NCBI GenBank assembly: GCA_030148165.1 | Contig: JASBTZ010000003.1 | Location: forward strand, 496,001 to 560,000 | From: Bacteroidota bacterium | GTDB taxonomy: Bacteria; Bacteroidota; Bacteroidia; Flavobacteriales_D; Crocinitomicaceae | DNA length: 64,000 bases | Direction: 5' to 3' | Part shown: piece after piece, positions 1-64,000 of the stretch | How positions within the stretch are numbered: position 1 is the first letter of the stretch | Layout: each line of letters starts with the position of its first letter | Translations under genes and position numbers: made by a program | The notes under the pieces: generated by a model | Told to the model about the DNA's origin: nothing | The model's input: the letters and a program-made list of their open reading frames with translations, nothing else | The model's database searches: none

Positions 1-477
1 GTATTTGGTAGCCCTGCACTACTCTACTTCCTAAAGAATGAAGTGACGATTGACGATTTTCGTTCGAATCAGGAAGTGCTTCATAACTTTGCACAGCTTG
101 ACGATTACGACATTTTAGGTTCAATTAAAGTATGGCAATCACATTCAGACACAGTGCTGTCAGATTTATCGAAAAGAATCATTGATCGCAAACTGTTTAA
201 GATAGAAGTCTCAAGAAAACCATACAGCGATGATGCCATTGCTGCACATCGGGTGGATGTCGTTAATAAACTTGGTATAACGGAGTCGGAAGCAGATCAT
301 TATGTTTTCAGTGAGCGACTAGTAAACAGCGCTTATAATGATACTATTCAGAACATTAATTTATTGATGAAAGACGGAACAATCATGGATGTGGCTGAAG
401 CTTCTGATAATCTTAACATATCCGCACTTTCGAATCCTGTTGAAAAGTACTTCCTATGCTATCCGGTCTTTGATTAA
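1..477 (+). CDS. HD-domain phosphohydrolase, C-terminal part (5' truncated)
   Basis: The reading frame is open from base 1, so this is the tail of a gene that starts outside the window. The visible 159 residues begin VFGSPALLYFLK and end KYFLCYPVFD. From memory this matches the C-terminal region of the roughly 400-residue HD-superfamily (dGTPase/SpoT-like metal-dependent) phosphohydrolases common in Bacteroidota, where a stretch like ALSNPVEKYFLCYP closes the protein. The metal-binding HD motif itself would lie upstream and is not visible, so activity cannot be judged. The gene converges on the next one, which ends 4 bases downstream on the other strand. Family assignment is moderately sure; the substrate is unknown. 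Confidence 0.6.
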   Translation, partial: VFGSPALLYFLKNEVTIDDFRSNQEVLHNFAQLDDYDILGSIKVWQSHSDTVLSDLSKRIIDRKLFKIEVSRKPYSDDAIAAHRVDVVNKLGITESEADHYVFSERLVNSAYNDTIQNINLLMKDGTIMDVAEASDNLNISALSNPVEKYFLCYPVFD

Positions 478-481
478 AACC

Positions 482-1120
482 TTATTCTCTCGCAAGCTTT
501 CCTGCTCTCCAATCCTTAACCAATTTTGCCCAGGCATATGGGTTGAGTAAATTGTTGACTGGAAGTTGTTTGTTCGTGTAAAGCTGAGTGTACTGTTGAT
601 TCTGAAGATATCCATGCGCAAGCGATGCGTCTCCCTCCAATTTGGCAGCGACAAAGGCCAGGCTTTCACCAGATAGTTGACGCTGAGCTCTTCTAAGCGC
701 ATCATCATAAGGCTTCATTTCCAGAAAAGCTCTTGCAAAATCTTCTCTGGACGGCCATGGGTAAACAACCACTGCAGGCAGATTCAATGTGTCCTCATGC
801 ATCATGTGAATAATCGAATAGCGATTATCCTTAAGCGTGTCCGGAACGATGAAGCTGGAAGTTTTATATCCGTAGTATGAAAAGAACAGTGTATCTCCCG
901 GTAAAACAACCAATGAAAAGTATCCGTAATAATCGGCTATTACTCCTCTACGCTGGGATCTGTCAAAGACAGTTGTGTATGGCATGGGTTCCAGCTCTTC
1001 ATGTGTAACAACAACGCCGGATAGTTGAATCAAATTGGAATCTAGGTATAACGAGTCGTTTTCCTGGGCAAATAAAGCCGTACTAATTAGGATGAAAAAA
1101 AGAAGAATATTGATCCTCAT
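482..1120 (-). CDS. secreted protein with carboxypeptidase-regulatory-like domain
   Basis: This 212-residue protein has a clear signal peptide (MRINILLFFILISTALFAQ, cleavage expected near residue 19). After it comes a CarboxypepD_reg-like beta-sandwich at roughly residues 33-110: LSGVVVTHEELEPMPYTTV, then YYGYFSLVVLPGDTLFFSYYGYK. The same fold opens many Bacteroidota TonB-dependent receptors and surface proteins. The C-terminal half has no domain I recognise. It is transcribed divergently from guaB with about 150 bases between the starts. It probably acts in the periplasm or on the outer-membrane face. No partner gene is adjacent, so its function is unknown. Confidence 0.7.
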   Translation of the reverse strand: MRINILLFFILISTALFAQENDSLYLDSNLIQLSGVVVTHEELEPMPYTTVFDRSQRRGVIADYYGYFSLVVLPGDTLFFSYYGYKTSSFIVPDTLKDNRYSIIHMMHEDTLNLPAVVVYPWPSREDFARAFLEMKPYDDALRRAQRQLSGESLAFVAAKLEGDASLAHGYLQNQQYTQLYTNKQLPVNNLLNPYAWAKLVKDWRAGKLARE

Positions 1121-1232
1121 AATCGTCGATAATCTTTAACAAGAGTAACTATTTAAATCTTTATTAACAAAGTATTTTCGATTCTTTAACAATTAGAAAA
1201 ATCGTACCAAAAGTAAATTGAAAAATTAGTGC

Positions 1233-1240
1233 TAAATTTG
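1233..1240 (+). promoter_or_regulatory. -7 promoter element of guaB
   Basis: TAAATTTG matches the Bacteroidota sigma-A -7 motif TAnnTTTG exactly. Transcription would begin a few bases downstream. That places the in-frame codon at 1229 upstream of the message and supports the guaB start at 1271. I could not assign a convincing -33 element. Confidence 0.55.
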
Positions 1241-1270
1241 CAGGAATTTATTTCACAAATAAGTTCACTT

Positions 1271-2743
1271 ATGTCTCTTTCAAATATTACTCAGATTACA
1301 GTGGGATTAACATACGACGATGTTCTGCTCGTGCCCGCTTATTCTGAGGTCCTACCAAAGGACGTTTCTCTGTCGAGCAAGCTAACCAGAAACATTGAAG
1401 TACAAACTCCCATTGTGGCCGCTGCCATGGATACGGTGACGGAATCCAATCTTGCTATTGCTATTGCGCAGCAAGGTGGAATTGGTGTTGTTCACAAAAA
1501 CATGAGTATTGAATCTCAGGCTTTGCAAGTGAGACAGGTAAAGCGATCTGAAAGCGGAATGATACTCGACCCGGTTACCTTATCAGAAGATGCGATCGTA
1601 GAAGATGCTCTTACTCTAATGAAAGAAAATAAGATTGGTGGAATTCCGGTGGTTGGAAATGAAGGTGAGCTTAAAGGTATTGTTACTAACCGTGACCTAC
1701 GATTTGAAAAAAACCTAAGGCGTCCAATTGTTGAAGTGATGACATCTGAAAATATTATCACGACATCAGAAAATACAGACCTGAATACCGCAGAAGAAAT
1801 TCTTCAGAAGAACAAGATAGAGAAGTTACCGGTAGTTGATAAGTACAATAAACTTATCGGACTGATTACATTCAGAGACATTATCAAAGTAAAAGAACAC
1901 CCTAATTCGTGTAAAGACACCTACGGTCGTCTACGTGTAGCTGCAGCTGTAGGTGTAACGGCTGACACAATGGAACGTGTTGATGCACTTGTTGAAGCAG
2001 GAGCTGATGCTATTGTAATCGATACGGCACATGGTCATACACAAGGGGTAGTTGTTAAACTTAAAGAGGTAAAAACGAAATATCCCGATCTTGACGTCAT
2101 TGTTGGAAATATAGCAACTGCGGAAGCGGCGAAATTCCTTGTTGACGCAGGAGCTGATGCCGTTAAAGTAGGAATTGGTCCGGGTTCTATTTGTACAACT
2201 CGTGTAATTGCGGGTGTTGGTGTTCCTCAGTTGACAGCTGTTAATGATGTGGCAATTGCTCTTGAAGGAACTGGAGTTCCGGTAATTGCAGATGGGGGTA
2301 TCCGGTACACCGGGGACATTGTAAAAGCAATCGCAGCAGGAGCTGATACGGTCATGGTCGGATCTATGTTCGCTGGTGTAGAAGAGTCACCGGGTGAGAC
2401 GATTATTTATCAGGGAAGAAAATTCAAAACGTACCGTGGAATGGGCTCTTTGGAAGCCATGCAACAAGGATCAAAAGACCGTTATTTCCAGGACACCGAA
2501 GATGATGTAAAGAAATTAGTGCCAGAGGGAATCTCAGGACGAGTACCTTTCAAAGGAAAGCTAATTGAAGTGATGTATCAGATTATCGGAGGGATGCGAT
2601 CAGGTATGGGATATTGCGGCGCGAAAGACATTGAAAACTTAAAAGGCGCAAAATTTGTAAGGATAACGAGCTCGGGGGTCAACGAAAGCCATCCGCACGA
2701 CGTTACAATAACGCGTGAAGCACCAAATTATAGTATTAAATAA
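1271..2743 (+). CDS. guaB: inosine-5'-monophosphate dehydrogenase
   Basis: IMPDH oxidises IMP to XMP with NAD+, the committed step of guanine nucleotide synthesis, in the cytoplasm. The 490-residue product has the expected architecture: a (beta/alpha)8 barrel interrupted by two CBS domains at roughly residues 80-205. The active-site loop [11 protein letters not shown] contains the catalytic Cys near 308, and the flap contains [10 protein letters not shown]. The start at 1271 (MSLSNITQ) gives the usual family length and lies downstream of the -7 element. A longer in-frame start at 1229 would precede the likely transcription start. The next gene follows after 28 bases, so co-transcription is possible. 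Identification is secure. Confidence 0.97.
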
Positions 2744-2771
2744 TCTTACCTTTAACCGAAAATTTAATTGT

Positions 2772-4730
2772 ATGAAAAAAGTAGTTTTAATCTTAATCAC
2801 AGCATTTATCGGGCTTGGAGCCGTTGCTCAAAACGATGATGTTATCATGACGATTAACGACACAGAAATTACAAAGTCCGATTTCTTACAGATCTATCTG
2901 AAGAATAACAATGATCCCAAATATGACAAGGAGTCACTGGATGAGTACATGGATCTGTTTAAAAAATTCAAACTAAAAGTTGCTGAAGCTGAAGCAATGG
3001 GATACGACACCATTCCTAAGCTTGTGAATGAGCTCAATGGATATCGTAAGCAATTAGCACTGCCATACCTGATTGATTCGGCCAAAAATGTTGCTTTAGT
3101 TGAAGAGGCATACGAAAGAACAAAGACAGAAGTCAGAGCTTCTCATATCTTAATCCGCGTTGATCCGAATGCAGCTCCTGCAGATACACTTCGCGCCTAC
3201 AATCAGTTGTTAGCATTGAAACAACGTATTGAGGATGGTGAAGATTTTAAATCAGTAGCAATGGGCAAAGGAGGTTCAGAGGATCCTTCTGCTTCATCAA
3301 ACGGAGGTGACCTGGGTTACTTCACGGCATTCCAGATGGTATATCCATTTGAGGACATGGCATATAAAACTCCTGTGGGAAAAATCTCTGACCCTTTTAG
3401 AACACGTTTTGGTTATCATATATTGAAAGTGACCGATAAGCGTCCTGCGAGAGGAACCATTCAAACAGCTCATATTATGGTTTCAGCTTCCAAAACAGCA
3501 CGAAAGGACGAAATCCAAAAAGCGGAAGACAAGATTAATGAGATATACGAGCAGTTAAAAGCAGGCAAGAAATTTGAAGACCTGGTGCGCAATTTTTCAG
3601 ATGATCCTTCAACGAATACCAAAGACGGTAAACTACCGGTTTTCGGAACAGGTGCTACCACTAGAATGGTTCCTGAATTTGAAGAAGCTGCCTTCGCACT
3701 TAAAAACAATGGAGACTTTAGTAAACCAATTCGCACAGATTACGGATTTCATATTATTAAAAGAATTGAACTCTACCCGGTCCCATCATTTGAAGAGCTG
3801 AAAAAGGAATTGGAAGCAAAAGTTGCCAAAGATGTACGCTCAAAGCAAACGCAAAGTTCATTTGTTGCGAAACTTAAGAAAGAGTACAAATACAAAGACA
3901 AGCGTTCAAAGGGCATTAAGTATTTCAATGATATATTAGATTCAACTTACTTCAACGGTATGTTTAATGCTGCAGATGTCAAAAATGAAACAATGATGTT
4001 CTCGCTTGACGGTAAGAATTATACAACTAAAGATTTCGCTAAGTACCTGGAGAAGAACTTCCGTTCTGCGCGAAGAGGAAGTGAAATTTCAGAAGTGATC
4101 GATAATCAATATAACAAGTGGGAAAAAGAAGCAATTCTTGCATACGAAGAATCAAAACTCGCTTCAAAGTACCCGGCATTTAAAGCACTTATTACAGAAT
4201 ATCATGACGGTATCCTGCTTTATGAGATCATGTCAGACATGGTGTGGAATAAAGCAATGAGGGACACAACCGGTCTAAAGAATTTTTACGAAGAAAATAA
4301 AGCTGATTATCAGTGGGGCGAACGAATCGATGCAGACATCTATGAATGTTATTCGCAAGCATCAGCTGATATGGTTCAAAAAATGCTAAAGATTGACACG
4401 GTATCGCCAAAAATGATACTCGATACGATCAATATGAATTCCGAACTAAATCTAAGACATCGTTCTGGCAAATTCGATACAGAAAAGACCCGATTCATCA
4501 AAGATCAGAATCTTAAAGAAGGGGTTAACAAAACATTCGAAAATGATGGGAAATACTTTGTGATTGACGTAAAGAAAGTAATTCCTCCCGGACAGAAAGA
4601 ATTTGATGAAGCGAAAGGTGCGGTTACTTCAGATTACCAGAACTACCTCGAGCAAACATGGCTAAAGGAACTTGAGCAAAAGCACAAAGTTGTAGTTAAT
4701 ACAGATGTACTCTACTCGCTTGGCAAGTAG
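2772..4730 (+). CDS. periplasmic peptidylprolyl isomerase with two parvulin domains
   Basis: This 652-residue exported chaperone/isomerase begins with a signal peptide (MKKVVLILITAFIGLGAVAQ). An N-terminal SurA-like helical region is followed by two PpiC/parvulin domains. The first spans about residues 118-225 (VRASHILIRVDP to FGYHILKVTDKRPARG). The second spans about 230-335 (IQTAHIMV to DYGFHIIKRIEL). A long C-terminal region, rich in charged residues, has no clear domain. Proteins of this type assist folding of outer-membrane proteins. An in-frame start at 2715 lies inside guaB and lacks a signal peptide, so 2772 was chosen. It heads a run of three parvulin-related genes with overlapping ends, which suggests one translationally coupled unit for envelope biogenesis. 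Confidence 0.88.
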   Translation: MKKVVLILITAFIGLGAVAQNDDVIMTINDTEITKSDFLQIYLKNNNDPKYDKESLDEYMDLFKKFKLKVAEAEAMGYDTIPKLVNELNGYRKQLALPYLIDSAKNVALVEEAYERTKTEVRASHILIRVDPNAAPADTLRAYNQLLALKQRIEDGEDFKSVAMGKGGSEDPSASSNGGDLGYFTAFQMVYPFEDMAYKTPVGKISDPFRTRFGYHILKVTDKRPARGTIQTAHIMVSASKTARKDEIQKAEDKINEIYEQLKAGKKFEDLVRNFSDDPSTNTKDGKLPVFGTGATTRMVPEFEEAAFALKNNGDFSKPIRTDYGFHIIKRIELYPVPSFEELKKELEAKVAKDVRSKQTQSSFVAKLKKEYKYKDKRSKGIKYFNDILDSTYFNGMFNAADVKNETMMFSLDGKNYTTKDFAKYLEKNFRSARRGSEISEVIDNQYNKWEKEAILAYEESKLASKYPAFKALITEYHDGILLYEIMSDMVWNKAMRDTTGLKNFYEENKADYQWGERIDADIYECYSQASADMVQKMLKIDTVSPKMILDTINMNSELNLRHRSGKFDTEKTRFIKDQNLKEGVNKTFENDGKYFVIDVKKVIPPGQKEFDEAKGAVTSDYQNYLEQTWLKELEQKHKVVVNTDVLYSLGK

Positions 4731-5586
4731 AAACAAAATAACACGAATACAGGCTGGCAGCTTTGTCAGCCTGTTTTGTTTTTTCATCCTGACCTCTTGT
4801 GGTGAGAAGGACAAAGTTGTTGCTTCCGTAGGTGAAAATAAACTGACAGAAAAAGAAGCCATCATCTTGATGGAACACTTCGGTGAAGATGTTAAGAACG
4901 ATTCCGTTTACAAAGCTTTTCTTGAAGACTGGACAAAACAACAAGTCTATATGGAAGAATTAAAAGCTATCGATCCCGAGAATTATAGTCTGGTAAGATT
5001 AAGATCTGATTACTTCGGGGCAGAGCTAGCAAAACTTTATCTGGAGGAACAGCATCTGAAACAACTGTTGGATACCGTGGTCAGTGATCAGGAACTACAG
5101 GAGTTCTATGATGTACACAAGGAGGAATTTATTTTACACGATTATATCGTAAAAGCGCTATACCTCAAGATTCCAAGTACTGTTGATTTTAAAAAGAAAA
5201 AGATCAATTACAAATTCCTGTTAAAAAATGATAAAGACCTTAAGGATGTGAATTCTTATGCTAAACTTTATGCTGAGAACTATTATCACAACGATTCTAC
5301 GTGGATATACTTCACGGAACTATCGAAAGATATACCACTCTCAAAATATAACATCGATAATATCGTAATGAATAGGACTAAAACATATTTTACGGAAGGG
5401 GATCACACTTACTTTTTAAATATTATCGATTATAAACTCAAAGATGAGGCACCGCCAATAGATTTTCTAGCCGATCAAATAAAAGAAATTATAATCAGTC
5501 AGAGGCTACAGGATCTGAAAGAAAAGAAAGGGAATGAATTATTTAATACCATTAAGAAGAAGCATGAGACACATATTAATCCTTAG
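4705..5586 (+). CDS. lipoprotein related to peptidylprolyl isomerases
   Basis: This 293-residue protein has a lipoprotein signal (hydrophobic segment ending LTSC, acylated Cys at about residue 32). The rest resembles the SurA/PpiC N-terminal chaperone region (VASVGENKLTEKEAI, then a helical segment with QELQEFYDVHKEEF). I do not see a full parvulin catalytic core, so it may be chaperone-only. The start overlaps the end of the preceding parvulin gene by 26 bases, and its end overlaps the next gene by 23 bases. This is strong evidence for translational coupling within a three-gene envelope-folding cluster. The product probably sits on the inner or outer membrane facing the periplasm. Confidence 0.72.
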   Translation: MYSTRLASRNKITRIQAGSFVSLFCFFILTSCGEKDKVVASVGENKLTEKEAIILMEHFGEDVKNDSVYKAFLEDWTKQQVYMEELKAIDPENYSLVRLRSDYFGAELAKLYLEEQHLKQLLDTVVSDQELQEFYDVHKEEFILHDYIVKALYLKIPSTVDFKKKKINYKFLLKNDKDLKDVNSYAKLYAENYYHNDSTWIYFTELSKDIPLSKYNIDNIVMNRTKTYFTEGDHTYFLNIIDYKLKDEAPPIDFLADQIKEIIISQRLQDLKEKKGNELFNTIKKKHETHINP

Positions 5587-6910
5587 TCTGACACTGCTGT
5601 GGTGTACTAACATATTTGGTCAAACCACTATAGATAAAATCGTTGCACAAGTAGGTGACAACATCATTTTATTGTCAGATATACAGATCCAAAAACTTCA
5701 GGCAAGACAAGCGGGGTTAACCGTAACGCGTGAATTCGATTGCCAGATACTCGAAGAACTCATGTATCAAAACCTCTTGATCAATCAAGCTAAGCTTGAC
5801 AGCATTGAAATAACAGATCAACAGGTAGATGCTGAAATGGAAAATCGTTTGAGGATTATTGAAAATCAGATAGGTGGGAGAAAGAAAATGGAAGAGTTTT
5901 ACGGAAAATCTATTACACAAATCAAGAATGAATTTCGAGATGACATCCGTGATCAGCTTCTATCACAGGAGATGGAACGGCAAATCACATCCGAGGTGAC
6001 TGTTACTCCTAAAGAGGTTGAGCAATTCTTCAATTCGCTTCATCCTGATAGTATTCCATTTATCAACTCAAAACTTAGTTTTCAGCAAATCGTGTATTAT
6101 CCGGAAATTACCGAAGAAGACAAGCAAAGAGCTTTTGATAAAATCTTGGAAATAAGAAAGGCTATCGTCGATGACGGTAAATCCTTTGCTACGCAGGCAA
6201 GAATTCATTCCATGGATCCCGGATCAAAATCGCAGGGAGGACAAATGCAGGCATCTAAGGGAATGATGGTGGCTCCATTTGAAAACACCATTATGAGGTT
6301 GGAAGTTGGAGAAATATCGGAAGTATTTGAAACGGAATATGGTTATCACATTGCACAACTCATTGAGCGCAAAGGAGAAGATTATACCTGTCGCCATATT
6401 TTGATTATTCCGGAATTCTCAAATAATGCATTGGAGAATGCTGCGTTAAAAATAGATACTTGCTATCGTAAATTAAAAGCTGCTGAAATTACCTGGGATG
6501 ACGCGGTACTTAAATATTCAAACGATGAGGGAACCAAACAGAACAGAGGTATTATAACCAATCCGATCACCGGTGAGAACACCTGGGACATGGAAGATCT
6601 GAGCCAGGTCGACCAGCAGATCTATTTGATCACAGATGCCATGGAGAAAGGTGATATCAGCGAACCGAACCTATATACAAACATCTATGATCGTAGACAG
6701 GGAGTTCGGATAGTAAGATTGTTAGACAGAACAGCTCCGCACAAAGCGAACCTAAAGGACGATTACACCCTAATCAAAAATGCTGCTGAGAATGATAAAA
6801 AGCAGAAATTAGTTGAGTCTTGGGTGGCTAATAAAATACAAAATGCCTACATTCGGATAGACGAAGAATACCGCTCTTGCACATTCAACAGCACTTGGTT
6901 GGAACAATAG
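5564..6910 (+). CDS. SurA-like periplasmic chaperone / peptidylprolyl isomerase
   Basis: The 448-residue product starts with a signal peptide (MRHILILSLTLLWCTNIFGQ). A SurA N-terminal domain follows (TTIDKIVAQVGDNIILLSDIQ, residues about 21-160), as in E. coli SurA. A parvulin domain occupies about residues 170-275 (FQQIVYYPEI to FETEYGYHIAQLIE). A second, more divergent parvulin-like region begins near TCRHILIIP. SurA-type proteins escort outer-membrane beta-barrel precursors. The start at 5564 was chosen over 5534 because it gives an intact signal peptide and follows a purine-rich AAGAAGAAG. It is the last of three linked chaperone genes and is followed 32 bases later by moxR. Confidence 0.85.
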   Translation: MRHILILSLTLLWCTNIFGQTTIDKIVAQVGDNIILLSDIQIQKLQARQAGLTVTREFDCQILEELMYQNLLINQAKLDSIEITDQQVDAEMENRLRIIENQIGGRKKMEEFYGKSITQIKNEFRDDIRDQLLSQEMERQITSEVTVTPKEVEQFFNSLHPDSIPFINSKLSFQQIVYYPEITEEDKQRAFDKILEIRKAIVDDGKSFATQARIHSMDPGSKSQGGQMQASKGMMVAPFENTIMRLEVGEISEVFETEYGYHIAQLIERKGEDYTCRHILIIPEFSNNALENAALKIDTCYRKLKAAEITWDDAVLKYSNDEGTKQNRGIITNPITGENTWDMEDLSQVDQQIYLITDAMEKGDISEPNLYTNIYDRRQGVRIVRLLDRTAPHKANLKDDYTLIKNAAENDKKQKLVESWVANKIQNAYIRIDEEYRSCTFNSTWLEQ

Positions 6911-6942
6911 AAATCTTAACTTTAAGAAAAATTAAATAAGAT

Positions 6943-7896
6943 ATGTCAGACAAGGAGGCGATTGATCGGTTGGTGGTTCAGTATAATGATCTGAAGAACG
7001 AAATTCACAAAGTTATTGTCGGTCAGGATGAAGTAGTTGATCAGGTTTTGATCTCAATATTTTCGAGAGGGCACTGCTTGCTTGTAGGTGTACCTGGATT
7101 AGCTAAAACACTTTTGGTCAATACTATTTCAGACTGTCTTGGTATATCTTTTAATCGCATTCAATTTACACCGGATCTCATGCCTTCGGATATAATTGGT
7201 TCAGAAGTTTTAGATAAAGAACGAAACTTCAATTTCATAAAAGGTCCGCTATTTTCAAATATCATACTGGCGGATGAGATCAACAGAACACCACCGAAGA
7301 CGCAATCGGCACTTTTGGAGGCGATGCAGGAACGGTCGGTAACAGCTGCAGGAAACACATACAAACTGCCTGAACCATTCTTTGTTCTCGCGACACAGAA
7401 CCCTATTGAACAGGAAGGAACATACCCCCTACCCGAAGCTCAGTTAGACAGATTTATGTTTAATATTTGGGTAGACTATCCGAATTATGCGGAAGAGTTG
7501 GCGATCGTTAAAGCAACAACAACAGACGCTGTAGTAAACCTGAACCAGGTTATTAGCGGAGAGGAAATCATGCGTTACCAGGAACTGATTAGGAAAATAC
7601 CGGTTGCAGACAACGTAATGGAGTATGCTGTTAAACTGGTCGGAAAAACCCGATTAGCGAATGAAGATGCACCACAAATAACCAAAGACTTCATTACATG
7701 GGGTGCCGGTCCAAGAGCTTCACAGTACCTAATAATTGGTGCTAAATGTCACGGAGCGCTTCGAGGAAAGTACTCACCGGACATCGAAGATGTAAAAGCA
7801 GTGGCCAAACCGATATTACGACACAGACTTGTGCGAAATTATCGTGCCGAAGCGGAAGGATACTCGATGGATAAAATAATCGAAACTTTGCTTTAA
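6943..7896 (+). CDS. MoxR-family AAA+ ATPase
   Basis: This 317-residue cytoplasmic AAA+ ATPase of the MoxR/RavA class acts as a chaperone-like factor in maturation of protein complexes. Visible motifs are Walker A (GVPGLAKT, residues 49-56), Walker B (ILADEINR, about 107-114), the sensor region (LATQNPIEQEGTYPLPEAQLD) and the C-terminal lid (WGAGPRASQYLI). MoxR genes are usually followed by a DUF58 protein and VWA-domain partners. None is present here, because the next genes are secreted proteins behind their own promoter. The same adjacency to parvulin genes occurs in other Flavobacteriales genomes as I recall them. The client is unknown. Confidence 0.9.
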   Translation: MSDKEAIDRLVVQYNDLKNEIHKVIVGQDEVVDQVLISIFSRGHCLLVGVPGLAKTLLVNTISDCLGISFNRIQFTPDLMPSDIIGSEVLDKERNFNFIKGPLFSNIILADEINRTPPKTQSALLEAMQERSVTAAGNTYKLPEPFFVLATQNPIEQEGTYPLPEAQLDRFMFNIWVDYPNYAEELAIVKATTTDAVVNLNQVISGEEIMRYQELIRKIPVADNVMEYAVKLVGKTRLANEDAPQITKDFITWGAGPRASQYLIIGAKCHGALRGKYSPDIEDVKAVAKPILRHRLVRNYRAEAEGYSMDKIIETLL

Positions 7897-7991
7897 TAGC
7901 AATCTCTTGAGTAAACCGATTAAGTAGCTCCCTCAACTTGTAAACTCTTGATTTTAAAGGAATCTGAGTTGGTTTCTTGTCTTAATATCTC

Positions 7992-7999
7992 TATTTTTG
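7992..7999 (+). promoter_or_regulatory. -7 promoter element of the type IX secretion-linked operon
   Basis: TATTTTTG is an exact TAnnTTTG match, 31 bases before the start of the small secreted protein at 8031. It lies in the 134-base gap after moxR and would drive the 8031-15176 operon. The -33 element is not obvious. Confidence 0.5.
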
Positions 8000-8030
8000 T
8001 GACCTATTATTACTGAGTACGGCACGACAA

Positions 8031-8354
8031 ATGAGAAAGAACTTACTGCTTATTACATTGTTATTTTCATTGAACGGGTTTTCACAAACTTATTCGTATG
8101 GATTTAAGGGCGCATTGGATCAAGAGCAACACAAGACCCTTGAAGCTTATTGTCAATCACTCGACTATGTTGATTGGATAAAGATTAACTACAAAGAGGA
8201 TTCGAAAAAAGGCGAAATCATTATTCAACTTGCTGATATGAGAGAAGAACGCGCAGAAAACGATTCTGATTTTTCTCCAATCGATGTCAAACGAAAATTA
8301 ACGGAGCTGGGACTTGAACCATTGAGTTTCGTTGAAATAGAATTGAACAAATGA
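8031..8354 (+). CDS. small secreted protein of unknown function
   Basis: The 107-residue product has a signal peptide (MRKNLLLITLLFSLNGFSQ) and a mature part of about 88 residues. The mature part looks like a small alpha/beta domain with a ferredoxin-like rhythm (DQEQHKTLEAYCQSL...VDWIKINYKEDSKKGEIIIQ). I do not recognise the family. It overlaps the next gene by 4 bases (ATGA), so it is co-translated with the large sorted surface protein and probably shares its pathway. It could be an accessory factor for that protein or for the PorP/SprF barrel, but nothing in the sequence proves this. Confidence 0.65.
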   Translation: MRKNLLLITLLFSLNGFSQTYSYGFKGALDQEQHKTLEAYCQSLDYVDWIKINYKEDSKKGEIIIQLADMREERAENDSDFSPIDVKRKLTELGLEPLSFVEIELNK

Positions 8355-11300
8355 AACAACTAATACTTATATCAGCCTTATTTGTTTCGCTTGTTGTAAA
8401 CGGTCAATCAGATGATTGCTCATCAGCAACATCCATTTCCGTCACAGCTAATTGTTCCTCTCCCGTTGCAGGGACAACAAGCGGGGCTACGCAGACAATC
8501 GCAGGATGTACAGGAACATCGGATGACGATGTTTGGTATCAGTTTGTTGCAACAGCAAGCTCACATCAAATAATAGTAACTCCAAACGCCGGTATGGACC
8601 CGGTCGTACAGCTATTCTCAGGCTCGTGTGCAAGTTTGACGTCACTGGTTTGTAAAGACAGTTACGGTGATGGCATTGCAGAAACAATCAATTATTCCGG
8701 GTTAACAGCTGGAAATACATACAGAATTAGAGTTTATCACTATTGGACTGGATCAGGCACAGGAAACTTCACTATTTGTGTCACGAATCCACCGCCTGCC
8801 CCATCTAATGATGATTGTTCAGCTGCGATTTCACTTAACGTCAATTCTACTTGTACCTACACATCGGCTACAACGAATGGTGCGACAGAGTCTTCTCCAG
8901 GTTGCTCAGGATTTGCCGATGACGATGTTTGGTTTAGTTTCGTAGCTACCAATTCACTTCAAAATATTGAAGTTAGTCCAATTGACAATCTGGATCTGGT
9001 CTTTCAAGTCTATGAAGGATCTTGCGGATCCCTCAATTCTTTGGATTGCGTAGATGACAACTTCACGGCACAAGCGGAATCTTCAAGCGTTGTCGGTCTA
9101 ACACCAGGACTCACTTATTATGTTCGTGTTTACGATTATTATCAAGGAGCAACAGGAGATTTTAATATCTGCGTCACAGGTACTCCAACGGCAGTTCCGA
9201 CAAACGACGAGCCTTGTAATGCTATTTTGTTGCCGGAGGTAACTTCTGCATGCCAGTACTCACAGTTCACAACAGTCGGAGCAAGTGCATCCATGGGGGC
9301 TCCTGCACCGGCATCATGTATTGGTGGTAGTGGCCCAGCGATTGGAGGATTTTCTTCCAGCTCAAGCGACGTTTGGTTTGCAATCGTGGTTCCTCCATCC
9401 GGTAATGTGGACGTAACTCCGGAACCAAATGGAGGTGCAGGATATATTACTGACGGAGTAATGTCACTCTATACCGGAGATTGTAATTCATTGACTCAAA
9501 TAGTTTGTTCAGATGACCATAATTTTCCAGGGTCTTCAAATGATCTGCTTCCATTTATTTCGGAATCCGGACTGACTCCAGGTGACACTGTCTATTTACG
9601 TTATTGGGGATTTGGAACTTCTACCGGAACTTTTGGTATTTGCGTATCCACAGCGACTAACGACGATTGTGCTAATGCCCTCTACATTTGTGATATTAAT
9701 GGATATAGTGCATCAACAAGTGCTTCTTACACACCGGATCGTCCCGATAATATGCGCGGCAACAACGAAGATATCAATGGGGTCAACATGCCTGATGGAA
9801 TTAATACGGGAGGTATTTTTGGTCAGGGAGGTCCATGGGGAACGGGCGCACCATTCTATGATGTGGTCATTGACAATAATAGCTGGATCAAGTTTACAGC
9901 TTCATCAACTTCTGCTACATTGAGTGTTAGCATTTATGACTGCTGGGTTGGAAACTATCCTTCCGGTGGACTTCAAATGCAAATATTTGAAGGAAACAAC
10001 TGTACGAATTTTGTTCCGGTATCTAATTTTGAAGAAAGTAGTACGGGATTCACGATCACCGCCAACAATTTAACTGTGGGGAATGATTATTACCTCATGG
10101 TCGACGGTTATGCAGGTGATATTTGTAACTATACAATAACAGCCAACTCGGGTGTTCAGTTTCCTGATATAGCAAACGTCCCTCCTATTTGTGTGGGAGA
10201 TTCTGTTGAACTTACGGCGCCTCCGGGGGCAAGCTCATACGACTGGCAGCATGATGGCTCTACAACACAATCAGTGGTTGTATATCCTTCTACTACAGAA
10301 ACATATTACTGCGAAGTGACAGGGCTTTGTGATTACAAACAGATGCTTGATGTAACTGTTACAGTGAATCCAAATCCTGTAGTGGATATTACCAATGGGG
10401 CCTCGGCTGCAATTTGCGATGGAACCTCATTGACACTAACGGCTACAGGTGCTAGCACCTATGTTTGGAGTAATGCTCAAACGGGTAGTTCGATCAATGT
10501 ATCACCGACCGGAAATACAAGCTATTCAGTTGAAGGAACTGATGCAAACGGCTGTGTGGATCAGGACACCATTGACGTAATTGTGAACCCAAATCCAACG
10601 CTTACCGTTAATCCTACAAGCAATGATTCAGATTGCGGTGCTTCCAATGGTTCTCTTACCGGAGCTGTTGCTAATGGCGTCCCGGTTGTGACATACAATT
10701 GGACAGACGGAACCAATACAATCGGAACAAGTGCTAACCTGAATAATATCCCGGCCGGAACATATTACCTAACCGTAACGGATGGAAATATGTGTTCGAG
10801 TGATTTTGGACCGTTCTCGGTATCGAATCCTGGAGCACCTCCTGCACCAAGCATAACAGTAAGCGATAGTACTCCTTGTCTTGACGGTAGCGTGCAATTA
10901 AATGCTACAAACTCAATGGGTGGTGTCACTTTTAACTGGACTGGTCCTAACAGTTATACGAATACCGGAAACAACATTACACTTAATAATGTAACGCCGA
11001 GTACCTCGGGTTCATATTGTGTAAGCGCAACCATTTCAGGTTGTACCGGACCTTCTACTTGTGTACCGATAACTGTTTTGATGAATCCACCGGTAGATGT
11101 ATCTGCTTTTGGAGATGATTCCACCATTTGTCTTAATGAGACAATTATCCTTGAAGGATCAGGAGCGATATCTTATTCGTGGACCGGGCCGAATGGATTT
11201 TCTAGTACTGATAGTTTAATTTCAGTACCGAATGCAACGAGTGCAGAAGCCGGTATCTATGTTTTGACCGGAACCGATTCAGAAGGATGTATGGCAAGCG

Positions 11301-12103
11301 ATTCTATATTGGTTGAAGTTCTAAATCTACCACAACTAACAATCACAGCTGATAATACTAATGGAACGTACTGCTTGGGGACAATAGCTAATATTAACGT
11401 TACCGGCGCTACTAATTACAATTGGTCGGGACCAAATGGTTTTACATCAACAGATACAAGCATCATAATCTTTGATATTGATGGTGATAACCAGGGCTAC
11501 TATAGTGTCATCGGAACAGATGATAACGGTTGCATGAGTGAAGACAGCGTCTTCGTGTTTGTAGTAACAAATGTTCCTGCAAATTCTCCGGGGGACACGA
11601 CCTACTGTCCGGGTGAAACAATTCTATTGTCGGGACTCGGTGGTGAGAATTACGTTTGGACAGGACCTGGAGGATTTTCATCAAACGAGCAGAATCCAAT
11701 GGTGACCAGTGAGGCTGAGTATACAAATACGGGATGGTATTACCTGACAGTCGTTGACAGCAATGGCTGTCTTGGATATGATTCAACTTATGTAGAGGTC
11801 ACGAACAACGAAAATTGCCTCTTTATACCAAATCTATTAACGCCGGACGGAGATGATCATAATGACTACTGGTATATAGATGGTCTCGACAAGTTCGAAT
11901 TTGCCGAAGTGGAGATCTATAACAGATGGGGAACAATGATATATTATGCTTCACCATATGACAATAGTTGGGACGGGATACCAAATAAAGGAACCAACAT
12001 TGGCGAAGAAGGAGTTGTTCCTGTCGGAACATATTTCTATATCATTCGCTTAAACGAAGGAGATAAACCTCCATTTAAAGGATACATTGAAGTTCAGTAC
12101 TAA
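8351..12103 (+). CDS. large secreted multidomain protein with type IX (CHU_C, type B) sorting domain
   Basis: This 1250-residue surface or secreted protein has a signal peptide (residues about 1-19, ending VNGQS). Tandem PPC-like beta-sandwich repeats of about 130 residues follow; three begin DDCSSATSISV, DDCSAAISLNV and DEPCNAILLPE, and a fourth, divergent copy begins NDDCANALYIC. Then come about 500 residues of Ig/PKD-like repeats with the recurring phrase YxWTGPNGFSSTDS. The last 95 residues (LFIPNLLTPDGDDHNDYWYIDGL to GYIEVQY) form the gliding-motility-type C-terminal domain used for type B sorting through the type IX secretion system. The stop codon overlaps the PorP/SprF start (TAATG), a pairing typical of type B substrates. 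Adhesion is the likely role, but no catalytic domain or specific ligand is evident. Confidence 0.88.
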   Translation: MKQLILISALFVSLVVNGQSDDCSSATSISVTANCSSPVAGTTSGATQTIAGCTGTSDDDVWYQFVATASSHQIIVTPNAGMDPVVQLFSGSCASLTSLVCKDSYGDGIAETINYSGLTAGNTYRIRVYHYWTGSGTGNFTICVTNPPPAPSNDDCSAAISLNVNSTCTYTSATTNGATESSPGCSGFADDDVWFSFVATNSLQNIEVSPIDNLDLVFQVYEGSCGSLNSLDCVDDNFTAQAESSSVVGLTPGLTYYVRVYDYYQGATGDFNICVTGTPTAVPTNDEPCNAILLPEVTSACQYSQFTTVGASASMGAPAPASCIGGSGPAIGGFSSSSSDVWFAIVVPPSGNVDVTPEPNGGAGYITDGVMSLYTGDCNSLTQIVCSDDHNFPGSSNDLLPFISESGLTPGDTVYLRYWGFGTSTGTFGICVSTATNDDCANALYICDINGYSASTSASYTPDRPDNMRGNNEDINGVNMPDGINTGGIFGQGGPWGTGAPFYDVVIDNNSWIKFTASSTSATLSVSIYDCWVGNYPSGGLQMQIFEGNNCTNFVPVSNFEESSTGFTITANNLTVGNDYYLMVDGYAGDICNYTITANSGVQFPDIANVPPICVGDSVELTAPPGASSYDWQHDGSTTQSVVVYPSTTETYYCEVTGLCDYKQMLDVTVTVNPNPVVDITNGASAAICDGTSLTLTATGASTYVWSNAQTGSSINVSPTGNTSYSVEGTDANGCVDQDTIDVIVNPNPTLTVNPTSNDSDCGASNGSLTGAVANGVPVVTYNWTDGTNTIGTSANLNNIPAGTYYLTVTDGNMCSSDFGPFSVSNPGAPPAPSITVSDSTPCLDGSVQLNATNSMGGVTFNWTGPNSYTNTGNNITLNNVTPSTSGSYCVSATISGCTGPSTCVPITVLMNPPVDVSAFGDDSTICLNETIILEGSGAISYSWTGPNGFSSTDSLISVPNATSAEAGIYVLTGTDSEGCMASDSILVEVLNLPQLTITADNTNGTYCLGTIANINVTGATNYNWSGPNGFTSTDTSIIIFDIDGDNQGYYSVIGTDDNGCMSEDSVFVFVVTNVPANSPGDTTYCPGETILLSGLGGENYVWTGPGGFSSNEQNPMVTSEAEYTNTGWYYLTVVDSNGCLGYDSTYVEVTNNENCLFIPNLLTPDGDDHNDYWYIDGLDKFEFAEVEIYNRWGTMIYYASPYDNSWDGIPNKGTNIGEEGVVPVGTYFYIIRLNEGDKPPFKGYIEVQY

Positions 12104-13026
12104 TGAAGAAATTACGACTTTACATAGCGCTCGTATTCGTATCCTTTAGTTTTGGATCGATGGCTCAGCAAGATGAGCAGATGTCTCTATACTTATATAA
12201 CAAATTGTATATCAATCCTGCCTATGCTGGTAGCCGAGATGCATTAAGTGCGATAGCAATTGCACGCTTTCAATGGGTTGATTTTGAAGGCGCCCCGAAA
12301 ACACAATGGTTTAGTGTTCATGCGCCTTTACTCCAGAAATCACTAGGAATTGGGGCTCACATGGTAAATGATCAAATTGGAGCCAGGTCGAGAACTGCTT
12401 CTTATGTAGATCTCAGCGGTAGTGTAGTTCTGAATAAGAACGAAAGCAGGTTAGCCGCAGGAATATCAGGCGGCTTTGATATGATTAGCTATGACTTCTC
12501 GAATTTAAATGTTTACGATCAGAATGATCCGTACTATGGAAGTAGCTTCAGTACGTTTAAACCAAATTTAGGAGCTGGATTGTATTACTACGGCAAGAAA
12601 CATTATCTGAGTCTTTCAGTACCCCGCGTATTTGAAGCAAGTGAAGAATTTTCAACCGATTCAATTACACAACTATTAAACTCTAGACATTACTTTGTTT
12701 CAGCAGGATATTTGATCGATCTGAACAGCGTATTCAAACTTCAGCCTTCTCTCCTATTCAAGTTTACCCCTCACGTTCCGTTTACAATTGATGCGAATGT
12801 GAGTTTGCATATGTATGACAAGATTACTACCGGTATCATGTATCGTTATAATGAATCGATGGGAATTAATTGTTTATATCACCTGAAGAACACTTTTAGT
12901 ATCGGCTACGTCTATGATTTTCCGATTAACGGCTTGAGGACATATCAATATGGATCACATGAATTGTTCCTTCGATACGACTTTAAACCAAAGAATTCTA
13001 CGTACACATCTCCACGTTATTTCTAA
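12103..13026 (+). CDS. PorP/SprF family type IX secretion membrane protein
   Basis: The 307-residue outer-membrane beta-barrel has a signal peptide (MKKLRLYIALVFVSFSFGSMA). It carries the family hallmark just after cleavage (QQDEQMSLYLYNKLYINPAYAGSRD), followed by alternating amphipathic strands to the C-terminus. PorP/SprF proteins anchor or export cognate type B CHU_C proteins, and the upstream gene is exactly such a substrate. The start and stop codons overlap both neighbours by one base (TAATG), so the substrate, the barrel and the OmpA protein form one coupled operon. Family assignment is secure; specificity for the neighbouring substrate is inferred from context. Confidence 0.93.
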   Translation: MKKLRLYIALVFVSFSFGSMAQQDEQMSLYLYNKLYINPAYAGSRDALSAIAIARFQWVDFEGAPKTQWFSVHAPLLQKSLGIGAHMVNDQIGARSRTASYVDLSGSVVLNKNESRLAAGISGGFDMISYDFSNLNVYDQNDPYYGSSFSTFKPNLGAGLYYYGKKHYLSLSVPRVFEASEEFSTDSITQLLNSRHYFVSAGYLIDLNSVFKLQPSLLFKFTPHVPFTIDANVSLHMYDKITTGIMYRYNESMGINCLYHLKNTFSIGYVYDFPINGLRTYQYGSHELFLRYDFKPKNSTYTSPRYF

Positions 13027-15176
13027 TGAAACACCTTGTACTAGTACTTTCAACTTTTCTGATTGTTTTTAGCTCGGCAGCGCAGTTAAAACAAAAATTA
13101 GCTGATCAGCATTTCGAACTTTTAGAATACGCACAATGTGTCGAAATGTATGAGGAACTCGCAGCTGACAAATACAAAGCGAAAAAGAAATCTGACTGGG
13201 AAAATGTACGCAGGGCTGCGATATGTCAGTACAAGCTCTATAATATGCCTCAAGCGATTTATCATTTCGAGAAGCTTCATGACGCAAATTCATTGACTGA
13301 AGAAGACCGCAAAATGTTCATCAAAGCCTTGAGATATAATGAGAATTACGGTAAGTCTGAGGTACTAATCCGTGAAAGCGCCAACTTATTTCCCGCGAAT
13401 TCTTTTTTTGCTAAGCTTCATCAAAGCAAGTCCGATTTCGACCAGTTATTCAAAGATTCTGCCTTTTATAAAGTTAAAGAAGCGTCTATTAATAGTGGTA
13501 AAGGAGACTTTGGTGTAGCTTATTTCGGAGAGGCTATTACGTATGTGAGCAAATCAGAAAACACCGGATTCGCAACACCTAAGTACGGATGGGACAATGA
13601 CTATTTCCTGAACGTCATGCAGTCTAATTTCGAAATGGACTCTAGTCTGAGTAAACCTTTTCTACTCAAGCACAACTTCATTTCTCGTGCACATGACGGA
13701 CCCGTTGCATTCAGTCCTGACTTAACGGAAATGGTCATAACAAAGAATGAGATTAGTAAGAAAAACGGTAAGCAAGTAATCCGTCTATCCCTCTACTTTT
13801 CAAAAAACACGGGTAAAACATGGGCTGAATTAGTACCATTCGAATTCAATTCAGAGAAGTATGACGTCGGTCATGCGACTTATAGTCCTGACGGGAACTC
13901 TATCTACTTCACATCCAATATGCCTGGTGGGAAGGGTGGCACCGACATTTATCGTTGTGATCGAAAAGGTAATAGCTGGACCGAACCAGTCAATTTGGGA
14001 GATGCGGTAAATACCGCTGGAAATGAAATGTTCCCTTTTGTTCATGACAACTCATTGTTCTTCGCTTCTGATGGGTTTTACGGTCTTGGAGGCCTGGATA
14101 TTTTCGAAGTAAATCTGAACACTAATTCAGCGGCACGTAATATTGGCTATCCAGTCAATACTTCGCACGATGACTTTGGACTCGTATTCGATAAATCGGG
14201 TGAAATTGGTTTCTTATCGAGTAATCGAGGAGATAATATAGATCGAATCTACCATGTCAAGAGAAGGTTGATCAACGTTAACCTGGAAGGAGAGGTCTAT
14301 GCAGTATATGCTGAAAAAGAGCCGGTTGCAGATCAATTTGTTTGGATCGTTAATATGACTACACAAACTCGCGATTCAGTAAATACAGATATTGCAGGTA
14401 AGTTTAGTTATCCTATCTCGATCGATAATGAGTATCGCGTTTATACCAAGAAGGAGGAGTTTATATTATTAAAAGAAAAAACCGTTTCCTCTACAGGCAT
14501 ACGAAAGGATTCCACACTACATTGCGAACTATTACTGAAACCAACGACCATCCAGGTACATTTAAGAGTTACCGAAAAAGAATCGAAGCGAATTATTCCT
14601 GATGCAACTGCAACAATAACAGATTACAACCTTGGATGGGACACGACTCTTATCACCAATAGTGAAGGACTGGTAACTTTAACCGTTGATCGAAATAAAG
14701 TGTATTGGGCCCACGGCGCTAAGAGAGGCTTTATCGACGCAGATATCTCTTTTAATTCTGCCAATGAAAATGATAAGGTTATCGATATTGAATTAGAGCT
14801 CCCTCCTATCAAGAAAGGAGAGAAATTTAAATTAGAAAACATTTTCTATGATCTCGATAAAAGTACTTTACGATCTGAAAGTATGCGATCATTGGATAAA
14901 CTGGCAGATTTCATCATTAAAAACGACCTTAAGATTGAGCTGAGTGCACATACCGACTCAAGAGGTAGCAATAGTTATAACCAGCGACTAAGTCAAGCAA
15001 GAGCGCAAAGCTGCGTTGATTACCTCATTCAAAAAGGTGTTAAGTCGCATCGAATCAAAGCGAAAGGATACGGTGAGACACAATTGGTGAATCATTGTAA
15101 GAACGGCGTAAAATGTTCAGAGGAAGAGCACCAGGAAAATCGAAGAACAGAAGTTAAGATCCTTGAGGTCAATTAA
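13026..15176 (+). CDS. OmpA-family protein with PD40 propeller (PorE-like)
   Basis: This 716-residue periplasmic/outer-membrane protein has a signal peptide (residues about 1-19). A TPR-like helical region covers about 20-150. PD40/WD40-like propeller repeats cover about 205-425, with YSPDGNSIYFTSNMPGGKGGTDIY as the clearest blade. A carboxypeptidase-regulatory-like region covers about 430-580. The C-terminal OmpA domain (FYDLDKSTLR to ENRRTEVKI, about 605-716) has the peptidoglycan-binding pattern. This layout matches PorE-type proteins that tie the type IX secretion machine to peptidoglycan. Its position directly after a CHU_C/PorP pair is typical. Whether it serves the whole system or only this pair is not visible. 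Confidence 0.88.
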   Translation: MKHLVLVLSTFLIVFSSAAQLKQKLADQHFELLEYAQCVEMYEELAADKYKAKKKSDWENVRRAAICQYKLYNMPQAIYHFEKLHDANSLTEEDRKMFIKALRYNENYGKSEVLIRESANLFPANSFFAKLHQSKSDFDQLFKDSAFYKVKEASINSGKGDFGVAYFGEAITYVSKSENTGFATPKYGWDNDYFLNVMQSNFEMDSSLSKPFLLKHNFISRAHDGPVAFSPDLTEMVITKNEISKKNGKQVIRLSLYFSKNTGKTWAELVPFEFNSEKYDVGHATYSPDGNSIYFTSNMPGGKGGTDIYRCDRKGNSWTEPVNLGDAVNTAGNEMFPFVHDNSLFFASDGFYGLGGLDIFEVNLNTNSAARNIGYPVNTSHDDFGLVFDKSGEIGFLSSNRGDNIDRIYHVKRRLINVNLEGEVYAVYAEKEPVADQFVWIVNMTTQTRDSVNTDIAGKFSYPISIDNEYRVYTKKEEFILLKEKTVSSTGIRKDSTLHCELLLKPTTIQVHLRVTEKESKRIIPDATATITDYNLGWDTTLITNSEGLVTLTVDRNKVYWAHGAKRGFIDADISFNSANENDKVIDIELELPPIKKGEKFKLENIFYDLDKSTLRSESMRSLDKLADFIIKNDLKIELSAHTDSRGSNSYNQRLSQARAQSCVDYLIQKGVKSHRIKAKGYGETQLVNHCKNGVKCSEEEHQENRRTEVKILEVN

Positions 15177-15459
15177 AAAACCCATACAGCTGGTTAATTG
15201 AAGCCTCAATTAACACGTTTAGGATTGCTGGGAAGTTCAATTATCCGCTGTCAGAAATCTGTCTTCCGAAGAAGTGCGGTCCAATTTCCGATCCCAAAGT
15301 CTCTCCTTAAGAATATTTTCCTAAGCTTCAAATATGTCTGTATGGGTCCTTCTTGCGAAGTAGGTTCCAAATCCAATCGTGTTGGTTGAACCATATTTGA
15401 ATATACGATTAATTTATCAGCTATTTTGATTTCAATCTAAAAACTTAACTTCGCACACG
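15177..15459. other. 283-base intergenic region without a supportable gene
   Basis: This gap lies between the OmpA gene and the FkbM methyltransferase. It contains a 9-bp AT-rich inverted repeat close to the OmpA stop (listed separately). It also has a short CTTC-TTCG-GAAG stem-loop possibility on the - strand near 15270. I saw no RNA gene I can support. The 63-codon frame at 15198-15389 has no start context or family resemblance. Confidence 0.5.
15193..15214 (+). terminator. inverted repeat, possible terminator after the OmpA operon
   Basis: GTTAATTGA and TCAATTAAC form a perfect 9-bp stem with a 4-base loop, 16 bases after the OmpA stop. No T-run follows, so it may be an mRNA 3' stabilising hairpin rather than a classical rho-independent terminator. 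Confidence 0.4.
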
Positions 15460-16257
15460 ATGATATTCTGGATCAAGAAACTACTCTTTAAAATTCTACC
15501 TGAACGGGTCTATCTAAAGACGCTTCACCGTGGTTTCTACCTGCTTTACAACTTAGGTTTATTAAGACGCGACCAAAGGTTTAAATACCATTACATGGTG
15601 CGTGAGTTAATTGATAGGGACTACACCGTAGTAGATATCGGGGCTAATCTAGGTTACTTTTCCAAAACCTTCGCGAAACTCACTAAAAACGGAAAATTAC
15701 TCTCCATTGAGCCGGTAAAACCCTTCTTCGAAGTTCTATCAGGATTTTTAAGAAAATATAAGCACGCAAGAGTGGTCAACTATGCGCTAGGTAATGAACG
15801 GGGACTTATCACGATGGTGATGCCTGAATCAAACGGAATGATTCGTACGGGTTTGCCTCATATTGCAAAATCTGAGGAAGAAAAGAATGCCCACAGAACG
15901 CACGAAGTAGAAGTTGTGAAAGGAAGCGAACTGTTAAGTGAATTCGATCGATTGGATTACATCAAATGCGATATTGAAGGATACGAGCCAGTTGTTTTCA
16001 ATGAAATCAAACCCGTACTTGAACGATTTCATCCAATGATACAGATTGAAATTGACCCGGAGAATACGGAGTCTATGTTAAACCTATTCCGAGAGCTTGG
16101 TTATTTGCAATATGGAATTGCAAACTTTAAGATCCTTAAAGAAGCCGGAGCGCAGAAAGAACAAGGTGATTACCTCTTTGTTCACGCGAACAATGCTGAT
16201 CAATTTGAGAGACGAATGAAAGAGAAAGGGCTCTACTCCTCCCCTTTAAAGAATTGA
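15460..16257 (+). CDS. FkbM-family SAM-dependent methyltransferase
   Basis: The 265-residue protein has the FkbM methyltransferase fold. The SAM-binding motif I is VVDIGANLGYFSKTFAK (about residues 57-73). It is followed by LLSIEPVKPFFEVL and the FkbM-typical DYIKCDIEGYEPVVF near residue 170. Family members O-methylate sugars, lipids or secondary metabolites. No glycosyltransferase or biosynthetic cluster is adjacent here, so the substrate cannot be named. The N-terminal 25 residues are basic and hydrophobic and may touch the membrane. The 3' end overlaps the convergent MscS gene by 25 bases. Confidence 0.85.
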   Translation: MIFWIKKLLFKILPERVYLKTLHRGFYLLYNLGLLRRDQRFKYHYMVRELIDRDYTVVDIGANLGYFSKTFAKLTKNGKLLSIEPVKPFFEVLSGFLRKYKHARVVNYALGNERGLITMVMPESNGMIRTGLPHIAKSEEEKNAHRTHEVEVVKGSELLSEFDRLDYIKCDIEGYEPVVFNEIKPVLERFHPMIQIEIDPENTESMLNLFRELGYLQYGIANFKILKEAGAQKEQGDYLFVHANNADQFERRMKEKGLYSSPLKN

Positions 16258-17096
16258 GGAAATTTTTCCAGACCTTTGATATGAATGTCACGCTGCGGAA
16301 AGGGCACAACAAGATCGTTTTCTTTTAGTTTGATGTGAACCGCTCTCCGAATATCTGATTTCGTCTTTTCGATCCCAAAAACACCTTTAGACCAAAAATA
16401 CATTTCAAATTGCATCGCTGATTCACCGTAATCTGTGAACCACACATAGGGTTTAGGATTAATAGAAACTTCCGGATTTTCCTCCATAGCCTCCTGAAGA
16501 CAGCTCATTACTTTTTCAACATTTGAACTATAAGCAACACCAATCTTCACACAGAAACGAACGGATTCAGAATTGTGAGACCAGTTACTCACCTTCTCTA
16601 CCACGAACTTCGAATTTGGAATAATGATGGTCGTGTCATCACGTGTTAGAAGCTCCGTACTACGAAGATTCACTTCCACTACTTTCCCTACAACGCCATC
16701 TGCTTCCAGAATATCTCCTATCTTAATTGTACCTTCGAATAAGAGGAACAAACCTGAAACAAGGTCAGTAAAAATATGTTGCAGACCTAATCCCAGACCA
16801 ACTAATAAAGCTGTGGAACCAACCAGGATCATCGTAATTTCAACACCGATTACTTCCAGCATGATAATCACACTGATAACCCAAATGAAATATTTAAGAA
16901 TCAAAAAGATCGAATTGCGACGTTTGCTATCGATCTTGTCAATGATAAACCTTGGCTGAAGAATTGCTTTCCTGAGGATAACGATTAAGAACCAGGTAAC
17001 CACCGCAACTATGATCGACAAAAAGAGGTTACCAATTAGTAGATTGAAATTTCCTATTTCAAATAGTGAGTAATTCAGAAAATCATCCCAAGCCAT
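16233..17096 (-). CDS. MscS-family mechanosensitive ion channel
   Basis: The 287-residue inner-membrane channel opens under membrane tension during hypo-osmotic shock. It has three predicted transmembrane helices. The first is at about residues 20-42; the others lie before and within the pore helix STALLVGLGLGLQHIFTDLVSG, whose Gly/Ala-rich packing is the MscS signature. The beta domain follows (GTIKIGDILEADGVVGKVVEVNLRSTEL...IIIPNSKFV), then the C-terminal alpha/beta domain. Length is that of the small, E. coli MscS-type members. It is convergent with the FkbM gene and divergent from efp. Identification is secure. Confidence 0.93.
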   Translation of the reverse strand: MAWDDFLNYSLFEIGNFNLLIGNLFLSIIVAVVTWFLIVILRKAILQPRFIIDKIDSKRRNSIFLILKYFIWVISVIIMLEVIGVEITMILVGSTALLVGLGLGLQHIFTDLVSGLFLLFEGTIKIGDILEADGVVGKVVEVNLRSTELLTRDDTTIIIPNSKFVVEKVSNWSHNSESVRFCVKIGVAYSSNVEKVMSCLQEAMEENPEVSINPKPYVWFTDYGESAMQFEMYFWSKGVFGIEKTKSDIRRAVHIKLKENDLVVPFPQRDIHIKGLEKFPQFFKGEE

Positions 17097-17150
17097 GTGT
17101 ATCGTTTTTTTGAATGAAAATACCCTTTCGTCAGGTGAAAAGAATATTAT

Positions 17151-17158
17151 TATATTCG
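17151..17158 (+). promoter_or_regulatory. probable -7 element of efp
   Basis: TATATTCG differs from TAnnTTTG at one position and lies 21 bases before the efp start, in the 82-base gap shared with the divergent MscS gene. Confidence 0.35.
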
Positions 17159-17178
17159 TGTCTCACAAATTTACATAA

Positions 17179-17745
17179 ATGGCGACTACATCAGACATAA
17201 AAAACGGATTGTGCATAAATCTGAATGACAAACTCTATCAGATCATTGAATTCCAGCATGTTAAACCAGGAAAAGGTCCTGCCTTTGTGCGTACTAAAAT
17301 GCGTCAGATTGAAACAGGAAAAGTTTTAGATCACACCTTTTCTGCAGGACATAAAATTGATATTGTTCGAATTGAAAACAGAGAATATCAGTACTTGTAT
17401 AACGATGGTGACAGCTATGTATTTATGAACAATGATACTTATGAGCAGGTCAACATTCCGCCGTCGCTAATCGAAAAGCCTGAATTTCTCACTGAAGGTA
17501 TGGTATGCAACATACTATTTCATGCGGAAGAAGAATCGCCTCTTGTTCTTGAATTACCGATGCATATAATCACTGAAGTAACTTATACTGAACCGGGTGT
17601 AAAAGGAGATACAGCAACGAACACACTAAAACCGGCAACTATCTCCACAGGAGCGGAAATCAAAGTTCCATTGTTCATTGATACAGGAGAAAAAATAAAA
17701 GTAGACACGAGAACCGGTGTATACGTTGAACGCGTAAAAGACTAG
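17179..17745 (+). CDS. efp: translation elongation factor P
   Basis: EF-P binds the ribosome between the P and E sites and relieves stalling at polyproline stretches. The 188-residue protein has the three-barrel family length. The tip loop KPGKGPAF has a lysine at residue 32, the position that is post-translationally modified in many bacteria. No EpmA/EpmB-type modification gene is in the window. It sits immediately left of the aromatic-degradation island and marks the housekeeping boundary. Identification is secure. Confidence 0.97.
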   Translation: MATTSDIKNGLCINLNDKLYQIIEFQHVKPGKGPAFVRTKMRQIETGKVLDHTFSAGHKIDIVRIENREYQYLYNDGDSYVFMNNDTYEQVNIPPSLIEKPEFLTEGMVCNILFHAEEESPLVLELPMHIITEVTYTEPGVKGDTATNTLKPATISTGAEIKVPLFIDTGEKIKVDTRTGVYVERVKD

Positions 17746-17761
17746 GATTCAAACACTCCAA

Positions 17762-17789
17762 TTTTATGGCTTCATTCAAGCGCATAAAA
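17762..17789 (+). terminator. weak hairpin after efp
   Basis: TTTTATG and CATAAAA form a 7-bp stem, extended by CTT/AAG after a small internal mismatch, 17 bases after the efp stop. There is no strong T-run. It could separate efp transcription from the island operon. Confidence 0.3.
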
Positions 17790-17821
17790 CCATCTAATTT
17801 TCAATTTTCAAACTTGTCCAG

Positions 17822-17841
17822 ACTATGATTAATATCATAGT
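17822..17841. promoter_or_regulatory. FNR/CRP-like palindromic operator of the ferredoxin-hcr operon
   Basis: ACTATGAT-TAAT-ATCATAGT is a perfect 8-bp inverted repeat with a 4-base spacer. The core TGAT-N4-ATCA is the FNR/CRP-family half-site arrangement. It lies in the efp-ferredoxin gap. Its centre (17831.5) is 29.5 bp upstream of the first base of the -7-like element at 17861, which puts it close to -43 of the probable transcription start, a class II activator position. A near-identical site with identical spacing precedes bcrC. Confidence 0.72.
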
Positions 17842-17860
17842 TTATAGCCTTTTTTTCTAG

Positions 17861-17868
17861 TAATATTG
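17861..17868 (+). promoter_or_regulatory. -7 element of the ferredoxin-hcr operon
   Basis: TAATATTG differs from TAnnTTTG at one position. It lies 25 bases before the ferredoxin start, so the 5' untranslated leader would be short (about 18 bases). The imperfect match fits a promoter that needs the adjacent palindrome-binding activator. Confidence 0.5.
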
Positions 17869-17892
17869 ATCAAATAGAAAAAAATCTATGAC

Positions 17893-18243
17893 ATGGCTAT
17901 TATTATTACGGACGAGTGTATAAATTGTGCCGCATGTGAGCCCGAATGTCCCAACAATGCCATATATGAAGGCGGTGAAATGTGGACAGTAGCAGAAGGC
18001 ACAGAGGTTACTGACGAATTCAAGCTTAATTCGGGTGAGTTAATTGATCCTTATGAGGAGCAAGAACCATTATCTGATGAGTTTTTCTTTATCATCCCTG
18101 AAAAATGCACAGAATGTGTAGGTTTTCATGATGAACCCCAATGCGCGACTGTTTGTCCTGTAGACTGTTGCGTCGATGACGATGACAATCAGGAATCAGA
18201 GGAAGAATTAGAAGCAAAGAAGATGTTACTTCATGGTTCGTAA
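17893..18243 (+). CDS. 2[4Fe-4S] ferredoxin (Alvin-type)
   Basis: This 116-residue low-potential electron carrier has a first cluster motif near the N-terminus ([12 protein letters not shown]). The second ([21 protein letters not shown]) has eight residues between its second and third Cys. That longer loop is the hallmark of Allochromatium/Thauera-type ferredoxins, the class that donates electrons to benzoyl-CoA reductase in Thauera. Close relatives are, from memory, also ordinary Bacteroidota ferredoxins, so the type alone does not prove a dedicated role. Context does help: it is the first gene behind the palindrome-controlled promoter and overlaps the next gene by 11 bases. The likely circuit is KorAB to ferredoxin to BcrABCD and 4-hydroxybenzoyl-CoA reductase. 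Confidence 0.88.
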
Positions 18244-18874
18244 TAACTATATAAAAAGAAACACTTCATTTGGAGTTCTAATCCTTGCGGGAGGCATTTC
18301 ATCGAGAATGAAATACCCAAAAGCTCGTCTTCCCTTCCTGGGTCAAAAAGACTTTTTAGAACAAATTGTACGGGCTTATTGTGACTATGGCGTACACAAG
18401 GTGGTAGTCGTTATGAACCAAAAGTTGATTAGCTATTATGAAAAATGTTTGGCGCAATCTTGTGACAAGCTTGTATTAATACAGAATGATCAACCCGAGA
18501 AAGGTAGAATGCACTCGATCAAATTAGGTTTACCATCCCTCAAAGAATTCGAGTTCAATTTCCTGCACAATGTGGACAATCCTTTTGTGACTTCCAATAC
18601 ACTTACATCGTTATTGAATTCTGATACAAAGACATACTGTCGTCCGAAATTTCATGCCCGTGGCGGACACCCGATTCTTATTTCAGATGAGATAATCGAA
18701 GATATTTGCAGTAGTCCGGACAAATCAACTCTCCGCGACGTATTACAAAAATATCAAGCAGATGAGGTTGAGGTTAACGATATCAGTATAGTGCAGAATA
18801 TAAACACGCCCATGCAATATCGCAGGATATTTCAACGGCTTATTCCATCTATAAACACAGCATATGAGCTATGA
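18233..18874 (+). CDS. molybdenum cofactor nucleotidyltransferase (MocA/MobA-like)
   Basis: The 213-residue nucleotidyltransferase has the signature [20 protein letters not shown] near its N-terminus and HNVDNPFV as the metal-binding aspartate region. Proteins of this family add CMP (MocA) or GMP (MobA) to molybdopterin. A partner for a xanthine-oxidase-family enzyme would be expected to make the cytosine dinucleotide form, so MocA-like is the better guess. It overlaps the ferredoxin by 11 bases and the XdhC gene by 11 bases. The role, maturation of the molybdenum hydroxylase three genes downstream, rests on this context. Confidence 0.8.
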
Positions 18875-19622
18875 AAGTGCGATACCGGTATCAAATATCA
18901 CAGGTAATCGAAAAGCTCTGTGCGTTGTTGTTGATACAAAAGGCTCAACCCCGAGAAAAATTGGAGCCAAAATGTGGGTCAATGAAAATGGACAAATCAA
19001 AGGGTCAATTGGCGGCGGCAGCCTGGAAAAACAGGTTATTAAAGATGCACTTAATCAAATTAATAAAGGTGAACCGAAGCTTTTTAAGCATGACCTCTTA
19101 CATGAACACAGCATGTGCTGTGGAGGCACGGTCTACATATACATAGAACCTGAAATGCCCAAAAGTCGACTTTACATATTTGGAGCTGGACATACCGGTG
19201 AAGCACTTGCGAAACTCGCTATTCCGATAGGCTTCGAAGTTTACGTAATCGATGACCGAAGCGAATATCTGGATGCACTGAAAATCGATGGAATCAATAA
19301 AATGAACATCGACCATCGGGAAGTATTATCTGTTCTTCCTTTCGACCAACATACATTCATCGCTATCATGACCTACGATCACGCCATAGATCGTGATATC
19401 CTTAATTATTGCATTAACCAGCCTCATGCTTATTTGGGTATGATTGGATCGAAAAGAAAGGTGGAGATAACCAAGAAGAAATTTACGGAAGGAAAACTGG
19501 CAACGAAGAAACAATTGAATCAGGTTGACATGCCAATGGGACTTAAAATAAAAGCAGAGGATCCTTATGAGATTGCCGTTAGCATTCTCGCCAAACTAAT
19601 TGAAGTTAAAAATGGAAAATAG
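18864..19622 (+). CDS. XdhC/CoxI-family molybdenum hydroxylase maturation factor
   Basis: The 252-residue protein has the XdhC_CoxI N-terminal region (VVVDTKGSTPRKIGAKM, then GSIGGGSLEKQ; about residues 20-55) and the conserved HSMCCGGTVYIYIEP. A C-terminal Rossmann domain starts at LYIFGAGHTGEALAKLA and includes YLGMIGSKRK. XdhC proteins bind the molybdenum cofactor, promote its sulfuration and insert it into xanthine-dehydrogenase-family enzymes. It overlaps both neighbours, and the downstream gene encodes such an enzyme. It is most likely the dedicated chaperone for the hydroxybenzoyl-CoA reductase. Confidence 0.88.
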   Translation: MSYESAIPVSNITGNRKALCVVVDTKGSTPRKIGAKMWVNENGQIKGSIGGGSLEKQVIKDALNQINKGEPKLFKHDLLHEHSMCCGGTVYIYIEPEMPKSRLYIFGAGHTGEALAKLAIPIGFEVYVIDDRSEYLDALKIDGINKMNIDHREVLSVLPFDQHTFIAIMTYDHAIDRDILNYCINQPHAYLGMIGSKRKVEITKKKFTEGKLATKKQLNQVDMPMGLKIKAEDPYEIAVSILAKLIEVKNGK

Positions 19623-20346
19623 TGTAGCCATAGTAACAGGTGCAGCAAATGGTATAGGTCGTTCGATATGCCAAAGACTTATCAAGGATGGATTCTATGT
19701 GCTGCTCGTGGATATTGACCGGGATCATGGTGAAATATTTACTAAAGAACTTGGAAAGAACGCTTCTTTCTTCTGCGGCGATATCAGTAAGTCAGAGGAT
19801 GTAGAAAAACTGTTTGTACTAATCAAGCAGAACTATGACGGTCTCGATGTTCTTATCAATAACGCCGGAATCATCAGAGATAACCTGATATGGAATATGC
19901 CTTCAGAAGATTTTGATAAAGTCATCGACATAAACCTGAAGGGTACATGGACTATGTGCAAGTATGCTGCTGAACTTATGAAGGAGCAACAGAAAGGACG
20001 AATAATCAATATCTCATCGCGTGCGTGGCTTGGTAACCCGGGACAGAGTAATTACGCTGCGTCCAAGGCAGGAGTGATAGGTATGACGCGTTCACTCGCA
20101 CTGGAATTAGGACGATATGGGGTTTATGTTAATGCCATAGCTCCCGGATTGATTGACACTCCTTTAACTCAAAAACTACCGGATCACGTGAAAGAAAAAT
20201 TGATCAAGGCACAACCTACCCGAACAATGGGCAAGCCTGAAGATATAGCAAATGTCGTCAGTTTTCTAAGTCAATCAGAGACAGAATTCATAACAGGTCA
20301 GACAATATACGTCGATGGCGGTAAGAGTATTGGTGCAGGTATATAA
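19612..20346 (+). CDS. short-chain dehydrogenase/reductase (FabG-like)
   Basis: This 244-residue classical SDR has the cofactor motif TGAANGIG (residues 9-16), NNAG near residue 83, and the catalytic Ser (INISS), Tyr and Lys (YAASK). It ends with the usual VDGGKS segment. An aspartate at the end of beta-2 (VDIDRD) suggests NAD+ rather than NADP+. Start 19612 (ATG) is preferred over an in-frame TTG at 19600; either overlaps the XdhC stop. SDRs oxidise hydroxyacyl-CoAs in some benzoate pathways (BadH of Rhodopseudomonas) and aromatic alcohols in others. The pathway encoded here already has Had and a hydroxyacyl-CoA dehydrogenase, so its substrate is open. Confidence 0.85.
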   Translation: MENSVAIVTGAANGIGRSICQRLIKDGFYVLLVDIDRDHGEIFTKELGKNASFFCGDISKSEDVEKLFVLIKQNYDGLDVLINNAGIIRDNLIWNMPSEDFDKVIDINLKGTWTMCKYAAELMKEQQKGRIINISSRAWLGNPGQSNYAASKAGVIGMTRSLALELGRYGVYVNAIAPGLIDTPLTQKLPDHVKEKLIKAQPTRTMGKPEDIANVVSFLSQSETEFITGQTIYVDGGKSIGAGI

Positions 20347-20366
20347 CTGAATGAAAGAGGTATAGA

Positions 20367-23141
20367 ATGGAAGCAATTAGTTTAACAGTCAACGGAAAAG
20401 AACACAATCTCCTGGTTGAAGCTCATGATACGTTGGCGCATGTCTTACGAAACAAGATTCATCTAACCGGGACCAAACTTGGTTGTGAACAAGCAAGTTG
20501 CGGAGCATGTTCCGTCTTTGTAGATGGCAAAATTGTTCAAGGTTGTATCACGCCGATCATGCGTGTTGCAGGATCTTCGATTACAACAATAGAAGGAATT
20601 GCGGATAAAAATAAGCTACATAGACTTCAGGAAAAGTTCGTTGAAAAAGGCGCAATTCAATGTGGGTATTGCACTCCCGGTATGATTATGACCTCTCTAG
20701 AGTTTCTCGAATCAAATCCGAATCCGTCAACAGATGAAATCCGTGAAGCGCTTTCCGGCAACCTATGCCGATGTACCGGCTATAAAAAAATTATTGACGC
20801 GGTACAGGCATATGTTGACAATGAGACTAATCAGGATATATCTAACACAAAATACAACATGGTTGGTCAATCACGACCATACATTGAAGCTCAAAAGAAA
20901 GTACAAGGCAAGGCTGACTATGCAGATGATATTCAAATTAAAAATGCCCTTCACTGCTCTTTTCTGAGGAGTACCCACGCACACGCTAGAATAATAGCTA
21001 TCGATACCTCCGAAGCTGAAGCGATCAAAGGTGTCCATAGTGTTATAACTGGACGTGAGTTGCCGGTTAAATTCGGGGTTCTTCCTATTTCTCAGGATGA
21101 AACAGCTATGGCCGTTGAAAAGGTTAGATACATCGGAGAAATTGTCGCTGCCGTTGCCGCAGATACTGAGGCTATCGCGAAAGAAGCTTGTTCAAAGATA
21201 AAGGTTAAATACGAACCACTACATCCGTTCTTCGAAATGATGGAATCTTGCGAAGATGTCGGAGAAAATGAACAAATTCATGACCACTGTAAGTTCAATA
21301 ACAACATTCACAAGAAAGCTGAGCTTCGATTTGGCGACCAGCAACAAGGACTCGAAGAAACTGACAATCTAATTCATGCCGAATTCACTTTCCAGGGCGT
21401 AAATCATGGATTTACGGAACCACATGCGGCTACTGCATATTGGGATGAAAATGGGCTGACAATTATCACGGCCACACAGGTTCCTCATTATTTACATCGT
21501 TATTTGGCAAAGGTTTTGGAAATTCCGATGAATCGAGTCCGCGTAATTAAGCCTTATGTAGGTGGTGGTTTTGGTGGTAAATCAGACCCATTCCCACATG
21601 AGATGATCATTGCTCATCTTTCGAGAGTGCTGGGTCAACCTGTAAGAGTACGATTTAACCGCGAAGAAGTATTTCTGACTAATCACGGTCGACATCCAAC
21701 GACGATGGAAATGGATCTTGGCGTCAAACACGACGGGACCTTTGATGTATTGGATGCGGATATCATTATCGATGGAGGCGCTTACGGAAGCTTTGGTGTT
21801 GTAACCTCTTATTATAATGGTGTCCTCCTACAAGCACCTTATAAAATTGAGAACTTTGGATTCAGAACAAGACGTGTTTACACCAATAAACCACAGAGCG
21901 GTGCGATGCGTGGACACGGTGCGGTCAACTCAAGGTTCGCGATTGAAACACTCATAGATCGCGCAGCTGAAAAACTAAATATGGATCCTTGTGAGTTGCG
22001 ATTAAAAAATTTCATAGACGAAAACACATTGACAGTTGGACAATATCGCATCACAAGCAATGGTAGTGAAGAATCCCTGAGAAAAGTTATGGAATTGTCG
22101 GGCTGGAAAGAAAAGCACGGTAAACTACCCGAAGGTCACGGAATTGGCGTAGCCTGTGGTTTCTTTATAAGTGGCAGTGCCTTGCCTATACACTGGAACC
22201 AATATCCGCAATCTGTTGTTCATTTAAAAGTCGACCTGGACGGCCGTGTTCTGGTTACTTCTGGCGCTAGTGATATCGGACAAGGTAGCGACACAATGCT
22301 GGCGATAATAGTTGCTGAAGTTCTAGGATTAAGTCTTGATAATATATTTGTGGTCGCCGCCGATACTACCCTTACCCCTATTGATCTGGGTAGCTATTCA
22401 AGTCGAGTTACTTTCATGGCGGGAAATGCCGCTAAAACTGCATCAGAAAACCTTCGGGAACAAATAGTTGAAGCCATAGCTTCGGAACATAATGTACCAA
22501 TATCTGAAATCAATTTGCAAGAAGAAAGAGTCTTTACAAATGACAAGACTGTTGATCTTACCTGGGTAGAAGCCATAGAAATTGCCACCCGGAAGGTTGG
22601 AGCGTTAAACAGCAGCGGTGCTTATAATTCGCCCAAGTTAGGTGGTGACTTCAAAGGGGCAGGTGCAGGTCTCAGCCCTTCTTACAGTTTTGGAGCTGTT
22701 GTCTGTGAAGTAAAAGTAGATCCGGAAACGGGGCATACCGAAGTTCTGGAAATCTGGGGTGCGCATGATGCTGGTAAGGCTTTAAACCCGCTGGCTGTTG
22801 AAGGTCAGCTTGAAGGCTCATGGCACATGGGACTGGGCCAGGCAATTAGTGAACAAATGATCTATAGAGACGGACTGTTGGTAAACGGCAACTTAGTAGA
22901 TTATAAGATTCCAACGAGCAAAGACACCCCTCCTATTCACACTAACATCATTGAAACGATAGACCCGGAAGGTCCTTTTGGAGCGAAGGAATGTGGCGAA
23001 GGTGCCATTCACCCGATAATACCAGCGGTAGCTAATGCGATCTATGACGCAATTGGTGTTCGAGTAACATCACTGCCCCTTAACTCTGAGCAAGTTCTGA
23101 AGGAAATCAAGGTGAAGAATAAAAATACTGTAAGCGCTTAA
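20367..23141 (+). CDS. hcrC-hcrA: 4-hydroxybenzoyl-CoA reductase, fused [2Fe-2S] (HcrC) and molybdopterin (HcrA) subunits
   Basis: The 924-residue xanthine-oxidase-family protein reductively removes the phenolic hydroxyl of 4-hydroxybenzoyl-CoA to give benzoyl-CoA. Residues 1-155 form the small iron-sulfur subunit: plant-type cluster Cys 40, 45, 48, 60 and helical-domain cluster Cys 99, 102, 134, 136. From about 163 onward it is the large subunit: GGGFGGKSDP in the cofactor domain, the MRGHG loop, and the C-terminal GAKECGEGA with the catalytic Glu near 878. In Thauera these are separate polypeptides of about 161 and 769 residues, and the sum matches this fusion. A purine-rich AAAGAGG precedes the start. 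The neighbouring HcrB with its extra cluster is what separates this from other family members. Confidence 0.87.
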   Translation: MEAISLTVNGKEHNLLVEAHDTLAHVLRNKIHLTGTKLGCEQASCGACSVFVDGKIVQGCITPIMRVAGSSITTIEGIADKNKLHRLQEKFVEKGAIQCGYCTPGMIMTSLEFLESNPNPSTDEIREALSGNLCRCTGYKKIIDAVQAYVDNETNQDISNTKYNMVGQSRPYIEAQKKVQGKADYADDIQIKNALHCSFLRSTHAHARIIAIDTSEAEAIKGVHSVITGRELPVKFGVLPISQDETAMAVEKVRYIGEIVAAVAADTEAIAKEACSKIKVKYEPLHPFFEMMESCEDVGENEQIHDHCKFNNNIHKKAELRFGDQQQGLEETDNLIHAEFTFQGVNHGFTEPHAATAYWDENGLTIITATQVPHYLHRYLAKVLEIPMNRVRVIKPYVGGGFGGKSDPFPHEMIIAHLSRVLGQPVRVRFNREEVFLTNHGRHPTTMEMDLGVKHDGTFDVLDADIIIDGGAYGSFGVVTSYYNGVLLQAPYKIENFGFRTRRVYTNKPQSGAMRGHGAVNSRFAIETLIDRAAEKLNMDPCELRLKNFIDENTLTVGQYRITSNGSEESLRKVMELSGWKEKHGKLPEGHGIGVACGFFISGSALPIHWNQYPQSVVHLKVDLDGRVLVTSGASDIGQGSDTMLAIIVAEVLGLSLDNIFVVAADTTLTPIDLGSYSSRVTFMAGNAAKTASENLREQIVEAIASEHNVPISEINLQEERVFTNDKTVDLTWVEAIEIATRKVGALNSSGAYNSPKLGGDFKGAGAGLSPSYSFGAVVCEVKVDPETGHTEVLEIWGAHDAGKALNPLAVEGQLEGSWHMGLGQAISEQMIYRDGLLVNGNLVDYKIPTSKDTPPIHTNIIETIDPEGPFGAKECGEGAIHPIIPAVANAIYDAIGVRVTSLPLNSEQVLKEIKVKNKNTVSA

Positions 23142-23150
23142 TACGATAAC

Positions 23151-24083
23151 ATGGTAAAGGAACAAAAATACATAGTAGCAGAATCACTCAAGGATGCCAT
23201 TCGCGCAGCAGTTGCATCAGAGCATGATTTTCGTTTTATAGCTGGTGGAACTGATGTCATGGTAAACAGATATCAGGGGAATGACAACACTACGTGTTTA
23301 ATCGATCTGACAAAAATTGATTCACTTAAAGGAATTGCAAAGATCGGAGATTATCTTCGAATAGGTGCGCTCGAAATCCTAGAAGACCTTCAGTTCTCAG
23401 ATATTCTTCGCAAAGAATATCCGGTTATTATCGAAGCAGCGTTATCTGTTGGCTCTCCATTAATTCGAAAGACAGCGACGATTGGTGGGAATATCCTGTG
23501 CGAAAACAGATGTCTCTTCTTTAATCAATCCGAATGGTGGCGCGAGTCTATTGGTTATTGTCTTAAATGCGACGGAGATATATGTATCGCCACTGGAGGT
23601 AAAAATGCTTGCTTTTCCGAATTAGTTTCAGATACCGCTCCCGCACTGATAGCGTTAAATGCAGAGATAAGATATATGGATAAAGACGATACGCATCAAG
23701 TTAAATTGGAAGATATATATACCGGAGATGGAGTTCTCCCCAGGAACCTCCCATCTACAGCCATCGTAATGGATATACTGATCCCTCTAAACCAGCAAAT
23801 TGAAACTGTATTCTTCAAACTAAGAGAGCGAAAGAGCATGGACTTCACTTCTTTAACATCGGCAGTCAGTAAAACAGCAGAAGGTAAACTGCGCATTGTA
23901 CTTGCAGGTGTAGACCCCAAACCGGTGGTGATTGAAGGAAACATTCATGACGATTGGGAAGATCTTATTAAGAAGGCTTACAAGGCCAGCAGATCAGTAG
24001 ACAATGATACCTATTCCAGGAAATACCGTAAAGAAATGATCAAAGTTTTCATTTCGAGAAGTTTGAACGATTTAAATAATTAA
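23151..24083 (+). CDS. hcrB: 4-hydroxybenzoyl-CoA reductase FAD subunit with extra [4Fe-4S] cluster
   Basis: This 310-residue FAD-binding medium subunit has the flavin loops AGGTD (residues 31-35) and TATIGGNI (108-115). An insertion of about 40 residues follows with Cys at 117, 121, 137, 140, 145 and 154. In Thauera HcrB an additional [4Fe-4S] cluster is held by four Cys that I recall as 122, 138, 146 and 155. The spacing 16-8-9 is reproduced exactly by 121-137-145-154 here. This insertion is specific to 4-hydroxybenzoyl-CoA reductases and lets them run reductively from ferredoxin. Nine bases separate it from the fused large subunit. Confidence 0.9.
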   Translation: MVKEQKYIVAESLKDAIRAAVASEHDFRFIAGGTDVMVNRYQGNDNTTCLIDLTKIDSLKGIAKIGDYLRIGALEILEDLQFSDILRKEYPVIIEAALSVGSPLIRKTATIGGNILCENRCLFFNQSEWWRESIGYCLKCDGDICIATGGKNACFSELVSDTAPALIALNAEIRYMDKDDTHQVKLEDIYTGDGVLPRNLPSTAIVMDILIPLNQQIETVFFKLRERKSMDFTSLTSAVSKTAEGKLRIVLAGVDPKPVVIEGNIHDDWEDLIKKAYKASRSVDNDTYSRKYRKEMIKVFISRSLNDLNN

Positions 24084-24085
24084 AA

Positions 24086-24610
24086 ATGCAAAACAACCCA
24101 ATATTAATACTCAACAAAGAGCATGATGTAATCGAATTAGCAGAGGTTGCACTATCAAATCTAAGGGATGAATGGAAAAACAATCCCACACACTTTACCT
24201 CAGAAATGGAAAAGATACTTGACTTTTTCAAAGAATACGCTGATGAATTTCACCATCGTAAAGAGGAAGAAATATTGTTTCCTGCCATTAAAGCAAATCC
24301 AAATTTTAGTCTTCCTGAGTTGATAGATGAGTTTGTCGATCACCACGAAAGTTTTCGCGAGTATAGTGATGAAATCGCTCAGAATCTGAACGAAAAAAAC
24401 TACGAACGTGCATACCAGATAGTTTGTCAATACATGTCTGACTTAAAAGACCATATTGCGGCTGAAAATGATGAGCTTTTCGTTTTAGCAGAGACGCTTA
24501 TCGACGAAGAAGAGCTAGAAGAAATTTACTTCCGATTCATTGATTTAGACATGGAATTGGGTATCACAAGAAAGCAAGAATACGAAGATGTGATGCAAGT
24601 ACTTAGCTAA
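24086..24610 (+). CDS. hemerythrin-like HHE-domain protein
   Basis: The 174-residue all-helical protein has hemerythrin-type di-iron ligands in order: NKEHD (His near 13), FHHRKEEEILFP (His and Glu near 55-62), DHHESF, and DHIAAENDELF. Such proteins bind O2 or NO, or sense oxygen. It starts 3 bases after hcrB and ends the operon, 14 bases before the convergent korB end. In an operon of oxygen-sensitive enzymes it could scavenge or buffer oxygen, or protect or repair iron-sulfur clusters. No DNA-binding or signalling domain is attached, so a scavenging role is more likely than regulation. The functional statement is inference; the family is clear. Confidence 0.82.
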   Translation: MQNNPILILNKEHDVIELAEVALSNLRDEWKNNPTHFTSEMEKILDFFKEYADEFHHRKEEEILFPAIKANPNFSLPELIDEFVDHHESFREYSDEIAQNLNEKNYERAYQIVCQYMSDLKDHIAAENDELFVLAETLIDEEELEEIYFRFIDLDMELGITRKQEYEDVMQVLS

Positions 24611-24624
24611 GCTTCACAAGCTCC

Positions 24625-25650
24625 TTATTTTACTTCGAAAGTGTTTCCACTTGCAAATAATTCGTCTAGTGAATTGAAAGCAGCATGTTCCTGTTGCTCT
24701 GCTATTTGCGCATGAAGCAACTCATCATATGCCAGGGCTTTTACATCTCGTATTACACCTAAAGCAATTGGGAATTCCGGTAGCTTCATATCAATAAGCA
24801 AATTGTGTAGTACAGCGGATTCAGTATGCGCATCGTGAACCAAAATATCGTCCATCGTAACACCGTTCTGACCAAGCGTAACCACTTCTAATTCCAGTCC
24901 GTTTAATCGAATTCCTTTTTGATTATCCTGACCGAACAACATCGGTTTACCATGTTCAAGAAGCAACTGGTGATCCTGTTTTGCAGCCTTGTTCGTAATC
25001 AGATCGTGTACTTTATCATTAAAAATGACACAGTTTTGCAATACTTCTACCACCGAAAGTCCTGTATGCTGATTTGCTGCTAACAAGACCGAAGCCATGA
25101 ATTTCACGTCTGTATCCACTACTCTGGCATAAAACTTACCTTCTGAACCAAGCACTAGTTTCCCGGGTTCAAATGGAATATCTATTGTGCCATGTGGAGA
25201 CGATTTAGTAACCTGTCCTTGTTTCGTTGTGGGTGAATATTGACCTTTCGTCAACCCGTAAATCTGATTATTAAATAGCAGCAAGTTCAAATTGACATTT
25301 CGACGCAAGGCATGAATAAAGTGGTTCCCTCCGATTGCGAGTGCATCTCCATCACCGGAGACTACCCACACATTCAGTTCAGGGTTGACGATTTTAGTTC
25401 CGGTCGCAATTGCTAGTGGACGTCCATGAATTGAATGAAAACCATAGGTATCAATATAATATGGGAATCTGGATGAACATCCGATTCCGGAAATAAAAAC
25501 TGCCTTCTCTTTCGGCACATTTTCTTCTGAGAGAACTCGTTGAACCGCATTGAGTACTGCATAGTCTCCACAGCCTGGACACCATTTCACCTCCTGATCA
25601 CTTCCGTAATCTTTTGGTTTTAAGGGACAATTAATAGCTACATTCTCCAT
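24625..25650 (-). CDS. korB: 2-oxoacid:ferredoxin oxidoreductase beta subunit
   Basis: This 341-residue thiamine-diphosphate subunit probably belongs to 2-oxoglutarate:ferredoxin oxidoreductase. It has CPLKPKDYGSDQEVKWCPGCG and SGIGCSSRFPYY, supplying the Cys ligands of a [4Fe-4S] cluster. The ThDP/Mg motif is GDGDALAIGGNHF, then FNNQIYGLTKGQYSPTT. In Thauera, KorAB regenerates reduced ferredoxin for benzoyl-CoA reductase from 2-oxoglutarate. Here it is the last gene of the benzoyl-CoA operon, 3 bases after korA, which supports that role. Bacteroidota often also carry housekeeping copies, so the substrate (2-oxoglutarate versus another 2-oxoacid) is inferred. Confidence 0.88.
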   Translation of the reverse strand: MENVAINCPLKPKDYGSDQEVKWCPGCGDYAVLNAVQRVLSEENVPKEKAVFISGIGCSSRFPYYIDTYGFHSIHGRPLAIATGTKIVNPELNVWVVSGDGDALAIGGNHFIHALRRNVNLNLLLFNNQIYGLTKGQYSPTTKQGQVTKSSPHGTIDIPFEPGKLVLGSEGKFYARVVDTDVKFMASVLLAANQHTGLSVVEVLQNCVIFNDKVHDLITNKAAKQDHQLLLEHGKPMLFGQDNQKGIRLNGLELEVVTLGQNGVTMDDILVHDAHTESAVLHNLLIDMKLPEFPIALGVIRDVKALAYDELLHAQIAEQQEHAAFNSLDELFASGNTFEVK

Positions 25651-25653
25651 ACT

Positions 25654-27486
25654 TTATTTTTCTAGTAGTTCATTGAATCTGTTCTTCAGCTCTGAAATTG
25701 TAAATGGCTGACCTTTAATCTTGTTATATCGTTCAAAGGTAAACTGTGGAAAGTTCGTCGTCAGATAACTTGCAAATTGACCATCGTTCAGTTCACACAC
25801 AACAATACGATCGAATTTTGAAAAGACTTCTGCCGTATTTGTCGGTAATGGGTGGATATAATTAAAGTTGGTGAAAGCAATATCCTTACCCTCCTCTTGC
25901 AGTTCGCTCACGGCACCCAAAAGAATTCCAAATTGACCTCCCCAACCAACTACCAGGAGTTTTTTCGCATCCTTACCTTTATAGCGTTGTTCCGGAATGT
26001 AATTGGCCACTCTAGCCACCTTCTCTTTTCGGATATTTACCATTTTCTGATGGTTTTCAGGATCATGTGATACTGCTCCGGATCCCTCTTCCTTTTCGAG
26101 TCCACCTATACGATGTTGAGTTCCTTGCATACCTGGAACAACCCATTTCCGAATTAATTTATCCGTAGCATGTTCATATGGCTGCCAATTATCTTTATCA
26201 CCATTCAATACAGGTGCTTCAATCACAGGAAGGTCCTGTATGGACTTAACCTGCCACGGTTCAGCGCCATTTCCCAAATAACTCTCAGACAATAAAATCA
26301 CTGGAGTCATATGCTCAATAGCAATTCGAACCGCTTCAAATGCCCATTGAAAACAATCACCCGGAGTACTTGCAGCCAGAACTACTAAGGGACATTCTCC
26401 ATTCCTTCCATACAAAGCCTGATTGAGATCACTTTGTTCTGTTTTAGTAGGTAGTCCGGTTGATGGGCCTCCTCGTTGAACATTGACTATTACTAACGGC
26501 AACTCCGTCATTACAGCTAAGCCAATTGCTTCTGTCTTCAATGCCATACCAGGACCTGAAGTTGTGGTGACGGCTACATCTCCTGCAAAGCTCGCACCGA
26601 TGGCAGAACAAATTCCTGCTATCTCATCTTCAGCCTGGAATATTTTAACACCAGACCATTTATGCTTTGTGAGCTCATGTAAAATATCTGTGGCAGGTGT
26701 AATCGGATACGTTCCCAAAAACAAGTCTCTGTTTGCCTTTTTAGCAGCTGCCATAAGTCCCCACGCAGTAGCTTGATTACCTGTCAGGTTCTTATAAATT
26801 CCAGGTTTTTTACTCGCTGGAAGTACAGTATACGATGACGTCACTGCTTCAATCGTCAAAGCATAATTATAGCCTGCCTGCAATGCATTAATGTTTGCTT
26901 TAGCTAATTCCGGTTTCTTGCTGAATTTAGCATTGAAGAAATCAATTGTCGGTTCCAGTGGATTACTAAACAACCAATAGACCATGCCTAGTGTAAACAT
27001 ATTTTTGCATCGTACTGCGCTTTTATTATCAAGCCCCAATTCAGCAACACTCAATTTGGTCATGGATGTGATGGGGGCGGTGATCAGGTTGTAATCTGCG
27101 AGTTCGTTCCCCTCCAATGGGTTTGAATCGAATCCTGCTTTTTCGAGATCTCTTTTACCAAAGGTGTCTGCATCCACAATAATCGTACACGCAGATTTGA
27201 GTTTGGACAGGTTTGCTTTTAAAGCCGCTGGATTCATCGCCACAAGGACGTCAGGAGCATCACCGGGGCTGTGAACACCCGATGAACCGAAATGAATCTG
27301 AAAGCCCGAGACTCCCGCCACAGTTCCTTGTGGGGCTCTTATCTCTGAAGGAAAATCAGGGAATGTTGCTATTTGATTTCCACGATTAACCGCCGTATTG
27401 GTGAACAGCGATCCAATAAGCTGCATTCCATCTCCTGAATCACCAGCAAACTTAATTACTGCTTTCTCTATAACAACACTTTCCAT
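25654..27486 (-). CDS. korA: 2-oxoacid:ferredoxin oxidoreductase, fused gamma-alpha subunit
   Basis: The 610-residue protein carries the gamma domain first (residues about 1-190, beginning FAGDSGDGMQLIGSLF). The alpha (pyrimidine-binding) domain follows from about 225 (GTYPITPATDILHEL, FQAEDEIAGICSAIGASFAG, TTSGPGMALKTEAIG, QRGGPSTGLPTKTEQSDL). The C-terminal domain ends near residue 610. With KorB it forms the oxidoreductase that turns a 2-oxoacid, CoA and oxidised ferredoxin into acyl-CoA, CO2 and reduced ferredoxin. It has no extra ferredoxin domain, so it needs a soluble ferredoxin such as the one at 17893. It lies 9 bases after the dehydrogenase/crotonase fusion. Confidence 0.9.
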   Translation of the reverse strand: MESVVIEKAVIKFAGDSGDGMQLIGSLFTNTAVNRGNQIATFPDFPSEIRAPQGTVAGVSGFQIHFGSSGVHSPGDAPDVLVAMNPAALKANLSKLKSACTIIVDADTFGKRDLEKAGFDSNPLEGNELADYNLITAPITSMTKLSVAELGLDNKSAVRCKNMFTLGMVYWLFSNPLEPTIDFFNAKFSKKPELAKANINALQAGYNYALTIEAVTSSYTVLPASKKPGIYKNLTGNQATAWGLMAAAKKANRDLFLGTYPITPATDILHELTKHKWSGVKIFQAEDEIAGICSAIGASFAGDVAVTTTSGPGMALKTEAIGLAVMTELPLVIVNVQRGGPSTGLPTKTEQSDLNQALYGRNGECPLVVLAASTPGDCFQWAFEAVRIAIEHMTPVILLSESYLGNGAEPWQVKSIQDLPVIEAPVLNGDKDNWQPYEHATDKLIRKWVVPGMQGTQHRIGGLEKEEGSGAVSHDPENHQKMVNIRKEKVARVANYIPEQRYKGKDAKKLLVVGWGGQFGILLGAVSELQEEGKDIAFTNFNYIHPLPTNTAEVFSKFDRIVVCELNDGQFASYLTTNFPQFTFERYNKIKGQPFTISELKNRFNELLEK

Positions 27487-27495
27487 CTGTTCTAA

Positions 27496-29499
27496 CTATT
27501 TACCACTGTATGCTACCTTCTTTCCAATCGATGACAAGCCCAATAGAGCGTCATCTGTAGTGAAAATATCTCTCAGTCTCTCCAACTCAGACTGCGTTCC
27601 TCTTCCCTTATCTATTAGTTCTTCCGCTATATCCATCGCAACAGGAGCCTTGTATTTCATCACCTTTGTGAGTCGTTCCAAACGATCTGACGGCAACGAG
27701 TCACACGAATAATTTCCTTCCAGGATTTCTTTATAGGTACTTCCACCATACAAGCATGAAATGCCTTTCCAGTCGTCTACCAATTCAGACTCTTGTCTCA
27801 ATGGAACTCTTTTGACTCCTTCCGTAATATCAATAAGATCATCATAGCTGATCACATCATCAATTAGCCCTATTTCTTTGGCATCTTTTGCACCGATCAT
27901 ATCTCCGGTTAGGATGAGGTATTTTGCGAGTCCTTTACCAACTCGTATTGCTGTGCGCTGCGTGCCACCTAGTCCCGGGTAAATACCAATTCCTGTTTCC
28001 GGAAAAGCGATTTTTACATTTGGTAAAGCCAGAATAACATCTGCAGATAAAGCGAGTTCCATGCCGCCACCGAGGGTAAGTCCGTTAAGGATAGCAACTA
28101 CCTTCTTATCGCATTTATCAATTCGATTCAATATGTCATGTCCACGAGAGGTAAAGCTTATGATATTATCAATGCTGTTCTTTTTAATGTTTTTCACGAA
28201 GAACTTAATATCTGCACCAGCGACGAAGGCTTTACCTGATCCCGTCAATACAATTGTATCAACGGCGGAATCAGCCTCCGCTTTTTGAAAGACATCATTC
28301 AATTGCTCCATGACATCCTCATTTAAAGCGTTCAGGTCTTCCGGTCGTGACATGGTGATCGTCGCTACAGTGTCAACAATATCCAATGTGACATATTCCA
28401 TCTCCCAATTTGAAGTCTCAATTCCTCCCGGGATTTTTTCTCCGTACAAATTAGCATATGTTGATACCAGTTCTTTTACTCGTTCTACGCCATTTCGTAT
28501 CATCATATCAACAGGGCCCATCCTCCATCTTAAGCCGATTTTAGCTCCACGGTTCAGATCTACGGGAGTACAAACTTCCTCCGCCAAAATCTGTGAACAG
28601 ACGAAGAATACACTGCCCAACAGTCGTTCAGAAACTACTTTTTCCTGCTCTTCACTATAGGTGCACTCTTCTGTTCCGGACAAATCCCAATCTTCCCCTG
28701 CTTCTACTTGCTCTTCAAGTCTTTTAGAAACCAGATAGGACGGTCCGAAAACTTCTAAAGTCTTTTCTGCGTGCAATGCTATCGGAACCCCGGTGGCATT
28801 CATCAATGCGAAAGGCCCCATACCGATACCAAAAGTCTTCATCGCGATGGCATCAATCTGTGCAATGGTTGCAACATTTTCACCCAACAAGCGAACAGAC
28901 TCATTTAGCCAGGGAACAAAGAAACGATTGACTGCAAACCCATATCGGTCTTTCGTCAAGATCGGATCTTTACCAGACATAACGGAAAACACCTTAACAG
29001 CCTTGACCGTTTCATCGCTTGTATCCTTACCGGGAATGATCTCTACTAATCGGTTCTTTGCTGCATGATAGAAATAATGTAAGCCAACAAATCTTTCGGG
29101 ATGAGATACCGATTCCGCCATCTCAGTAACAGAAAATGACGATGTATTTGTGGCCAGAATAACATCAGAATCTACAATCTTGTCCAGTGTTTTAAATAGT
29201 GAACATTTAGCATCAAAATCTTCAAAAATCGCTTCGATGATTAAGTCGCACTTTTTAAGTTCATTCTGATCAGTTGCTGTGCTGATATTATTAATCGTAC
29301 GATTCATCATGTTTTCGGAGAACACATTTCGATCAACGCCTTGTTGAAGCGTTTCTTTAATTCCGTTTATTCCTTTCTCGAGGTATTGCTCCTCTCGATC
29401 GTTCAGAATAACAGCGAATCCTTGCTGTGCCATTTTCTGGGCAATCGCCGCTCCCATTGTCCCGGCTCCAACTACCCCTACAGTTTTTATCTTTTTCAT
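27496..29499 (-). CDS. 3-hydroxyacyl-CoA dehydrogenase / enoyl-CoA hydratase fusion (dehydrogenase first)
   Basis: This 667-residue bifunctional protein has a dehydrogenase half at about residues 1-385: the Rossmann motif VGVVGAGTMGAAIAQ, ATNTSSFSVTEMA, and HYFYHAAKNRLVEIIPG with the active His region. A crotonase half follows at about 395-600: GKAFVAGADIKFF, NGLTLGGGMELALSADV and FPETGIGIYPGLGGTQR with both catalytic Glu positions. The order is opposite to FadB/FadJ, where the hydratase comes first, and resembles archaeal crotonyl-CoA hydratase/dehydrogenase fusions. Expected role: 3-hydroxypimelyl-CoA to 3-oxopimelyl-CoA, and possibly glutaconyl/crotonyl-CoA hydration further down. Start 29499 is chosen because a longer frame would run 101 bases into dch without resembling the family. 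Confidence 0.88.
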   Translation of the reverse strand: MKKIKTVGVVGAGTMGAAIAQKMAQQGFAVILNDREEQYLEKGINGIKETLQQGVDRNVFSENMMNRTINNISTATDQNELKKCDLIIEAIFEDFDAKCSLFKTLDKIVDSDVILATNTSSFSVTEMAESVSHPERFVGLHYFYHAAKNRLVEIIPGKDTSDETVKAVKVFSVMSGKDPILTKDRYGFAVNRFFVPWLNESVRLLGENVATIAQIDAIAMKTFGIGMGPFALMNATGVPIALHAEKTLEVFGPSYLVSKRLEEQVEAGEDWDLSGTEECTYSEEQEKVVSERLLGSVFFVCSQILAEEVCTPVDLNRGAKIGLRWRMGPVDMMIRNGVERVKELVSTYANLYGEKIPGGIETSNWEMEYVTLDIVDTVATITMSRPEDLNALNEDVMEQLNDVFQKAEADSAVDTIVLTGSGKAFVAGADIKFFVKNIKKNSIDNIISFTSRGHDILNRIDKCDKKVVAILNGLTLGGGMELALSADVILALPNVKIAFPETGIGIYPGLGGTQRTAIRVGKGLAKYLILTGDMIGAKDAKEIGLIDDVISYDDLIDITEGVKRVPLRQESELVDDWKGISCLYGGSTYKEILEGNYSCDSLPSDRLERLTKVMKYKAPVAMDIAEELIDKGRGTQSELERLRDIFTTDDALLGLSSIGKKVAYSGK

Positions 29500-29509
29500 A
29501 GTATGTCTT

Positions 29510-30283
29510 TTAACAATTTGTCCACTCCGGTTCTCGCTTCTCCAAAAAAGAATTGATTCCCTCATTCGCATCCTTGGTCTCCATAAGCTGTTTGGTATAC
29601 AGAAACTCAAGCTGAGGCAAGAAATTCCCGAGAATGTGATTAAATTTTATTCGAGCTGCTCTATTCGCAAACCTCAATGATGACGCGCTTTTTGGAAGTA
29701 TATATTTCTCTACCCATTGATCAACCCCTTCAGATAAGGCCTCGGCATCCGAATACAGGTGATTAACAAGTCCCATTCTTTCCGCTTCATTCGCTGTTAT
29801 TGATTTGCCGGTCATTAGTAGTTCCTCTGCCCTCGCATAACCAATTTTTAATGGTAATAAAACAGAAGCCGGTGGCGGAAATACCCCTAATACAATTTCC
29901 GGTTGACCAAAACGCGCACTTTCATCCGCAAAGATGAAGTTACAGATCAGTGCCAGCTCCATACCGCCTCCAAGACACTGACCCGAAACCTTCGCTAAAA
30001 ATGGAATGTGCAGCTCTGTAATTGTCATAAATAACTTGTGAAAAGTCCGAATCATTGTTTCTGCTAAGTCCTTCGTGTGTTCTTCAACACTCGCCCCGAA
30101 GGAGAAATGTTTCCCTTCACCTTCAATGATAATCAGCTTCAAATCATTATTCTCTTTAAACCCTTCGAATAGGTCTAACAATTCCAGCATCATGATATTA
30201 TCGAGCACATTGCCTTTACCATCATCCAGGATGATATTTGCAATCGAGCCGTCATGCGTATATTTTACTTTTAGCTTTTCCAT
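29510..30283 (-). CDS. dch: cyclohexa-1,5-diene-1-carbonyl-CoA hydratase
   Basis: The 257-residue crotonase-family enzyme hydrates the dienoyl-CoA made by benzoyl-CoA reductase to 6-hydroxycyclohex-1-ene-1-carbonyl-CoA. Crotonase landmarks are FSFGASVEEH (oxyanion loop 1) and GQCLGGGMELALICNFIF. The segment ARFGQPEIVLGVFPPPASVLLP, with its Pro-rich stretch after EIVLGVF, is characteristic of Dch/BzdW as I know them. Its place between oah and the hydroxyacyl-CoA dehydrogenase, with had close by, is the standard pathway neighbourhood. It lies 11 bases after oah. Confidence 0.87.
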   Translation of the reverse strand: MEKLKVKYTHDGSIANIILDDGKGNVLDNIMMLELLDLFEGFKENNDLKLIIIEGEGKHFSFGASVEEHTKDLAETMIRTFHKLFMTITELHIPFLAKVSGQCLGGGMELALICNFIFADESARFGQPEIVLGVFPPPASVLLPLKIGYARAEELLMTGKSITANEAERMGLVNHLYSDAEALSEGVDQWVEKYILPKSASSLRFANRAARIKFNHILGNFLPQLEFLYTKQLMETKDANEGINSFLEKREPEWTNC

Positions 30284-30294
30284 TTGCGATCGTT

Positions 30295-31398
30295 TTATTC
30301 CTGATTGGCTTCCTGAAACTGTGGAGAAATCAACTGGTGCATTTCATCGTTCCATTCGTGTCCTTCTGCCAATAATTGTCTCAGTTTTATAAAATTGATC
30401 TCCCGATCATGTTTAGGTCCTTCGTTAAATGCTCGGAAACCGGCTTTTGCTTCAGACATCATGTTCAATGCGAGCCACTCTCTGCTGCTTTCCTTGTTTC
30501 GGTCCCAATGTTCAAGTTTCTTCTTGCGAACTTCGGTCAATGACTTAGCAATACAATTTGGAAATGCATACAAAAGTTTCGCAACCGTTTTGTTCACGGC
30601 GTCATCCAATCTAGAGAGGTCAACTTCTCCTCGCTTTAAAAGTTCTTTACCTGCTGCGAGTTCCTCTCCTGTCTTCATTTGTCCGTACACAATGTCACCG
30701 TTTTCGTCCACAAAGCGATCAGTCACAACCAACGGATTAGTAATGAACTTGCTATCTACTTTTAATGCTGGAGCGATGTCTGTGATCAAGCCGATAAACT
30801 TGGCATAATGTGCCGTCCATTGATCGCATAAAGTCAGGGATTGCATCGCTCTTTCAATTCCTACATAGAGATGTAAAAAATCTGTTGATCCACCTATTGC
30901 GGCACTACCGTGCTTTGGTCCAGCCTGACCGAATCGTGCTAAATCTGAAGCTACGGTCAGATCACACGCCATTCCAATCTCTTGTCCACCTGCTATTCTC
31001 ATTCCATTCACACGGCAAATGACCGGTTTTTCGCATTTTAGAATTGCGGATACCATATCATTAAATAAGCGCATGTACTGGGAATACTCTTGTGGCTGAC
31101 CCGAGTAATACTCTGCGTATTCTTTTGTATTACCCCCGGTACAAAACGCCTTATCATCCACAGCGGTAAATATCACCGTAACTACACTTCGATCATTTGA
31201 AGCTTCACCAAAAGCAAGTATGACTTCTTTCACTGCCTTTGTCGTATAAGAGTTATACTGTGTAGGATTATTAAGCATGATCCATGCATTGTACAATCCT
31301 TCAACCGGACTTCCATCAACGTCAATAACCGGTCTTTTTTCAAATTTGATATCTGTATACTGATATCCCTCTACGATATTGTGATTCTTAAATTCCAT
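30295..31398 (-). CDS. oah: 6-oxocyclohex-1-ene-1-carbonyl-CoA hydrolase (ring-opening)
   Basis: This 367-residue, unusually long crotonase-family protein (Thauera Oah about 377) hydrates and hydrolytically opens the ring of 6-oxocyclohex-1-ene-1-carbonyl-CoA to give 3-hydroxypimelyl-CoA. The crotonase core is visible as DDKAFCTGGNTKEYAEYY and CRVNGMRIAGGQEIGMACDLTVASDLARFGQAGPKHGSAAIGGSTDFL. The last is a nearly invariant stretch of the Oah/BzdY/BamA group. BamA-type proteins are used as the marker of anaerobic aromatic degradation. Gene order had-oah-dch in one operon supports the call strongly. Confidence 0.92.
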   Translation of the reverse strand: MEFKNHNIVEGYQYTDIKFEKRPVIDVDGSPVEGLYNAWIMLNNPTQYNSYTTKAVKEVILAFGEASNDRSVVTVIFTAVDDKAFCTGGNTKEYAEYYSGQPQEYSQYMRLFNDMVSAILKCEKPVICRVNGMRIAGGQEIGMACDLTVASDLARFGQAGPKHGSAAIGGSTDFLHLYVGIERAMQSLTLCDQWTAHYAKFIGLITDIAPALKVDSKFITNPLVVTDRFVDENGDIVYGQMKTGEELAAGKELLKRGEVDLSRLDDAVNKTVAKLLYAFPNCIAKSLTEVRKKKLEHWDRNKESSREWLALNMMSEAKAGFRAFNEGPKHDREINFIKLRQLLAEGHEWNDEMHQLISPQFQEANQE

Positions 31399-31426
31399 AT
31401 TCTTTCATTTAAATGTTTAACAGTTA

Positions 31427-32485
31427 TTATTGAAAATCCGGCACTAGAACCGAACGTTTATCATACTTATGTTCAAGCGTGTTTTTGAATACATCGTTGA
31501 TTTGTGACATTGGAAATGTCTCCACGAAATCATGAATTCTAAGCTGACCAGATGCAATCAAATCAACCACTTCCGGATATAATTCCGGTTTACATCCCCA
31601 GGTACCGATCAGCTTCGCATCAAATGCCATCAGGTTACTCAAGCGGACATTGAGCTTGTCCATAGTAAATCCAACTATGCTCATGGTGGATGTATATGTC
31701 AGTAGATTGAATGCCAGTTCCTGACCTGGTGTTGAACCCGATATCTCAAAAATCTTCCATCCATATTTCGATGCTCCGATATCTTTTGCAATTTGTCTAA
31801 CTTCATCTTTCACTTCCTTGATAGATTTACCGCCCGAATTCAGAATAGCATCGACTCCGTTGGCTTTTGCTTTAGCGAGTTTCTCATCACTGATGTCAAT
31901 CGCCAGTACTTTCGCCCCCATTATTTTCGCAAGAAGGGCTCCATATAATCCAACCCCACCTACTCCAATAACAATTGCAAAGTCTCCTGACTCAAGCTCT
32001 GATTTTTTTAATACCTGATAAGGGGTTGATATTGCGTCAGCAATTACCGCAAGTTGTTCAAGTGAATACTCTTCCAATACACTATCCGGAACAGGACATA
32101 GGTATTTATGCGGAACGACGATATGAGATGCAAAACCTCCGTGAAAATCATTGCCAGGCATGAGCTGATTCTGACACATGTTACTTCTCCCCTTTCTGCA
32201 CAACTCACAATCGCCACATGGAAGTACCGCTGGAATAATCACGTTTTTTCCTTCCAATTCAGGAGGACCGGATATAACGATTCCGCTAATTTCATGACCC
32301 AGCGTAAGTGGTAGTTCTTTCTTGGTCCTAACTCCGTCATGCCAGAAACTCAGGTCTGTGTGACAAACACCACAACCAGCGATTTTTACAATCGCTTCTT
32401 GGGTGCTGATCTCAGGCAAAGGAGACTCGGTAAGAACGAATTCTTCTTTAAGTTCCGTCATCTGCCATTGCTTCATATTCTCCAT
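31427..32485 (-). CDS. had: 6-hydroxycyclohex-1-ene-1-carbonyl-CoA dehydrogenase
   Basis: The 352-residue zinc-dependent alcohol dehydrogenase oxidises 6-hydroxycyclohex-1-ene-1-carbonyl-CoA with NAD+. Catalytic zinc residues are in CGVCHTDLSFWHDGVRTKK and LTLGHEISG. The structural zinc loop is CGDCELCRKGRSNMC. The nucleotide-binding segment is VIGVGGVGLYGALLAK, followed by an aspartate (LAIDISD) consistent with NAD+. An in-frame start at 32545 lies inside the thiolase gene and adds unrelated residues. I chose 32485 (MENMKQW); 32476 (MKQW) is equally possible. It sits between the thiolase and oah. Confidence 0.9.
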   Translation of the reverse strand: MENMKQWQMTELKEEFVLTESPLPEISTQEAIVKIAGCGVCHTDLSFWHDGVRTKKELPLTLGHEISGIVISGPPELEGKNVIIPAVLPCGDCELCRKGRSNMCQNQLMPGNDFHGGFASHIVVPHKYLCPVPDSVLEEYSLEQLAVIADAISTPYQVLKKSELESGDFAIVIGVGGVGLYGALLAKIMGAKVLAIDISDEKLAKAKANGVDAILNSGGKSIKEVKDEVRQIAKDIGASKYGWKIFEISGSTPGQELAFNLLTYTSTMSIVGFTMDKLNVRLSNLMAFDAKLIGTWGCKPELYPEVVDLIASGQLRIHDFVETFPMSQINDVFKNTLEHKYDKRSVLVPDFQ

Positions 32486-32495
32486 AATTCTCAAT

Positions 32496-33755
32496 TTATA
32501 GTGATGTATTTTCAAACAATATTGCTGTTCCCTGACCTCCGCCAATGCAAGCTGAGGCTATTCCGTATTTAACTCCTCTTTCTTTCATCTCACGGGAAAT
32601 TGTTAAAGACAATCTGGTACCTGTTGCGGCCAGTGGATGACCTAGTGCAATTGCTCCTCCGTTTACATTACAGATATCTCTATTTAGACCAAGTTCACGC
32701 TCACATCCGATGAATTGTGCTGCAAATGCTTCGTTGATCTCAATTAAGCCTATGTCATCAAGACTTAATCCAGCTACTTCCAATACTAATCGAATAGAAG
32801 GCACCGGTCCAAGTCCCATTACATTTGGATCCAAGGCGCTTGTCGCTGATGCAACGATACGCGATAAGGGTTTTAAACCGTTGGCATCGATAAATTCCTT
32901 GTTGGCGATAACAACAGAAGCGGCACCATCCACAATTCCACTTGAATTAGCTGCAGTCTGAACTCCATCACGTGCAAATACGGACGGTAATTTAGCCATG
33001 GATTCAAGATCGGCCGGTCTCACATTCTCATCGACATTGAAATCAGACACCTTTCGTGGTAAGAAAACTTTACGTGGTTTGAGACCTTCGAGCTCAAAAA
33101 CTTCGGAGTTCATTTTTATCACTTCACCTTCAAAGAAGCCTCGCTCCTTTGCGGCCAGATACCGATCTATTGAAAGCTTGGCGAATTCGTTCGCATCAGC
33201 TTTTGAAATGTTGTGCTTTTCAGCAACGTTCTCTGCAGTACAACCCATTGGAACAGCCGCAGTATCATTTAATGCTTCCCAGAGCATGTCTTTAAAGTCA
33301 ATCTTTCCGAGTGGATAGCCCATTCTGTTTCCAAAGCTCACTGTTGGGGAAAGGGTCATGTTTTCAGTACCTCCACAGAGAGCCGTATTGGCCTTTCCTA
33401 AGGCAATTTGTTCTGCACCGGCAATTATTGTTTCGAATCCTGAGCCACAAATCCTTTGTAACATAACCGCAGGTATACCGACAGGAATCCCACTGTATAA
33501 GCCAATATGTCTCGGAAGGAAATAAGAATCTGCTGAACTCTGTCCAATGTTTGCGTACATCAGTTGATCAATATCTTCTCCTTTTACACCTGAATTTTGA
33601 AGTGCAGCCTTTGTAGCATAAATACCTAAATCGGTAGGTGAAACGCGACCAAGAGTCCCACATAGTTTACCAAATGGTGTTCTTGCTCCATTAATGAGAT
33701 AAGTATCATCATACGTTATCGCTATACCCTTTTCTTTATCGTGGATTCCTTTCAT
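32496..33755 (-). CDS. acetyl-CoA acyltransferase (thiolase)
   Basis: The 419-residue thiolase has the acyl-accepting Cys 103 (RICGSGFETI), the active His 373 (GGAIALGHPLAATG) and the second catalytic Cys 403 (SACIGGGQGTAI). It most likely cleaves 3-oxopimelyl-CoA with CoA into glutaryl-CoA and acetyl-CoA, the last step of the upper benzoyl-CoA pathway. It could also serve acetoacetyl-CoA. About 16 residues precede the usual thiolase start. The ATG overlaps the stop of the upstream fusion gene by 4 bases (ATGA), which supports this longer start and translational coupling. Confidence 0.9.
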   Translation of the reverse strand: MKGIHDKEKGIAITYDDTYLINGARTPFGKLCGTLGRVSPTDLGIYATKAALQNSGVKGEDIDQLMYANIGQSSADSYFLPRHIGLYSGIPVGIPAVMLQRICGSGFETIIAGAEQIALGKANTALCGGTENMTLSPTVSFGNRMGYPLGKIDFKDMLWEALNDTAAVPMGCTAENVAEKHNISKADANEFAKLSIDRYLAAKERGFFEGEVIKMNSEVFELEGLKPRKVFLPRKVSDFNVDENVRPADLESMAKLPSVFARDGVQTAANSSGIVDGAASVVIANKEFIDANGLKPLSRIVASATSALDPNVMGLGPVPSIRLVLEVAGLSLDDIGLIEINEAFAAQFIGCERELGLNRDICNVNGGAIALGHPLAATGTRLSLTISREMKERGVKYGIASACIGGGQGTAILFENTSL

Positions 33756-35605
33756 TTTACTTCTATTTTTTCTTGATTACTTTTCTTGTATTGCTTTTTC
33801 ATCCAGTGTTTCTGTGCAATAATTGCTGCACCGAGAGACACCGTGTGCTGTGGTTCGTCCACAATGGTTATTTCCCGATTGAACTTTTCGTGTAGTAATG
33901 ATCCCAGATATGGGTGATTTGCTATTACCCCACCGATCATAACTGTCGGAACGTCCGGTAATAATTTCATTTTGGCTACTTTGCCAGCAATGGACAGGTA
34001 AATACCCCTGGATATGTCTTCAATGGAAATGCCGTCAAATATCCATTGCATGATCTCCGTTTTAGCGAAAACAGTACAGAAGCTATTCAGCTCTTTATCA
34101 TAAACCGAATTGGCCGCAAGCCTACTCATTTCTGAAACGTCCACTTCCGCCCTCTCTGCTATCTCAGATAAAAATGATCCGGTTCCAGCTGCGCATTTAT
34201 CATTCATATAAAAGTTCGTGACCTGATTATTTTCGTCACAATGAATCACTTTGATGTCTTCTCCTCCTATATCGATAATTGTTTTCTCACCTGAAATATC
34301 TCGTGATACGCCAGCTGCTGCGCAATTGATCTCCGTTTTGATAATGTCCGACTCAATAAAGTGTTTTCTGCCATAGCCGGTAGCGCAGCTGTATTTGATA
34401 TCAAAATCAGTATGAATAGCCTTCATCACCTGTCGGTGAGCTAATCGGTCTCTGTTCAGCGTTTGCAGTGTATATCTGAAAACAACATTTTGTTTTTCAT
34501 CAATGACGGTGAATTTGATGTATGCTGAGCCAAGATCTACTCCGAGGAAACAATCACCTCCCTGGTAAATCACGGATGACTTCTTATCCTTGACAATTCC
34601 CTTTTTAATAATTCCTCTTGCAAAAGAACCAGCTGCACCCGGAATTCGGGAAGCGATATTCTTGTTAGTCATGGCCTTTACCATGTTTGTAAAGGCTAGA
34701 TTTAGTGAGGTTCGCACGTAGTGCTTTTTTCCATATTCAACGATCTTGCCATTGAAGTAATCAATCTCTGTCTGACGGTTATTGATTACATCTCCAGCCA
34801 GGGATGGAAAGTGATTTCCTCCTTTCTTGAGGTAGCGCATGCATCTGCGGATAAAATCATCGGGGAATTTAATTTTCTCAGCTTCAGCGACAATTACTGC
34901 CTCATTGATTATTTGCTCAATAAGTTCAACTGTATCTGGATCAGCCATTGCTTCAGCCATTGTCAACCGACCAACACCACAGAGTGCGCTTAGAGAAGAA
35001 TTTAAAATGGTCTTTTCCCAGGTTCGTTTCAGCAATTCGAATGAATCAATTGCTTTAGTATGCAATTCAACTGAATTTAATATCTCAGCAAACTCTTCTG
35101 CTTTTTCACTTCTATTATCGTCAATTGATCCCAGATAATTAGGTGGTGTGAAGAATGTTACCTTCACGACGTTTGGAGCACTTAGGTTTCCTGCATAATT
35201 GATCACCATTCTCAGGATTCGATCAGAACCGAACACGGGAATAAGCAGTTGTTCCACATCAATTCCATTTTGAGCTGAAACGACAGTTAATTCTCCATCA
35301 CTAAGTTTTAATGCTTGCTGCGCTGCTTTCTCAATTTGATACGACTTAAGCGAAAAGACCAGATAATCCATTTGAACTTTTGCCTCGATTAATTCTTCAA
35401 TGGAACCATATACCTCATCGAAAAAGGTAGTCGATTCCATTACGCCTTCCAGTGTAATTCCTTCGCTTTTAATTAGATTAAGTTTGATCTTGTTCCGAAC
35501 ACAAAGAATGACTTCGCAACCGGCTTCTTTCAGCTTAACCGCCATGATCATTCCGACCGGTCCTACACCTACTATGGCAACTCTTATTTTCTTTTTCTGA
35601 TTCAT
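33752..35605 (-). CDS. fusion of ketopantoate-reductase-like domain and BadF/HgdC-type ATPase activase
   Basis: This 617-residue protein joins two families I have not seen joined before. Residues 1-310 are ApbA/PanE-like: Rossmann motif VGVGPVGM (12-19), QNG (112-114), catalytic-type Lys 198 and Asn 202 in TWEKTILNSS, and the family tail DYFNGKIVEYGKKH. From about 350 to 600 lies a BadF/BcrA/HgdC ATPase: LGVDLGSAYIKFTV, CAAGTGSF with Cys 471, LNSFCTVFAKTEI with Cys 510, and IGGVIANHPY. The two Cys are the usual ligands of the [4Fe-4S] cluster bridging the activase dimer. It follows the HgdB-like gene with no gap (TAGATG) and overlaps the thiolase. Likely role: ATP-driven electron injection into the HgdB-like partner; the reductase half suggests 2-oxo/2-hydroxyacid chemistry. 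Function unproven. Confidence 0.85.
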   Translation of the reverse strand: MNQKKKIRVAIVGVGPVGMIMAVKLKEAGCEVILCVRNKIKLNLIKSEGITLEGVMESTTFFDEVYGSIEELIEAKVQMDYLVFSLKSYQIEKAAQQALKLSDGELTVVSAQNGIDVEQLLIPVFGSDRILRMVINYAGNLSAPNVVKVTFFTPPNYLGSIDDNRSEKAEEFAEILNSVELHTKAIDSFELLKRTWEKTILNSSLSALCGVGRLTMAEAMADPDTVELIEQIINEAVIVAEAEKIKFPDDFIRRCMRYLKKGGNHFPSLAGDVINNRQTEIDYFNGKIVEYGKKHYVRTSLNLAFTNMVKAMTNKNIASRIPGAAGSFARGIIKKGIVKDKKSSVIYQGGDCFLGVDLGSAYIKFTVIDEKQNVVFRYTLQTLNRDRLAHRQVMKAIHTDFDIKYSCATGYGRKHFIESDIIKTEINCAAAGVSRDISGEKTIIDIGGEDIKVIHCDENNQVTNFYMNDKCAAGTGSFLSEIAERAEVDVSEMSRLAANSVYDKELNSFCTVFAKTEIMQWIFDGISIEDISRGIYLSIAGKVAKMKLLPDVPTVMIGGVIANHPYLGSLLHEKFNREITIVDEPQHTVSLGAAIIAQKHWMKKQYKKSNQEKIEVK

Positions 35606-36823
35606 CTAACCAAATACTTTTGAATCTTGAATCTGTTCCACGAAGGTTTCAATTTTCGTGATGCTCTGTCCTTCCGAAAAGAACCTCAAATCACAGAGGT
35701 CTCCTTCGATTATTAATGAGGGGACACCCGTTTGATCGCTTAGTCTTTGAGGCATGCCGAACTTAGCGTTGGAATTATTGAAACACGTTTTTGTATCGTG
35801 ATAGACAATTCCGTCTATGCTATATTCCTCGAACCAATCACGCAGCATTTGCATTTTTACTTTCTCACTGCGATTGATAAATATCTCCGTGTAAGCACGA
35901 GCCATTGAATTCCATGGATCATCCTCGTCGAACTTGTCAAACACCCAGCTACTGCAGTATGTGGATGCGACCACCGCTGCTTCATTCTGAGAAAACAGAT
36001 CACTCATCATCCTTAACTTCCCCCAGATAGGCATTCCTTCCCAAAAAATCCTGCACTTTGCCTGAGGTAAAAAGCCCTCATTATTCTTTATTTTTTCCTG
36101 CAGTTCATCCAGCAATAGCGAATAATAATCCTTCGCTTCCTGTGTGCCACGAAGTACAACTATAGGTCCCATGTGTATAGTGCCGTCAAAAAAGCTGATC
36201 GGGGCATTCATCGCTGTTGATGTCTTTAAAACCTGTTGCCACAATAAAGTGGCTTCCTTACTCAACTTGAGAACCGACTTAAGCTTTGCCAGATCAAACT
36301 TCTGTCCGCTCACCTCTTCACATGTTGGAATCATTTTCTTGAATTGCTTCACAACCAAATCAACTTCATCCTGGGACACTTCATCCAAATGACGTGGTGG
36401 TTGAATTCCAACAATCGGACATTCAAAATGGTCCGCATAAAACGTAAACCAATCCTCTACTTCGCGGCATTGATTCGTATTGTAAGCAATGATGTCCGGC
36501 TTCGGAACACCTTTCATGTCATAATGTTTTTGAAGTGGTGTTTCATTCTTAAGAAATGCACCGATATCTGATGTGGTATAGGAACAAACGTGTCCCGAAT
36601 AACCGCATTTGACAGCCTCCGGAATGAACTCCATTGCTGTCCGGGTCGCCCCAAGCAAAGCTCCATGGTTCTCTGGAAAGTAAACTTCAAATCCAAAGGA
36701 TCGTAAGAGTTCGGCCGGACCAACACTGGTACACCAGGCAATTTTTTTATTCCCAGCTTCGAGCGATTTGAAGTACGACCCCATTAGCTCCTTCATATTA
36801 TCTGTTGCATCTATCTTATACAT
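35606..36823 (-). CDS. HgdB/BcrB-like iron-sulfur subunit (2-hydroxyacyl-CoA dehydratase / benzoyl-CoA reductase family)
   Basis: The 405-residue member of the dehydratase/benzoyl-CoA reductase family is separate from the true BcrB and BcrC of the same operon. The three Cys positions that hold the active cluster in each subunit are retained: Cys 80 (HVCSYTTSDIG), Cys 119 (NTNQCREV) and Cys 347 (DTKTCFNN). The family phrases WEGMPIWGKLR, VVASTYCSSW and IIEGDLCDLRFF are present. Known dehydratases and reductases use two different subunits; here only one is encoded, so it may form a homodimer (as in double-cubane proteins of the YjiM type) or pair with BcrB/BcrC. It is followed directly by its probable activator, the PanE-BadF fusion, and preceded by a CoA ligase. 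Substrate unknown. Confidence 0.85.
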   Translation of the reverse strand: MYKIDATDNMKELMGSYFKSLEAGNKKIAWCTSVGPAELLRSFGFEVYFPENHGALLGATRTAMEFIPEAVKCGYSGHVCSYTTSDIGAFLKNETPLQKHYDMKGVPKPDIIAYNTNQCREVEDWFTFYADHFECPIVGIQPPRHLDEVSQDEVDLVVKQFKKMIPTCEEVSGQKFDLAKLKSVLKLSKEATLLWQQVLKTSTAMNAPISFFDGTIHMGPIVVLRGTQEAKDYYSLLLDELQEKIKNNEGFLPQAKCRIFWEGMPIWGKLRMMSDLFSQNEAAVVASTYCSSWVFDKFDEDDPWNSMARAYTEIFINRSEKVKMQMLRDWFEEYSIDGIVYHDTKTCFNNSNAKFGMPQRLSDQTGVPSLIIEGDLCDLRFFSEGQSITKIETFVEQIQDSKVFG

Positions 36824-36824
36824 G

Positions 36825-38552
36825 CTACTTGTGCTTTTTATCTAATTCTATGATGTACACCTCTTCATCTACCGGGACCTCGTCACCATATAAATTCTTG
36901 AGGTGTGCTTTATATTTTTCTACAACATTTTTTGGTGCCATTTTGAGCGATGGTGTTAATGTTCGATCATCCAGGTTCAATTCATCCATAATGATCGCGG
37001 CAGATTTCACTTTTGCGAACTTCTGTCCAATTGTATTATTCGCCATATGCATACAGCCTGTCAAACATTTACCTAGTTCATTTAAGCTTCTGGGGCAAAA
37101 ACAACCTTCTTCCGGTGAAATCGAATAATCCGGATTCTCCAGTAGTTTTTTATTCGGAAAGATTAATGCCACCGGATATTCTTCACCGCTACCTGAAACG
37201 ACGGCGTACTGCACGTAATGGCATTTCTTTTCGATTGCTTTTTCAAGATCTGTGGGTATCACTTTTTCTCCGTTGGAAAGCTTAAAAATTCGATCCTTTC
37301 TGGATATCAGTTTGAGACCATTTGGCGTAATTGCTCCAACATCTCCTGTTCGATACCAACCATCTTCAGTGAATGCATCAGCATTGGCCTCATCGTTCTT
37401 ATAGTAGCTAACCATCACATTTGGGCCCTTCACCTGTATTTCATCGTCATCAGCAATGCGAATGGAAACACCCGGTATCGGTTTACCTACTACTCCCGTT
37501 TCTCTTTTAATATCAGGATCAGTTAAAGTGCAACAAGGTGAAGTTTCGGTCAAACCCCAACCCTCAATAACTTTTATATCTCTCGCTTCAAATTCATTCG
37601 AAAGTTTTTCGGGAAGTGCTGCTGCAGCCGTAAAAATGAACTTCAGTCCTGAATTAAAGAAAATATCCTGTGCCTCTTTATCATCATTTGTCATTTCATA
37701 AAGCGACTGGTATACCTTGGGAACACTGAAGAATATGGTTGGCCGGACTAGCTTCCAATTCTCAAATATCGATTTAACATCTCTTCCGTAGCTGCTTTCT
37801 AGTGAGTAGGTTGCACCGTTGTAAAGTGCTGTAAACAATTCGAAAATCCCTCCAAAGCTATGATGCCATGGTAGATAAGACAAGAACCGATCGTGCTCAT
37901 CCACATCCCATAAGATATCCAGGGCTGCTTGTTGTGACAGGATGTTTCCATGCGTAAGCTGGACACATTTTGGAATACCCATCGTTCCTGAAGTATACAT
38001 GTTCAGGCAAATCGTGTCCGGATCCAAATTGAATTTTAATCTAGAGTGTTCAGCAGGTTCCTGCTGAATTAAAATATTGAAGGGAACTAATTGGGGAAGC
38101 CGCTTATCACTATCAACGTGAAATCCGTATATCTTTTTCACTTTAAGATCTGCACTTAAATTGGCCAACTGTTGTTCCCCTGCTATTGCCAGCCATTCCG
38201 CGTCTGAATGATTGATCAACAACTCAGCAGTATCCTTTTTGAAATTTGCAAAAATCGGTACAACGATACCCCCGAAAGCCATTACAGCAAGCTGTAATTC
38301 GAGCATTTCCCAGCAATTTCTTGAAAAGATAACCATTTTGTCACCCGGCCTAAATCCTTCGTTTTCAAGGCCCGTTGCAATTCGCTGAACATTTAAATAG
38401 AGCTCATCCCAGGTATGATTCTGATAAACCCCACTATCATCTTTTTCACGATAAACAATGTGTTCACCAAATCGTTCTGTGTTCTTAATAAGCAAAGTAG
38501 CTATGTTCGGTAATACCGGACCCAACTTCTTTTCTGCGTGCAACTCCTTCAT
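36825..38552 (-). CDS. AMP-forming acyl-CoA synthetase (substrate unknown)
   Basis: This 575-residue adenylate-forming ligase is of the long-chain acyl-CoA synthetase type. Landmarks are the phosphate loop YTSGTMGIPKCVQLTHGN near residue 190, GWGLTETSP near 335, DGWYRTGDVG, KLISRKDRIFKLSNGEKV and the C-terminal LTPSLKMAPK with the adenylation Lys. The phosphate loop departs from the consensus TSGTTGxPKG at two positions (Met for Thr, Cys for Gly). A Cys-rich insertion, CFCPRSLNELGKCLTGC, lies near residue 485. By context it activates an aromatic acid (benzoate or 4-hydroxybenzoate), or the 2-hydroxyacid that the neighbouring dehydratase-like module would use. The family resemblance is to fatty-acid ligases rather than to benzoate-CoA ligase, so the substrate is open. 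Confidence 0.8.
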   Translation of the reverse strand: MKELHAEKKLGPVLPNIATLLIKNTERFGEHIVYREKDDSGVYQNHTWDELYLNVQRIATGLENEGFRPGDKMVIFSRNCWEMLELQLAVMAFGGIVVPIFANFKKDTAELLINHSDAEWLAIAGEQQLANLSADLKVKKIYGFHVDSDKRLPQLVPFNILIQQEPAEHSRLKFNLDPDTICLNMYTSGTMGIPKCVQLTHGNILSQQAALDILWDVDEHDRFLSYLPWHHSFGGIFELFTALYNGATYSLESSYGRDVKSIFENWKLVRPTIFFSVPKVYQSLYEMTNDDKEAQDIFFNSGLKFIFTAAAALPEKLSNEFEARDIKVIEGWGLTETSPCCTLTDPDIKRETGVVGKPIPGVSIRIADDDEIQVKGPNVMVSYYKNDEANADAFTEDGWYRTGDVGAITPNGLKLISRKDRIFKLSNGEKVIPTDLEKAIEKKCHYVQYAVVSGSGEEYPVALIFPNKKLLENPDYSISPEEGCFCPRSLNELGKCLTGCMHMANNTIGQKFAKVKSAAIIMDELNLDDRTLTPSLKMAPKNVVEKYKAHLKNLYGDEVPVDEEVYIIELDKKHK

Positions 38553-38563
38553 ATTCTTCCAGT

Positions 38564-39421
38564 TTAAACTACGACAGCAGCTTCTTGTTCTTTTAGTTTA
38601 TAGTATCTGAAGCCACCCCAAATCGCAGCGCCAATAGCGCCTGAATAGATAGCATCAGGATGAGATATAAACTCAAAGTTTTTCTTCTTGTTCTCTGCGG
38701 CTAATTCTTCTACAGCCTGAATCATTCCTTCATTCATCCCCATTCCTCCCATCAATGCAATTGGTGATTCAGCCTTAAGTGCACCTAAAAGCTTGACCAC
38801 TCGTTGGGCTATTGAAAGGTTGATTCCTTTCACAATATTCGGTGTAGAGAGCCCCTTGGACACCAGGTTAATCACATCTGTCTCCGCTAATACTGCGCAA
38901 ATACCTGATGGAACTTCAGGATTGTCCGCCTGCAATGAGAGAGGTCCGACTTCTTCAATAGCCAAACCGAGATAACGGGAAATATTTTCTATGAACTGAC
39001 CAGACCCCGAAGCACATTGTCCGGTCATCTTATAGTCAAGGACTTTCCCCCTGTTATCCACTCTGATCGCTCTAACATAAAGCCCTCCCATATCAACCAC
39101 TGTTTTTGCAGCCGGAGCAAAGAAGATTCCTCCTCGAGCATGCGTAGTCATACTATAGAAGTGCCCAGTTTTCTTATCGACCATTTCGCCTTCTCCGGTT
39201 GATGCCAGATAAGCAATATCATTATCATAGGATAGATTCTGACGTTCAAGTAAGGTGTCAACTAATTCGACCACAACATCCTTGGGATTACGTTTTCTAA
39301 TCTTTTCAGTTTGTTTATCGATCAATTTGTGTTCTCCTGAGTCATTATCATATTTCATTATGACACCTTTGACGTAACTTCCTCCGACGTCTACACCCAT
39401 TGTATATATTGAATCACTCAT
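38564..39421 (-). CDS. bcrD: benzoyl-CoA reductase subunit D (BadG/BcrD ATPase)
   Basis: The 285-residue ASKHA-fold ATPase subunit has MGVDVGGSYVKGVIM (phosphate 1), a second phosphate segment VVDMGGLYVRAIRV, and the cluster-ligand Cys 136 (GQCASGSGQF) and Cys 175 (SGICAVLAETDV). Together with BcrA it forms the heterodimeric electron-activating module that couples ATP hydrolysis to ferredoxin-driven reduction of benzoyl-CoA. The length is that of Thauera BcrD (about 282). It lies 18 bases after bcrA in the canonical order C-B-A-D. Confidence 0.92.
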   Translation of the reverse strand: MSDSIYTMGVDVGGSYVKGVIMKYDNDSGEHKLIDKQTEKIRKRNPKDVVVELVDTLLERQNLSYDNDIAYLASTGEGEMVDKKTGHFYSMTTHARGGIFFAPAAKTVVDMGGLYVRAIRVDNRGKVLDYKMTGQCASGSGQFIENISRYLGLAIEEVGPLSLQADNPEVPSGICAVLAETDVINLVSKGLSTPNIVKGINLSIAQRVVKLLGALKAESPIALMGGMGMNEGMIQAVEELAAENKKKNFEFISHPDAIYSGAIGAAIWGGFRYYKLKEQEAAVVV

Positions 39422-39439
39422 TTCTTTTCTTTTAAAGTT

Positions 39440-40849
39440 CTAGACTGTTTTCTTCTCATTAACCGGTAGATCAACACTGATATTTCTTCTGGCAAACATG
39501 GCTCCACCCAGTGCTCCCATGAAGATGGAATCCGTATGGATATTCATGGTGACTTCTCCATAAGCATCCGTTACCATTTGTTTTACATACTTCAAGACAG
39601 CTTGATTCCTTGCGACACCACCGGTGAAGGTGAATTCATTTCTTACCCCACCCGAACGTGCTATTAAGGACATTGCCCTCTGGACTATGGCTTTGTGCAA
39701 GCCGGCAAGTATATTTGGTCGTTTTTCACCATTATGAAGCAGCTCTTTAACTTCTGCTCCTGCGAAGACAGTACAGGTTGAGCATATGGTTGTTTCCTTA
39801 TCGGCCTTCATCGCTTCAGGTCCCAATTCATTCAAAGAAATACCGAATTCATCCGCGATATAACCCAAGTAGCGACCGCAACCGGCAGCACACCGGTCAT
39901 TCATGTGAAAGCTCGTAACGAGACCATTCTTGTCAACTTGGATAGCCTTAGTATCTTGTCCACCGATATCAAGGACAGTTCTTGTATCCGGAAACACTGC
40001 GTGTGCTCCGAAAGCGTGACAGAGGATTTCAGATTTAATACAGTCTTCCGGGAATGGTAATAAGGCTCTTCCATAACCTGTTCCGACCATCTTGGCGATA
40101 TAGATGTCTTCGTTCGCAATATCTTCGATGTGCTCGCGAATTGTATATTCGACATTCTTATAGTTATTCTTGACTGCATTGAGTTCAGCCCAATACCAAT
40201 CTTCCTTGCTACCATCCTCTTGCTGATCTGCCAATCCTTCATACTTCTCTTCCAGCTCCGCCATGGATTCATTTACCAACTCTTTAAAGTTGTATTTCAC
40301 CATTTCATTCTCAACGGGCGTAATACTTTTATCGAATGCCAACAGTAGCGGTTCGTAAAACTCTTTGTCCAACTTCTCGACTTCCTCGTTATATCGCTCA
40401 CTAACAATATCCCGAAAGAATTGATTTTTAGATCCGAGATTTTCGATTAAAAACTCCTTCCTAATCTGAGGTCGAATGGTTTCAATGATTTTATTCAATT
40501 CCGAAGCGATAGCATCTTTGTTTTCATATTCAAATTCACTAACTGTTTGTTTCAACAACTGCTCGAGACTGTCCATTCGCCGTTTAAATTGTCTGTACTG
40601 AAAAACGGAGCGAATATCTTCCATGTACTTTTTAAACTCCGGCTTTTGGTCCATATCTTTCCTGATAGCATTGGACAACAAGGTGAATCTAGCATCATAA
40701 ATTGCTTCTTCCTTAGCTATATCCGCCGCGACCTTGTAGTTCGCTCGCGTATTTGTTATTCCTCTCCCTAATATTTCATCATTTTCATCGATGATGACGG
40801 CTTTGGAAGTTGTTGAACCCAGGTCTATTCCTAAATAATATTTCTTCAT
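39440..40849 (-). CDS. bcrA: benzoyl-CoA reductase subunit A (BadF/BcrA ATPase)
   Basis: The 469-residue larger ATPase subunit begins GIDLGSTTSKAVII and contains VLDIGGQDTKAIQV. The [4Fe-4S] ligands are Cys 320 (DRCAAGCG) and Cys 359 (CSTCTVFAGAEV). Compared with the 260-residue activases it has a charged, helical insertion of about 170 residues between roughly 40 and 215, as in Thauera/Rhodopseudomonas BcrA/BadF (about 437). This insertion helps place the system in the Bcr rather than the Bzd subclass. With BcrD it transfers electrons to the BcrBC catalytic module. Confidence 0.92.
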   Translation of the reverse strand: MKKYYLGIDLGSTTSKAVIIDENDEILGRGITNTRANYKVAADIAKEEAIYDARFTLLSNAIRKDMDQKPEFKKYMEDIRSVFQYRQFKRRMDSLEQLLKQTVSEFEYENKDAIASELNKIIETIRPQIRKEFLIENLGSKNQFFRDIVSERYNEEVEKLDKEFYEPLLLAFDKSITPVENEMVKYNFKELVNESMAELEEKYEGLADQQEDGSKEDWYWAELNAVKNNYKNVEYTIREHIEDIANEDIYIAKMVGTGYGRALLPFPEDCIKSEILCHAFGAHAVFPDTRTVLDIGGQDTKAIQVDKNGLVTSFHMNDRCAAGCGRYLGYIADEFGISLNELGPEAMKADKETTICSTCTVFAGAEVKELLHNGEKRPNILAGLHKAIVQRAMSLIARSGGVRNEFTFTGGVARNQAVLKYVKQMVTDAYGEVTMNIHTDSIFMGALGGAMFARRNISVDLPVNEKKTV

Positions 40850-40866
40850 TTCTTTCTGATTTAAGC

Positions 40867-42153
40867 TTAAACTGTCTCTTTTTCCATTGATTTTCGCTGC
40901 GCTAACATCTGGAAATAGGACTCTAATCTGTTTTTGATATTGGAGTATGAGAAGTAGCGAGGATCTACCAGGTCTGATTCGATAAATCCGACCGGCACTT
41001 CAAGTCGATCTTCTATTTCGCGCATCATACCGAGCTGACCTGCCGAGAATGAGTTGCAGCTTTTAATCGAGTTAGTTACGTATCCGTCGGCATCATAATC
41101 CTCAATGCATTTGGAAAGTAAGTCGATTCGTTGAGGTATGTTCATGTTGGTATAGCAATTCATACAATATTCCGCCAACGATTCCAATGGACGATTTGCA
41201 TCATGTCGCCAGCCCATATCGTAAACTCCTCCAACTTTCGTATAGGATGAAGCAACAATGACTGCTCCCATGTCGTAAAAGATCTTCCAAAATTCCCTGA
41301 AAGAAGTCCAGTTCGGAGGACCTTCAACAACAAGTCGATATTTCTCTTCCTTCATTTCTCCTTCCGGAGTAATCGGACCTAAACCATTTTTAATGCGGTC
41401 TTGAATTTCGCTGTATAATTCCTTGTAATATTCAACAGCTTGTTCTGTACCTCTAAAGCCTATATTGATTGGTCCTATGTAATATACTCCCGCGAAATAC
41501 GCATCTATAGGAGAAGGCTTGTGCTTCGTTGTATCAAATATTTTTGTGATCCAATCTTCCGCCTCTTTGGAGAGTCTTAAGTGAGCTTTCAATTTTTCTT
41601 CATCAAACTTGATCCCAGATACTTCCTCCATTTGTGGTATGACTTCCTCCTTTAATTGTTTGACCATATACTGGGTCATCTCGGGAGTGATCTCAGCATT
41701 TTCCTGATATGGAGTATGGACCATAATGACTTTTGCATTCGGGTACTCACGCTTTAAAGTCTCAAACCACTTCAGGAATGTAAAACAGCCCGTATAACTT
41801 AACAGAAGGACATCCGGTTCAGGTATCTTTTGACCTGTTGGGCCAATATTACCCTTCATCATCATTCCAACATCACATTTTACGTAGGTGCAAACATCTT
41901 CTGAATGGGCGTTCTTCTCCGCTTCCTTTATGTAACCCCCTGATTTCTTTCTCATCGCACTTTGAAGTGCATTAATCTCAGGATAAACAGGTAGCATGTC
42001 GAACGTGCGAATCAGTTCTGAAAGGTTTCCAGGGATGAACGTATAACACACCTTCTTTCCATCTTCTTTGGCTGTTGCCAATTGATTAAAAAGTCCTTCT
42101 ACCATCTCCTTCTGGAGAATCATACTTTTTTCTTTTTGTGCTTCTTTAGCCAT
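40867..42153 (-). CDS. bcrB: benzoyl-CoA reductase subunit B
   Basis: The 428-residue catalytic subunit, with BcrC, binds benzoyl-CoA and carries out the two-electron Birch-type ring reduction. Expected cluster ligands are Cys 88 (EDVCTYVKCDVG), Cys 123 (LSYTGCFTFLKWF) and Cys 366 (NSIKSCNSFSAGQ). Other family phrases include VEGPPNWTSFREF and IESDLVDPRYFS. Length agrees with Thauera BcrB (about 438). It lies 20 bases after bcrC and 17 bases before bcrA. Confidence 0.93.
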   Translation of the reverse strand: MAKEAQKEKSMILQKEMVEGLFNQLATAKEDGKKVCYTFIPGNLSELIRTFDMLPVYPEINALQSAMRKKSGGYIKEAEKNAHSEDVCTYVKCDVGMMMKGNIGPTGQKIPEPDVLLLSYTGCFTFLKWFETLKREYPNAKVIMVHTPYQENAEITPEMTQYMVKQLKEEVIPQMEEVSGIKFDEEKLKAHLRLSKEAEDWITKIFDTTKHKPSPIDAYFAGVYYIGPINIGFRGTEQAVEYYKELYSEIQDRIKNGLGPITPEGEMKEEKYRLVVEGPPNWTSFREFWKIFYDMGAVIVASSYTKVGGVYDMGWRHDANRPLESLAEYCMNCYTNMNIPQRIDLLSKCIEDYDADGYVTNSIKSCNSFSAGQLGMMREIEDRLEVPVGFIESDLVDPRYFSYSNIKNRLESYFQMLAQRKSMEKETV

Positions 42154-42173
42154 AATCTTGATTTCTAGTATTA

Positions 42174-43358
42174 TTATTCTACCGTTACAGGCTCATCTTC
42201 CCATAACTTGATGGAGTCAGAAAAAGCTCCTACCTGCTCTTTTATTACTTTAAATTGATTGATGTTCTCACTGAACTGGAATGCGATATATCTTATGCCC
42301 ATGCGGTCAAAGGCATTCTGAAAGATGGGTGCATCCAATAAGCTTGGGTCACAGAAACTTGCAGAAGCGAAAATCACTCCGTCAGCACCACGCATATTGA
42401 CAATATTCGCCAATCGATTCTCCTTTGGATTATGAACATCATAAATGGAGGATGAATACTGACTTTGTTTGATATAAGAATTAGCGATCGCTTCCAGCGG
42501 ATTCTCCGTGTTTGAGTCAATGTCACCAAGAATCATTCTGGATCCGAGCATATAGTCATCATCGACTACATAGCACCCTGCTTCCTCTATGGCCCTGATC
42601 AAACCAATTGCAGGCTGCTCGCAAAAAGCACCTGAAATCACTACTTTGATCTTATCCTGTGGTTCACCTATATCATTTTGAATATGTGCACACACCTGTT
42701 CAAGTATCTCGTTATGCTCTTCAACTGGAATTACGGTTCCTGCCCTGATAATATGATATACATCATCTATTCCGAGTCGCCAGGGATACTCCTGACGGAT
42801 CTCATAAATGAAATCAATCAGCTTTCTGTTTTTATTGTATAATTCAATCGAGTGATTTAAATCATCACTGGTAACTTCTTTGCCATTAATGCTTTTGACG
42901 TATTCAAGAACATGCTGCATTTCCTGTTGATAGAAAACCCCGCCTATCTCAGGTAAGAAGTTTTGTGGGAAATCCATGTACTTCACAAACTTTCCGATCT
43001 TCTGTTGTTTAAAAGTTCCGGAGAGGTTTCTGATTACATCGCATATGGATGGAAAGATGTAGCCATCAAAATGCTCTGTGTGCTTGTCAAGGGCCAGCTC
43101 AATAATACTTCTGGGAATATGACAGATATAAGACTGATAATAAGCGTCTCCTTTGATTATCTGTTTTCTGTCTCCACCGCCGAAAATACCAACAGGTAAG
43201 GCTCCCGCGGCATGCAAAATTTCACGTGGAAAATAGATTGGCATATATCCGACAACCACACCGGCCGGATTATTTTTTTTCCATTCTTTTGCTCGGGAGA
43301 AATTCAAATCGAAAGCAAGCTCCTTGCATTCGATGATCAACTCGTTTAATTCTTTCAT
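42174..43358 (-). CDS. bcrC: benzoyl-CoA reductase subunit C
   Basis: The 394-residue catalytic subunit is the first gene of the 18.7-kb minus-strand operon. Family features are VVGYMPIYFPREILHAAGALPVGIFGGG and three cluster-ligand Cys: 79 (QSYICHIPRS), 106 (FPSICDVIRNLSG) and 336 (SASFCDPSLLDAP). Length agrees with Thauera BcrC (about 383). The start at 43358 is preceded by a leader of about 134 bases from the predicted transcription start, with a palindrome covering the ribosome-binding region. Gene order C-B-A-D is that of Thauera and Rhodopseudomonas. Confidence 0.94.
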   Translation of the reverse strand: MKELNELIIECKELAFDLNFSRAKEWKKNNPAGVVVGYMPIYFPREILHAAGALPVGIFGGGDRKQIIKGDAYYQSYICHIPRSIIELALDKHTEHFDGYIFPSICDVIRNLSGTFKQQKIGKFVKYMDFPQNFLPEIGGVFYQQEMQHVLEYVKSINGKEVTSDDLNHSIELYNKNRKLIDFIYEIRQEYPWRLGIDDVYHIIRAGTVIPVEEHNEILEQVCAHIQNDIGEPQDKIKVVISGAFCEQPAIGLIRAIEEAGCYVVDDDYMLGSRMILGDIDSNTENPLEAIANSYIKQSQYSSSIYDVHNPKENRLANIVNMRGADGVIFASASFCDPSLLDAPIFQNAFDRMGIRYIAFQFSENINQFKVIKEQVGAFSDSIKLWEDEPVTVE

Positions 43359-43365
43359 TCTGTTA

Positions 43366-43380
43366 CTAATTTCAAATTAG
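43366..43380. promoter_or_regulatory. palindrome at the bcrC ribosome-binding region
   Basis: CTAATTT-C-AAATTAG is a perfect 7-bp inverted repeat ending 8 bases before the bcrC start codon (- strand). It could be an operator or a leader hairpin that masks the start. It could also be chance in AT-rich sequence. Confidence 0.35.
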
Positions 43381-43498
43381 GGTTCCTGTTTCCCTTTCAA
43401 TTAGTAGTTCAAATGAAATTCTATATAGTCAAATTGCTACCGATAAGAAAGGCAACCAAGAACGCACTATATAGTTACAACTGTGTCATGTACTCTTA

Positions 43499-43506
43499 CG
43501 AATGTA
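43499..43506 (-). promoter_or_regulatory. -7 element of the bcr operon
   Basis: On the - strand this reads TACATTCG, one mismatch from TAnnTTTG. Its first base (43506) is 29.5 bp from the centre of the palindrome at 43526-43545, the same distance as in the ferredoxin-hcr promoter. Transcription would start near 43492. Confidence 0.5.
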
Positions 43507-43525
43507 AATCTAAAAATCGATCAAT

Positions 43526-43545
43526 TCTATGATGTATATCATAGT
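43526..43545. promoter_or_regulatory. FNR/CRP-like palindromic operator of the bcr operon
   Basis: TCTATGAT-GTAT-ATCATAGT has perfect 7-bp arms (CTATGAT/ATCATAG) around a 4-base spacer, with the TGAT-N4-ATCA core. It differs from the site at 17822-17841 only in the spacer and one flank base. The centre (43535.5) would be close to -43 of the bcr transcript, a class II activator position. The bzd promoter of Azoarcus is, from memory, activated by the FNR homologue AcpR from a comparable position. Confidence 0.72.
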
Positions 43546-43598
43546 GAAAAATGACTGCCCCCTCTACTTAGCTTAGACTCTTCTATTTATGCGAATTG

Positions 43599-43613
43599 TA
43601 CATGATTCATGTA
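43599..43613. promoter_or_regulatory. palindrome upstream of the DUF2452 gene
   Basis: TACATGA-T-TCATGTA is a perfect 7-bp inverted repeat centred 21 bp before the -7 element at 43627, where it would overlap the -33 region. It may be a repressor operator for the rightward gene. It is unlike the FNR-type sites. Confidence 0.35.
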
Positions 43614-43626
43614 ATTTATCATGTCT

Positions 43627-43634
43627 TATTTTTG
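43627..43634 (+). promoter_or_regulatory. -7 element of the DUF2452 gene
   Basis: TATTTTTG is an exact TAnnTTTG match, 23 bases before the gene start at 43657. Confidence 0.5.
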
Positions 43635-43656
43635 TAATGATTCGTATCTTTAAAAT

Positions 43657-44112
43657 ATGAGCGAGGAGAAAGAAGCGTTTGAAAATCCGATCGATAAGGA
43701 TAAGATTACCGAAAATCCGAATTCACTTGAATACGGACATCATTTGGGGTCTGCATTGGTGAAGCCAGAGGATCAAGGCAAGCTGAAGGGGCGTGCTCTC
43801 TCAGCAATGGAACATCAGACAGATATGCAGTTGGACCAGATTCGTCAACAAATGCAATTGTTAGCGGATCAAGCAAAACAATTATCGGATAGAAAGATCA
43901 TCTCGGAAAAGATCTACGGTGCTGAGATGCGTTTTCAACCACTAATCAATCATGTTTATCACCTCTATCAAAAAGACGACTCGACGTACTTGCTTTCTTT
44001 AATTGCTCCTGACCAATGGGGTCGATCAAAAAAATCGTTTGAATTTGTCGCGACCGTCAGGTTATTGGCAGATCACACATGGGACGTTCTAGAAAAGAAT
44101 TCAGATTTCTGA
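43657..44112 (+). CDS. DUF2452 family protein
   Basis: The 151-residue cytoplasmic protein has the DUF2452 pattern: a central helical region rich in Gln (QLDQIRQQMQLLADQAKQL), then FQPLINHVYHLYQKDDSTYLLSLIAPDQWG. Its function is unknown. It lies outside the island's two operons, with its own promoter, and overlaps the convergent acetyltransferase gene by 12 bases. It is the first gene of the right-hand housekeeping flank. Confidence 0.78.
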   Translation: MSEEKEAFENPIDKDKITENPNSLEYGHHLGSALVKPEDQGKLKGRALSAMEHQTDMQLDQIRQQMQLLADQAKQLSDRKIISEKIYGAEMRFQPLINHVYHLYQKDDSTYLLSLIAPDQWGRSKKSFEFVATVRLLADHTWDVLEKNSDF

Positions 44113-44631
44113 GTTAACATTTATGACCGAATAAATGTGCTGGTCACAAAATTCACCATTCTTGAAAACAGCCTGTCTGGCAACTCCTTCTTTTTGAAAT
44201 CCTACCTTCTCCAAAACGCGCATAGAAGACTCATTAAAAGCGTATACACCAGCCCAAATTCGTCGGAGCCTCATCTCATTAAAACCAATCTGAACCATTT
44301 GTCTGACCGCTTCAGTTGCAATACCTTTTCCCCAATAGGATTTACCGACAAAGTAGCCTATCTCAGCTGAAAATCTGAAAACATCACTTTGGGGGTGCAG
44401 ACCAATATTACCAACATGCACATCATTCCATTCGATCGCTAGAATTTTCTCTTTGCCATCAGAACCACCTCTCGTACGAATGAATTCCAACGCCCCCTCT
44501 TCTGTTAGGGGGTGAGGGAATGCGTCCATCATGTTTGCATAGACATCAGCATCATTTCCTGCAGCAACCATTGTCGCTACATCGCCCTCAGAAAACGGAC
44601 GGAGTATTACGTTGTTAGCTAATTGATTCAT
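44101..44631 (-). CDS. GNAT-family N-acetyltransferase (RimJ/RimL-like)
   Basis: The 176-residue acetyltransferase has the acetyl-CoA-binding motif A region EIGYFVGKSYWGKGIATEAVRQM (about residues 95-117) and the RimJ/RimL-type tail AFNESSMRVLEKVGFQKEGVARQ. Relatives acetylate N-terminal amines of ribosomal proteins or small amines; the substrate is not predictable. It starts 3 bases after yaaA and is probably co-transcribed with it. Confidence 0.85.
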   Translation of the reverse strand: MNQLANNVILRPFSEGDVATMVAAGNDADVYANMMDAFPHPLTEEGALEFIRTRGGSDGKEKILAIEWNDVHVGNIGLHPQSDVFRFSAEIGYFVGKSYWGKGIATEAVRQMVQIGFNEMRLRRIWAGVYAFNESSMRVLEKVGFQKEGVARQAVFKNGEFCDQHIYSVINVNSEI

Positions 44632-44634
44632 AGA

Positions 44635-45393
44635 TTATCGGGTGAAGACCCATTCATTGTCTGAAGACATATTGGCGTCGAAATGATATCCCTCCGTATC
44701 AAATCCTTTAATCAATTCAGGATCGTCAATATTATTCTGGATGATATAGCGAGCCATGAAACCCCTTGCTTTCTTAGCAAATACCATAATCGTTTTGTAT
44801 TCGCCGTTTTTAAATTCTTTGAATACAGGAGTGATCACCCTGGCCTTGAGATCTTTCGGGCTAACCGCTTTGAAATATTCCGTAGAAGCTAAATTAATTA
44901 TCACATCTGATTCTTCTTCATTAATAAAAGAAGCAAGTTTGTTACCCCAGAAGGCATATAGATTCTTTTGCTTTGGTGTCACCGCCCACTTAGTTCCCAT
45001 CTCCAGTCGGTAGGGATAAATGACATCCAGTGGCTTTAGTATTCCATAAAGACCAGATAAGATTCGGATCTTGTCCTGACTTCTTTTCAATTCCTGTGCA
45101 CTTAATGATTCTGCATCGAGACCACGATAGACTTCCCCATTAAAGGCAGCGATTGCTTTTGCTGTTCCTTCTTTCTCAGTGGTTGAATCATTCCATTCCT
45201 GATATCGTTCATAGTTCAAATCCGATAATTCCGGTGATAAATGCATGAGCTTCCCGATTTTTTTCGCTGACATTTTCTTCAGCTTAGAAGCGAGGTATGC
45301 TGAATCTTCAAGAAACGTCGGTGAAGTACTTTCGCTCGAATTCACTTTTCGAGTCACATCAATCAATTTTGCCGGAGATAATAGAATTTTCAT
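44635..45393 (-). CDS. yaaA: YaaA-family (DUF328/UPF0246) peroxide-stress protein
   Basis: The 252-residue protein begins MKILLSPAKLIDV and contains SGLYGILKPLDVIYPYRLEMGTKW and NLASTEYFKAV, the family signatures. E. coli YaaA lowers free iron during peroxide stress and protects DNA. A longer frame reaching 45576 would overlap the transporter gene and does not resemble the family, so 45393 is the start. It lies 2 bases after the SLC13 transporter gene in the same direction. Confidence 0.9.
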   Translation of the reverse strand: MKILLSPAKLIDVTRKVNSSESTSPTFLEDSAYLASKLKKMSAKKIGKLMHLSPELSDLNYERYQEWNDSTTEKEGTAKAIAAFNGEVYRGLDAESLSAQELKRSQDKIRILSGLYGILKPLDVIYPYRLEMGTKWAVTPKQKNLYAFWGNKLASFINEEESDVIINLASTEYFKAVSPKDLKARVITPVFKEFKNGEYKTIMVFAKKARGFMARYIIQNNIDDPELIKGFDTEGYHFDANMSSDNEWVFTR

Positions 45394-45395
45394 AA

Positions 45396-46775
45396 TTAAT
45401 GCAAGAATATATATGAAAACAAAGATACAATGATCACACCAACCAAATTCAAGACGAATCCAACCTTTGCCATTTGATTCACTCTGATCACTCCTGATGA
45501 AAAAACAATCGCATTCGGTGGTGTACTGATTGGAAGCATAAAGGCACACGAAGCAGCTAGTGTGACGGGTATGCACATTTGCAAGACAGAATATTCTGTG
45601 TTCAGGGCAAAGACGGCAACAACGGGAACAAAGACGTTTACAAGAGCCAGATTCGACATTACTTCGGTTCCGTAGATCGCTATTCCTACCAGCAACATCA
45701 ATACGATTAAAATATGTACTCCGTCGAACTTATCAAACACATGGGATAGTTCTGTTATAACTCCGTTCACTTCGAGCATCTTCGCTAATGCTAAACCACC
45801 GCCAAAGAGAATCAGTATTCCCCATGGTAAATTCTTCATATCCTTCCAGACCAATAGGGTGGATTTCTTCGTATTGGGAATTAGAAAGAGTAAAATTGCA
45901 CCCAAAATGGCCGGACCTTCATCCTTGTAGGTGATTTCCGTATAATAAGTTATCGGCCCTCTAAATGACCAAAGGATGACTATTACAAGAAACAGTGTCA
46001 ACACACGAATCTGCTCTTTAGTCCACGGGGCCTTTTCAGGAACAAACCCTTCGATCTTACCTCTGCGCTCCTTTCCCATAAGAAGGAGGAAGAATCCATA
46101 TACAACAAACATCATGATAAAGCTTAGAGGTAATCCAATCTTCATCCAGTCAAAGAAATCAATGGTAATATTATAATTTGATTCCAATACTGATAGCATC
46201 GCACCATTAGGTGGAGTCCCAACCAATGTAGCCATGCCTCCCAGACTGGCCCCATATGCTATCGCTAATAACAGATACAATGGAAATTTTGATCCTTTCT
46301 CTATAGGCAATCCATGAATAACTGCCATAGCCATTGGCAACATCATCAAAGCTGTCGCTGTGTTAGAAATCCACATGCTGAGTAAACCAGTAGCTAATAA
46401 AAAGCCAAGTAAAATACGAGCTTTAGATGTTCCGACGATTGCAATAATGCGTTCAGCTATCTGTTTATGCACGTTCCATTTCTCCAGTGCCAATGATAAA
46501 ACGAAGCCTCCAAAAAAGAGATAAACCATGCGATGGCCATATTGACCCGCCATTTGTTCAGGTGTCAACACACCTAAGGGAACAGCCAGAAATAATGGAA
46601 ACAAGGCAGTTACATAGATCGGTAATAACTCGAAGATCCAAAAGAACACCATAAGGCCACCAATAGCCACAGCATGCCAGAAATTGGCTGATTCTTCAGG
46701 TGCAAATAATAGAATACTACCGAACATGAATAGTCCAGTAACGATCAGCATATTTTTTACATTCAATCTTTCCAT
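45396..46775 (-). CDS. SLC13/DASS-family sodium:anion symporter
   Basis: The 459-residue inner-membrane protein has about 11-12 hydrophobic segments. SLC13 signature stretches include WISNTATALMMLPMAMAV and the C-terminal ASCAFMLPISTPPNAIVFSSG, the duplicated SNT-like substrate/sodium motifs. Family members import dicarboxylates, citrate or sulfate with Na+. It is not part of the aromatic island (2 kb away, own transcription unit), so a link to aromatic acids is not supported. A terminator lies just upstream. Confidence 0.9.
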   Translation of the reverse strand: MERLNVKNMLIVTGLFMFGSILLFAPEESANFWHAVAIGGLMVFFWIFELLPIYVTALFPLFLAVPLGVLTPEQMAGQYGHRMVYLFFGGFVLSLALEKWNVHKQIAERIIAIVGTSKARILLGFLLATGLLSMWISNTATALMMLPMAMAVIHGLPIEKGSKFPLYLLLAIAYGASLGGMATLVGTPPNGAMLSVLESNYNITIDFFDWMKIGLPLSFIMMFVVYGFFLLLMGKERRGKIEGFVPEKAPWTKEQIRVLTLFLVIVILWSFRGPITYYTEITYKDEGPAILGAILLFLIPNTKKSTLLVWKDMKNLPWGILILFGGGLALAKMLEVNGVITELSHVFDKFDGVHILIVLMLLVGIAIYGTEVMSNLALVNVFVPVVAVFALNTEYSVLQMCIPVTLAASCAFMLPISTPPNAIVFSSGVIRVNQMAKVGFVLNLVGVIIVSLFSYIFLH

Positions 46776-46803
46776 AAAAAAAGCGTCCCACGAGGAACGC
46801 TTT
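46776..46803 (-). terminator. rho-independent terminator after the 86-residue protein gene
   Basis: On the - strand the stem AAAGCGT/ACGCTTT, with further C-G pairs and an ACGA-side loop, is followed by a run of seven T. It lies 20 bases after the stop of the gene at 46823-47083 and abuts the transporter start codon. Confidence 0.8.
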
Positions 46804-46822
46804 GATTTTATAAAATTACCTA

Positions 46823-47083
46823 TTATTTACTCAGTCCTTCAAGCTTTTTCGCTAGTGCTTCCTGACCTTTATTGAATTCTTCCAAAATGGCGTTGAACTC
46901 TTTCTTTGAACCCGCCTTGATGATCTTAGCAATTATATCATCATGAAAATCTACGGCTTCATCAATGAGTTTATCAGCCTTATCCGCATCTTTTCCATCA
47001 CCAACGATAATCTCATCACAACCATTGAGCACTTCGAAAACTACTCTTCTCACCCGTTTCTTAAGATCTCTTTTACTTGCCAT
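46823..47083 (-). CDS. conserved small charged protein
   Basis: The 86-residue, Lys/Asp-rich, mostly helical cytoplasmic protein is MASKRDLKKRVRRVVFEV to ALAKKLEGLSK. I have no functional family for it; similar short proteins occur in other Bacteroidota as I recall. It stands alone between the pnp terminator and its own terminator, which supports a real single-gene unit. It could be a nucleic-acid- or ribosome-associated protein given the basic N-terminus, but this is a guess. Confidence 0.7.
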   Translation of the reverse strand: MASKRDLKKRVRRVVFEVLNGCDEIIVGDGKDADKADKLIDEAVDFHDDIIAKIIKAGSKKEFNAILEEFNKGQEALAKKLEGLSK

Positions 47084-47130
47084 AGTGGTCTATTTGAGAG
47101 TAAATATAATTAAATCTTCCATTTGAGAAT

Positions 47131-47159
47131 AAAAAAGCGCGATCGTAATAATCGCGCTT
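47131..47159 (-). terminator. rho-independent terminator of pnp
   Basis: AAGCGCGAT and ATCGCGCTT form a 9-bp GC-rich stem with a 7-base loop, followed on the - strand by six T. It lies 6 bases after the pnp stop. Confidence 0.85.
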
Positions 47160-47165
47160 CTAAAT

Positions 47166-49307
47166 TTATGAATTTGCTTCTTCTTGCTTTTCAGGTTTTG
47201 GCAAGATCGCCTTGCGTGAAAGTTTCCATTTTCGCGTCTTCGGATCTTTTCCGACTACTTTAAACTTCACGATATCACCTTCTTTACAAACGTCTTCCAT
47301 CTTGTTAACTCGATCATGAGAGAATTCTGAAATATGGATTAATCCATCCGTTCCTGGAACGATTTCAACAAATACTCCATATGCCTGAATCGACTTGATA
47401 GGTCCTTCATACGTTTCTCCTTCGTTCACTTGAGGTGGGAATGCGATCGACTTAACAGCACCAACAGCGGCAGCCATATCATCGGCATTATTCGAAAGGA
47501 TCTGAACCTGACCATCGCCATTCTCAAGCTCCTCAATTGTAATGGTTGTATTCGTGTCCTTCTGAAGTTGCTGGATAATCTTACCTCCAGGTCCGATGAT
47601 CGCACCAATCATATCGTTAGGCACAATAAACTGTTCTACTCTCGGAGTTTGAGGCTTAAGATCCGGTCTCGGTGCATCAAGCACTTCTTTCATCTTATCA
47701 AGGATATGCAGTCTTCCTTCTTTAGCCTGATTCAATGCCTGAATCAATACATCGTATGGAAGGCCGTCAACTTTGATATCCATCTGACAAGCAGTAATCC
47801 CTTCTGCAGTACCGGTTACTTTGAAGTCCATATCTCCCAGGTGATCCTCGTCACCCAAAATATCCGAAAGCACAACAAATTTTCCATTACCTGCGATCAA
47901 TCCCATTGCAATACCTGAAACAGGTGCCTTGATCTGAACACCTCCATCCATCAATGCTAGTGTACCTGAACATACCGTGGCCATCGATGATGAACCGTTT
48001 GATTCGAGAATTTCAGAAACAAGTCGAATTGTATATGGATTATCTTCCGGAAGAACTGGCTTCAATGCTCTCAGGGCAAGGTTTCCGTGTCCAACCTCTC
48101 TTCTTGAAGTTCCTCTGATTGGTCGCGCTTCTCCTGTCGAGAATGGCGGGAAGTTATAGTGAAGCATGAAAGGCACTGTTCCTTTATAGGTAACATCATC
48201 AATCATTTGCTCATCCATTTTACCTCCTAGTGTCAATGTCATAAGAGCCTGAGTTTCTCCTCTTGTAAACACTGCAGAACCGTGAACAATCGGAAGGTAA
48301 TCTACCTCAGCCCAGATTGGTCGAATCTCATCAAAACGACGTCCGTCCAAACGAACCCCATCTTCCAGCATCGTATCACGAACTGCTTTCTTCATCGCCT
48401 CTTTGAAATAAACCGAAATGTACTTTCCAATTTCTTCTAGTTCTTCTTCTGTATGTGATGCTATCAACTCTTCTTTGATTGCTCCAAACAGTTCAGCGCG
48501 TTTTTCTTTTGATGCTAATCCTTGTTTAGCTACTTCACGACATTTATCATATGCGAATGCCATAACCTTTTCACGAACTTCATCATTGTGATCTTCGTGC
48601 GAGTACTCACGCTTAGGTGAAGTACCCGGAATCTCAGAAGCTAAATCAAGCTGGAACTGACATTGTTCTTTAATTGCTTCGTGAGCAACTTTGATAACTT
48701 CAACCATATCACTTTCCGAAACTTCACTCATTTCACCTTCAAGCATTACGATGTTGTCAATCGTACCTGCAACGATACAGTCAATATCAGACTCGTCCAT
48801 TTGTTCCAATGTCGGGTTAATGACAAACTCTCCATTAATGCGTCCCACGCGAACTTCTGACATTGGCCCATTGAATGGTATATCTGAAACAGCTATCGCA
48901 GTTGAAGCTGCAAAACCAACAAGTGCATCCGGGCTATTCACACCATCGTATGCTATTAGTTGCAACATTAGCTGAACTTCTGCGTGATAATCATCCGGGA
49001 AAAGCGGTCTTAATGCTCTATCCACTATTCTCATTACCAGAATTTCACGCTCTGAAGGTCTTGCTTCTCTTCGGAAGAATCCACCTGGGATGCGCCCGTC
49101 AGCTGCGAATTTCTCTTTGTAATCTACTGTTAAAGGAAGGAAATCAACCCCTTCTCTTGCTTCTCTTGACGAAACTACTGTCGCCAAAATCATTGTGTCG
49201 CCCATTCGTAACACTACGGCACCATCAGCTTGTTTTGCAAGCTTTCCGGTCTCTATGGTAATCTCTTTACCTCCGGTAGTGATGGACTTTTTTATTCCTA
49301 TATTCAT
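47166..49307 (-). CDS. pnp: polyribonucleotide nucleotidyltransferase (PNPase)
   Basis: PNPase degrades RNA 3' to 5' phosphorolytically and adds tails. The 713-residue protein shows two RNase PH core domains (LATVVSSREAREGVDFLPLTVDYKEKFAADGRIPGGFFRRE in the first; FTRGETQALMTLTLGG and TVCSGTLALMDGGVQI in the second). A KH domain follows (VPNDMIGAIIGPGGKIIQQLQ, about 565-620), then an S1 domain (GETYEGPIKSIQAYGVFVEIVPGTDGLIHISEF, about 635-700). Gene order rpsO-pnp is the widespread bacterial arrangement. An intergenic hairpin between the two may be involved in processing. Confidence 0.97.
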   Translation of the reverse strand: MNIGIKKSITTGGKEITIETGKLAKQADGAVVLRMGDTMILATVVSSREAREGVDFLPLTVDYKEKFAADGRIPGGFFRREARPSEREILVMRIVDRALRPLFPDDYHAEVQLMLQLIAYDGVNSPDALVGFAASTAIAVSDIPFNGPMSEVRVGRINGEFVINPTLEQMDESDIDCIVAGTIDNIVMLEGEMSEVSESDMVEVIKVAHEAIKEQCQFQLDLASEIPGTSPKREYSHEDHNDEVREKVMAFAYDKCREVAKQGLASKEKRAELFGAIKEELIASHTEEELEEIGKYISVYFKEAMKKAVRDTMLEDGVRLDGRRFDEIRPIWAEVDYLPIVHGSAVFTRGETQALMTLTLGGKMDEQMIDDVTYKGTVPFMLHYNFPPFSTGEARPIRGTSRREVGHGNLALRALKPVLPEDNPYTIRLVSEILESNGSSSMATVCSGTLALMDGGVQIKAPVSGIAMGLIAGNGKFVVLSDILGDEDHLGDMDFKVTGTAEGITACQMDIKVDGLPYDVLIQALNQAKEGRLHILDKMKEVLDAPRPDLKPQTPRVEQFIVPNDMIGAIIGPGGKIIQQLQKDTNTTITIEELENGDGQVQILSNNADDMAAAVGAVKSIAFPPQVNEGETYEGPIKSIQAYGVFVEIVPGTDGLIHISEFSHDRVNKMEDVCKEGDIVKFKVVGKDPKTRKWKLSRKAILPKPEKQEEANS

Positions 49308-49340
49308 AATTTAAATTGTTTCTCTTTTAAGTTTTTAAAT

Positions 49341-49377
49341 AAGAAGGGCACCCGATCAAGATCGACTGCCCCCTCTT
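49341..49377 (-). promoter_or_regulatory. rpsO-pnp intergenic hairpin
   Basis: On the - strand AAGAGGGGGCA and TGCCCTTCTT can pair (with one bulge), and GATC-TT-GATC can form an inner stem. It lies 20 bases after the rpsO stop and has no strong T-run. In E. coli the corresponding gap holds an attenuating terminator and RNase processing signals controlling pnp; a similar role here is inferred. Confidence 0.5.
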
Positions 49378-49397
49378 CAATAAATTTATTCCAGCAA

Positions 49398-49667
49398 TTA
49401 GCGACGTAAACCTAACTCTTTCACTATTGCTCTGTATCGCTCGATATCCTTAGCTTTAAGGTAATCAAGTAAACTTCTTCTTTTACCTACCAACAACTGA
49501 AGCGCTCTTTTCGTACCATTGTCCTTCTTGTTTTGCTTCATGTGTTCGGTAAGGTGCTGTATTCTGAATGTGAATAAAGCAATCTGACCTTCTGCAGAAC
49601 CTGTGTTCGCTTCTGAACCACCGTGCTTCTTGAAGATCTCTTGTTTCTTTTCTGTATCTAAGTACAT
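49398..49667 (-). CDS. rpsO: 30S ribosomal protein S15
   Basis: The 89-residue protein matches S15 throughout: MYLDTEKKQEIFKKHGGSEANTGSAEGQIALFTFRI, HLTEHMKQNKKDNGTKRALQLLVGKRRSLLDYL, ending IVKELGLRR. It binds the 16S rRNA central domain and often represses its own mRNA through a leader structure. The leader here contains a hairpin between promoter and start. Confidence 0.97.
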   Translation of the reverse strand: MYLDTEKKQEIFKKHGGSEANTGSAEGQIALFTFRIQHLTEHMKQNKKDNGTKRALQLLVGKRRSLLDYLKAKDIERYRAIVKELGLRR

Positions 49668-49700
49668 GCCAATATTTAGTTAAATAATCTTTATGCAACC

Positions 49701-49717
49701 AACCGCACTCTGCGGTT
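49701..49717 (-). promoter_or_regulatory. rpsO leader hairpin (possible S15 autoregulatory element)
   Basis: AACCGCA-GAG-TGCGGTT (- strand) is a perfect 7-bp stem with a 3-base loop. It lies just downstream of the predicted transcription start and 34 bases before the rpsO start. Position and stability suggest an autoregulatory leader; binding by S15 is inference. Confidence 0.5.
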
Positions 49718-49725
49718 TACTGGTG

Positions 49726-49733
49726 CAAAGATA
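49726..49733 (-). promoter_or_regulatory. -7 element of rpsO-pnp
   Basis: TATCTTTG on the - strand is an exact TAnnTTTG match, about 60 bases before the rpsO start. Confidence 0.6.
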
Positions 49734-49775
49734 CATAATTATTTAAAATAAGTCAGTAAGCGTATAAAATATGAA

Positions 49776-50621
49776 CTATGATCTGAATAGTTTGAGCGAT
49801 AATGCCAGCTGCTCTTTTAATTGTGGTCGTTCGACAATATAATCAAGAAAACCGTGCTCCATAACGAATTCTGATTTCTGGAACCCGTCCGGAAGGTCTC
49901 GTCCAATTGTTTCTCTAACCACTCGTGGACCAGCAAACGCTATCAAAGCATCCGGCTCGGCAATATTAATATCACCTAACATGGCAAAAGAAGCGGTTAC
50001 CCCGCCCGTAGTGGGATCGGTCAGTAACGAAATATATGGAAGTTTTGCCTCTGCCAGTTGTCCCAGTTTTCCGGATACTTTCGCCATTTGCATCAAAGAA
50101 AGACCTGCCTCCATCATACGAGCACCACCGGATTTAGAAATGATCATAAACGGACATTTAGCCTTGATCGCTTTATCGATTGCTCTCGCTATCTTCTCTC
50201 CCATAACTGAACCCATCGATCCACCTATAAATCCAAAGTCCATGCAGCAGATGATAATTTCTTCACCATCCAGTTTTCCTTTCGCTGATCGAATGGCATC
50301 CTTAAAACCAGTCTTCTTTTGAGTGGAAGCGATACGATCTGTATATTTTTTAGTGTCCTCAAAATTAAGCGGGTCTCCGGACTCTAATTCCGCATCTAAC
50401 TCTTTGTATTTACCTTCATCGAATAAAATATCGAAATACTCAAAGGAACCAATACGTTCGTGGTGATTACATCGATCACATACATAGAAATTCTTTCTTA
50501 AGTCATCAGCCTGGAAGATTGTCTTACAATTAGAACACTTCTCCCATAACCCTTCCGGTGTCTCTCTCTTTTCGTCAGTGGAAGTTGTAATCCCTTCCTT
50601 ATTTCTTTTAAACCAACCCAT
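49776..50621 (-). CDS. accD: acetyl-CoA carboxylase carboxyltransferase beta subunit
   Basis: The 281-residue cytoplasmic subunit transfers the carboxyl group from carboxybiotin to acetyl-CoA in fatty acid synthesis. It has an N-terminal four-Cys zinc ribbon (Cys 29, 32, 48, 51 in EKCSNCK...VCDRCNHH) and the carboxyltransferase core with [20 protein letters not shown] and [17 protein letters not shown]. Length is typical. It follows the aldolase gene by 21 bases in the same direction, a common Bacteroidota pairing. Confidence 0.96.
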
Positions 50622-50642
50622 ACTACTTAATCTATTTGATTA

Positions 50643-51716
50643 TTATTCAGCGAGTGTATTTACGTTGTTTAGATCTTTAAATGACTTCTCTAATCTACGA
50701 ATGAAGGTTAACTCTCCTTCTCTTATCCATTTTCGCGGATCATAGTACTTTTTGTTCGGCAGATCGTCTCCTTCCGGATTGCCAATCTGTGTTCTCAGAT
50801 ACTCTATTTTTTCAGTGATATAATCACGACATCCTTCTGTGAATGCAAATTGAAGATCAGTGTCAATGTTCATTTTAATAACGCCGTATCCAATGGCCTC
50901 TCGTATCTCTTCCACCGTAGAACCTGACCCTCCATGGAATACGAAATCAACCGGGTTAGGTCCCGTATTATACTTCTCCTGAATATAATTCTGTGAATTC
51001 AACAAGATCTTTGGTGTCAGTTTAACATTTCCAGGTTTATATACACCATGAACATTTCCAAATGCCGCAGCAACCGTAAACCTGTCACTCACCTTTTTAA
51101 GCTCTTCATAAGCGTAAGCTACTTCTTCCGGTTGCGTATATAATTTTGATGAGTCAACATCTGTATTATCAACTCCATCCTCTTCTCCACCTGTTATACC
51201 CAACTCAATTTCCAGGGTCATCCCTATTTTCGACATACGCTCCAGATACCGCTTACAAGTCTCAATATTTTCTTCCAGAGGTTCTTCTGAAAGGTCAATC
51301 ATATGCGAGCTGTACAACGGCTTACCTCGTTCTTTAAAAAAGCGCTCTCCGGCATCAAGTAAACCATCAATCCATGGAAGTAACTTTCTAGCAGCATGGT
51401 CTGTATGTAGAATTACAGTAGCTCCGTAAAGTTCAGCCAGGTCGTGAATATGTCTGGCACCTGAAATTGCACCTGCAATAGACGCTGATTCATCATCATT
51501 GATAAGCCCTTTACCTGCAAAGAACTGAGCACCACCATTTGAAAACTGAATGATAACAGGAGCATTCATCATTGATGCTGCTTCCATTACCCCATTTACT
51601 GTACTTGTGTTGGTGACATTTACTGCCGGCAGTGCAAAACCTTTTTCTTTTGCAAAAGCGAATATTCTTTGTACTTCATCGCCAGTAGCTACTCCTGGTT
51701 TAATTCCATGACTCAT
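50643..51716 (-). CDS. fba: class II fructose-bisphosphate aldolase
   Basis: The 357-residue zinc-dependent aldolase is of the E. coli FbaA (class IIA) length. Zinc and substrate features are ATVILHTDHAARK (His ligand and catalytic Asp), MTLEIELGITGGEEDG (Glu ligand), AFGNVHGVYKPG (His ligand), LVFHGGSGS-type DFVFHGGSGSTVEEI, and KMNIDTDLQFAF. It interconverts fructose-1,6-bisphosphate with DHAP and glyceraldehyde-3-phosphate. It heads the fba-accD unit behind an exact TAnnTTTG promoter motif. Confidence 0.96.
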   Translation of the reverse strand: MSHGIKPGVATGDEVQRIFAFAKEKGFALPAVNVTNTSTVNGVMEAASMMNAPVIIQFSNGGAQFFAGKGLINDDESASIAGAISGARHIHDLAELYGATVILHTDHAARKLLPWIDGLLDAGERFFKERGKPLYSSHMIDLSEEPLEENIETCKRYLERMSKIGMTLEIELGITGGEEDGVDNTDVDSSKLYTQPEEVAYAYEELKKVSDRFTVAAAFGNVHGVYKPGNVKLTPKILLNSQNYIQEKYNTGPNPVDFVFHGGSGSTVEEIREAIGYGVIKMNIDTDLQFAFTEGCRDYITEKIEYLRTQIGNPEGDDLPNKKYYDPRKWIREGELTFIRRLEKSFKDLNNVNTLAE

Positions 51717-51742
51717 AACAGGATCAATTTATATTCAGCTGC

Positions 51743-51750
51743 CAAAGGTA
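51743..51750 (-). promoter_or_regulatory. -7 element of fba-accD
   Basis: TACCTTTG on the - strand is an exact TAnnTTTG match, 27 bases before the fba start at 51716. Confidence 0.6.
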
Positions 51751-51827
51751 ATAATTTTATATCCCAATTGTGAAGATATTTCAAGCCGATTGACTTAAAA
51801 CCGGACTTTAAATAATGATCATTTTAT

Positions 51828-51835
51828 TACATTTG
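51828..51835 (+). promoter_or_regulatory. -7 element of the PcrA/UvrD helicase gene
   Basis: TACATTTG is an exact TAnnTTTG match. It implies a leader of roughly 65 bases before the start at 51906. Confidence 0.55.
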
Positions 51836-51905
51836 TAAGTGAAGAGTTATTGCGGGCAATCTCAACCTCTTTTAGCCCAAAAAATTCAGCTTAGTAAATG
51901 TTATA

Positions 51906-54191
51906 ATGAGTTATCTCGATGAACTTAACGACAGCCAATTAGCTGCTGTTAAACATACGGAAGGTCCCACCATGGTAATTGCAGGTGCCGGTTCAGGTAA
52001 GACACGAGTTCTTACCTACCGAATTGCCTATATCATGGAAAAAGGGGTTGATCCGTTTCAAATCATGGCACTTACATTTACTAATAAGGCTGCCAGGGAA
52101 ATGACAGAACGAATAGGCAAAATAGTTGGAGCAAGTGAAGCTAAAAATATCACGATGGGTACTTTTCACTCGGTTTTTTCTAGAATCCTTCGCATTAATT
52201 CAGATCGACTAGGCTATCCGAGCAACTTCACCATTTATGACACGCAGGACTCCCGAAGCTTATTGAAGTCTATCATCAAAGAATTTAATTTGGATGATAA
52301 AGCGTATAAGCCCGCCAATGTTCTTGGACGAATTTCTTCTGCAAAAAACAGCCTCATCTCACCGGAAGCATATGAAGCAAACGAGGAGATCATGCTTGAA
52401 GATAAATTAGCCAAACGTCCTGAATTAGCGAGAATTTATAAAACCTATGCGGCGCGATGTTTTAACGCCGGCGCAATGGATTTTGATGATCTGCTTTATC
52501 AGACGAATATTCTTTTTCGCGATCATCCGGATGTACTGAGTCACTATCAACAAAAGTTCAGGTATATACTCGTTGACGAGTATCAGGACACCAACTATGC
52601 ACAGTACCTCATCGTTAAGAAGCTTGCTGCTCTTTACGAAAATATTTGTGTCGTAGGAGATGATGCACAAAGCATCTACTCGTTTCGCGGTGCGAATATC
52701 CAAAATATACTGAATTTCAAAAAAGACTATCCGGACTTCCACTTATTCAAACTCGAACAAAATTATCGGAGCACCAAGAATATCGTAGAAGCAGCCAATA
52801 GTGTAATCGCAAGAAATAAGGATCAGATTCAAAAACATGTTTGGACTGGTAACGATGAAGGGCAAAAGATACATGTCGTAAGAACACTCACAGACAATGA
52901 GGAAGGAAAAGTAATCAGTGACCGCATATTCGATAAGGCGAAATCAGGTGCTCTTTCTTATAATGATTTTGCAATTCTTTACCGTACGAATCGTCAATCA
53001 AGGTCCTTCGAGGAGGCTCTGAGAAAACTGAACATACCTTATAAGATTTATGGCGGATTATCTTTCTATCAGCGCAAAGAAATCAAGGACATTCTTGCTT
53101 ATTTTCGATTGACCGCGAACCATCATGATGAAGAAGCACTGAAACGCGTCATTAATTATCCAAAGCGCGGTATCGGAGCCACATCACTTCAGAAAGTCAT
53201 TATAGCCGCTAGTGAATACGGAGTTAGTCTGTGGGATATTATTTCTGATTTCAATCAGCATCCAGTCGATATTAATAGCGGTACGCGTAATAAAATGTCG
53301 GCATTCGTTACCATGATTGAAAGTTTTTCAGCTCAGCTTGAAAAAACGGATGCTTATACTTTAGCGCAGGAAATAGCAAAGACTTCTGGTATTTTAAAGG
53401 AACTTTCAAGCGAAAAGGATAAAGGTCCTGAAGAGGTTGAGCGCTATCAGAACATTGAAGAATTATTAAGTGGTATCAAGGAATTCACCATTAATCAAGC
53501 TGAAGGAGAATCAGACTCACTTGCCGAATTCATGTTGGATGTTGCGTTACTAACGGATGCCGACGAGGACAAAGATGAAGATCGCAACCATGTAACCTTA
53601 ATGACGATTCATTCGAGTAAAGGGCTGGAATTTCCGCATGTATTTCTGGTAGGATTAGAAGAGAATCTTTTCCCTTCTCAGTTATCCCTTAATTCGCGTT
53701 CTGAACTAGAAGAAGAACGCAGGTTATTCTATGTTGCAATAACAAGGGCTGAAGAAACATGCACCTTGTCTTATGCTACATCGCGTTTTCAATGGGGTAA
53801 CCTTATAACTTCAGAACCAAGTCGTTTTATTGACGAGGTAGACTCTTCCTTCCTTCATTTTGAAACACCAAAGAGAGGCATGGGAAGATCGCTCAGTGGA
53901 AAATCGTATGGATCATTCGAAAATCCGGCAGCCACTGGCGGTCTGAATAACACATTTAAATCCCGATCCCTCAAACCGATTAAAAAAGTGACATCTTCAC
54001 AAGCAACGAATGGACAAGAAGACAATTCGGATCTGGAAGTGGGGATGCGGGTCACGCACGACAAGTTTGGCGAAGGCAAGATCACTAAAATGGAGGGTAC
54101 CGGGGCTGACACAAAGGCAACTATTTTCTTTCCACGTCACGGTGCAAAGACAGTTCTTCTAAGATTTGCGAAGCTAAAGATCGCCGAATAA
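51906..54191 (+). CDS. UvrD/PcrA-type superfamily 1 DNA helicase
   Basis: The 761-residue 3'-5' helicase for repair and replication has the expected motifs: Q-motif LNDSQLAAVKH, Walker A AGAGSGKTRVL (residues about 27-37), Ia TFTNKAAREM, Walker B YILVDEYQDTNYAQY, III GDDAQSIYSFRGA, IV LEQNYRS, V TIHSSKGLEFPHV and VI LFYVAITRAEE. The C-terminal 60 residues (VGMRVTHDKFGEGKITKMEG to LLRFAKLKI) are the Tudor-like domain that in PcrA/UvrD contacts RNA polymerase. That favours a role in transcription-coupled repair. It stands alone as a transcription unit. Confidence 0.95.
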   Translation: MSYLDELNDSQLAAVKHTEGPTMVIAGAGSGKTRVLTYRIAYIMEKGVDPFQIMALTFTNKAAREMTERIGKIVGASEAKNITMGTFHSVFSRILRINSDRLGYPSNFTIYDTQDSRSLLKSIIKEFNLDDKAYKPANVLGRISSAKNSLISPEAYEANEEIMLEDKLAKRPELARIYKTYAARCFNAGAMDFDDLLYQTNILFRDHPDVLSHYQQKFRYILVDEYQDTNYAQYLIVKKLAALYENICVVGDDAQSIYSFRGANIQNILNFKKDYPDFHLFKLEQNYRSTKNIVEAANSVIARNKDQIQKHVWTGNDEGQKIHVVRTLTDNEEGKVISDRIFDKAKSGALSYNDFAILYRTNRQSRSFEEALRKLNIPYKIYGGLSFYQRKEIKDILAYFRLTANHHDEEALKRVINYPKRGIGATSLQKVIIAASEYGVSLWDIISDFNQHPVDINSGTRNKMSAFVTMIESFSAQLEKTDAYTLAQEIAKTSGILKELSSEKDKGPEEVERYQNIEELLSGIKEFTINQAEGESDSLAEFMLDVALLTDADEDKDEDRNHVTLMTIHSSKGLEFPHVFLVGLEENLFPSQLSLNSRSELEEERRLFYVAITRAEETCTLSYATSRFQWGNLITSEPSRFIDEVDSSFLHFETPKRGMGRSLSGKSYGSFENPAATGGLNNTFKSRSLKPIKKVTSSQATNGQEDNSDLEVGMRVTHDKFGEGKITKMEGTGADTKATIFFPRHGAKTVLLRFAKLKIAE

Positions 54192-54251
54192 TTTTTTTAG
54201 CGAACTTTTTGGCACAATTTTACGTATAGTAAGTAGCACAAAATCAATGTT

Positions 54252-54845
54252 ATGCGTTTAATTACTCTACTTTGCGCTGTACTTATGACCGGATCACTGG
54301 TTGCACAGCAGAACATCAAGTTTCATGATAAGACATTTGACAACGGATTGAAGTATCCTGAAGTCGAAATTGTAAAAGGCTCAGATGATGCTGAACTAGC
54401 CATCAATAAACGAATCATGGAAGAAATTATCGATCTTAAAGCTCAGGACTTCTGCGTAGGAGACTTTGGCTTTGTACAGAAAGGAATGCACATTCAGGTT
54501 TTACTCTATTGCAATTGCATCGACATGGCGAAAAGTGAAAACCGCTATTTGTTCTTCAATTTTGACACAGGTGAAGAGGTTCCTTCGTACTATATTTTTG
54601 ATGAGAAGCGGAGAGATGAGGCTTTGAGGTACATTCGCAGTGAGTTGAATAAATTCGAAGCTCCAGCAGAAAGTAAGGAAGAGTTCGATGCTATCCCTGA
54701 AGAATTTGGTTGGGTGGACATTGATCTCCGCTTAACGATAGATGGTATTGAAATCAGGCCTATTAATTCTGAGAAGTGTGAAAAAGCACCTATGCGAATT
54801 GACTGGAATGACATTCGATCATTGCTTAAGTACAGCTTTATCTAG
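54252..54845 (+). CDS. secreted hypothetical protein
   Basis: The 197-residue protein has a signal peptide (MRLITLLCAVLMTGSLVAQ). The mature part has an alternating pattern with two short acidic regions, a lone Cys pair (LLYCNCIDMAK) and a C-terminal strand-rich stretch. It recalls the DUF3298/DUF4163-type periplasmic domains (paired DAELAINKRIMEEI at the start of the mature part), but I am not sure. The stop overlaps the convergent BamA/TamA-type gene by 4 bases. Function unknown. Confidence 0.65.
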   Translation: MRLITLLCAVLMTGSLVAQQNIKFHDKTFDNGLKYPEVEIVKGSDDAELAINKRIMEEIIDLKAQDFCVGDFGFVQKGMHIQVLLYCNCIDMAKSENRYLFFNFDTGEEVPSYYIFDEKRRDEALRYIRSELNKFEAPAESKEEFDAIPEEFGWVDIDLRLTIDGIEIRPINSEKCEKAPMRIDWNDIRSLLKYSFI

Positions 54846-57487
54846 AAAGGATAACCTATACCGAAATGCAACTGTGGTATAAAAGGTTTTGGTACTAGCG
54901 ATTTGTAATTCAATCCGAATACACTTTCGGCTTCATCATAAAATGGTTCTCTTGACTGCCACACCCATCGTGCATTGTCGGGCAAAGCTGGGTTTCTAAG
55001 AGGAACACCAAGGTCAAATCGCAACACGAAATATTCCAGATCCATCCTTAAACCAAAACCTCCGGCAACTGCGATTTCCTTGTACCAGCTCGGTGAGATT
55101 TGACCGCCCGGTCTATTTTCATCTTCAAATATTGACCAGATATTTCCCGCATCGATAAAGAAGGCTCCTTTGAATAATGCATTAACCGGGAAACGAACCT
55201 CAAATGATGAACCCAAACGAATATCCCCGATTTGTGTTGCCGTTCGATTTGTATCAAGATAATACTTATACGCACCCGGCCCTAGAGCTCGTGCTCGCCA
55301 CCCTCTATTATCATTGGCTCCTCCTGCAAAGAAACTGTAATCATAAGGCAATGTCGTTTTCGAATTACCGTAAGGAATTCCTCCTCCTACCAAAAGCTTA
55401 AAATTGATACTTCTTTCCTTGGTGAAAGGTTGGCTCACAATCAATTCATTATCTGATCGAAGAAACTGTGAATATTGTAATCCGTTAATTGCAAAGCTGC
55501 CATTAGCAAGCGTATCGTCTTTTGCGTGGAATGCGGAAATTAAATTACCGGCAGGATCGAAACTGGTATTAAAATATACCTGCGTCCTTCTTTTTCTGTT
55601 TTTCTTATTCTTAATGTTATACTCGTAGGTTACTTTCCAGTCTTGCCAAATAAACTGATTACTATAAGCGTCCAAAAGGAACAGATCGTTGAGTGTTGTA
55701 AGCTTGTCTTCAAACTCGTTTGATTTATCAATATTTACAACTCTAACCACAGATGCTCCTGGTAGACCTAATTGGATAATCTGCGTTTTTGAAATAATAA
55801 ACTTCCACATGTATTTCAACTGAAAAGTTCCTCGTGTGAAGTCAACCCGTCGTTGATAATTATAAGCAGTAGATAAGATCGTTTTTGGTTTACGTTTTTT
55901 TGAGAGCTTAGATTCTCTGAATGGGAAAAAACCAGGAATTTCCAGTTTCATACTTGGACCGATCTCCAGCGTATTGAAGCTTCTGCCTGCTGTTTTAATC
56001 TTTTCGCCTTCAATAGTCTCATCGAATACGGGAGGTTGAGACTCAAATCCACCCGAAATAGCAAATGTAAATCGTTCTGCCCCTCTGAATAAATTCTTAT
56101 TCGTATAATTAATCGCTGCCGAAACTCCGAGGAATCCATTAGAGTTGGTTGCCCGAGGCTCAAAACTAAAACTTTGTCTTTTTGAAGGAATCAAGTAATA
56201 ATTGGCGGTCAAGGTGTGATTTTCCAAATCTTCCTCCAGATCAATCTTAAGTGCGGAGAACAAACCTAATCGCAAAAGTGCATTGTACGAATCTTCGACA
56301 TACCTTTCCCTATACGGACTACCCTTTTCCAGCTCGCTTTGCATGTCAAGTACTTTTGGTTTGATAAAGAGTTCACCATTGTACAAAATAACGGCATGCT
56401 CTCTGGAGGTGTCATTTTTCGAATTACCATAATAATAAAGTGTATCAATGGTAGTCATAAATTGACCGGTATATAGCTCAAAGCCCAGGCTTTGCAATGT
56501 ATCTTTGAAATTACCTTCAAAAAACATCGAATCGGCCAGGTGATATACAACATCACTCACTAGCGCTTTATGCTGGTTAACAGGAATCAAAGAGTCTTTA
56601 TGTTCTTTGGAAACAATTAGTCGCTGTTTTAATTCAACACCGACAGAGACTGTCATTTCTTTTGCATTTGTATCCGCCAGAAAGATGATACTACTTTCGT
56701 GAAATCCATAGAACGATGAATCACGCATATACCTGGCAACCTGACCCCGGTATTTCTCCAGGTAATCTTTATCGAATGGTTTACCCTTCAATGGTGGATC
56801 GTGCAGTTCATTGACGAACACCTTATATGTCTCCGCTACTTCTATATTATCGGTTACAAAGTAGACACTATCAATATAATATCGGTCGCCAGTAACAATG
56901 TGATAGGAAACTTCACATTTCTTATTGCTCTTGTAATCGACAAATCCATCGACTGCTCCATAATAATACCCCTTGTTCCGTAAATATTTGCCAATTTGAT
57001 CAATTGTCTTTTTGTATAGAATACTGTCAAAAAGAACGGGAGGCCGACCAACGCGGTATTTGTACCACTCACTTAGGAACAGATTTGGTTCTACTGTATC
57101 TTTAAGACTAACTGTTTTGTGTCGATAAGTGTCTAGTCCCTTTTTCTTCGCACGATCAATTCGCCGGCTGTTACTTCGGTCTTCTCGCTTCAGGCGCTTT
57201 CTGTTTTTAGCTCGAATCTTTTCATTTCTTCGCATTCGCTTGTTTGCTACTCTCGTGGAGTCGACAGAATTAAACGCCATCAGTTTCCACTTAATTCCAA
57301 GTGTTCTCTGATTAGGTTTTTGGCGAATAATCGCGCGAAGATCTTCTTTATCCAACCTATCACCTTCAAGAATAAAGTTGTTTTTCTGTAACAGATGCTG
57401 ATCTTCCTGAACATACTTCGTTTGTTTACAGGAAACGACGAATAGAACCAGAAAACAAAACAGATATGTGCGATATAGCTTTGGCAA
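54842..57487 (-). CDS. BamA/TamA-family outer-membrane lipoprotein
   Basis: The 881-residue protein has a lipoprotein signal (hydrophobic run ending VVSC, Cys about residue 20). A basic linker follows, then POTRA-like repeats at about residues 140-430 (DQIGKYLRNKGYYYGAVDG is one). A 16-strand-type beta-barrel ends in an aromatic residue (LHFGIGYPF), and the Omp85 barrel motifs FFAGGANDNRGWRARALGPG and IRLGSSFEVRFPVN are present. Such proteins insert barrel proteins or transport lipids/proteins at the outer membrane. No ATG fits: the ATG-led frame begins at 57628 inside the divergent gene and delays the signal peptide by 47 residues. A TTG at 57487 (PKLYRTYLFCFL follows) is therefore chosen. 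Confidence 0.83.
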   Translation of the reverse strand: MPKLYRTYLFCFLVLFVVSCKQTKYVQEDQHLLQKNNFILEGDRLDKEDLRAIIRQKPNQRTLGIKWKLMAFNSVDSTRVANKRMRRNEKIRAKNRKRLKREDRSNSRRIDRAKKKGLDTYRHKTVSLKDTVEPNLFLSEWYKYRVGRPPVLFDSILYKKTIDQIGKYLRNKGYYYGAVDGFVDYKSNKKCEVSYHIVTGDRYYIDSVYFVTDNIEVAETYKVFVNELHDPPLKGKPFDKDYLEKYRGQVARYMRDSSFYGFHESSIIFLADTNAKEMTVSVGVELKQRLIVSKEHKDSLIPVNQHKALVSDVVYHLADSMFFEGNFKDTLQSLGFELYTGQFMTTIDTLYYYGNSKNDTSREHAVILYNGELFIKPKVLDMQSELEKGSPYRERYVEDSYNALLRLGLFSALKIDLEEDLENHTLTANYYLIPSKRQSFSFEPRATNSNGFLGVSAAINYTNKNLFRGAERFTFAISGGFESQPPVFDETIEGEKIKTAGRSFNTLEIGPSMKLEIPGFFPFRESKLSKKRKPKTILSTAYNYQRRVDFTRGTFQLKYMWKFIISKTQIIQLGLPGASVVRVVNIDKSNEFEDKLTTLNDLFLLDAYSNQFIWQDWKVTYEYNIKNKKNRKRRTQVYFNTSFDPAGNLISAFHAKDDTLANGSFAINGLQYSQFLRSDNELIVSQPFTKERSINFKLLVGGGIPYGNSKTTLPYDYSFFAGGANDNRGWRARALGPGAYKYYLDTNRTATQIGDIRLGSSFEVRFPVNALFKGAFFIDAGNIWSIFEDENRPGGQISPSWYKEIAVAGGFGLRMDLEYFVLRFDLGVPLRNPALPDNARWVWQSREPFYDEAESVFGLNYKSLVPKPFIPQLHFGIGYPF

Positions 57488-57492
57488 ATGAC

Positions 57493-57500
57493 TACCTTTG
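57493..57500 (+). promoter_or_regulatory. -7 element of the RNA methyltransferase gene
   Basis: TACCTTTG is an exact TAnnTTTG match, 25 bases before the GTG start at 57525. It overlaps the region of the opposing promoter at 57505-57512. Confidence 0.5.
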
Positions 57501-57504
57501 AAAA

Positions 57505-57512
57505 CAAAAGTA
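57505..57512 (-). promoter_or_regulatory. -7 element of the BamA/TamA-type gene
   Basis: TACTTTTG on the - strand is an exact TAnnTTTG match, 18 bases before the TTG start at 57487. The transcript would have almost no 5' leader. Confidence 0.5.
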
Positions 57513-57524
57513 ATAAAAGGAAGC

Positions 57525-58247
57525 GTGCAAACCCTTTCGAAAAATAAGTTAAAATGGTTGCGTTCACTACGTCTGAATAAAAACAGAAACAGCGAGCGTA
57601 AATTCTTGTTGTTTGGTGAAAAGATCATACATGATCTTCAACTCAGCAATCCTGATCTAATCGATTTATTGTTTTCGTCGAATGATGCATTTTGCGTGCA
57701 GAATGAATGTTTCTATCTGGACGACAAAGAACTCAAGTCTATTTCCGGCTTCAAGTCCAGCCCTGGATATGGCGCGGTAGTTAATTTTCCAGAATTTGAT
57801 TTAGCTTCAAGGACCGGGGATATTACCTTGTATCTTGACGGAATCCAGGATCCCGGGAATCTGGGAACCATCATTCGAACGGCAGATTGGTTCAACATCA
57901 AAGAGATCGTATGCTCGATCGATACAGTAGATGTTTACAATCCGAAGGTCTCTCAAGCAAGTATGGGATCCATCTTTCATGTCCCTGTTCGCTATTCTGA
58001 GCTAGGCTTAGAAATTGAATCATGCACATACCCTGTTTATGGAGCCACACTCGATGGAAAGGATGTTTTTTCGTTGGATATAAACGGTAAACTAGGTGTT
58101 GTTATTGGTAGTGAAGGACAAGGTATACGTGAACAGGTTTTGGCGCTCTTGGATGATCGTATTACGATTCCGAATCAAGGTAAAGCTGAGTCTTTAAATG
58201 CAGCAATTGCCACAGGCATACTGCTAGCTGTATTATCCCTCAAGTGA
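57525..58247 (+). CDS. TrmH/SpoU-family RNA 2'-O-methyltransferase
   Basis: The 240-residue SPOUT methyltransferase has the substrate-binding N-terminal domain (LSKNKLKWLRSL to FLLFGEKIIHDL). The knotted catalytic domain carries motif 1 LDGIQDPGNLGTIIRTADWF, motif 2 GVVIGSEGQGI and motif 3 ITIPNQGKAESLNAAIATGILL. It probably methylates a ribose in rRNA or tRNA. The start is GTG at 57525, behind a good AAAAGGAAGC ribosome-binding sequence. An in-frame TTG at 57498 lies within the predicted promoter and is rejected. The 3' end overlaps the convergent oxidoreductase gene by 15 bases. Confidence 0.88.
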   Translation: MQTLSKNKLKWLRSLRLNKNRNSERKFLLFGEKIIHDLQLSNPDLIDLLFSSNDAFCVQNECFYLDDKELKSISGFKSSPGYGAVVNFPEFDLASRTGDITLYLDGIQDPGNLGTIIRTADWFNIKEIVCSIDTVDVYNPKVSQASMGSIFHVPVRYSELGLEIESCTYPVYGATLDGKDVFSLDINGKLGVVIGSEGQGIREQVLALLDDRITIPNQGKAESLNAAIATGILLAVLSLK

Positions 58248-59780
58248 CACAGCTATTGCATCGGCACACTTCATCCCGTCAATTGCAGCTGATACAATAC
58301 CTCCTGCGTATCCCGCCCCTTCTCCACACGGATAGAGTCCTTTTACTTCAGGATGTTGCAAAGACTCGTTTCTCGGGATTTTAACTGGACAAGAAGTTCT
58401 TGATTCCGGAGCATGTAAAATGGCTTCGTTCGTCAAAAAACCATTCTTCTTCTTACCAAAATCACTAAGGGCTGTTCGTAGACGCGAAGCTATGAATTCA
58501 GGGAAAAGTTTATTCAAATCTACGGAAACCAATCCCGGCTGATAGGAACTTTTAGGGAGGGTCTGAGACACTTTTCCTTCAATAAAGTCAATCATTCGCT
58601 GAGCGGGGACTTTTTGCGTCTTTCCACCAGCTACCCAGCAAGCTCGCTCTACGGATCGTTGGAGATCGAGGCAAACAAAGGGATTTGACTCATAACCATC
58701 CATATCTTCAGGATCAACCGTCACTACTATTCCCGAATTGGCGTATGGATTATTTCGCTTTGAAGGAGACCATCCATTTGTTACGACTTCTTCCTGGGCC
58801 GTTGCGCATGGCGCTACAATACCTCCGGGACACATACAAAACGAGTAGACTCCTCTACCGTCAACCTGGGTCACCAGACTGTAAGAGGCTGGCGGAAGAA
58901 ACTCGTCGTTGGTGCGACCATGATATTGAATTCTATCTATTAATTCCTGACTATGCTCGATACGTACGCCCAGAGCAAAAGATTTGGCTTCAACCGCCCA
59001 ATGCTTTTCTTTAAAAAGCTCAAATATATCTCGTGCCGAATGTCCGGTAGCCAGAATCACCTGATTAACGGGGATGCGTATTTCATCATTAATTTCTATT
59101 TCACAAACCTTCCCTTCTTTCACTTGTATATTCGTTAACCTAGAGTCAAAATGGAACTCTCCACCTGCCGCGACAATCGCTTCGCGCATAGCGACAATGA
59201 TTTGTGGAAGCTTATTGGTTCCTATGTGAGGATGAGCATCTATCAGAATATCCTCTTTGGCACCGAAATGCACGAAATACTCCAGCACGCGTGTTACATC
59301 CCCTCGCTTCTTTGATCGGGTATATAGTTTTCCATCCGAATATGTCCCGGCGCCCCCTTCTCCAAAACAATAATTGCTTTCCGGATTTACAATTCCTTCT
59401 TTATTCAGCACAGCTAAGTCTCGTCTTCTGGAACGAACGTCTTTACCTCGCTCAAAGATGACCGGTTTTAAGCCTAACTCAATTAAATGTAGCGCTGCGA
59501 ATAGTCCCGCAGGACCTGAACCAATAATCGCTATGGAGTGTGATTCAGAAACATCGGTAAGATCTATTCCGGGAAGTTTTGGGATTTCTTCGCCCTGGAG
59601 ATAAACTTCGAACGAACAATTCACATATATGTTCCGATTTCTCGCATCAATAGACCGTTTCAGCCATTTGAAAGTAAAATCAGGTTGAGAGAGATTCAGT
59701 TCTTTTTGAATCTTTTGTTTAAGAAATTGATCGTCTTTTGCTTGTTCAGGAGTAACCCGGAATTGAATCTGTTGTGCCAT
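58233..59780 (-). CDS. FAD-dependent dehydrogenase (COG2509-like)
   Basis: The 515-residue flavoprotein has an N-terminal 80-residue ferredoxin-like-fold domain. The FAD-binding motif is SIAIIGSGPAGLFAALHLIELG (about residues 82-103), then VIFERGKDV, NYCFGEGGAGTYSDGKLYTR and the C-terminal GLYPCGEGAGYAGGIVSAAIDG. This pattern defines a widespread family of uncharacterised FAD-dependent dehydrogenases. Its substrate is unknown. The start overlaps the porT stop by one base (TAATG), so it belongs to the trkH-ubiE-porT transcription unit. Confidence 0.85.
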   Translation of the reverse strand: MAQQIQFRVTPEQAKDDQFLKQKIQKELNLSQPDFTFKWLKRSIDARNRNIYVNCSFEVYLQGEEIPKLPGIDLTDVSESHSIAIIGSGPAGLFAALHLIELGLKPVIFERGKDVRSRRRDLAVLNKEGIVNPESNYCFGEGGAGTYSDGKLYTRSKKRGDVTRVLEYFVHFGAKEDILIDAHPHIGTNKLPQIIVAMREAIVAAGGEFHFDSRLTNIQVKEGKVCEIEINDEIRIPVNQVILATGHSARDIFELFKEKHWAVEAKSFALGVRIEHSQELIDRIQYHGRTNDEFLPPASYSLVTQVDGRGVYSFCMCPGGIVAPCATAQEEVVTNGWSPSKRNNPYANSGIVVTVDPEDMDGYESNPFVCLDLQRSVERACWVAGGKTQKVPAQRMIDFIEGKVSQTLPKSSYQPGLVSVDLNKLFPEFIASRLRTALSDFGKKKNGFLTNEAILHAPESRTSCPVKIPRNESLQHPEVKGLYPCGEGAGYAGGIVSAAIDGMKCADAIAVSLEG

Positions 59781-60493
59781 TACCCTTCAAAGATCAATGA
59801 AATCCACCACGTTTTGTTATACAATCGGTCTATTGGATTTGAAACCTTTGTACCGTCTTGAATAAAAACATTGCCAAAACTATGTGAATATTTGAGTTCG
59901 ATTCCGAATTTGAAATAAGGAGCAAAAAATTCCAATCCTGCACCTACCTGGCCCTGCCAATCGTTTTTCTTGGTTTTGATGAATGGATCAATGTAGTCCT
60001 GGCTGGCGTCCTGCTGACTTTGGAGATCAAGTGTATATTGAGCGCCCAACAACATATATGCGGCGAAGTTATTTACGCGCAAGGTTCTAAACTGAAGCAT
60101 TAATGGAAAGTCGAGATTCGTAGAATTATTACGTTCCTCATTAAAATAATCCTCCGTTGATGTTGTATCCGAGTTTACGAACGTGTATTTCAAGATTCTC
60201 TCCTGGAAAGATAAGGTTGGGATAAATCGTAATCGAACTACCGGGGTGCCAAGCTTTAATGTACTTACGATACCAACCTGACCTCCAGCTGAGGATTTAC
60301 TTTCTAATAGCTTGAGACCGTAATCTTCAAAAGCATTTAACTTCTGAAAGGTTGAGTACTCAGCCGTGTTCCCGCCCAACATGAATCCAAAATGGATCAC
60401 TTTCTCATCAAATCGCTTGTAGTTCTGTGGCTTTTCGCGTTGGCCAATTGCCATGAACGACATTAAAAATCCTATGATCAGTATATGCTTCAT
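59780..60493 (-). CDS. porT: PorT/SprT-like type IX secretion outer-membrane protein
   Basis: The 237-residue beta-barrel protein has a signal peptide (MKHILIIGFLMSFMAIGQ). Features typical of PorT are FDEKVIHFGFMLGGNTAEY, FIPTLSFQERILKYTF, LDFPLMLQFRTLRVNN, and the C-terminal LYNKTWWISLIFEG. PorT is needed for type IX secretion and gliding in Bacteroidota. Location directly after ubiE is, from memory, the conserved flavobacterial arrangement. Together with the 8351-15176 operon it shows that the organism has a type IX system. Confidence 0.87.
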   Translation of the reverse strand: MKHILIIGFLMSFMAIGQREKPQNYKRFDEKVIHFGFMLGGNTAEYSTFQKLNAFEDYGLKLLESKSSAGGQVGIVSTLKLGTPVVRLRFIPTLSFQERILKYTFVNSDTTSTEDYFNEERNNSTNLDFPLMLQFRTLRVNNFAAYMLLGAQYTLDLQSQQDASQDYIDPFIKTKKNDWQGQVGAGLEFFAPYFKFGIELKYSHSFGNVFIQDGTKVSNPIDRLYNKTWWISLIFEG

Positions 60494-60527
60494 GCCTTTA
60501 TCTAACGAACTAAAATTTGTTTAATTG

Positions 60528-61271
60528 TCATTTGATACCTGTATAAATAGTGGCTATTCCACCACTTACAAGTTTGGCTTTTACATCACGGTAACCAATT
60601 TTACGCATGATCTCCATGAATTTTTCCCCTTCCGGAAATGCCGCAACCGATTCTGGTAAATACTCATAAGCCCGCTTGTCCTTCGAAATCTTCCTACCAA
60701 AAAACGGCATGATCCTTCTAGAATAGAATCCATATAACTGTTTGATGGGAAATCTTTTTGGGTGTGATAATTCTAATATAGCGGCTTTACCACCAGGTGA
60801 TAAAACCCGAAGCATCTCACTCAGACCCTTCTCCAGGTCCTGATAATTTCGAACTCCGAATCCCACTGTTAGCGCATCAAAAGTATCATCATCAAATTCA
60901 AGATTTTCTGAATCACCGAGGCGAAGCTCAATCACTTCATCAAAGCCCTTTTTCTTCATTTTTTTAGTGCCCACATCCAGCATTCCCTGCGATATATCAA
61001 CGCCTATGACTTTTTCAGGATTAAGTTTTAACAGTGCCACGGCAAAATCACCAGTACCGGTAGCCAGATCCAGGATCATCTTTGGGTTTCCACCTTTCAA
61101 AAGTTTAACCGCCTTCTTTCTCCAGATTCGATCGATACCCATTGAAAACAAGTGATTCAAAAAATCATAGCGTTTTGAAATGTTATCAAACATCTCTGCT
61201 ACCTCTTCCTTTTTCGAACTGCTTTCCCTATTGTATGGTTTGACTACCTTCTTCTCCTTTGTCTCCGTCAT
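60528..61271 (-). CDS. menG/ubiE: demethylmenaquinone/ubiquinone C-methyltransferase
   Basis: The 247-residue SAM-dependent C-methyltransferase has family signatures YDFLNHLFSMGIDRIWRKKAV, the SAM motif MILDLATGTGDFAVALLK, FGVRNYQDLEKGLSEMLRVLSPGG and LELSHPKRFPIKQLYGFYSRRIMP. In Bacteroidota it makes menaquinone, a quinone suitable for anaerobic respiration. The start overlaps the trkH stop by one base (TAATG). Confidence 0.95.
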   Translation of the reverse strand: MTETKEKKVVKPYNRESSSKKEEVAEMFDNISKRYDFLNHLFSMGIDRIWRKKAVKLLKGGNPKMILDLATGTGDFAVALLKLNPEKVIGVDISQGMLDVGTKKMKKKGFDEVIELRLGDSENLEFDDDTFDALTVGFGVRNYQDLEKGLSEMLRVLSPGGKAAILELSHPKRFPIKQLYGFYSRRIMPFFGRKISKDKRAYEYLPESVAAFPEGEKFMEIMRKIGYRDVKAKLVSGGIATIYTGIK

Positions 61272-63100
61272 TACCCAACCATTGTATGTCCTTCCGGATA
61301 TTTATAATTCTTACTAATCACTGTTTTACCAACCAGATACGCCAGTGTCAATGTGCCGACACGACCGATAAACATCGCTATAATCAGTACAAATTTACCG
61401 ACACTACTCAATTCGGGGGTTAAACCGGTTGACAGACCAACAGTACTTGCAGCTGATACATGCTCGAATACCAAATCCATAAAATCGTATTTCCCGCTTG
61501 CTAAAAGATCCGCTTCGGATATTGCCAAGACAAAAGGACCAATAATATTACCAATCACAAAGAAAATGAATACCGCATAAGCCTTTAAAACGAGATCATT
61601 CGAAATCGTCCTTTTGAATAGTTCCGTGTGTTTTTTACCCTGAATAGTAGATAGTACTGAAGCCCACATGATCGCAAATGTGGATGTTCGAATACCACCA
61701 CCGGCTGATCCCGATGAAGCTCCGATAAACATCAGGAACAAGAACACAATTAGCACCGGCATACTGATCGCAGAGGTATCCACAATGTTAAAACCGGCAT
61801 TACGCGTTGTCATCGATTCGAATAAGGATGCTATGACACTATCGAAAAGCCCTTTATCCGCCAGCGTATTATTCCACTCAAAAATGATGAATACCAGCGC
61901 ACCAAATAATAATAAGCCTAGTGTAAAGTATAAAGAGATCTTTGTACCGAACTGAATAGTCTTCCATGGCTTGCGCATTCGTTCTCTGAGACGTTTGATT
62001 TCGAAGAGATCGAAGACATAGATCATTCCGAAACCTCCAAGGAAGAATAGCACAAGAATCACCGTATGTACGAAAGTGTTTTGAATGACATCCGGATTCA
62101 TCATGCCGTTCGGTAGTATTGATAATCCGGCATTATTAAACCCAGAAACGCCATGAAAGACAGAATGGAAAAAACGAGTCCCCGTATCTTCGAAAATACC
62201 TTGATTTCCAAACCCAATAAACAATAAAACGATCCCTACTATTTCAAAAGCGGTGGCCCATACGACAATTTTTGCGAGCATCGACCGCGCTTTTAATATG
62301 GAGTCACGGTTAACAAAATCTTCAATCACTTCGTGGTATTTAATACCCACACCAAACTTTGCTACGACCAACATCAATGCACCAAAGGCAATGGTATTCA
62401 ACCCTCCTAATTTGATCAGTACGAGCACAACCATCTGTCCCTTAAATGTCAGTGTTGAAGCGAGATCGACAGTAGTCAACCCGGTTACGCTGACAGAAGA
62501 CATCGACAGAAATAAGGAATCCGTGAAACCAAGACCTCCTCTTACATTTGACATTTCAGGAAGCATCAGTAACAGCCCTCCCAATAATGTCATACCGGTA
62601 ATGGATATTGTAAATAACCAGCCCGGATGAATCTTCAGCCATGGTCGGTATTTCTTCTGAACAATGAGGTTATTAATGATTATTATGAACACGAACAGCT
62701 GTACGAAGATCATCGAGAATGCTCCAAAGTCCTCAAATCCAATCGATATAAACAGTGGTTCAATTACTAAACTACCAAAGAAGTTATAGGATATTCCCTC
62801 AATCAGCAGCAGGGTGATTATCAAGGTTTCAAACCAGTTCTTCTTTAGAAATGTGGGGGGATGAAAATCAAAAAACAGTCTGACCAAAAACCTTACTATG
62901 TAGAATGCGAAACTAGTTTCCAGCATCGTAAAGCATATATCCTGTGAATCCTGTGAAAGCGGGAAGCCATAGTAAACAACCAGCGTCCCTAGTGCAATTA
63001 GAGATACAACGACATTTAGTAAGGACAAGCCACGAAGAACCTTTGGTTTCGAGTCATAGATCAATAAATTGACTTTTTCCCGTATGTCACGAATACTCAT
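61271..63100 (-). CDS. trkH: TrkH-family potassium uptake channel subunit
   Basis: The 609-residue inner-membrane protein has about 12 hydrophobic segments and four pore-loop repeats. Two readable selectivity-filter regions are MSSVSVTGLTTVD and HGVSGFNNAGLS; a third is ESMTTRNAGFNIVD and a fourth VSAASTVGLSTGL. It moves K+ with a TrkA-type regulatory partner, which is not in the window. An N-terminal extension of about 100 residues precedes the core. It overlaps the upstream kinase gene by 4 bases (ATGA). Confidence 0.92.
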   Translation of the reverse strand: MSIRDIREKVNLLIYDSKPKVLRGLSLLNVVVSLIALGTLVVYYGFPLSQDSQDICFTMLETSFAFYIVRFLVRLFFDFHPPTFLKKNWFETLIITLLLIEGISYNFFGSLVIEPLFISIGFEDFGAFSMIFVQLFVFIIIINNLIVQKKYRPWLKIHPGWLFTISITGMTLLGGLLLMLPEMSNVRGGLGFTDSLFLSMSSVSVTGLTTVDLASTLTFKGQMVVLVLIKLGGLNTIAFGALMLVVAKFGVGIKYHEVIEDFVNRDSILKARSMLAKIVVWATAFEIVGIVLLFIGFGNQGIFEDTGTRFFHSVFHGVSGFNNAGLSILPNGMMNPDVIQNTFVHTVILVLFFLGGFGMIYVFDLFEIKRLRERMRKPWKTIQFGTKISLYFTLGLLLFGALVFIIFEWNNTLADKGLFDSVIASLFESMTTRNAGFNIVDTSAISMPVLIVFLFLMFIGASSGSAGGGIRTSTFAIMWASVLSTIQGKKHTELFKRTISNDLVLKAYAVFIFFVIGNIIGPFVLAISEADLLASGKYDFMDLVFEHVSAASTVGLSTGLTPELSSVGKFVLIIAMFIGRVGTLTLAYLVGKTVISKNYKYPEGHTMVG

Positions 63101-64000
63101 TTGTTGTATAGATTGTCGACCTCTTGCATTAACTGTTCAGATTCAACCGGAACAACTCCCGTACGCTCACAAACAAGACCGCCGGCCAGGTTTGCAATCG
63201 TTGCGGTGTCCTTTGGAGACAACCCACAAGCAAGACACAATGTTGCTACTGAAATAACGGTATCACCGGCACCAGAAACATCAGAAATATTTCGAATGTG
63301 AGCCGGTATGTAATTCTTATCTCCTTGCTTGGTTTTAATAAATACGCCGTGCTCTGACAAAGTAACAAAGCTCAGGTCATTGTTCAATCGTTGTTCCATT
63401 TTTTCAATAGCCTGTTCAAACATGTCGTGTTGCGATGAAAAATCAAAGAACATATTGAGTCCCTCCTGTAGTTCTTTTAAATTAGGCTTAAATAGTGTTA
63501 CATTCTTATACTCAAAGAAGTTATCTTTTTTCGGATCAACCGTAATGATCGTGTTGCTCTCATTTGCAATTGATACAATCTCACGAATGACATCTGCAGA
63601 AAGAAGTCCTTTATTATAGTCTTCTATAATAATCGCATCTACCCCTTTGGATACTACAGCTTTTATCCTATCCAGAAAAGCTTTGGCATCAGTATTATTT
63701 ATTTCGGTAACGCGCTCATCATCGACGCGCACTAGTTGTTGCTTATTCCCAATAATTCTTGTCTTCACAGTCGTCTTTACCTCTTTGGAGCGATAAATTG
63801 CCTCTTTTGACAGACCTCTCTTATCCATTAGCGAAATGAAGTCATCTCCGTTTGAATCTTCACCAATTACAGAACTAAGGATTGGTGTACAACCTAGCGC
63901 CAATAAATTAAGTGCCACATTTGCTGCACCGCCAAGGCGTTCGTCAGAGTTGTCAAGATGAATGACAGGGACCGGGGCTTCAGGGCTTATTCGTGACACC
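63097..64000 (-). CDS. D-glycero-beta-D-manno-heptose-7-phosphate kinase (PfkB family), 5' truncated
   Basis: About 300 residues of a ribokinase/PfkB-family sugar kinase run off the right edge of the window. Visible motifs are SRISPEAPVPVIHLDNSDERLGGAANVALNL (substrate region typical of RfaE/HldE kinase domains), VDPKKDNFFEYKNVTLFKPNLKE, and the ATP-site/catalytic signature DVSGAGDTVIS. It phosphorylates heptose-7-phosphate in ADP-heptose synthesis for lipopolysaccharide. The GTG at 63999 is internal: the family's first 20-30 residues lie outside. It ends without a fused nucleotidyltransferase, so that activity must be on another gene. Confidence 0.85.
   Translation of the reverse strand, partial: VSRISPEAPVPVIHLDNSDERLGGAANVALNLLALGCTPILSSVIGEDSNGDDFISLMDKRGLSKEAIYRSKEVKTTVKTRIIGNKQQLVRVDDERVTEINNTDAKAFLDRIKAVVSKGVDAIIIEDYNKGLLSADVIREIVSIANESNTIITVDPKKDNFFEYKNVTLFKPNLKELQEGLNMFFDFSSQHDMFEQAIEKMEQRLNNDLSFVTLSEHGVFIKTKQGDKNYIPAHIRNISDVSGAGDTVISVATLCLACGLSPKDTATIANLAGGLVCERTGVVPVESEQLMQEVDNLYNK

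Follow-up and report, generated by a model that had tools for sequence, protein, structure and literature searches.

The window, the 64,000-nucleotide stretch of bacterial DNA analysed here, encodes on its minus strand a single protein in which a ketopantoate reductase (KPR/PanE)-type reductase is fused to an acyl-CoA dehydratase activase (33752-35605; 617 amino acids, ATG start). The fusion is a conserved family rather than a single oddity, being present in dozens of related bacteria, where it is nearly always accompanied by a lone HadB-like protein, termed here HgdB3. It may encode a two-function accessory protein of a radical dehydratase, a reading to which we give about an even chance, and its probable role is to channel aromatic acids into anaerobic aromatic-ring breakdown. 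A partner and a step can thereby be named for a gene pair that is unannotated in many uncultured bacteria.

Domain architecture of the fusion protein

One frame of 617 codons with one stop carries both domains, in agreement with the initial annotation, which had not given the strand. The KPR-type domain (residues 7-312; 34670-35587) is joined to the activase domain (residues 354-597; 33815-34546) by a linker (residues 313-353; 34547-34669), in which the AlphaFold pLDDT falls below 50 at residues 314-326 and 340-346. The monomer model has a mean pLDDT of 85.2 and a pTM of 0.54, and its mutual placement of the two domains is unreliable. Pfam recognizes ApbA at residues 9-157 (83.3 bits, cut-off 22.2), ApbA_C at 192-312 (100.3 bits, cut-off 22.7) and BcrAD_BadFG at 354-597 (127.6 bits, cut-off 31.5). 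The NCBIfam profiles for KPR/PanE (TIGR00745, residues 8-314, 170 bits, cut-off 141.35) and for the activases (TIGR00241, residues 354-596, 158.6 bits, cut-off 125.4) are likewise exceeded.

Judged by these profiles and by their catalytic or cluster residues, both domains are complete, as had been claimed for them: the GVGPVG motif (13-18), QNG (112-114), Lys198 and Asn202 of the reductase, and Cys471 (34193-34195) and Cys510 (34076-34078) of the activase, all lie where they had been placed. N113, G114, K198, N202, S268, E280, C471 and C510 are invariant among 79 aligned near-full-length members, and also among the 53 sequences of a thinned alignment (the window's own plus 52 of the 54 representatives to which 78 loci were reduced at 85% identity, with L008 and L016 omitted). 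In the latter, G13, G15 and G18 of the dinucleotide motif GxGxxG are conserved at 90% or more. K198, N202 and E280 presumably play the catalytic roles of the KPR Lys, Asn and Glu. In activases the bridging [4Fe-4S] cluster receives two Cys from each monomer, according to an excerpt of PMC11574389, and two Cys per chain are present in the activase half (C471 and C510, invariant, n=53).

By sequence, the closest solved structures to the KPR half are D-mandelate dehydrogenases (80 and 77 bits), followed by an uncharacterized Enterococcus faecalis protein (74 bits) and a Ralstonia protein (61 bits), as against 59 bits for the Thermococcus and 23 bits for the E. coli ketopantoate reductase. The predicted enzyme is thus a clear KPR/D-2-hydroxyacid dehydrogenase. 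By fold there is a tie at the top, with one D-mandelate dehydrogenase entry at Z 37.3 versus 37.9 and the others of that enzyme at 28.8-35.6, and with this tie the structure does not settle which class of substrate the KPR half uses. The activase half has its best sequence match in HadI (155 bits versus 131 for MbdQ and 130 for HgdC), while by fold HadI, MbdP and HgdC are tied (Z 27.8, 27.8 and 27.7). As an equivalog of BcrA, BcrD or BzdQ it was rejected (103.2, 63.5 and 87.8 bits against cut-offs of 578, 312.85 and 380.2).

The surrounding gene cluster

The initial annotation did not mention the genomic context, which is that of a predicted class I benzoyl-CoA cluster, comprising bcrCBAD, had, oah, a dch-like gene, a thiolase and korAB-like genes. 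All genes from the BcrC-type subunit to the oxidoreductase pair lie on the minus strand. Upstream of the fusion are the subunits of BcrD type (38564-39421; TIGR02261, 315.7 bits, cut-off 312.85), BcrA type (39440-40849, 469 amino acids; TIGR02259, 425.9 bits, below the cut-off of 578), BcrB type (40867-42153; TIGR02260, 671.8 bits, cut-off 486.55) and BcrC type (42174-43358; TIGR02263, 430.9 bits, cut-off 421.15). Downstream, a thiolase (32496-33755; TIGR01930, 365.5 bits, cut-off 240.55) overlaps the end of the fusion by 4 bases. It is followed by 6-hydroxycyclohex-1-ene-1-carbonyl-CoA dehydrogenase (Had; 31427-32545; TIGR03201, 450 bits, cut-off 338.65), 6-oxocyclohex-1-ene-1-carbonyl-CoA hydratase (Oah; 30295-31398; TIGR03200, 581.1 bits, cut-off 464.45), a dienoyl-CoA hydratase-like protein (Dch; 29510-30283; best NCBIfam match TIGR03189, 227.3 bits, below the cut-off of 292.5) and a 3-hydroxyacyl-CoA dehydrogenase/enoyl-CoA hydratase (27496-29499), for which no model exceeds its cut-off among the matches listed. 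Next is a two-gene 2-oxoacid:ferredoxin oxidoreductase-like pair (24625-27486; alpha 25654-27486, beta 24625-25650; TIGR03710, 642.5 bits, cut-off 482.75; TIGR02177, 241.1 bits, below 261.9), the likely source of ferredoxin. On the plus strand (18233-24083), a 4-hydroxybenzoyl-CoA-reductase-like Mo enzyme (20367-24083), below its cut-offs (TIGR03194, 828.9 bits against 994.55; TIGR03195, 195.9 against 404.55), is accompanied by SDR, XdhC-like and MobA-like genes. No aminotransferase was recognized in the window's cluster.

The cluster also includes an AMP-forming acyl-CoA ligase (36825-38552, minus strand) whose C-terminal domain is rich in Cys (C444, C484, C486, C496, C500). The full AMP ligase is absent in 30 of 80 loci, 27 of which yielded a ligase of different ancestry. 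None of 22 genomes (18 of the 80 and 4 others) carries a benzoate-CoA ligase above the TIGR02262 cut-off, though weaker matches of this type occur in 21 of them. Benzoyl-CoA may thus arise otherwise or through the cluster ligase, which may itself be a benzoate-CoA ligase.

HgdB3, the adjoining HGD-D protein

HgdB3 (35606-36823, minus strand, 405 amino acids) is the third HGD-D protein of the cluster, and its stop codon abuts the start codon of the fusion. In the comparisons made here its resemblance to HadB, which is the catalytic subunit of 2-hydroxyisocaproyl-CoA dehydratase, exceeds that to BcrB. Sequence scores are 174 bits for HadB versus 116 for MbdO and 59 for BzdO, profile scores 201 versus 159 and 107, and the fold match to HadB (Z 47.9; 2.0 A over 391 residues) exceeds those to BzdO (44.6), MbdO (42.2) and the double-cubane cluster protein, DCCP (33.0). 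It was rejected as an equivalog of HadB itself (NF052455, 230.3 bits, cut-off 750), of BcrB (175.6 bits, cut-off 486.55) and of BzdO (61.2 bits, cut-off 448.6), and as a DCCP (67.6 bits, cut-off 350).

C31, C80, C119, C290, C347, S33 and E51 are invariant in HgdB3 (n=28; the window and 27 others, thinned from 75). In the HMMER alignment S33, E51, C80, C119 and C347 correspond to S37, E55, C84, C117 and C346 of HadB, which we take to form its active site, so that the three Cys ligands, the Ser and the Glu of a dehydratase catalytic subunit are all present. For BzdO, an excerpt of PMC11971306 gives Ser44, Glu65, Cys95, Cys128 and Cys380. Cys31 and Cys290 are absent from HadB. The five invariant Cys compare with six [8Fe-9S] ligands in DCCP, and beyond the three shared with HadB only Cys290 is aligned with a DCCP Cys.

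Described 2-hydroxyacyl-CoA dehydratases are, in the excerpted text of PMC11574389, alpha-beta heterodimers in which electrons enter at the beta subunit. Of 40 genomes carrying the fusion, 37 code for exactly three HGD-D proteins, one for six and two for one. The window's genome (G000) and genomes G117 and G352 likewise hold exactly three (BcrB, BcrC and HgdB3), and no beta subunit of its own was found for HgdB3 in those 37 genomes or in these three. With three such proteins and no more, HgdB3 lacks a dedicated beta subunit in these genomes.

Conservation, spread and co-variation

A single ORF crosses the fusion junction in all 80 loci retained from a genome scan (the best 80 of 100 relatives, ranked by match to the whole fusion protein, which favours fused copies). 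In 78 of these best 80 the ORF extends at least over residues 60 to 580, L069 and L071 being interrupted by contig ends. The sequencing error at the junction that the initial annotation had raised is ruled out by these independent loci, which come from many assemblies, and joining of two genes by assembly or sequencing error, for which no evidence was found, has a negligible probability. Where more than 2.2 kb of sequence precedes the fusion, HgdB3 is found upstream of it on the same strand in 70 of 72 loci; where more than 8.5 kb does, all four bcr genes are found there in 54 of 56. Hydantoinase-like genes follow the fusion in some loci and are uninformative on function. Of 72,556 plasmid records, 337 match part of the fusion and none covers 80% of it.

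The two halves are not fused everywhere. A search other than the whole-protein scan yielded unfused copies in two genomes. In G352, of the same phylum, the two halves are separate genes within the same cluster, and in G218 the KPR, activase and HgdB3 homologues are unlinked and the reductase is of bzd rather than bcr type. G218 has two KPR copies; beside one of them (locus L114), which has Ile in place of Asn202, is a hisC-type aminotransferase, the only aminotransferase seen next to a KPR copy. The ligases found in G218 do not include one with the Cys motif. Domain trees were built from G117, the split copies and 23 of the 79 fused rows. The split copies cluster with one another for both domains. 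The unrooted KPR tree places them between the fusions of Marinimicrobia and those of Bacteroidota, and in the activase tree they join Marinimicrobia with weak support (92/45), so that fission and two fusions are not distinguishable.

Co-variation was computed with each ORF assigned by best hit and with the Marinimicrobia loci L081-L083 left out of the correlations. Among nine genes, HgdB3 distances track the fusion best (r 0.65), compared with 0.40-0.44 for HgdB3 and the Bcr subunits and 0.93-0.96 among the Bcr subunits themselves. The thiolase-HgdB3 value was 0.29 with this assignment and 0.61 with another, other thiolase ORFs having probably been taken, and no inference was drawn from it.

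Proposed function and alternative explanations

The initial annotation had suggested that 2-hydroxyacid formation is coupled to the start of its dehydration. Complete domains, a dehydratase-type, HadB-like neighbour and a KPR half nearest to D-2-hydroxyacid dehydrogenases make this the most economical reading, although the support is indirect. The coupling may be one of pathway: we know of no flavin or Fe-S centre in the KPR family, and the two domains should therefore share a pathway rather than an electron wire. To our knowledge, described activases are separate electron pumps.

In the pathway envisaged, the KPR domain would draw on NAD(P)H to convert a 2-oxoacid (an arylpyruvate being the likeliest candidate) into an (R)-2-hydroxyacid, with the stereochemistry of the KPR family. 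The CoA ligase, two genes upstream of the fusion, would form the 2-hydroxyacyl-CoA, from which HgdB3, on the evidence of its sequence and fold, would remove the alpha/beta water via a ketyl radical at its [4Fe-4S] cluster, probably without a separate beta subunit. The activase domain would dimerize, its two chains each contributing Cys471 and Cys510 to a shared [4Fe-4S] cluster, and would drive in the starting electron by ATP hydrolysis. The resulting enoyl-CoA could then be hydrated, oxidized and thiolysed by cluster enzymes to an aroyl-CoA, either benzoyl-CoA or a 4-hydroxybenzoyl-CoA dehydroxylated by the neighbouring Mo enzyme, for reduction by BcrABCD. That the genes form such a compact module, from 2-oxoacid through (R)-2-hydroxyacid, CoA ester and 2-enoyl-CoA to an aroyl-CoA for ring reduction, is in our estimate evenly balanced; an arylpyruvate as its substrate is a more tentative assignment, on the doubtful side of even. 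The data themselves show the fusion, its residues, its conservation and its location in the cluster, together with the lack of a dedicated beta subunit in the genomes tested; the reaction steps are inferred. Also in favour of the module are the close tracking of the fusion by HgdB3, the lack of a benzoate-CoA ligase above the cut-off in the 22 genomes, and the persistence of HgdB3, KPR and activase homologues in G218. Against it stand the missing beta partner, the two invariant Cys that HadB lacks, the lack of a recognized aminotransferase in the window's cluster, the chance that the cluster ligase is a benzoate-CoA ligase, the loci without the full AMP ligase, the absence of the Cys motif from the ligases found in G218, and the tied fold matches of the KPR half. 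The beta-oxidation genes lend the module weak support, since the lower benzoyl-CoA pathway needs them anyway. A bolder and rather unlikely extension would make HgdB3 a beta-less radical enzyme with an undescribed cluster site (the three HadB-type Cys, with Cys31 and Cys290 at the pocket) and an activase joined permanently to the substrate-making reductase. Its assembly with the Cys-rich domain of the ligase would turn arylpyruvates into aryl-enoyl-CoAs, a route by which carbon from phenylalanine and tyrosine would reach benzoyl-CoA ring reduction without oxygen in the Bacteroidota/Ignavibacteriota/Marinimicrobia group. HadB-type dehydratase activity without a beta subunit, and the conversion of aromatic 2-oxoacids to benzoyl-CoA by alpha-dehydration in these bacteria, both become testable, and the 80 loci offer many homologues to pick from for expression.

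HgdB3 might instead be an additional reductase in the benzoyl-CoA pathway, likewise ATP-driven, that acts on a ring compound carrying substituents or already partly reduced, or that rescues a dead-end product, with the fused KPR serving a pathway ketone rather than a free 2-oxoacid. The near-obligate location in the bcr cluster and the persistence of the module beside a bzd-type reductase in G218 are consistent with this, as are the extra invariant Cys31 and Cys290, the latter shared in alignment with the double-cubane protein, which reduces small molecules according to an excerpt of PMC11971306. The explanation is nevertheless unlikely: both sequence and fold place HgdB3 closer to HadB than to MbdO, BzdO or DCCP, its score is far below the BcrB cut-off, and the KPR half is a clear predicted D-2-hydroxyacid dehydrogenase. 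The scarcity of HGD-D proteins leaves BcrC as the sole beta-like protein at hand in the genomes with exactly three, and HgdB3 could pair with it as an alternative catalytic subunit, so that BcrC would serve two alpha-like partners and the fused activase would fire the hybrid dimer. Such pairing is improbable, given that BcrC co-varies with HgdB3 at r 0.44 versus 0.96 with BcrB, and that the HgdB3 of G218 is 64% identical to that of the window, although the sole full-length beta-like protein there is the bzd-type BzdN (a fourth HGD-D match is half-length, at 47.9 bits).

The KPR half could also be the cell's pantoate-forming PanE, fused to an activase by chance. Queried with the fusion, the window's genome yielded no second KPR homologue, and it does contain PanB. 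Among the 60 nearest genomes, however, PanB occurs in 56 and a KPR-half match in only 8 (the window's genome being in both counts), so that pantoate synthesis in this clade seems independent of the KPR half, even if a distant reductase could have escaped. The two KPR copies of G218 and the location of the fusion in the bcr cluster likewise argue against such a PanE role, which we regard as very improbable.

Comparison with known systems

No published description of the KPR-activase domain pair was found in the one literature collection searched with domain-pair terms. Within that scope the earlier statement that no such protein is described still stands; the fusion is, however, a conserved gene of a class I benzoyl-CoA reductase cluster and not an isolated case. 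Within the D-mandelate dehydrogenase/ketopantoate reductase family, the KPR half shares the Lys, Asn, Ser and Glu set, and with the D-mandelate dehydrogenases also GxHxPS and TEIDxxNG stretches. It differs from the family in carrying an activase and from the D-mandelate dehydrogenases in having Ser206 where theirs is Asn.

The closest system is HadBC/HadI of Clostridioides difficile. HadB is the best solved-sequence match and top fold match of HgdB3, as HadI is the best sequence match of the activase half, and the implied order, from oxoacid reductase through CoA activation to activase-fired dehydration, is the same. In the C. difficile 2-hydroxyisocaproyl-CoA system the reductase is LdhA, of D-lactate dehydrogenase type, and the transferase is HadA. 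Here, in contrast, a KPR-type reductase and the activase are one protein, CoA would be added by a ligase, a HadC-like beta subunit is missing, and the setting is a ring-reduction cluster. If phenylpyruvate is the origin of the substrate, the product would be cinnamoyl-CoA, as it is with FldABC/FldI of Clostridium sporogenes. The clostridial phenyllactate dehydratase serves reductive fermentation, and its FldB and FldC are separate. A route from phenylpyruvate via phenyllactyl-CoA and cinnamoyl-CoA to benzoyl-CoA has been proposed in another organism, according to an excerpt of PMC13416013.

The class I benzoyl-CoA reductases (BcrABCD, BzdNOPQ, MbdONQP) belong to the same superfamily, and a bcrCBAD set adjoins the module, but HgdB3 and the fusion score well short of the cut-offs for BcrB, BzdO, BcrA, BcrD and BzdQ. 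DCCP/DCCP-R also combines a single kind of HGD-D subunit with an activase, and its Cys aligned with Cys290 is a further likeness. HgdB3 departs from DCCP in its low profile score and fold match (67.6 bits against 350; Z 33.0) and in having Ser33 and Glu51 as in HadB.

The fusion gene and its distribution

The fusion of a ketopantoate-reductase (KPR)-type reductase to an activase is real and conserved. It occupies a single frame of 617 codons, ATG to stop, on the minus strand (33752-35605), in which Pfam places ApbA at residues 9-157, ApbA_C at residues 192-312 and BcrAD_BadFG at residues 354-597, all far above cut-off. Among NCBIfam models, TIGR00745 (170 bits) and TIGR00241 (158.6 bits) each exceed their cut-offs, and the equivalog cut-offs for BcrA, BcrD and BzdQ are not reached. 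The residues named in the initial annotation are all found in place, and are invariant across the family alignments. In the activase motif at residues 447-450, the alignment of the window protein with 52 representatives reads GGED; HadI, the activator of 2-hydroxyisocaproyl-CoA dehydratase, and MbdQ read GGQD.

Relatives were sought by scanning the whole protein against genome contigs and keeping the best 80 of 100 loci, a ranking which favours fused copies. The concern that a sequencing artefact at the junction had joined two genes is answered by the single ORF which crosses it in all 80 loci kept of the 100. In 78 of these best 80 the ORF extends from residue 60 or earlier to residue 580 or later, and the other two (L069 and L071) are truncated by contig ends. 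By their record titles, the same 80 of 100 loci belong to Flavobacteriales and further Bacteroidota, to Ignavibacteria, to Chlorobiota and Thermoanaerobaculia (one each) and to Marinimicrobia (three, at 42% identity), together with one Competibacteraceae record which may be mis-binned. Judging by these neighbours, the window itself is probably of Bacteroidota origin. Among the 60 genomes nearest to that of the window (own counted), the fusion occurs only in the latter, and the reductase half alone is matched in seven others. The literature searched contains no description of the fusion, in agreement with the initial annotation, to which no described protein of this domain order was known.

Setting within benzoyl-CoA clusters

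The fusion lies in a minus-strand run, from 43358 down to 24625, in the order bcrC, bcrB, bcrA, bcrD, AMP ligase, HgdB3, fusion, thiolase, had, oah, dch-like, hydroxyacyl-CoA dehydrogenase/enoyl hydratase and two 2-oxoacid:ferredoxin-oxidoreductase-like genes. The stop codon of HgdB3, a third HGD-D protein (35606-36823, minus strand), abuts the start codon of the fusion, which overlaps the thiolase gene by 4 bases. The region at 18-24 kb of the window encodes, on the plus strand, a 4-hydroxybenzoyl-CoA-reductase-like Mo enzyme and its helpers. In 70 of the 72 loci with enough sequence (exceptions L048 and L049), HgdB3 precedes the fusion on the same strand, and all four bcr genes are upstream as well in 54 of the 56 loci with over 8.5 kb of sequence there; L039 has three and L048 none, its genome (G477) nonetheless coding for three HGD-D proteins. 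The place of the fusion in benzoyl-CoA clusters is nearly fixed, a new arrangement of parts already known.

HgdB3, a HadB-like partner

By pairwise score, by profile and by fold, the nearest relative of HgdB3 is HadB, the catalytic subunit of 2-hydroxyisocaproyl-CoA dehydratase. Its predicted model (pLDDT 89.0) superimposes on HadB with Z 47.9 (2.0 A over 391 residues), followed by BzdO (44.6), MbdO (42.2) and the double-cubane cluster protein, DCCP (33.0). The three Cys, the Ser and the Glu which align with HadB are retained, and Cys31 and Cys290 are additional invariant residues, present also in the genomes G117, G352 and G218 and without equivalents in the window's BcrB. In a HMMER alignment Cys290 pairs with a DCCP Cys that is presumably a cluster ligand. 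With these two residues beside three HadB-type ligands, HgdB3 may, judging by its sequence, hold an unusual cluster.

The described dehydratases are heterodimers (PMC11574389), whereas HgdB3 has no dedicated beta subunit in the genomes tested, since exactly three HGD-D proteins are encoded in each of the window's genome, G117 and G352, and in 37 of the 40 genomes with a fusion that were tested, which represent 40 of the 80 loci. Of the other three, two have one each and the third has six, as two trios on two contigs. The beta-less HadB-like partner predicted here is a new feature composed of known parts. HgdB3 co-varies more strongly with the fusion (r 0.65) than with BcrC (0.44), BcrD (0.43), BcrB (0.40) or BcrA (0.40); the Bcr subunits co-vary mutually at r 0.93-0.96.

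The cluster ligase and its Cys-rich domain

Next to HgdB3, an AMP ligase (36825-38552, minus strand) carries a Cys-rich C-terminal domain (about 36828-37304) with five Cys at 444, 484, 486, 496 and 500. This domain is present in the cluster ligases of the window's genome, G117 and G352. A search of four genomes turned up 15 further ligase loci, several of them overlapping a single gene, and all of these lack the domain. The full AMP ligase is present in 40 of the 80 kept loci; another 30 have the Cys-bearing domain alone, and 10 have neither within the fetched stretch. The stand-alone domain, of ~155-165 aa, lies mostly between HgdB3 and the fusion (for example L014:9492-9977); 31 short ORFs are listed, that of L008 being a contig-edge fragment, and all have the full Cys motif except L072, where one Cys is lost.

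Of the 30 loci with the domain alone, 27 have, upstream of the fusion, a member of a family of ~710-residue ORFs, as do L042 and L060. The sole member tested, that of L014, matches NDP-forming acyl-CoA synthetases under their cut-offs. In L042 a middle piece of the AMP ligase (residues 355-521) persists alongside the ~710-residue ligase-like ORF, and L060 is an exception, combining this ORF with HgdB3 of the other type, with no Cys domain found. HgdB3 likeness is 81% within one ligase type versus 67% across types, a wider gap than in the other genes compared. The Cys domain is mostly tied to HgdB3.

Unfused counterparts

In a sample of 395 genomes of the window's phylum (own counted), 3 have a bcrB that scores above the model's cut-off; in a fourth, G218, the same model picks up only an HgdB3-like protein. 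In G352, a single contig of 3.86 Mb, the cluster order is the same and the reductase and activase are separate genes: HgdB3, reductase, a Mo-hydroxylase pair (TIGR03194, 947.7 bits, under the cut-off of 994.55), activase, thiolase, had and oah. The reductase cluster of G218 is bzd-type, with BzdN (485.1 bits), BzdO (658.6) and BzdQ (444.6) all above cut-offs; its HGD-D proteins are full-length BzdN, BzdO and HgdB3, plus a half-length match of 47.9 bits. HgdB3, a single activase and two copies of the reductase are all present in G218, as unlinked genes. One reductase copy adjoins XdhC-, MobA- and FAD-subunit-like genes; the other adjoins a hisC-type aminotransferase and has Ile in place of the catalytic Asn. 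For the first copy and the activase, one search flagged stops inside the matched stretch, and another found the frames open over the aligned region. Since G352 (bcr-type) and G218 (bzd-type) hold HgdB3, reductase and activase unfused, the three appear to work as one functional set in either state, and this set accompanies class I ring reduction whether bcr- or bzd-type, the unfused state being drawn from these two genomes.

The reductase half and a proposed pathway

Among solved structures, the closest sequences to the reductase half are D-mandelate dehydrogenases (80 and 77 bits), followed by an uncharacterised Enterococcus faecalis protein (74), a Ralstonia protein (61) and a Thermococcus ketopantoate reductase (59); by fold, several ketopantoate reductases tie with one D-mandelate dehydrogenase entry (Z 37.2-37.9). 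Pantoate supply is an unlikely role, since PanB is found in 56 of the 60 nearest genomes versus a match to the KPR half in 8 (own genome in both; a very distant reductase could be missed). The KPR family is not known to carry a one-electron centre, and the reductase half should therefore act on a substrate rather than feed the activase. Characterised KPR-type enzymes yield (R)/D-2-hydroxyacids. The described dehydratases act on (R)-2-hydroxyacyl-CoA (PMC8473912), and thus the two halves match in handedness.

The module would convert a 2-oxoacid to an (R)-2-hydroxyacid, its CoA ester and an enoyl-CoA, which beta-oxidation would turn into an aroyl-CoA for ring reduction. This chain is its most economical reading, to which we give an even chance. 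An aromatic substrate is suggested by the bcr/bzd genes, the 4-hydroxybenzoyl-CoA-reductase-like enzyme, the D-mandelate-dehydrogenase likeness and the lack of a benzoate-CoA ligase above cut-off (0 of 22 genomes, with weaker matches in 21); an arylpyruvate is the leading candidate, at somewhat less than even odds. For a benzene degrader, the same chain has been put forward as a hypothetical route from phenylpyruvate to benzoyl-CoA (PMC13416013).

Variable neighbours

The window's BcrA-type subunit (39440-40849, minus strand) scores 425.9 bits against a cut-off of 578; the other three Bcr subunits pass. Adjoining the Mo enzyme, a small plus-strand ORF (24086-24610) is hemerythrin-like by reading of its residues, with zero NCBIfam matches at 1e-20, and a related-looking family occurs in 9 loci. 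In 9 loci (L005, L006, L007, L009, L021, L031, L035, L070 and L078) a member of a hydantoinase A-like family occurs downstream of the fusion, accompanied by a hydantoinase B-like gene in 8 and an acyl-CoA dehydrogenase in 7, these identities coming from Pfam on one member each. A second enoyl-hydratase/hydroxyacyl-CoA-dehydrogenase-like ORF, ~670-735 residues stop to stop, is immediately 3' of the fusion in 15 loci (L005, L006, L007, L009, L021, L024, L035, L045, L053, L056, L058, L065, L070, L074 and L078), and a 16th, L016, has a shorter ORF. Between bcrA and bcrD, a saccharopine-dehydrogenase-like family (Pfam, one member) is found in 7 loci: L022, L037, L043, L055, L062, L063 and L075.
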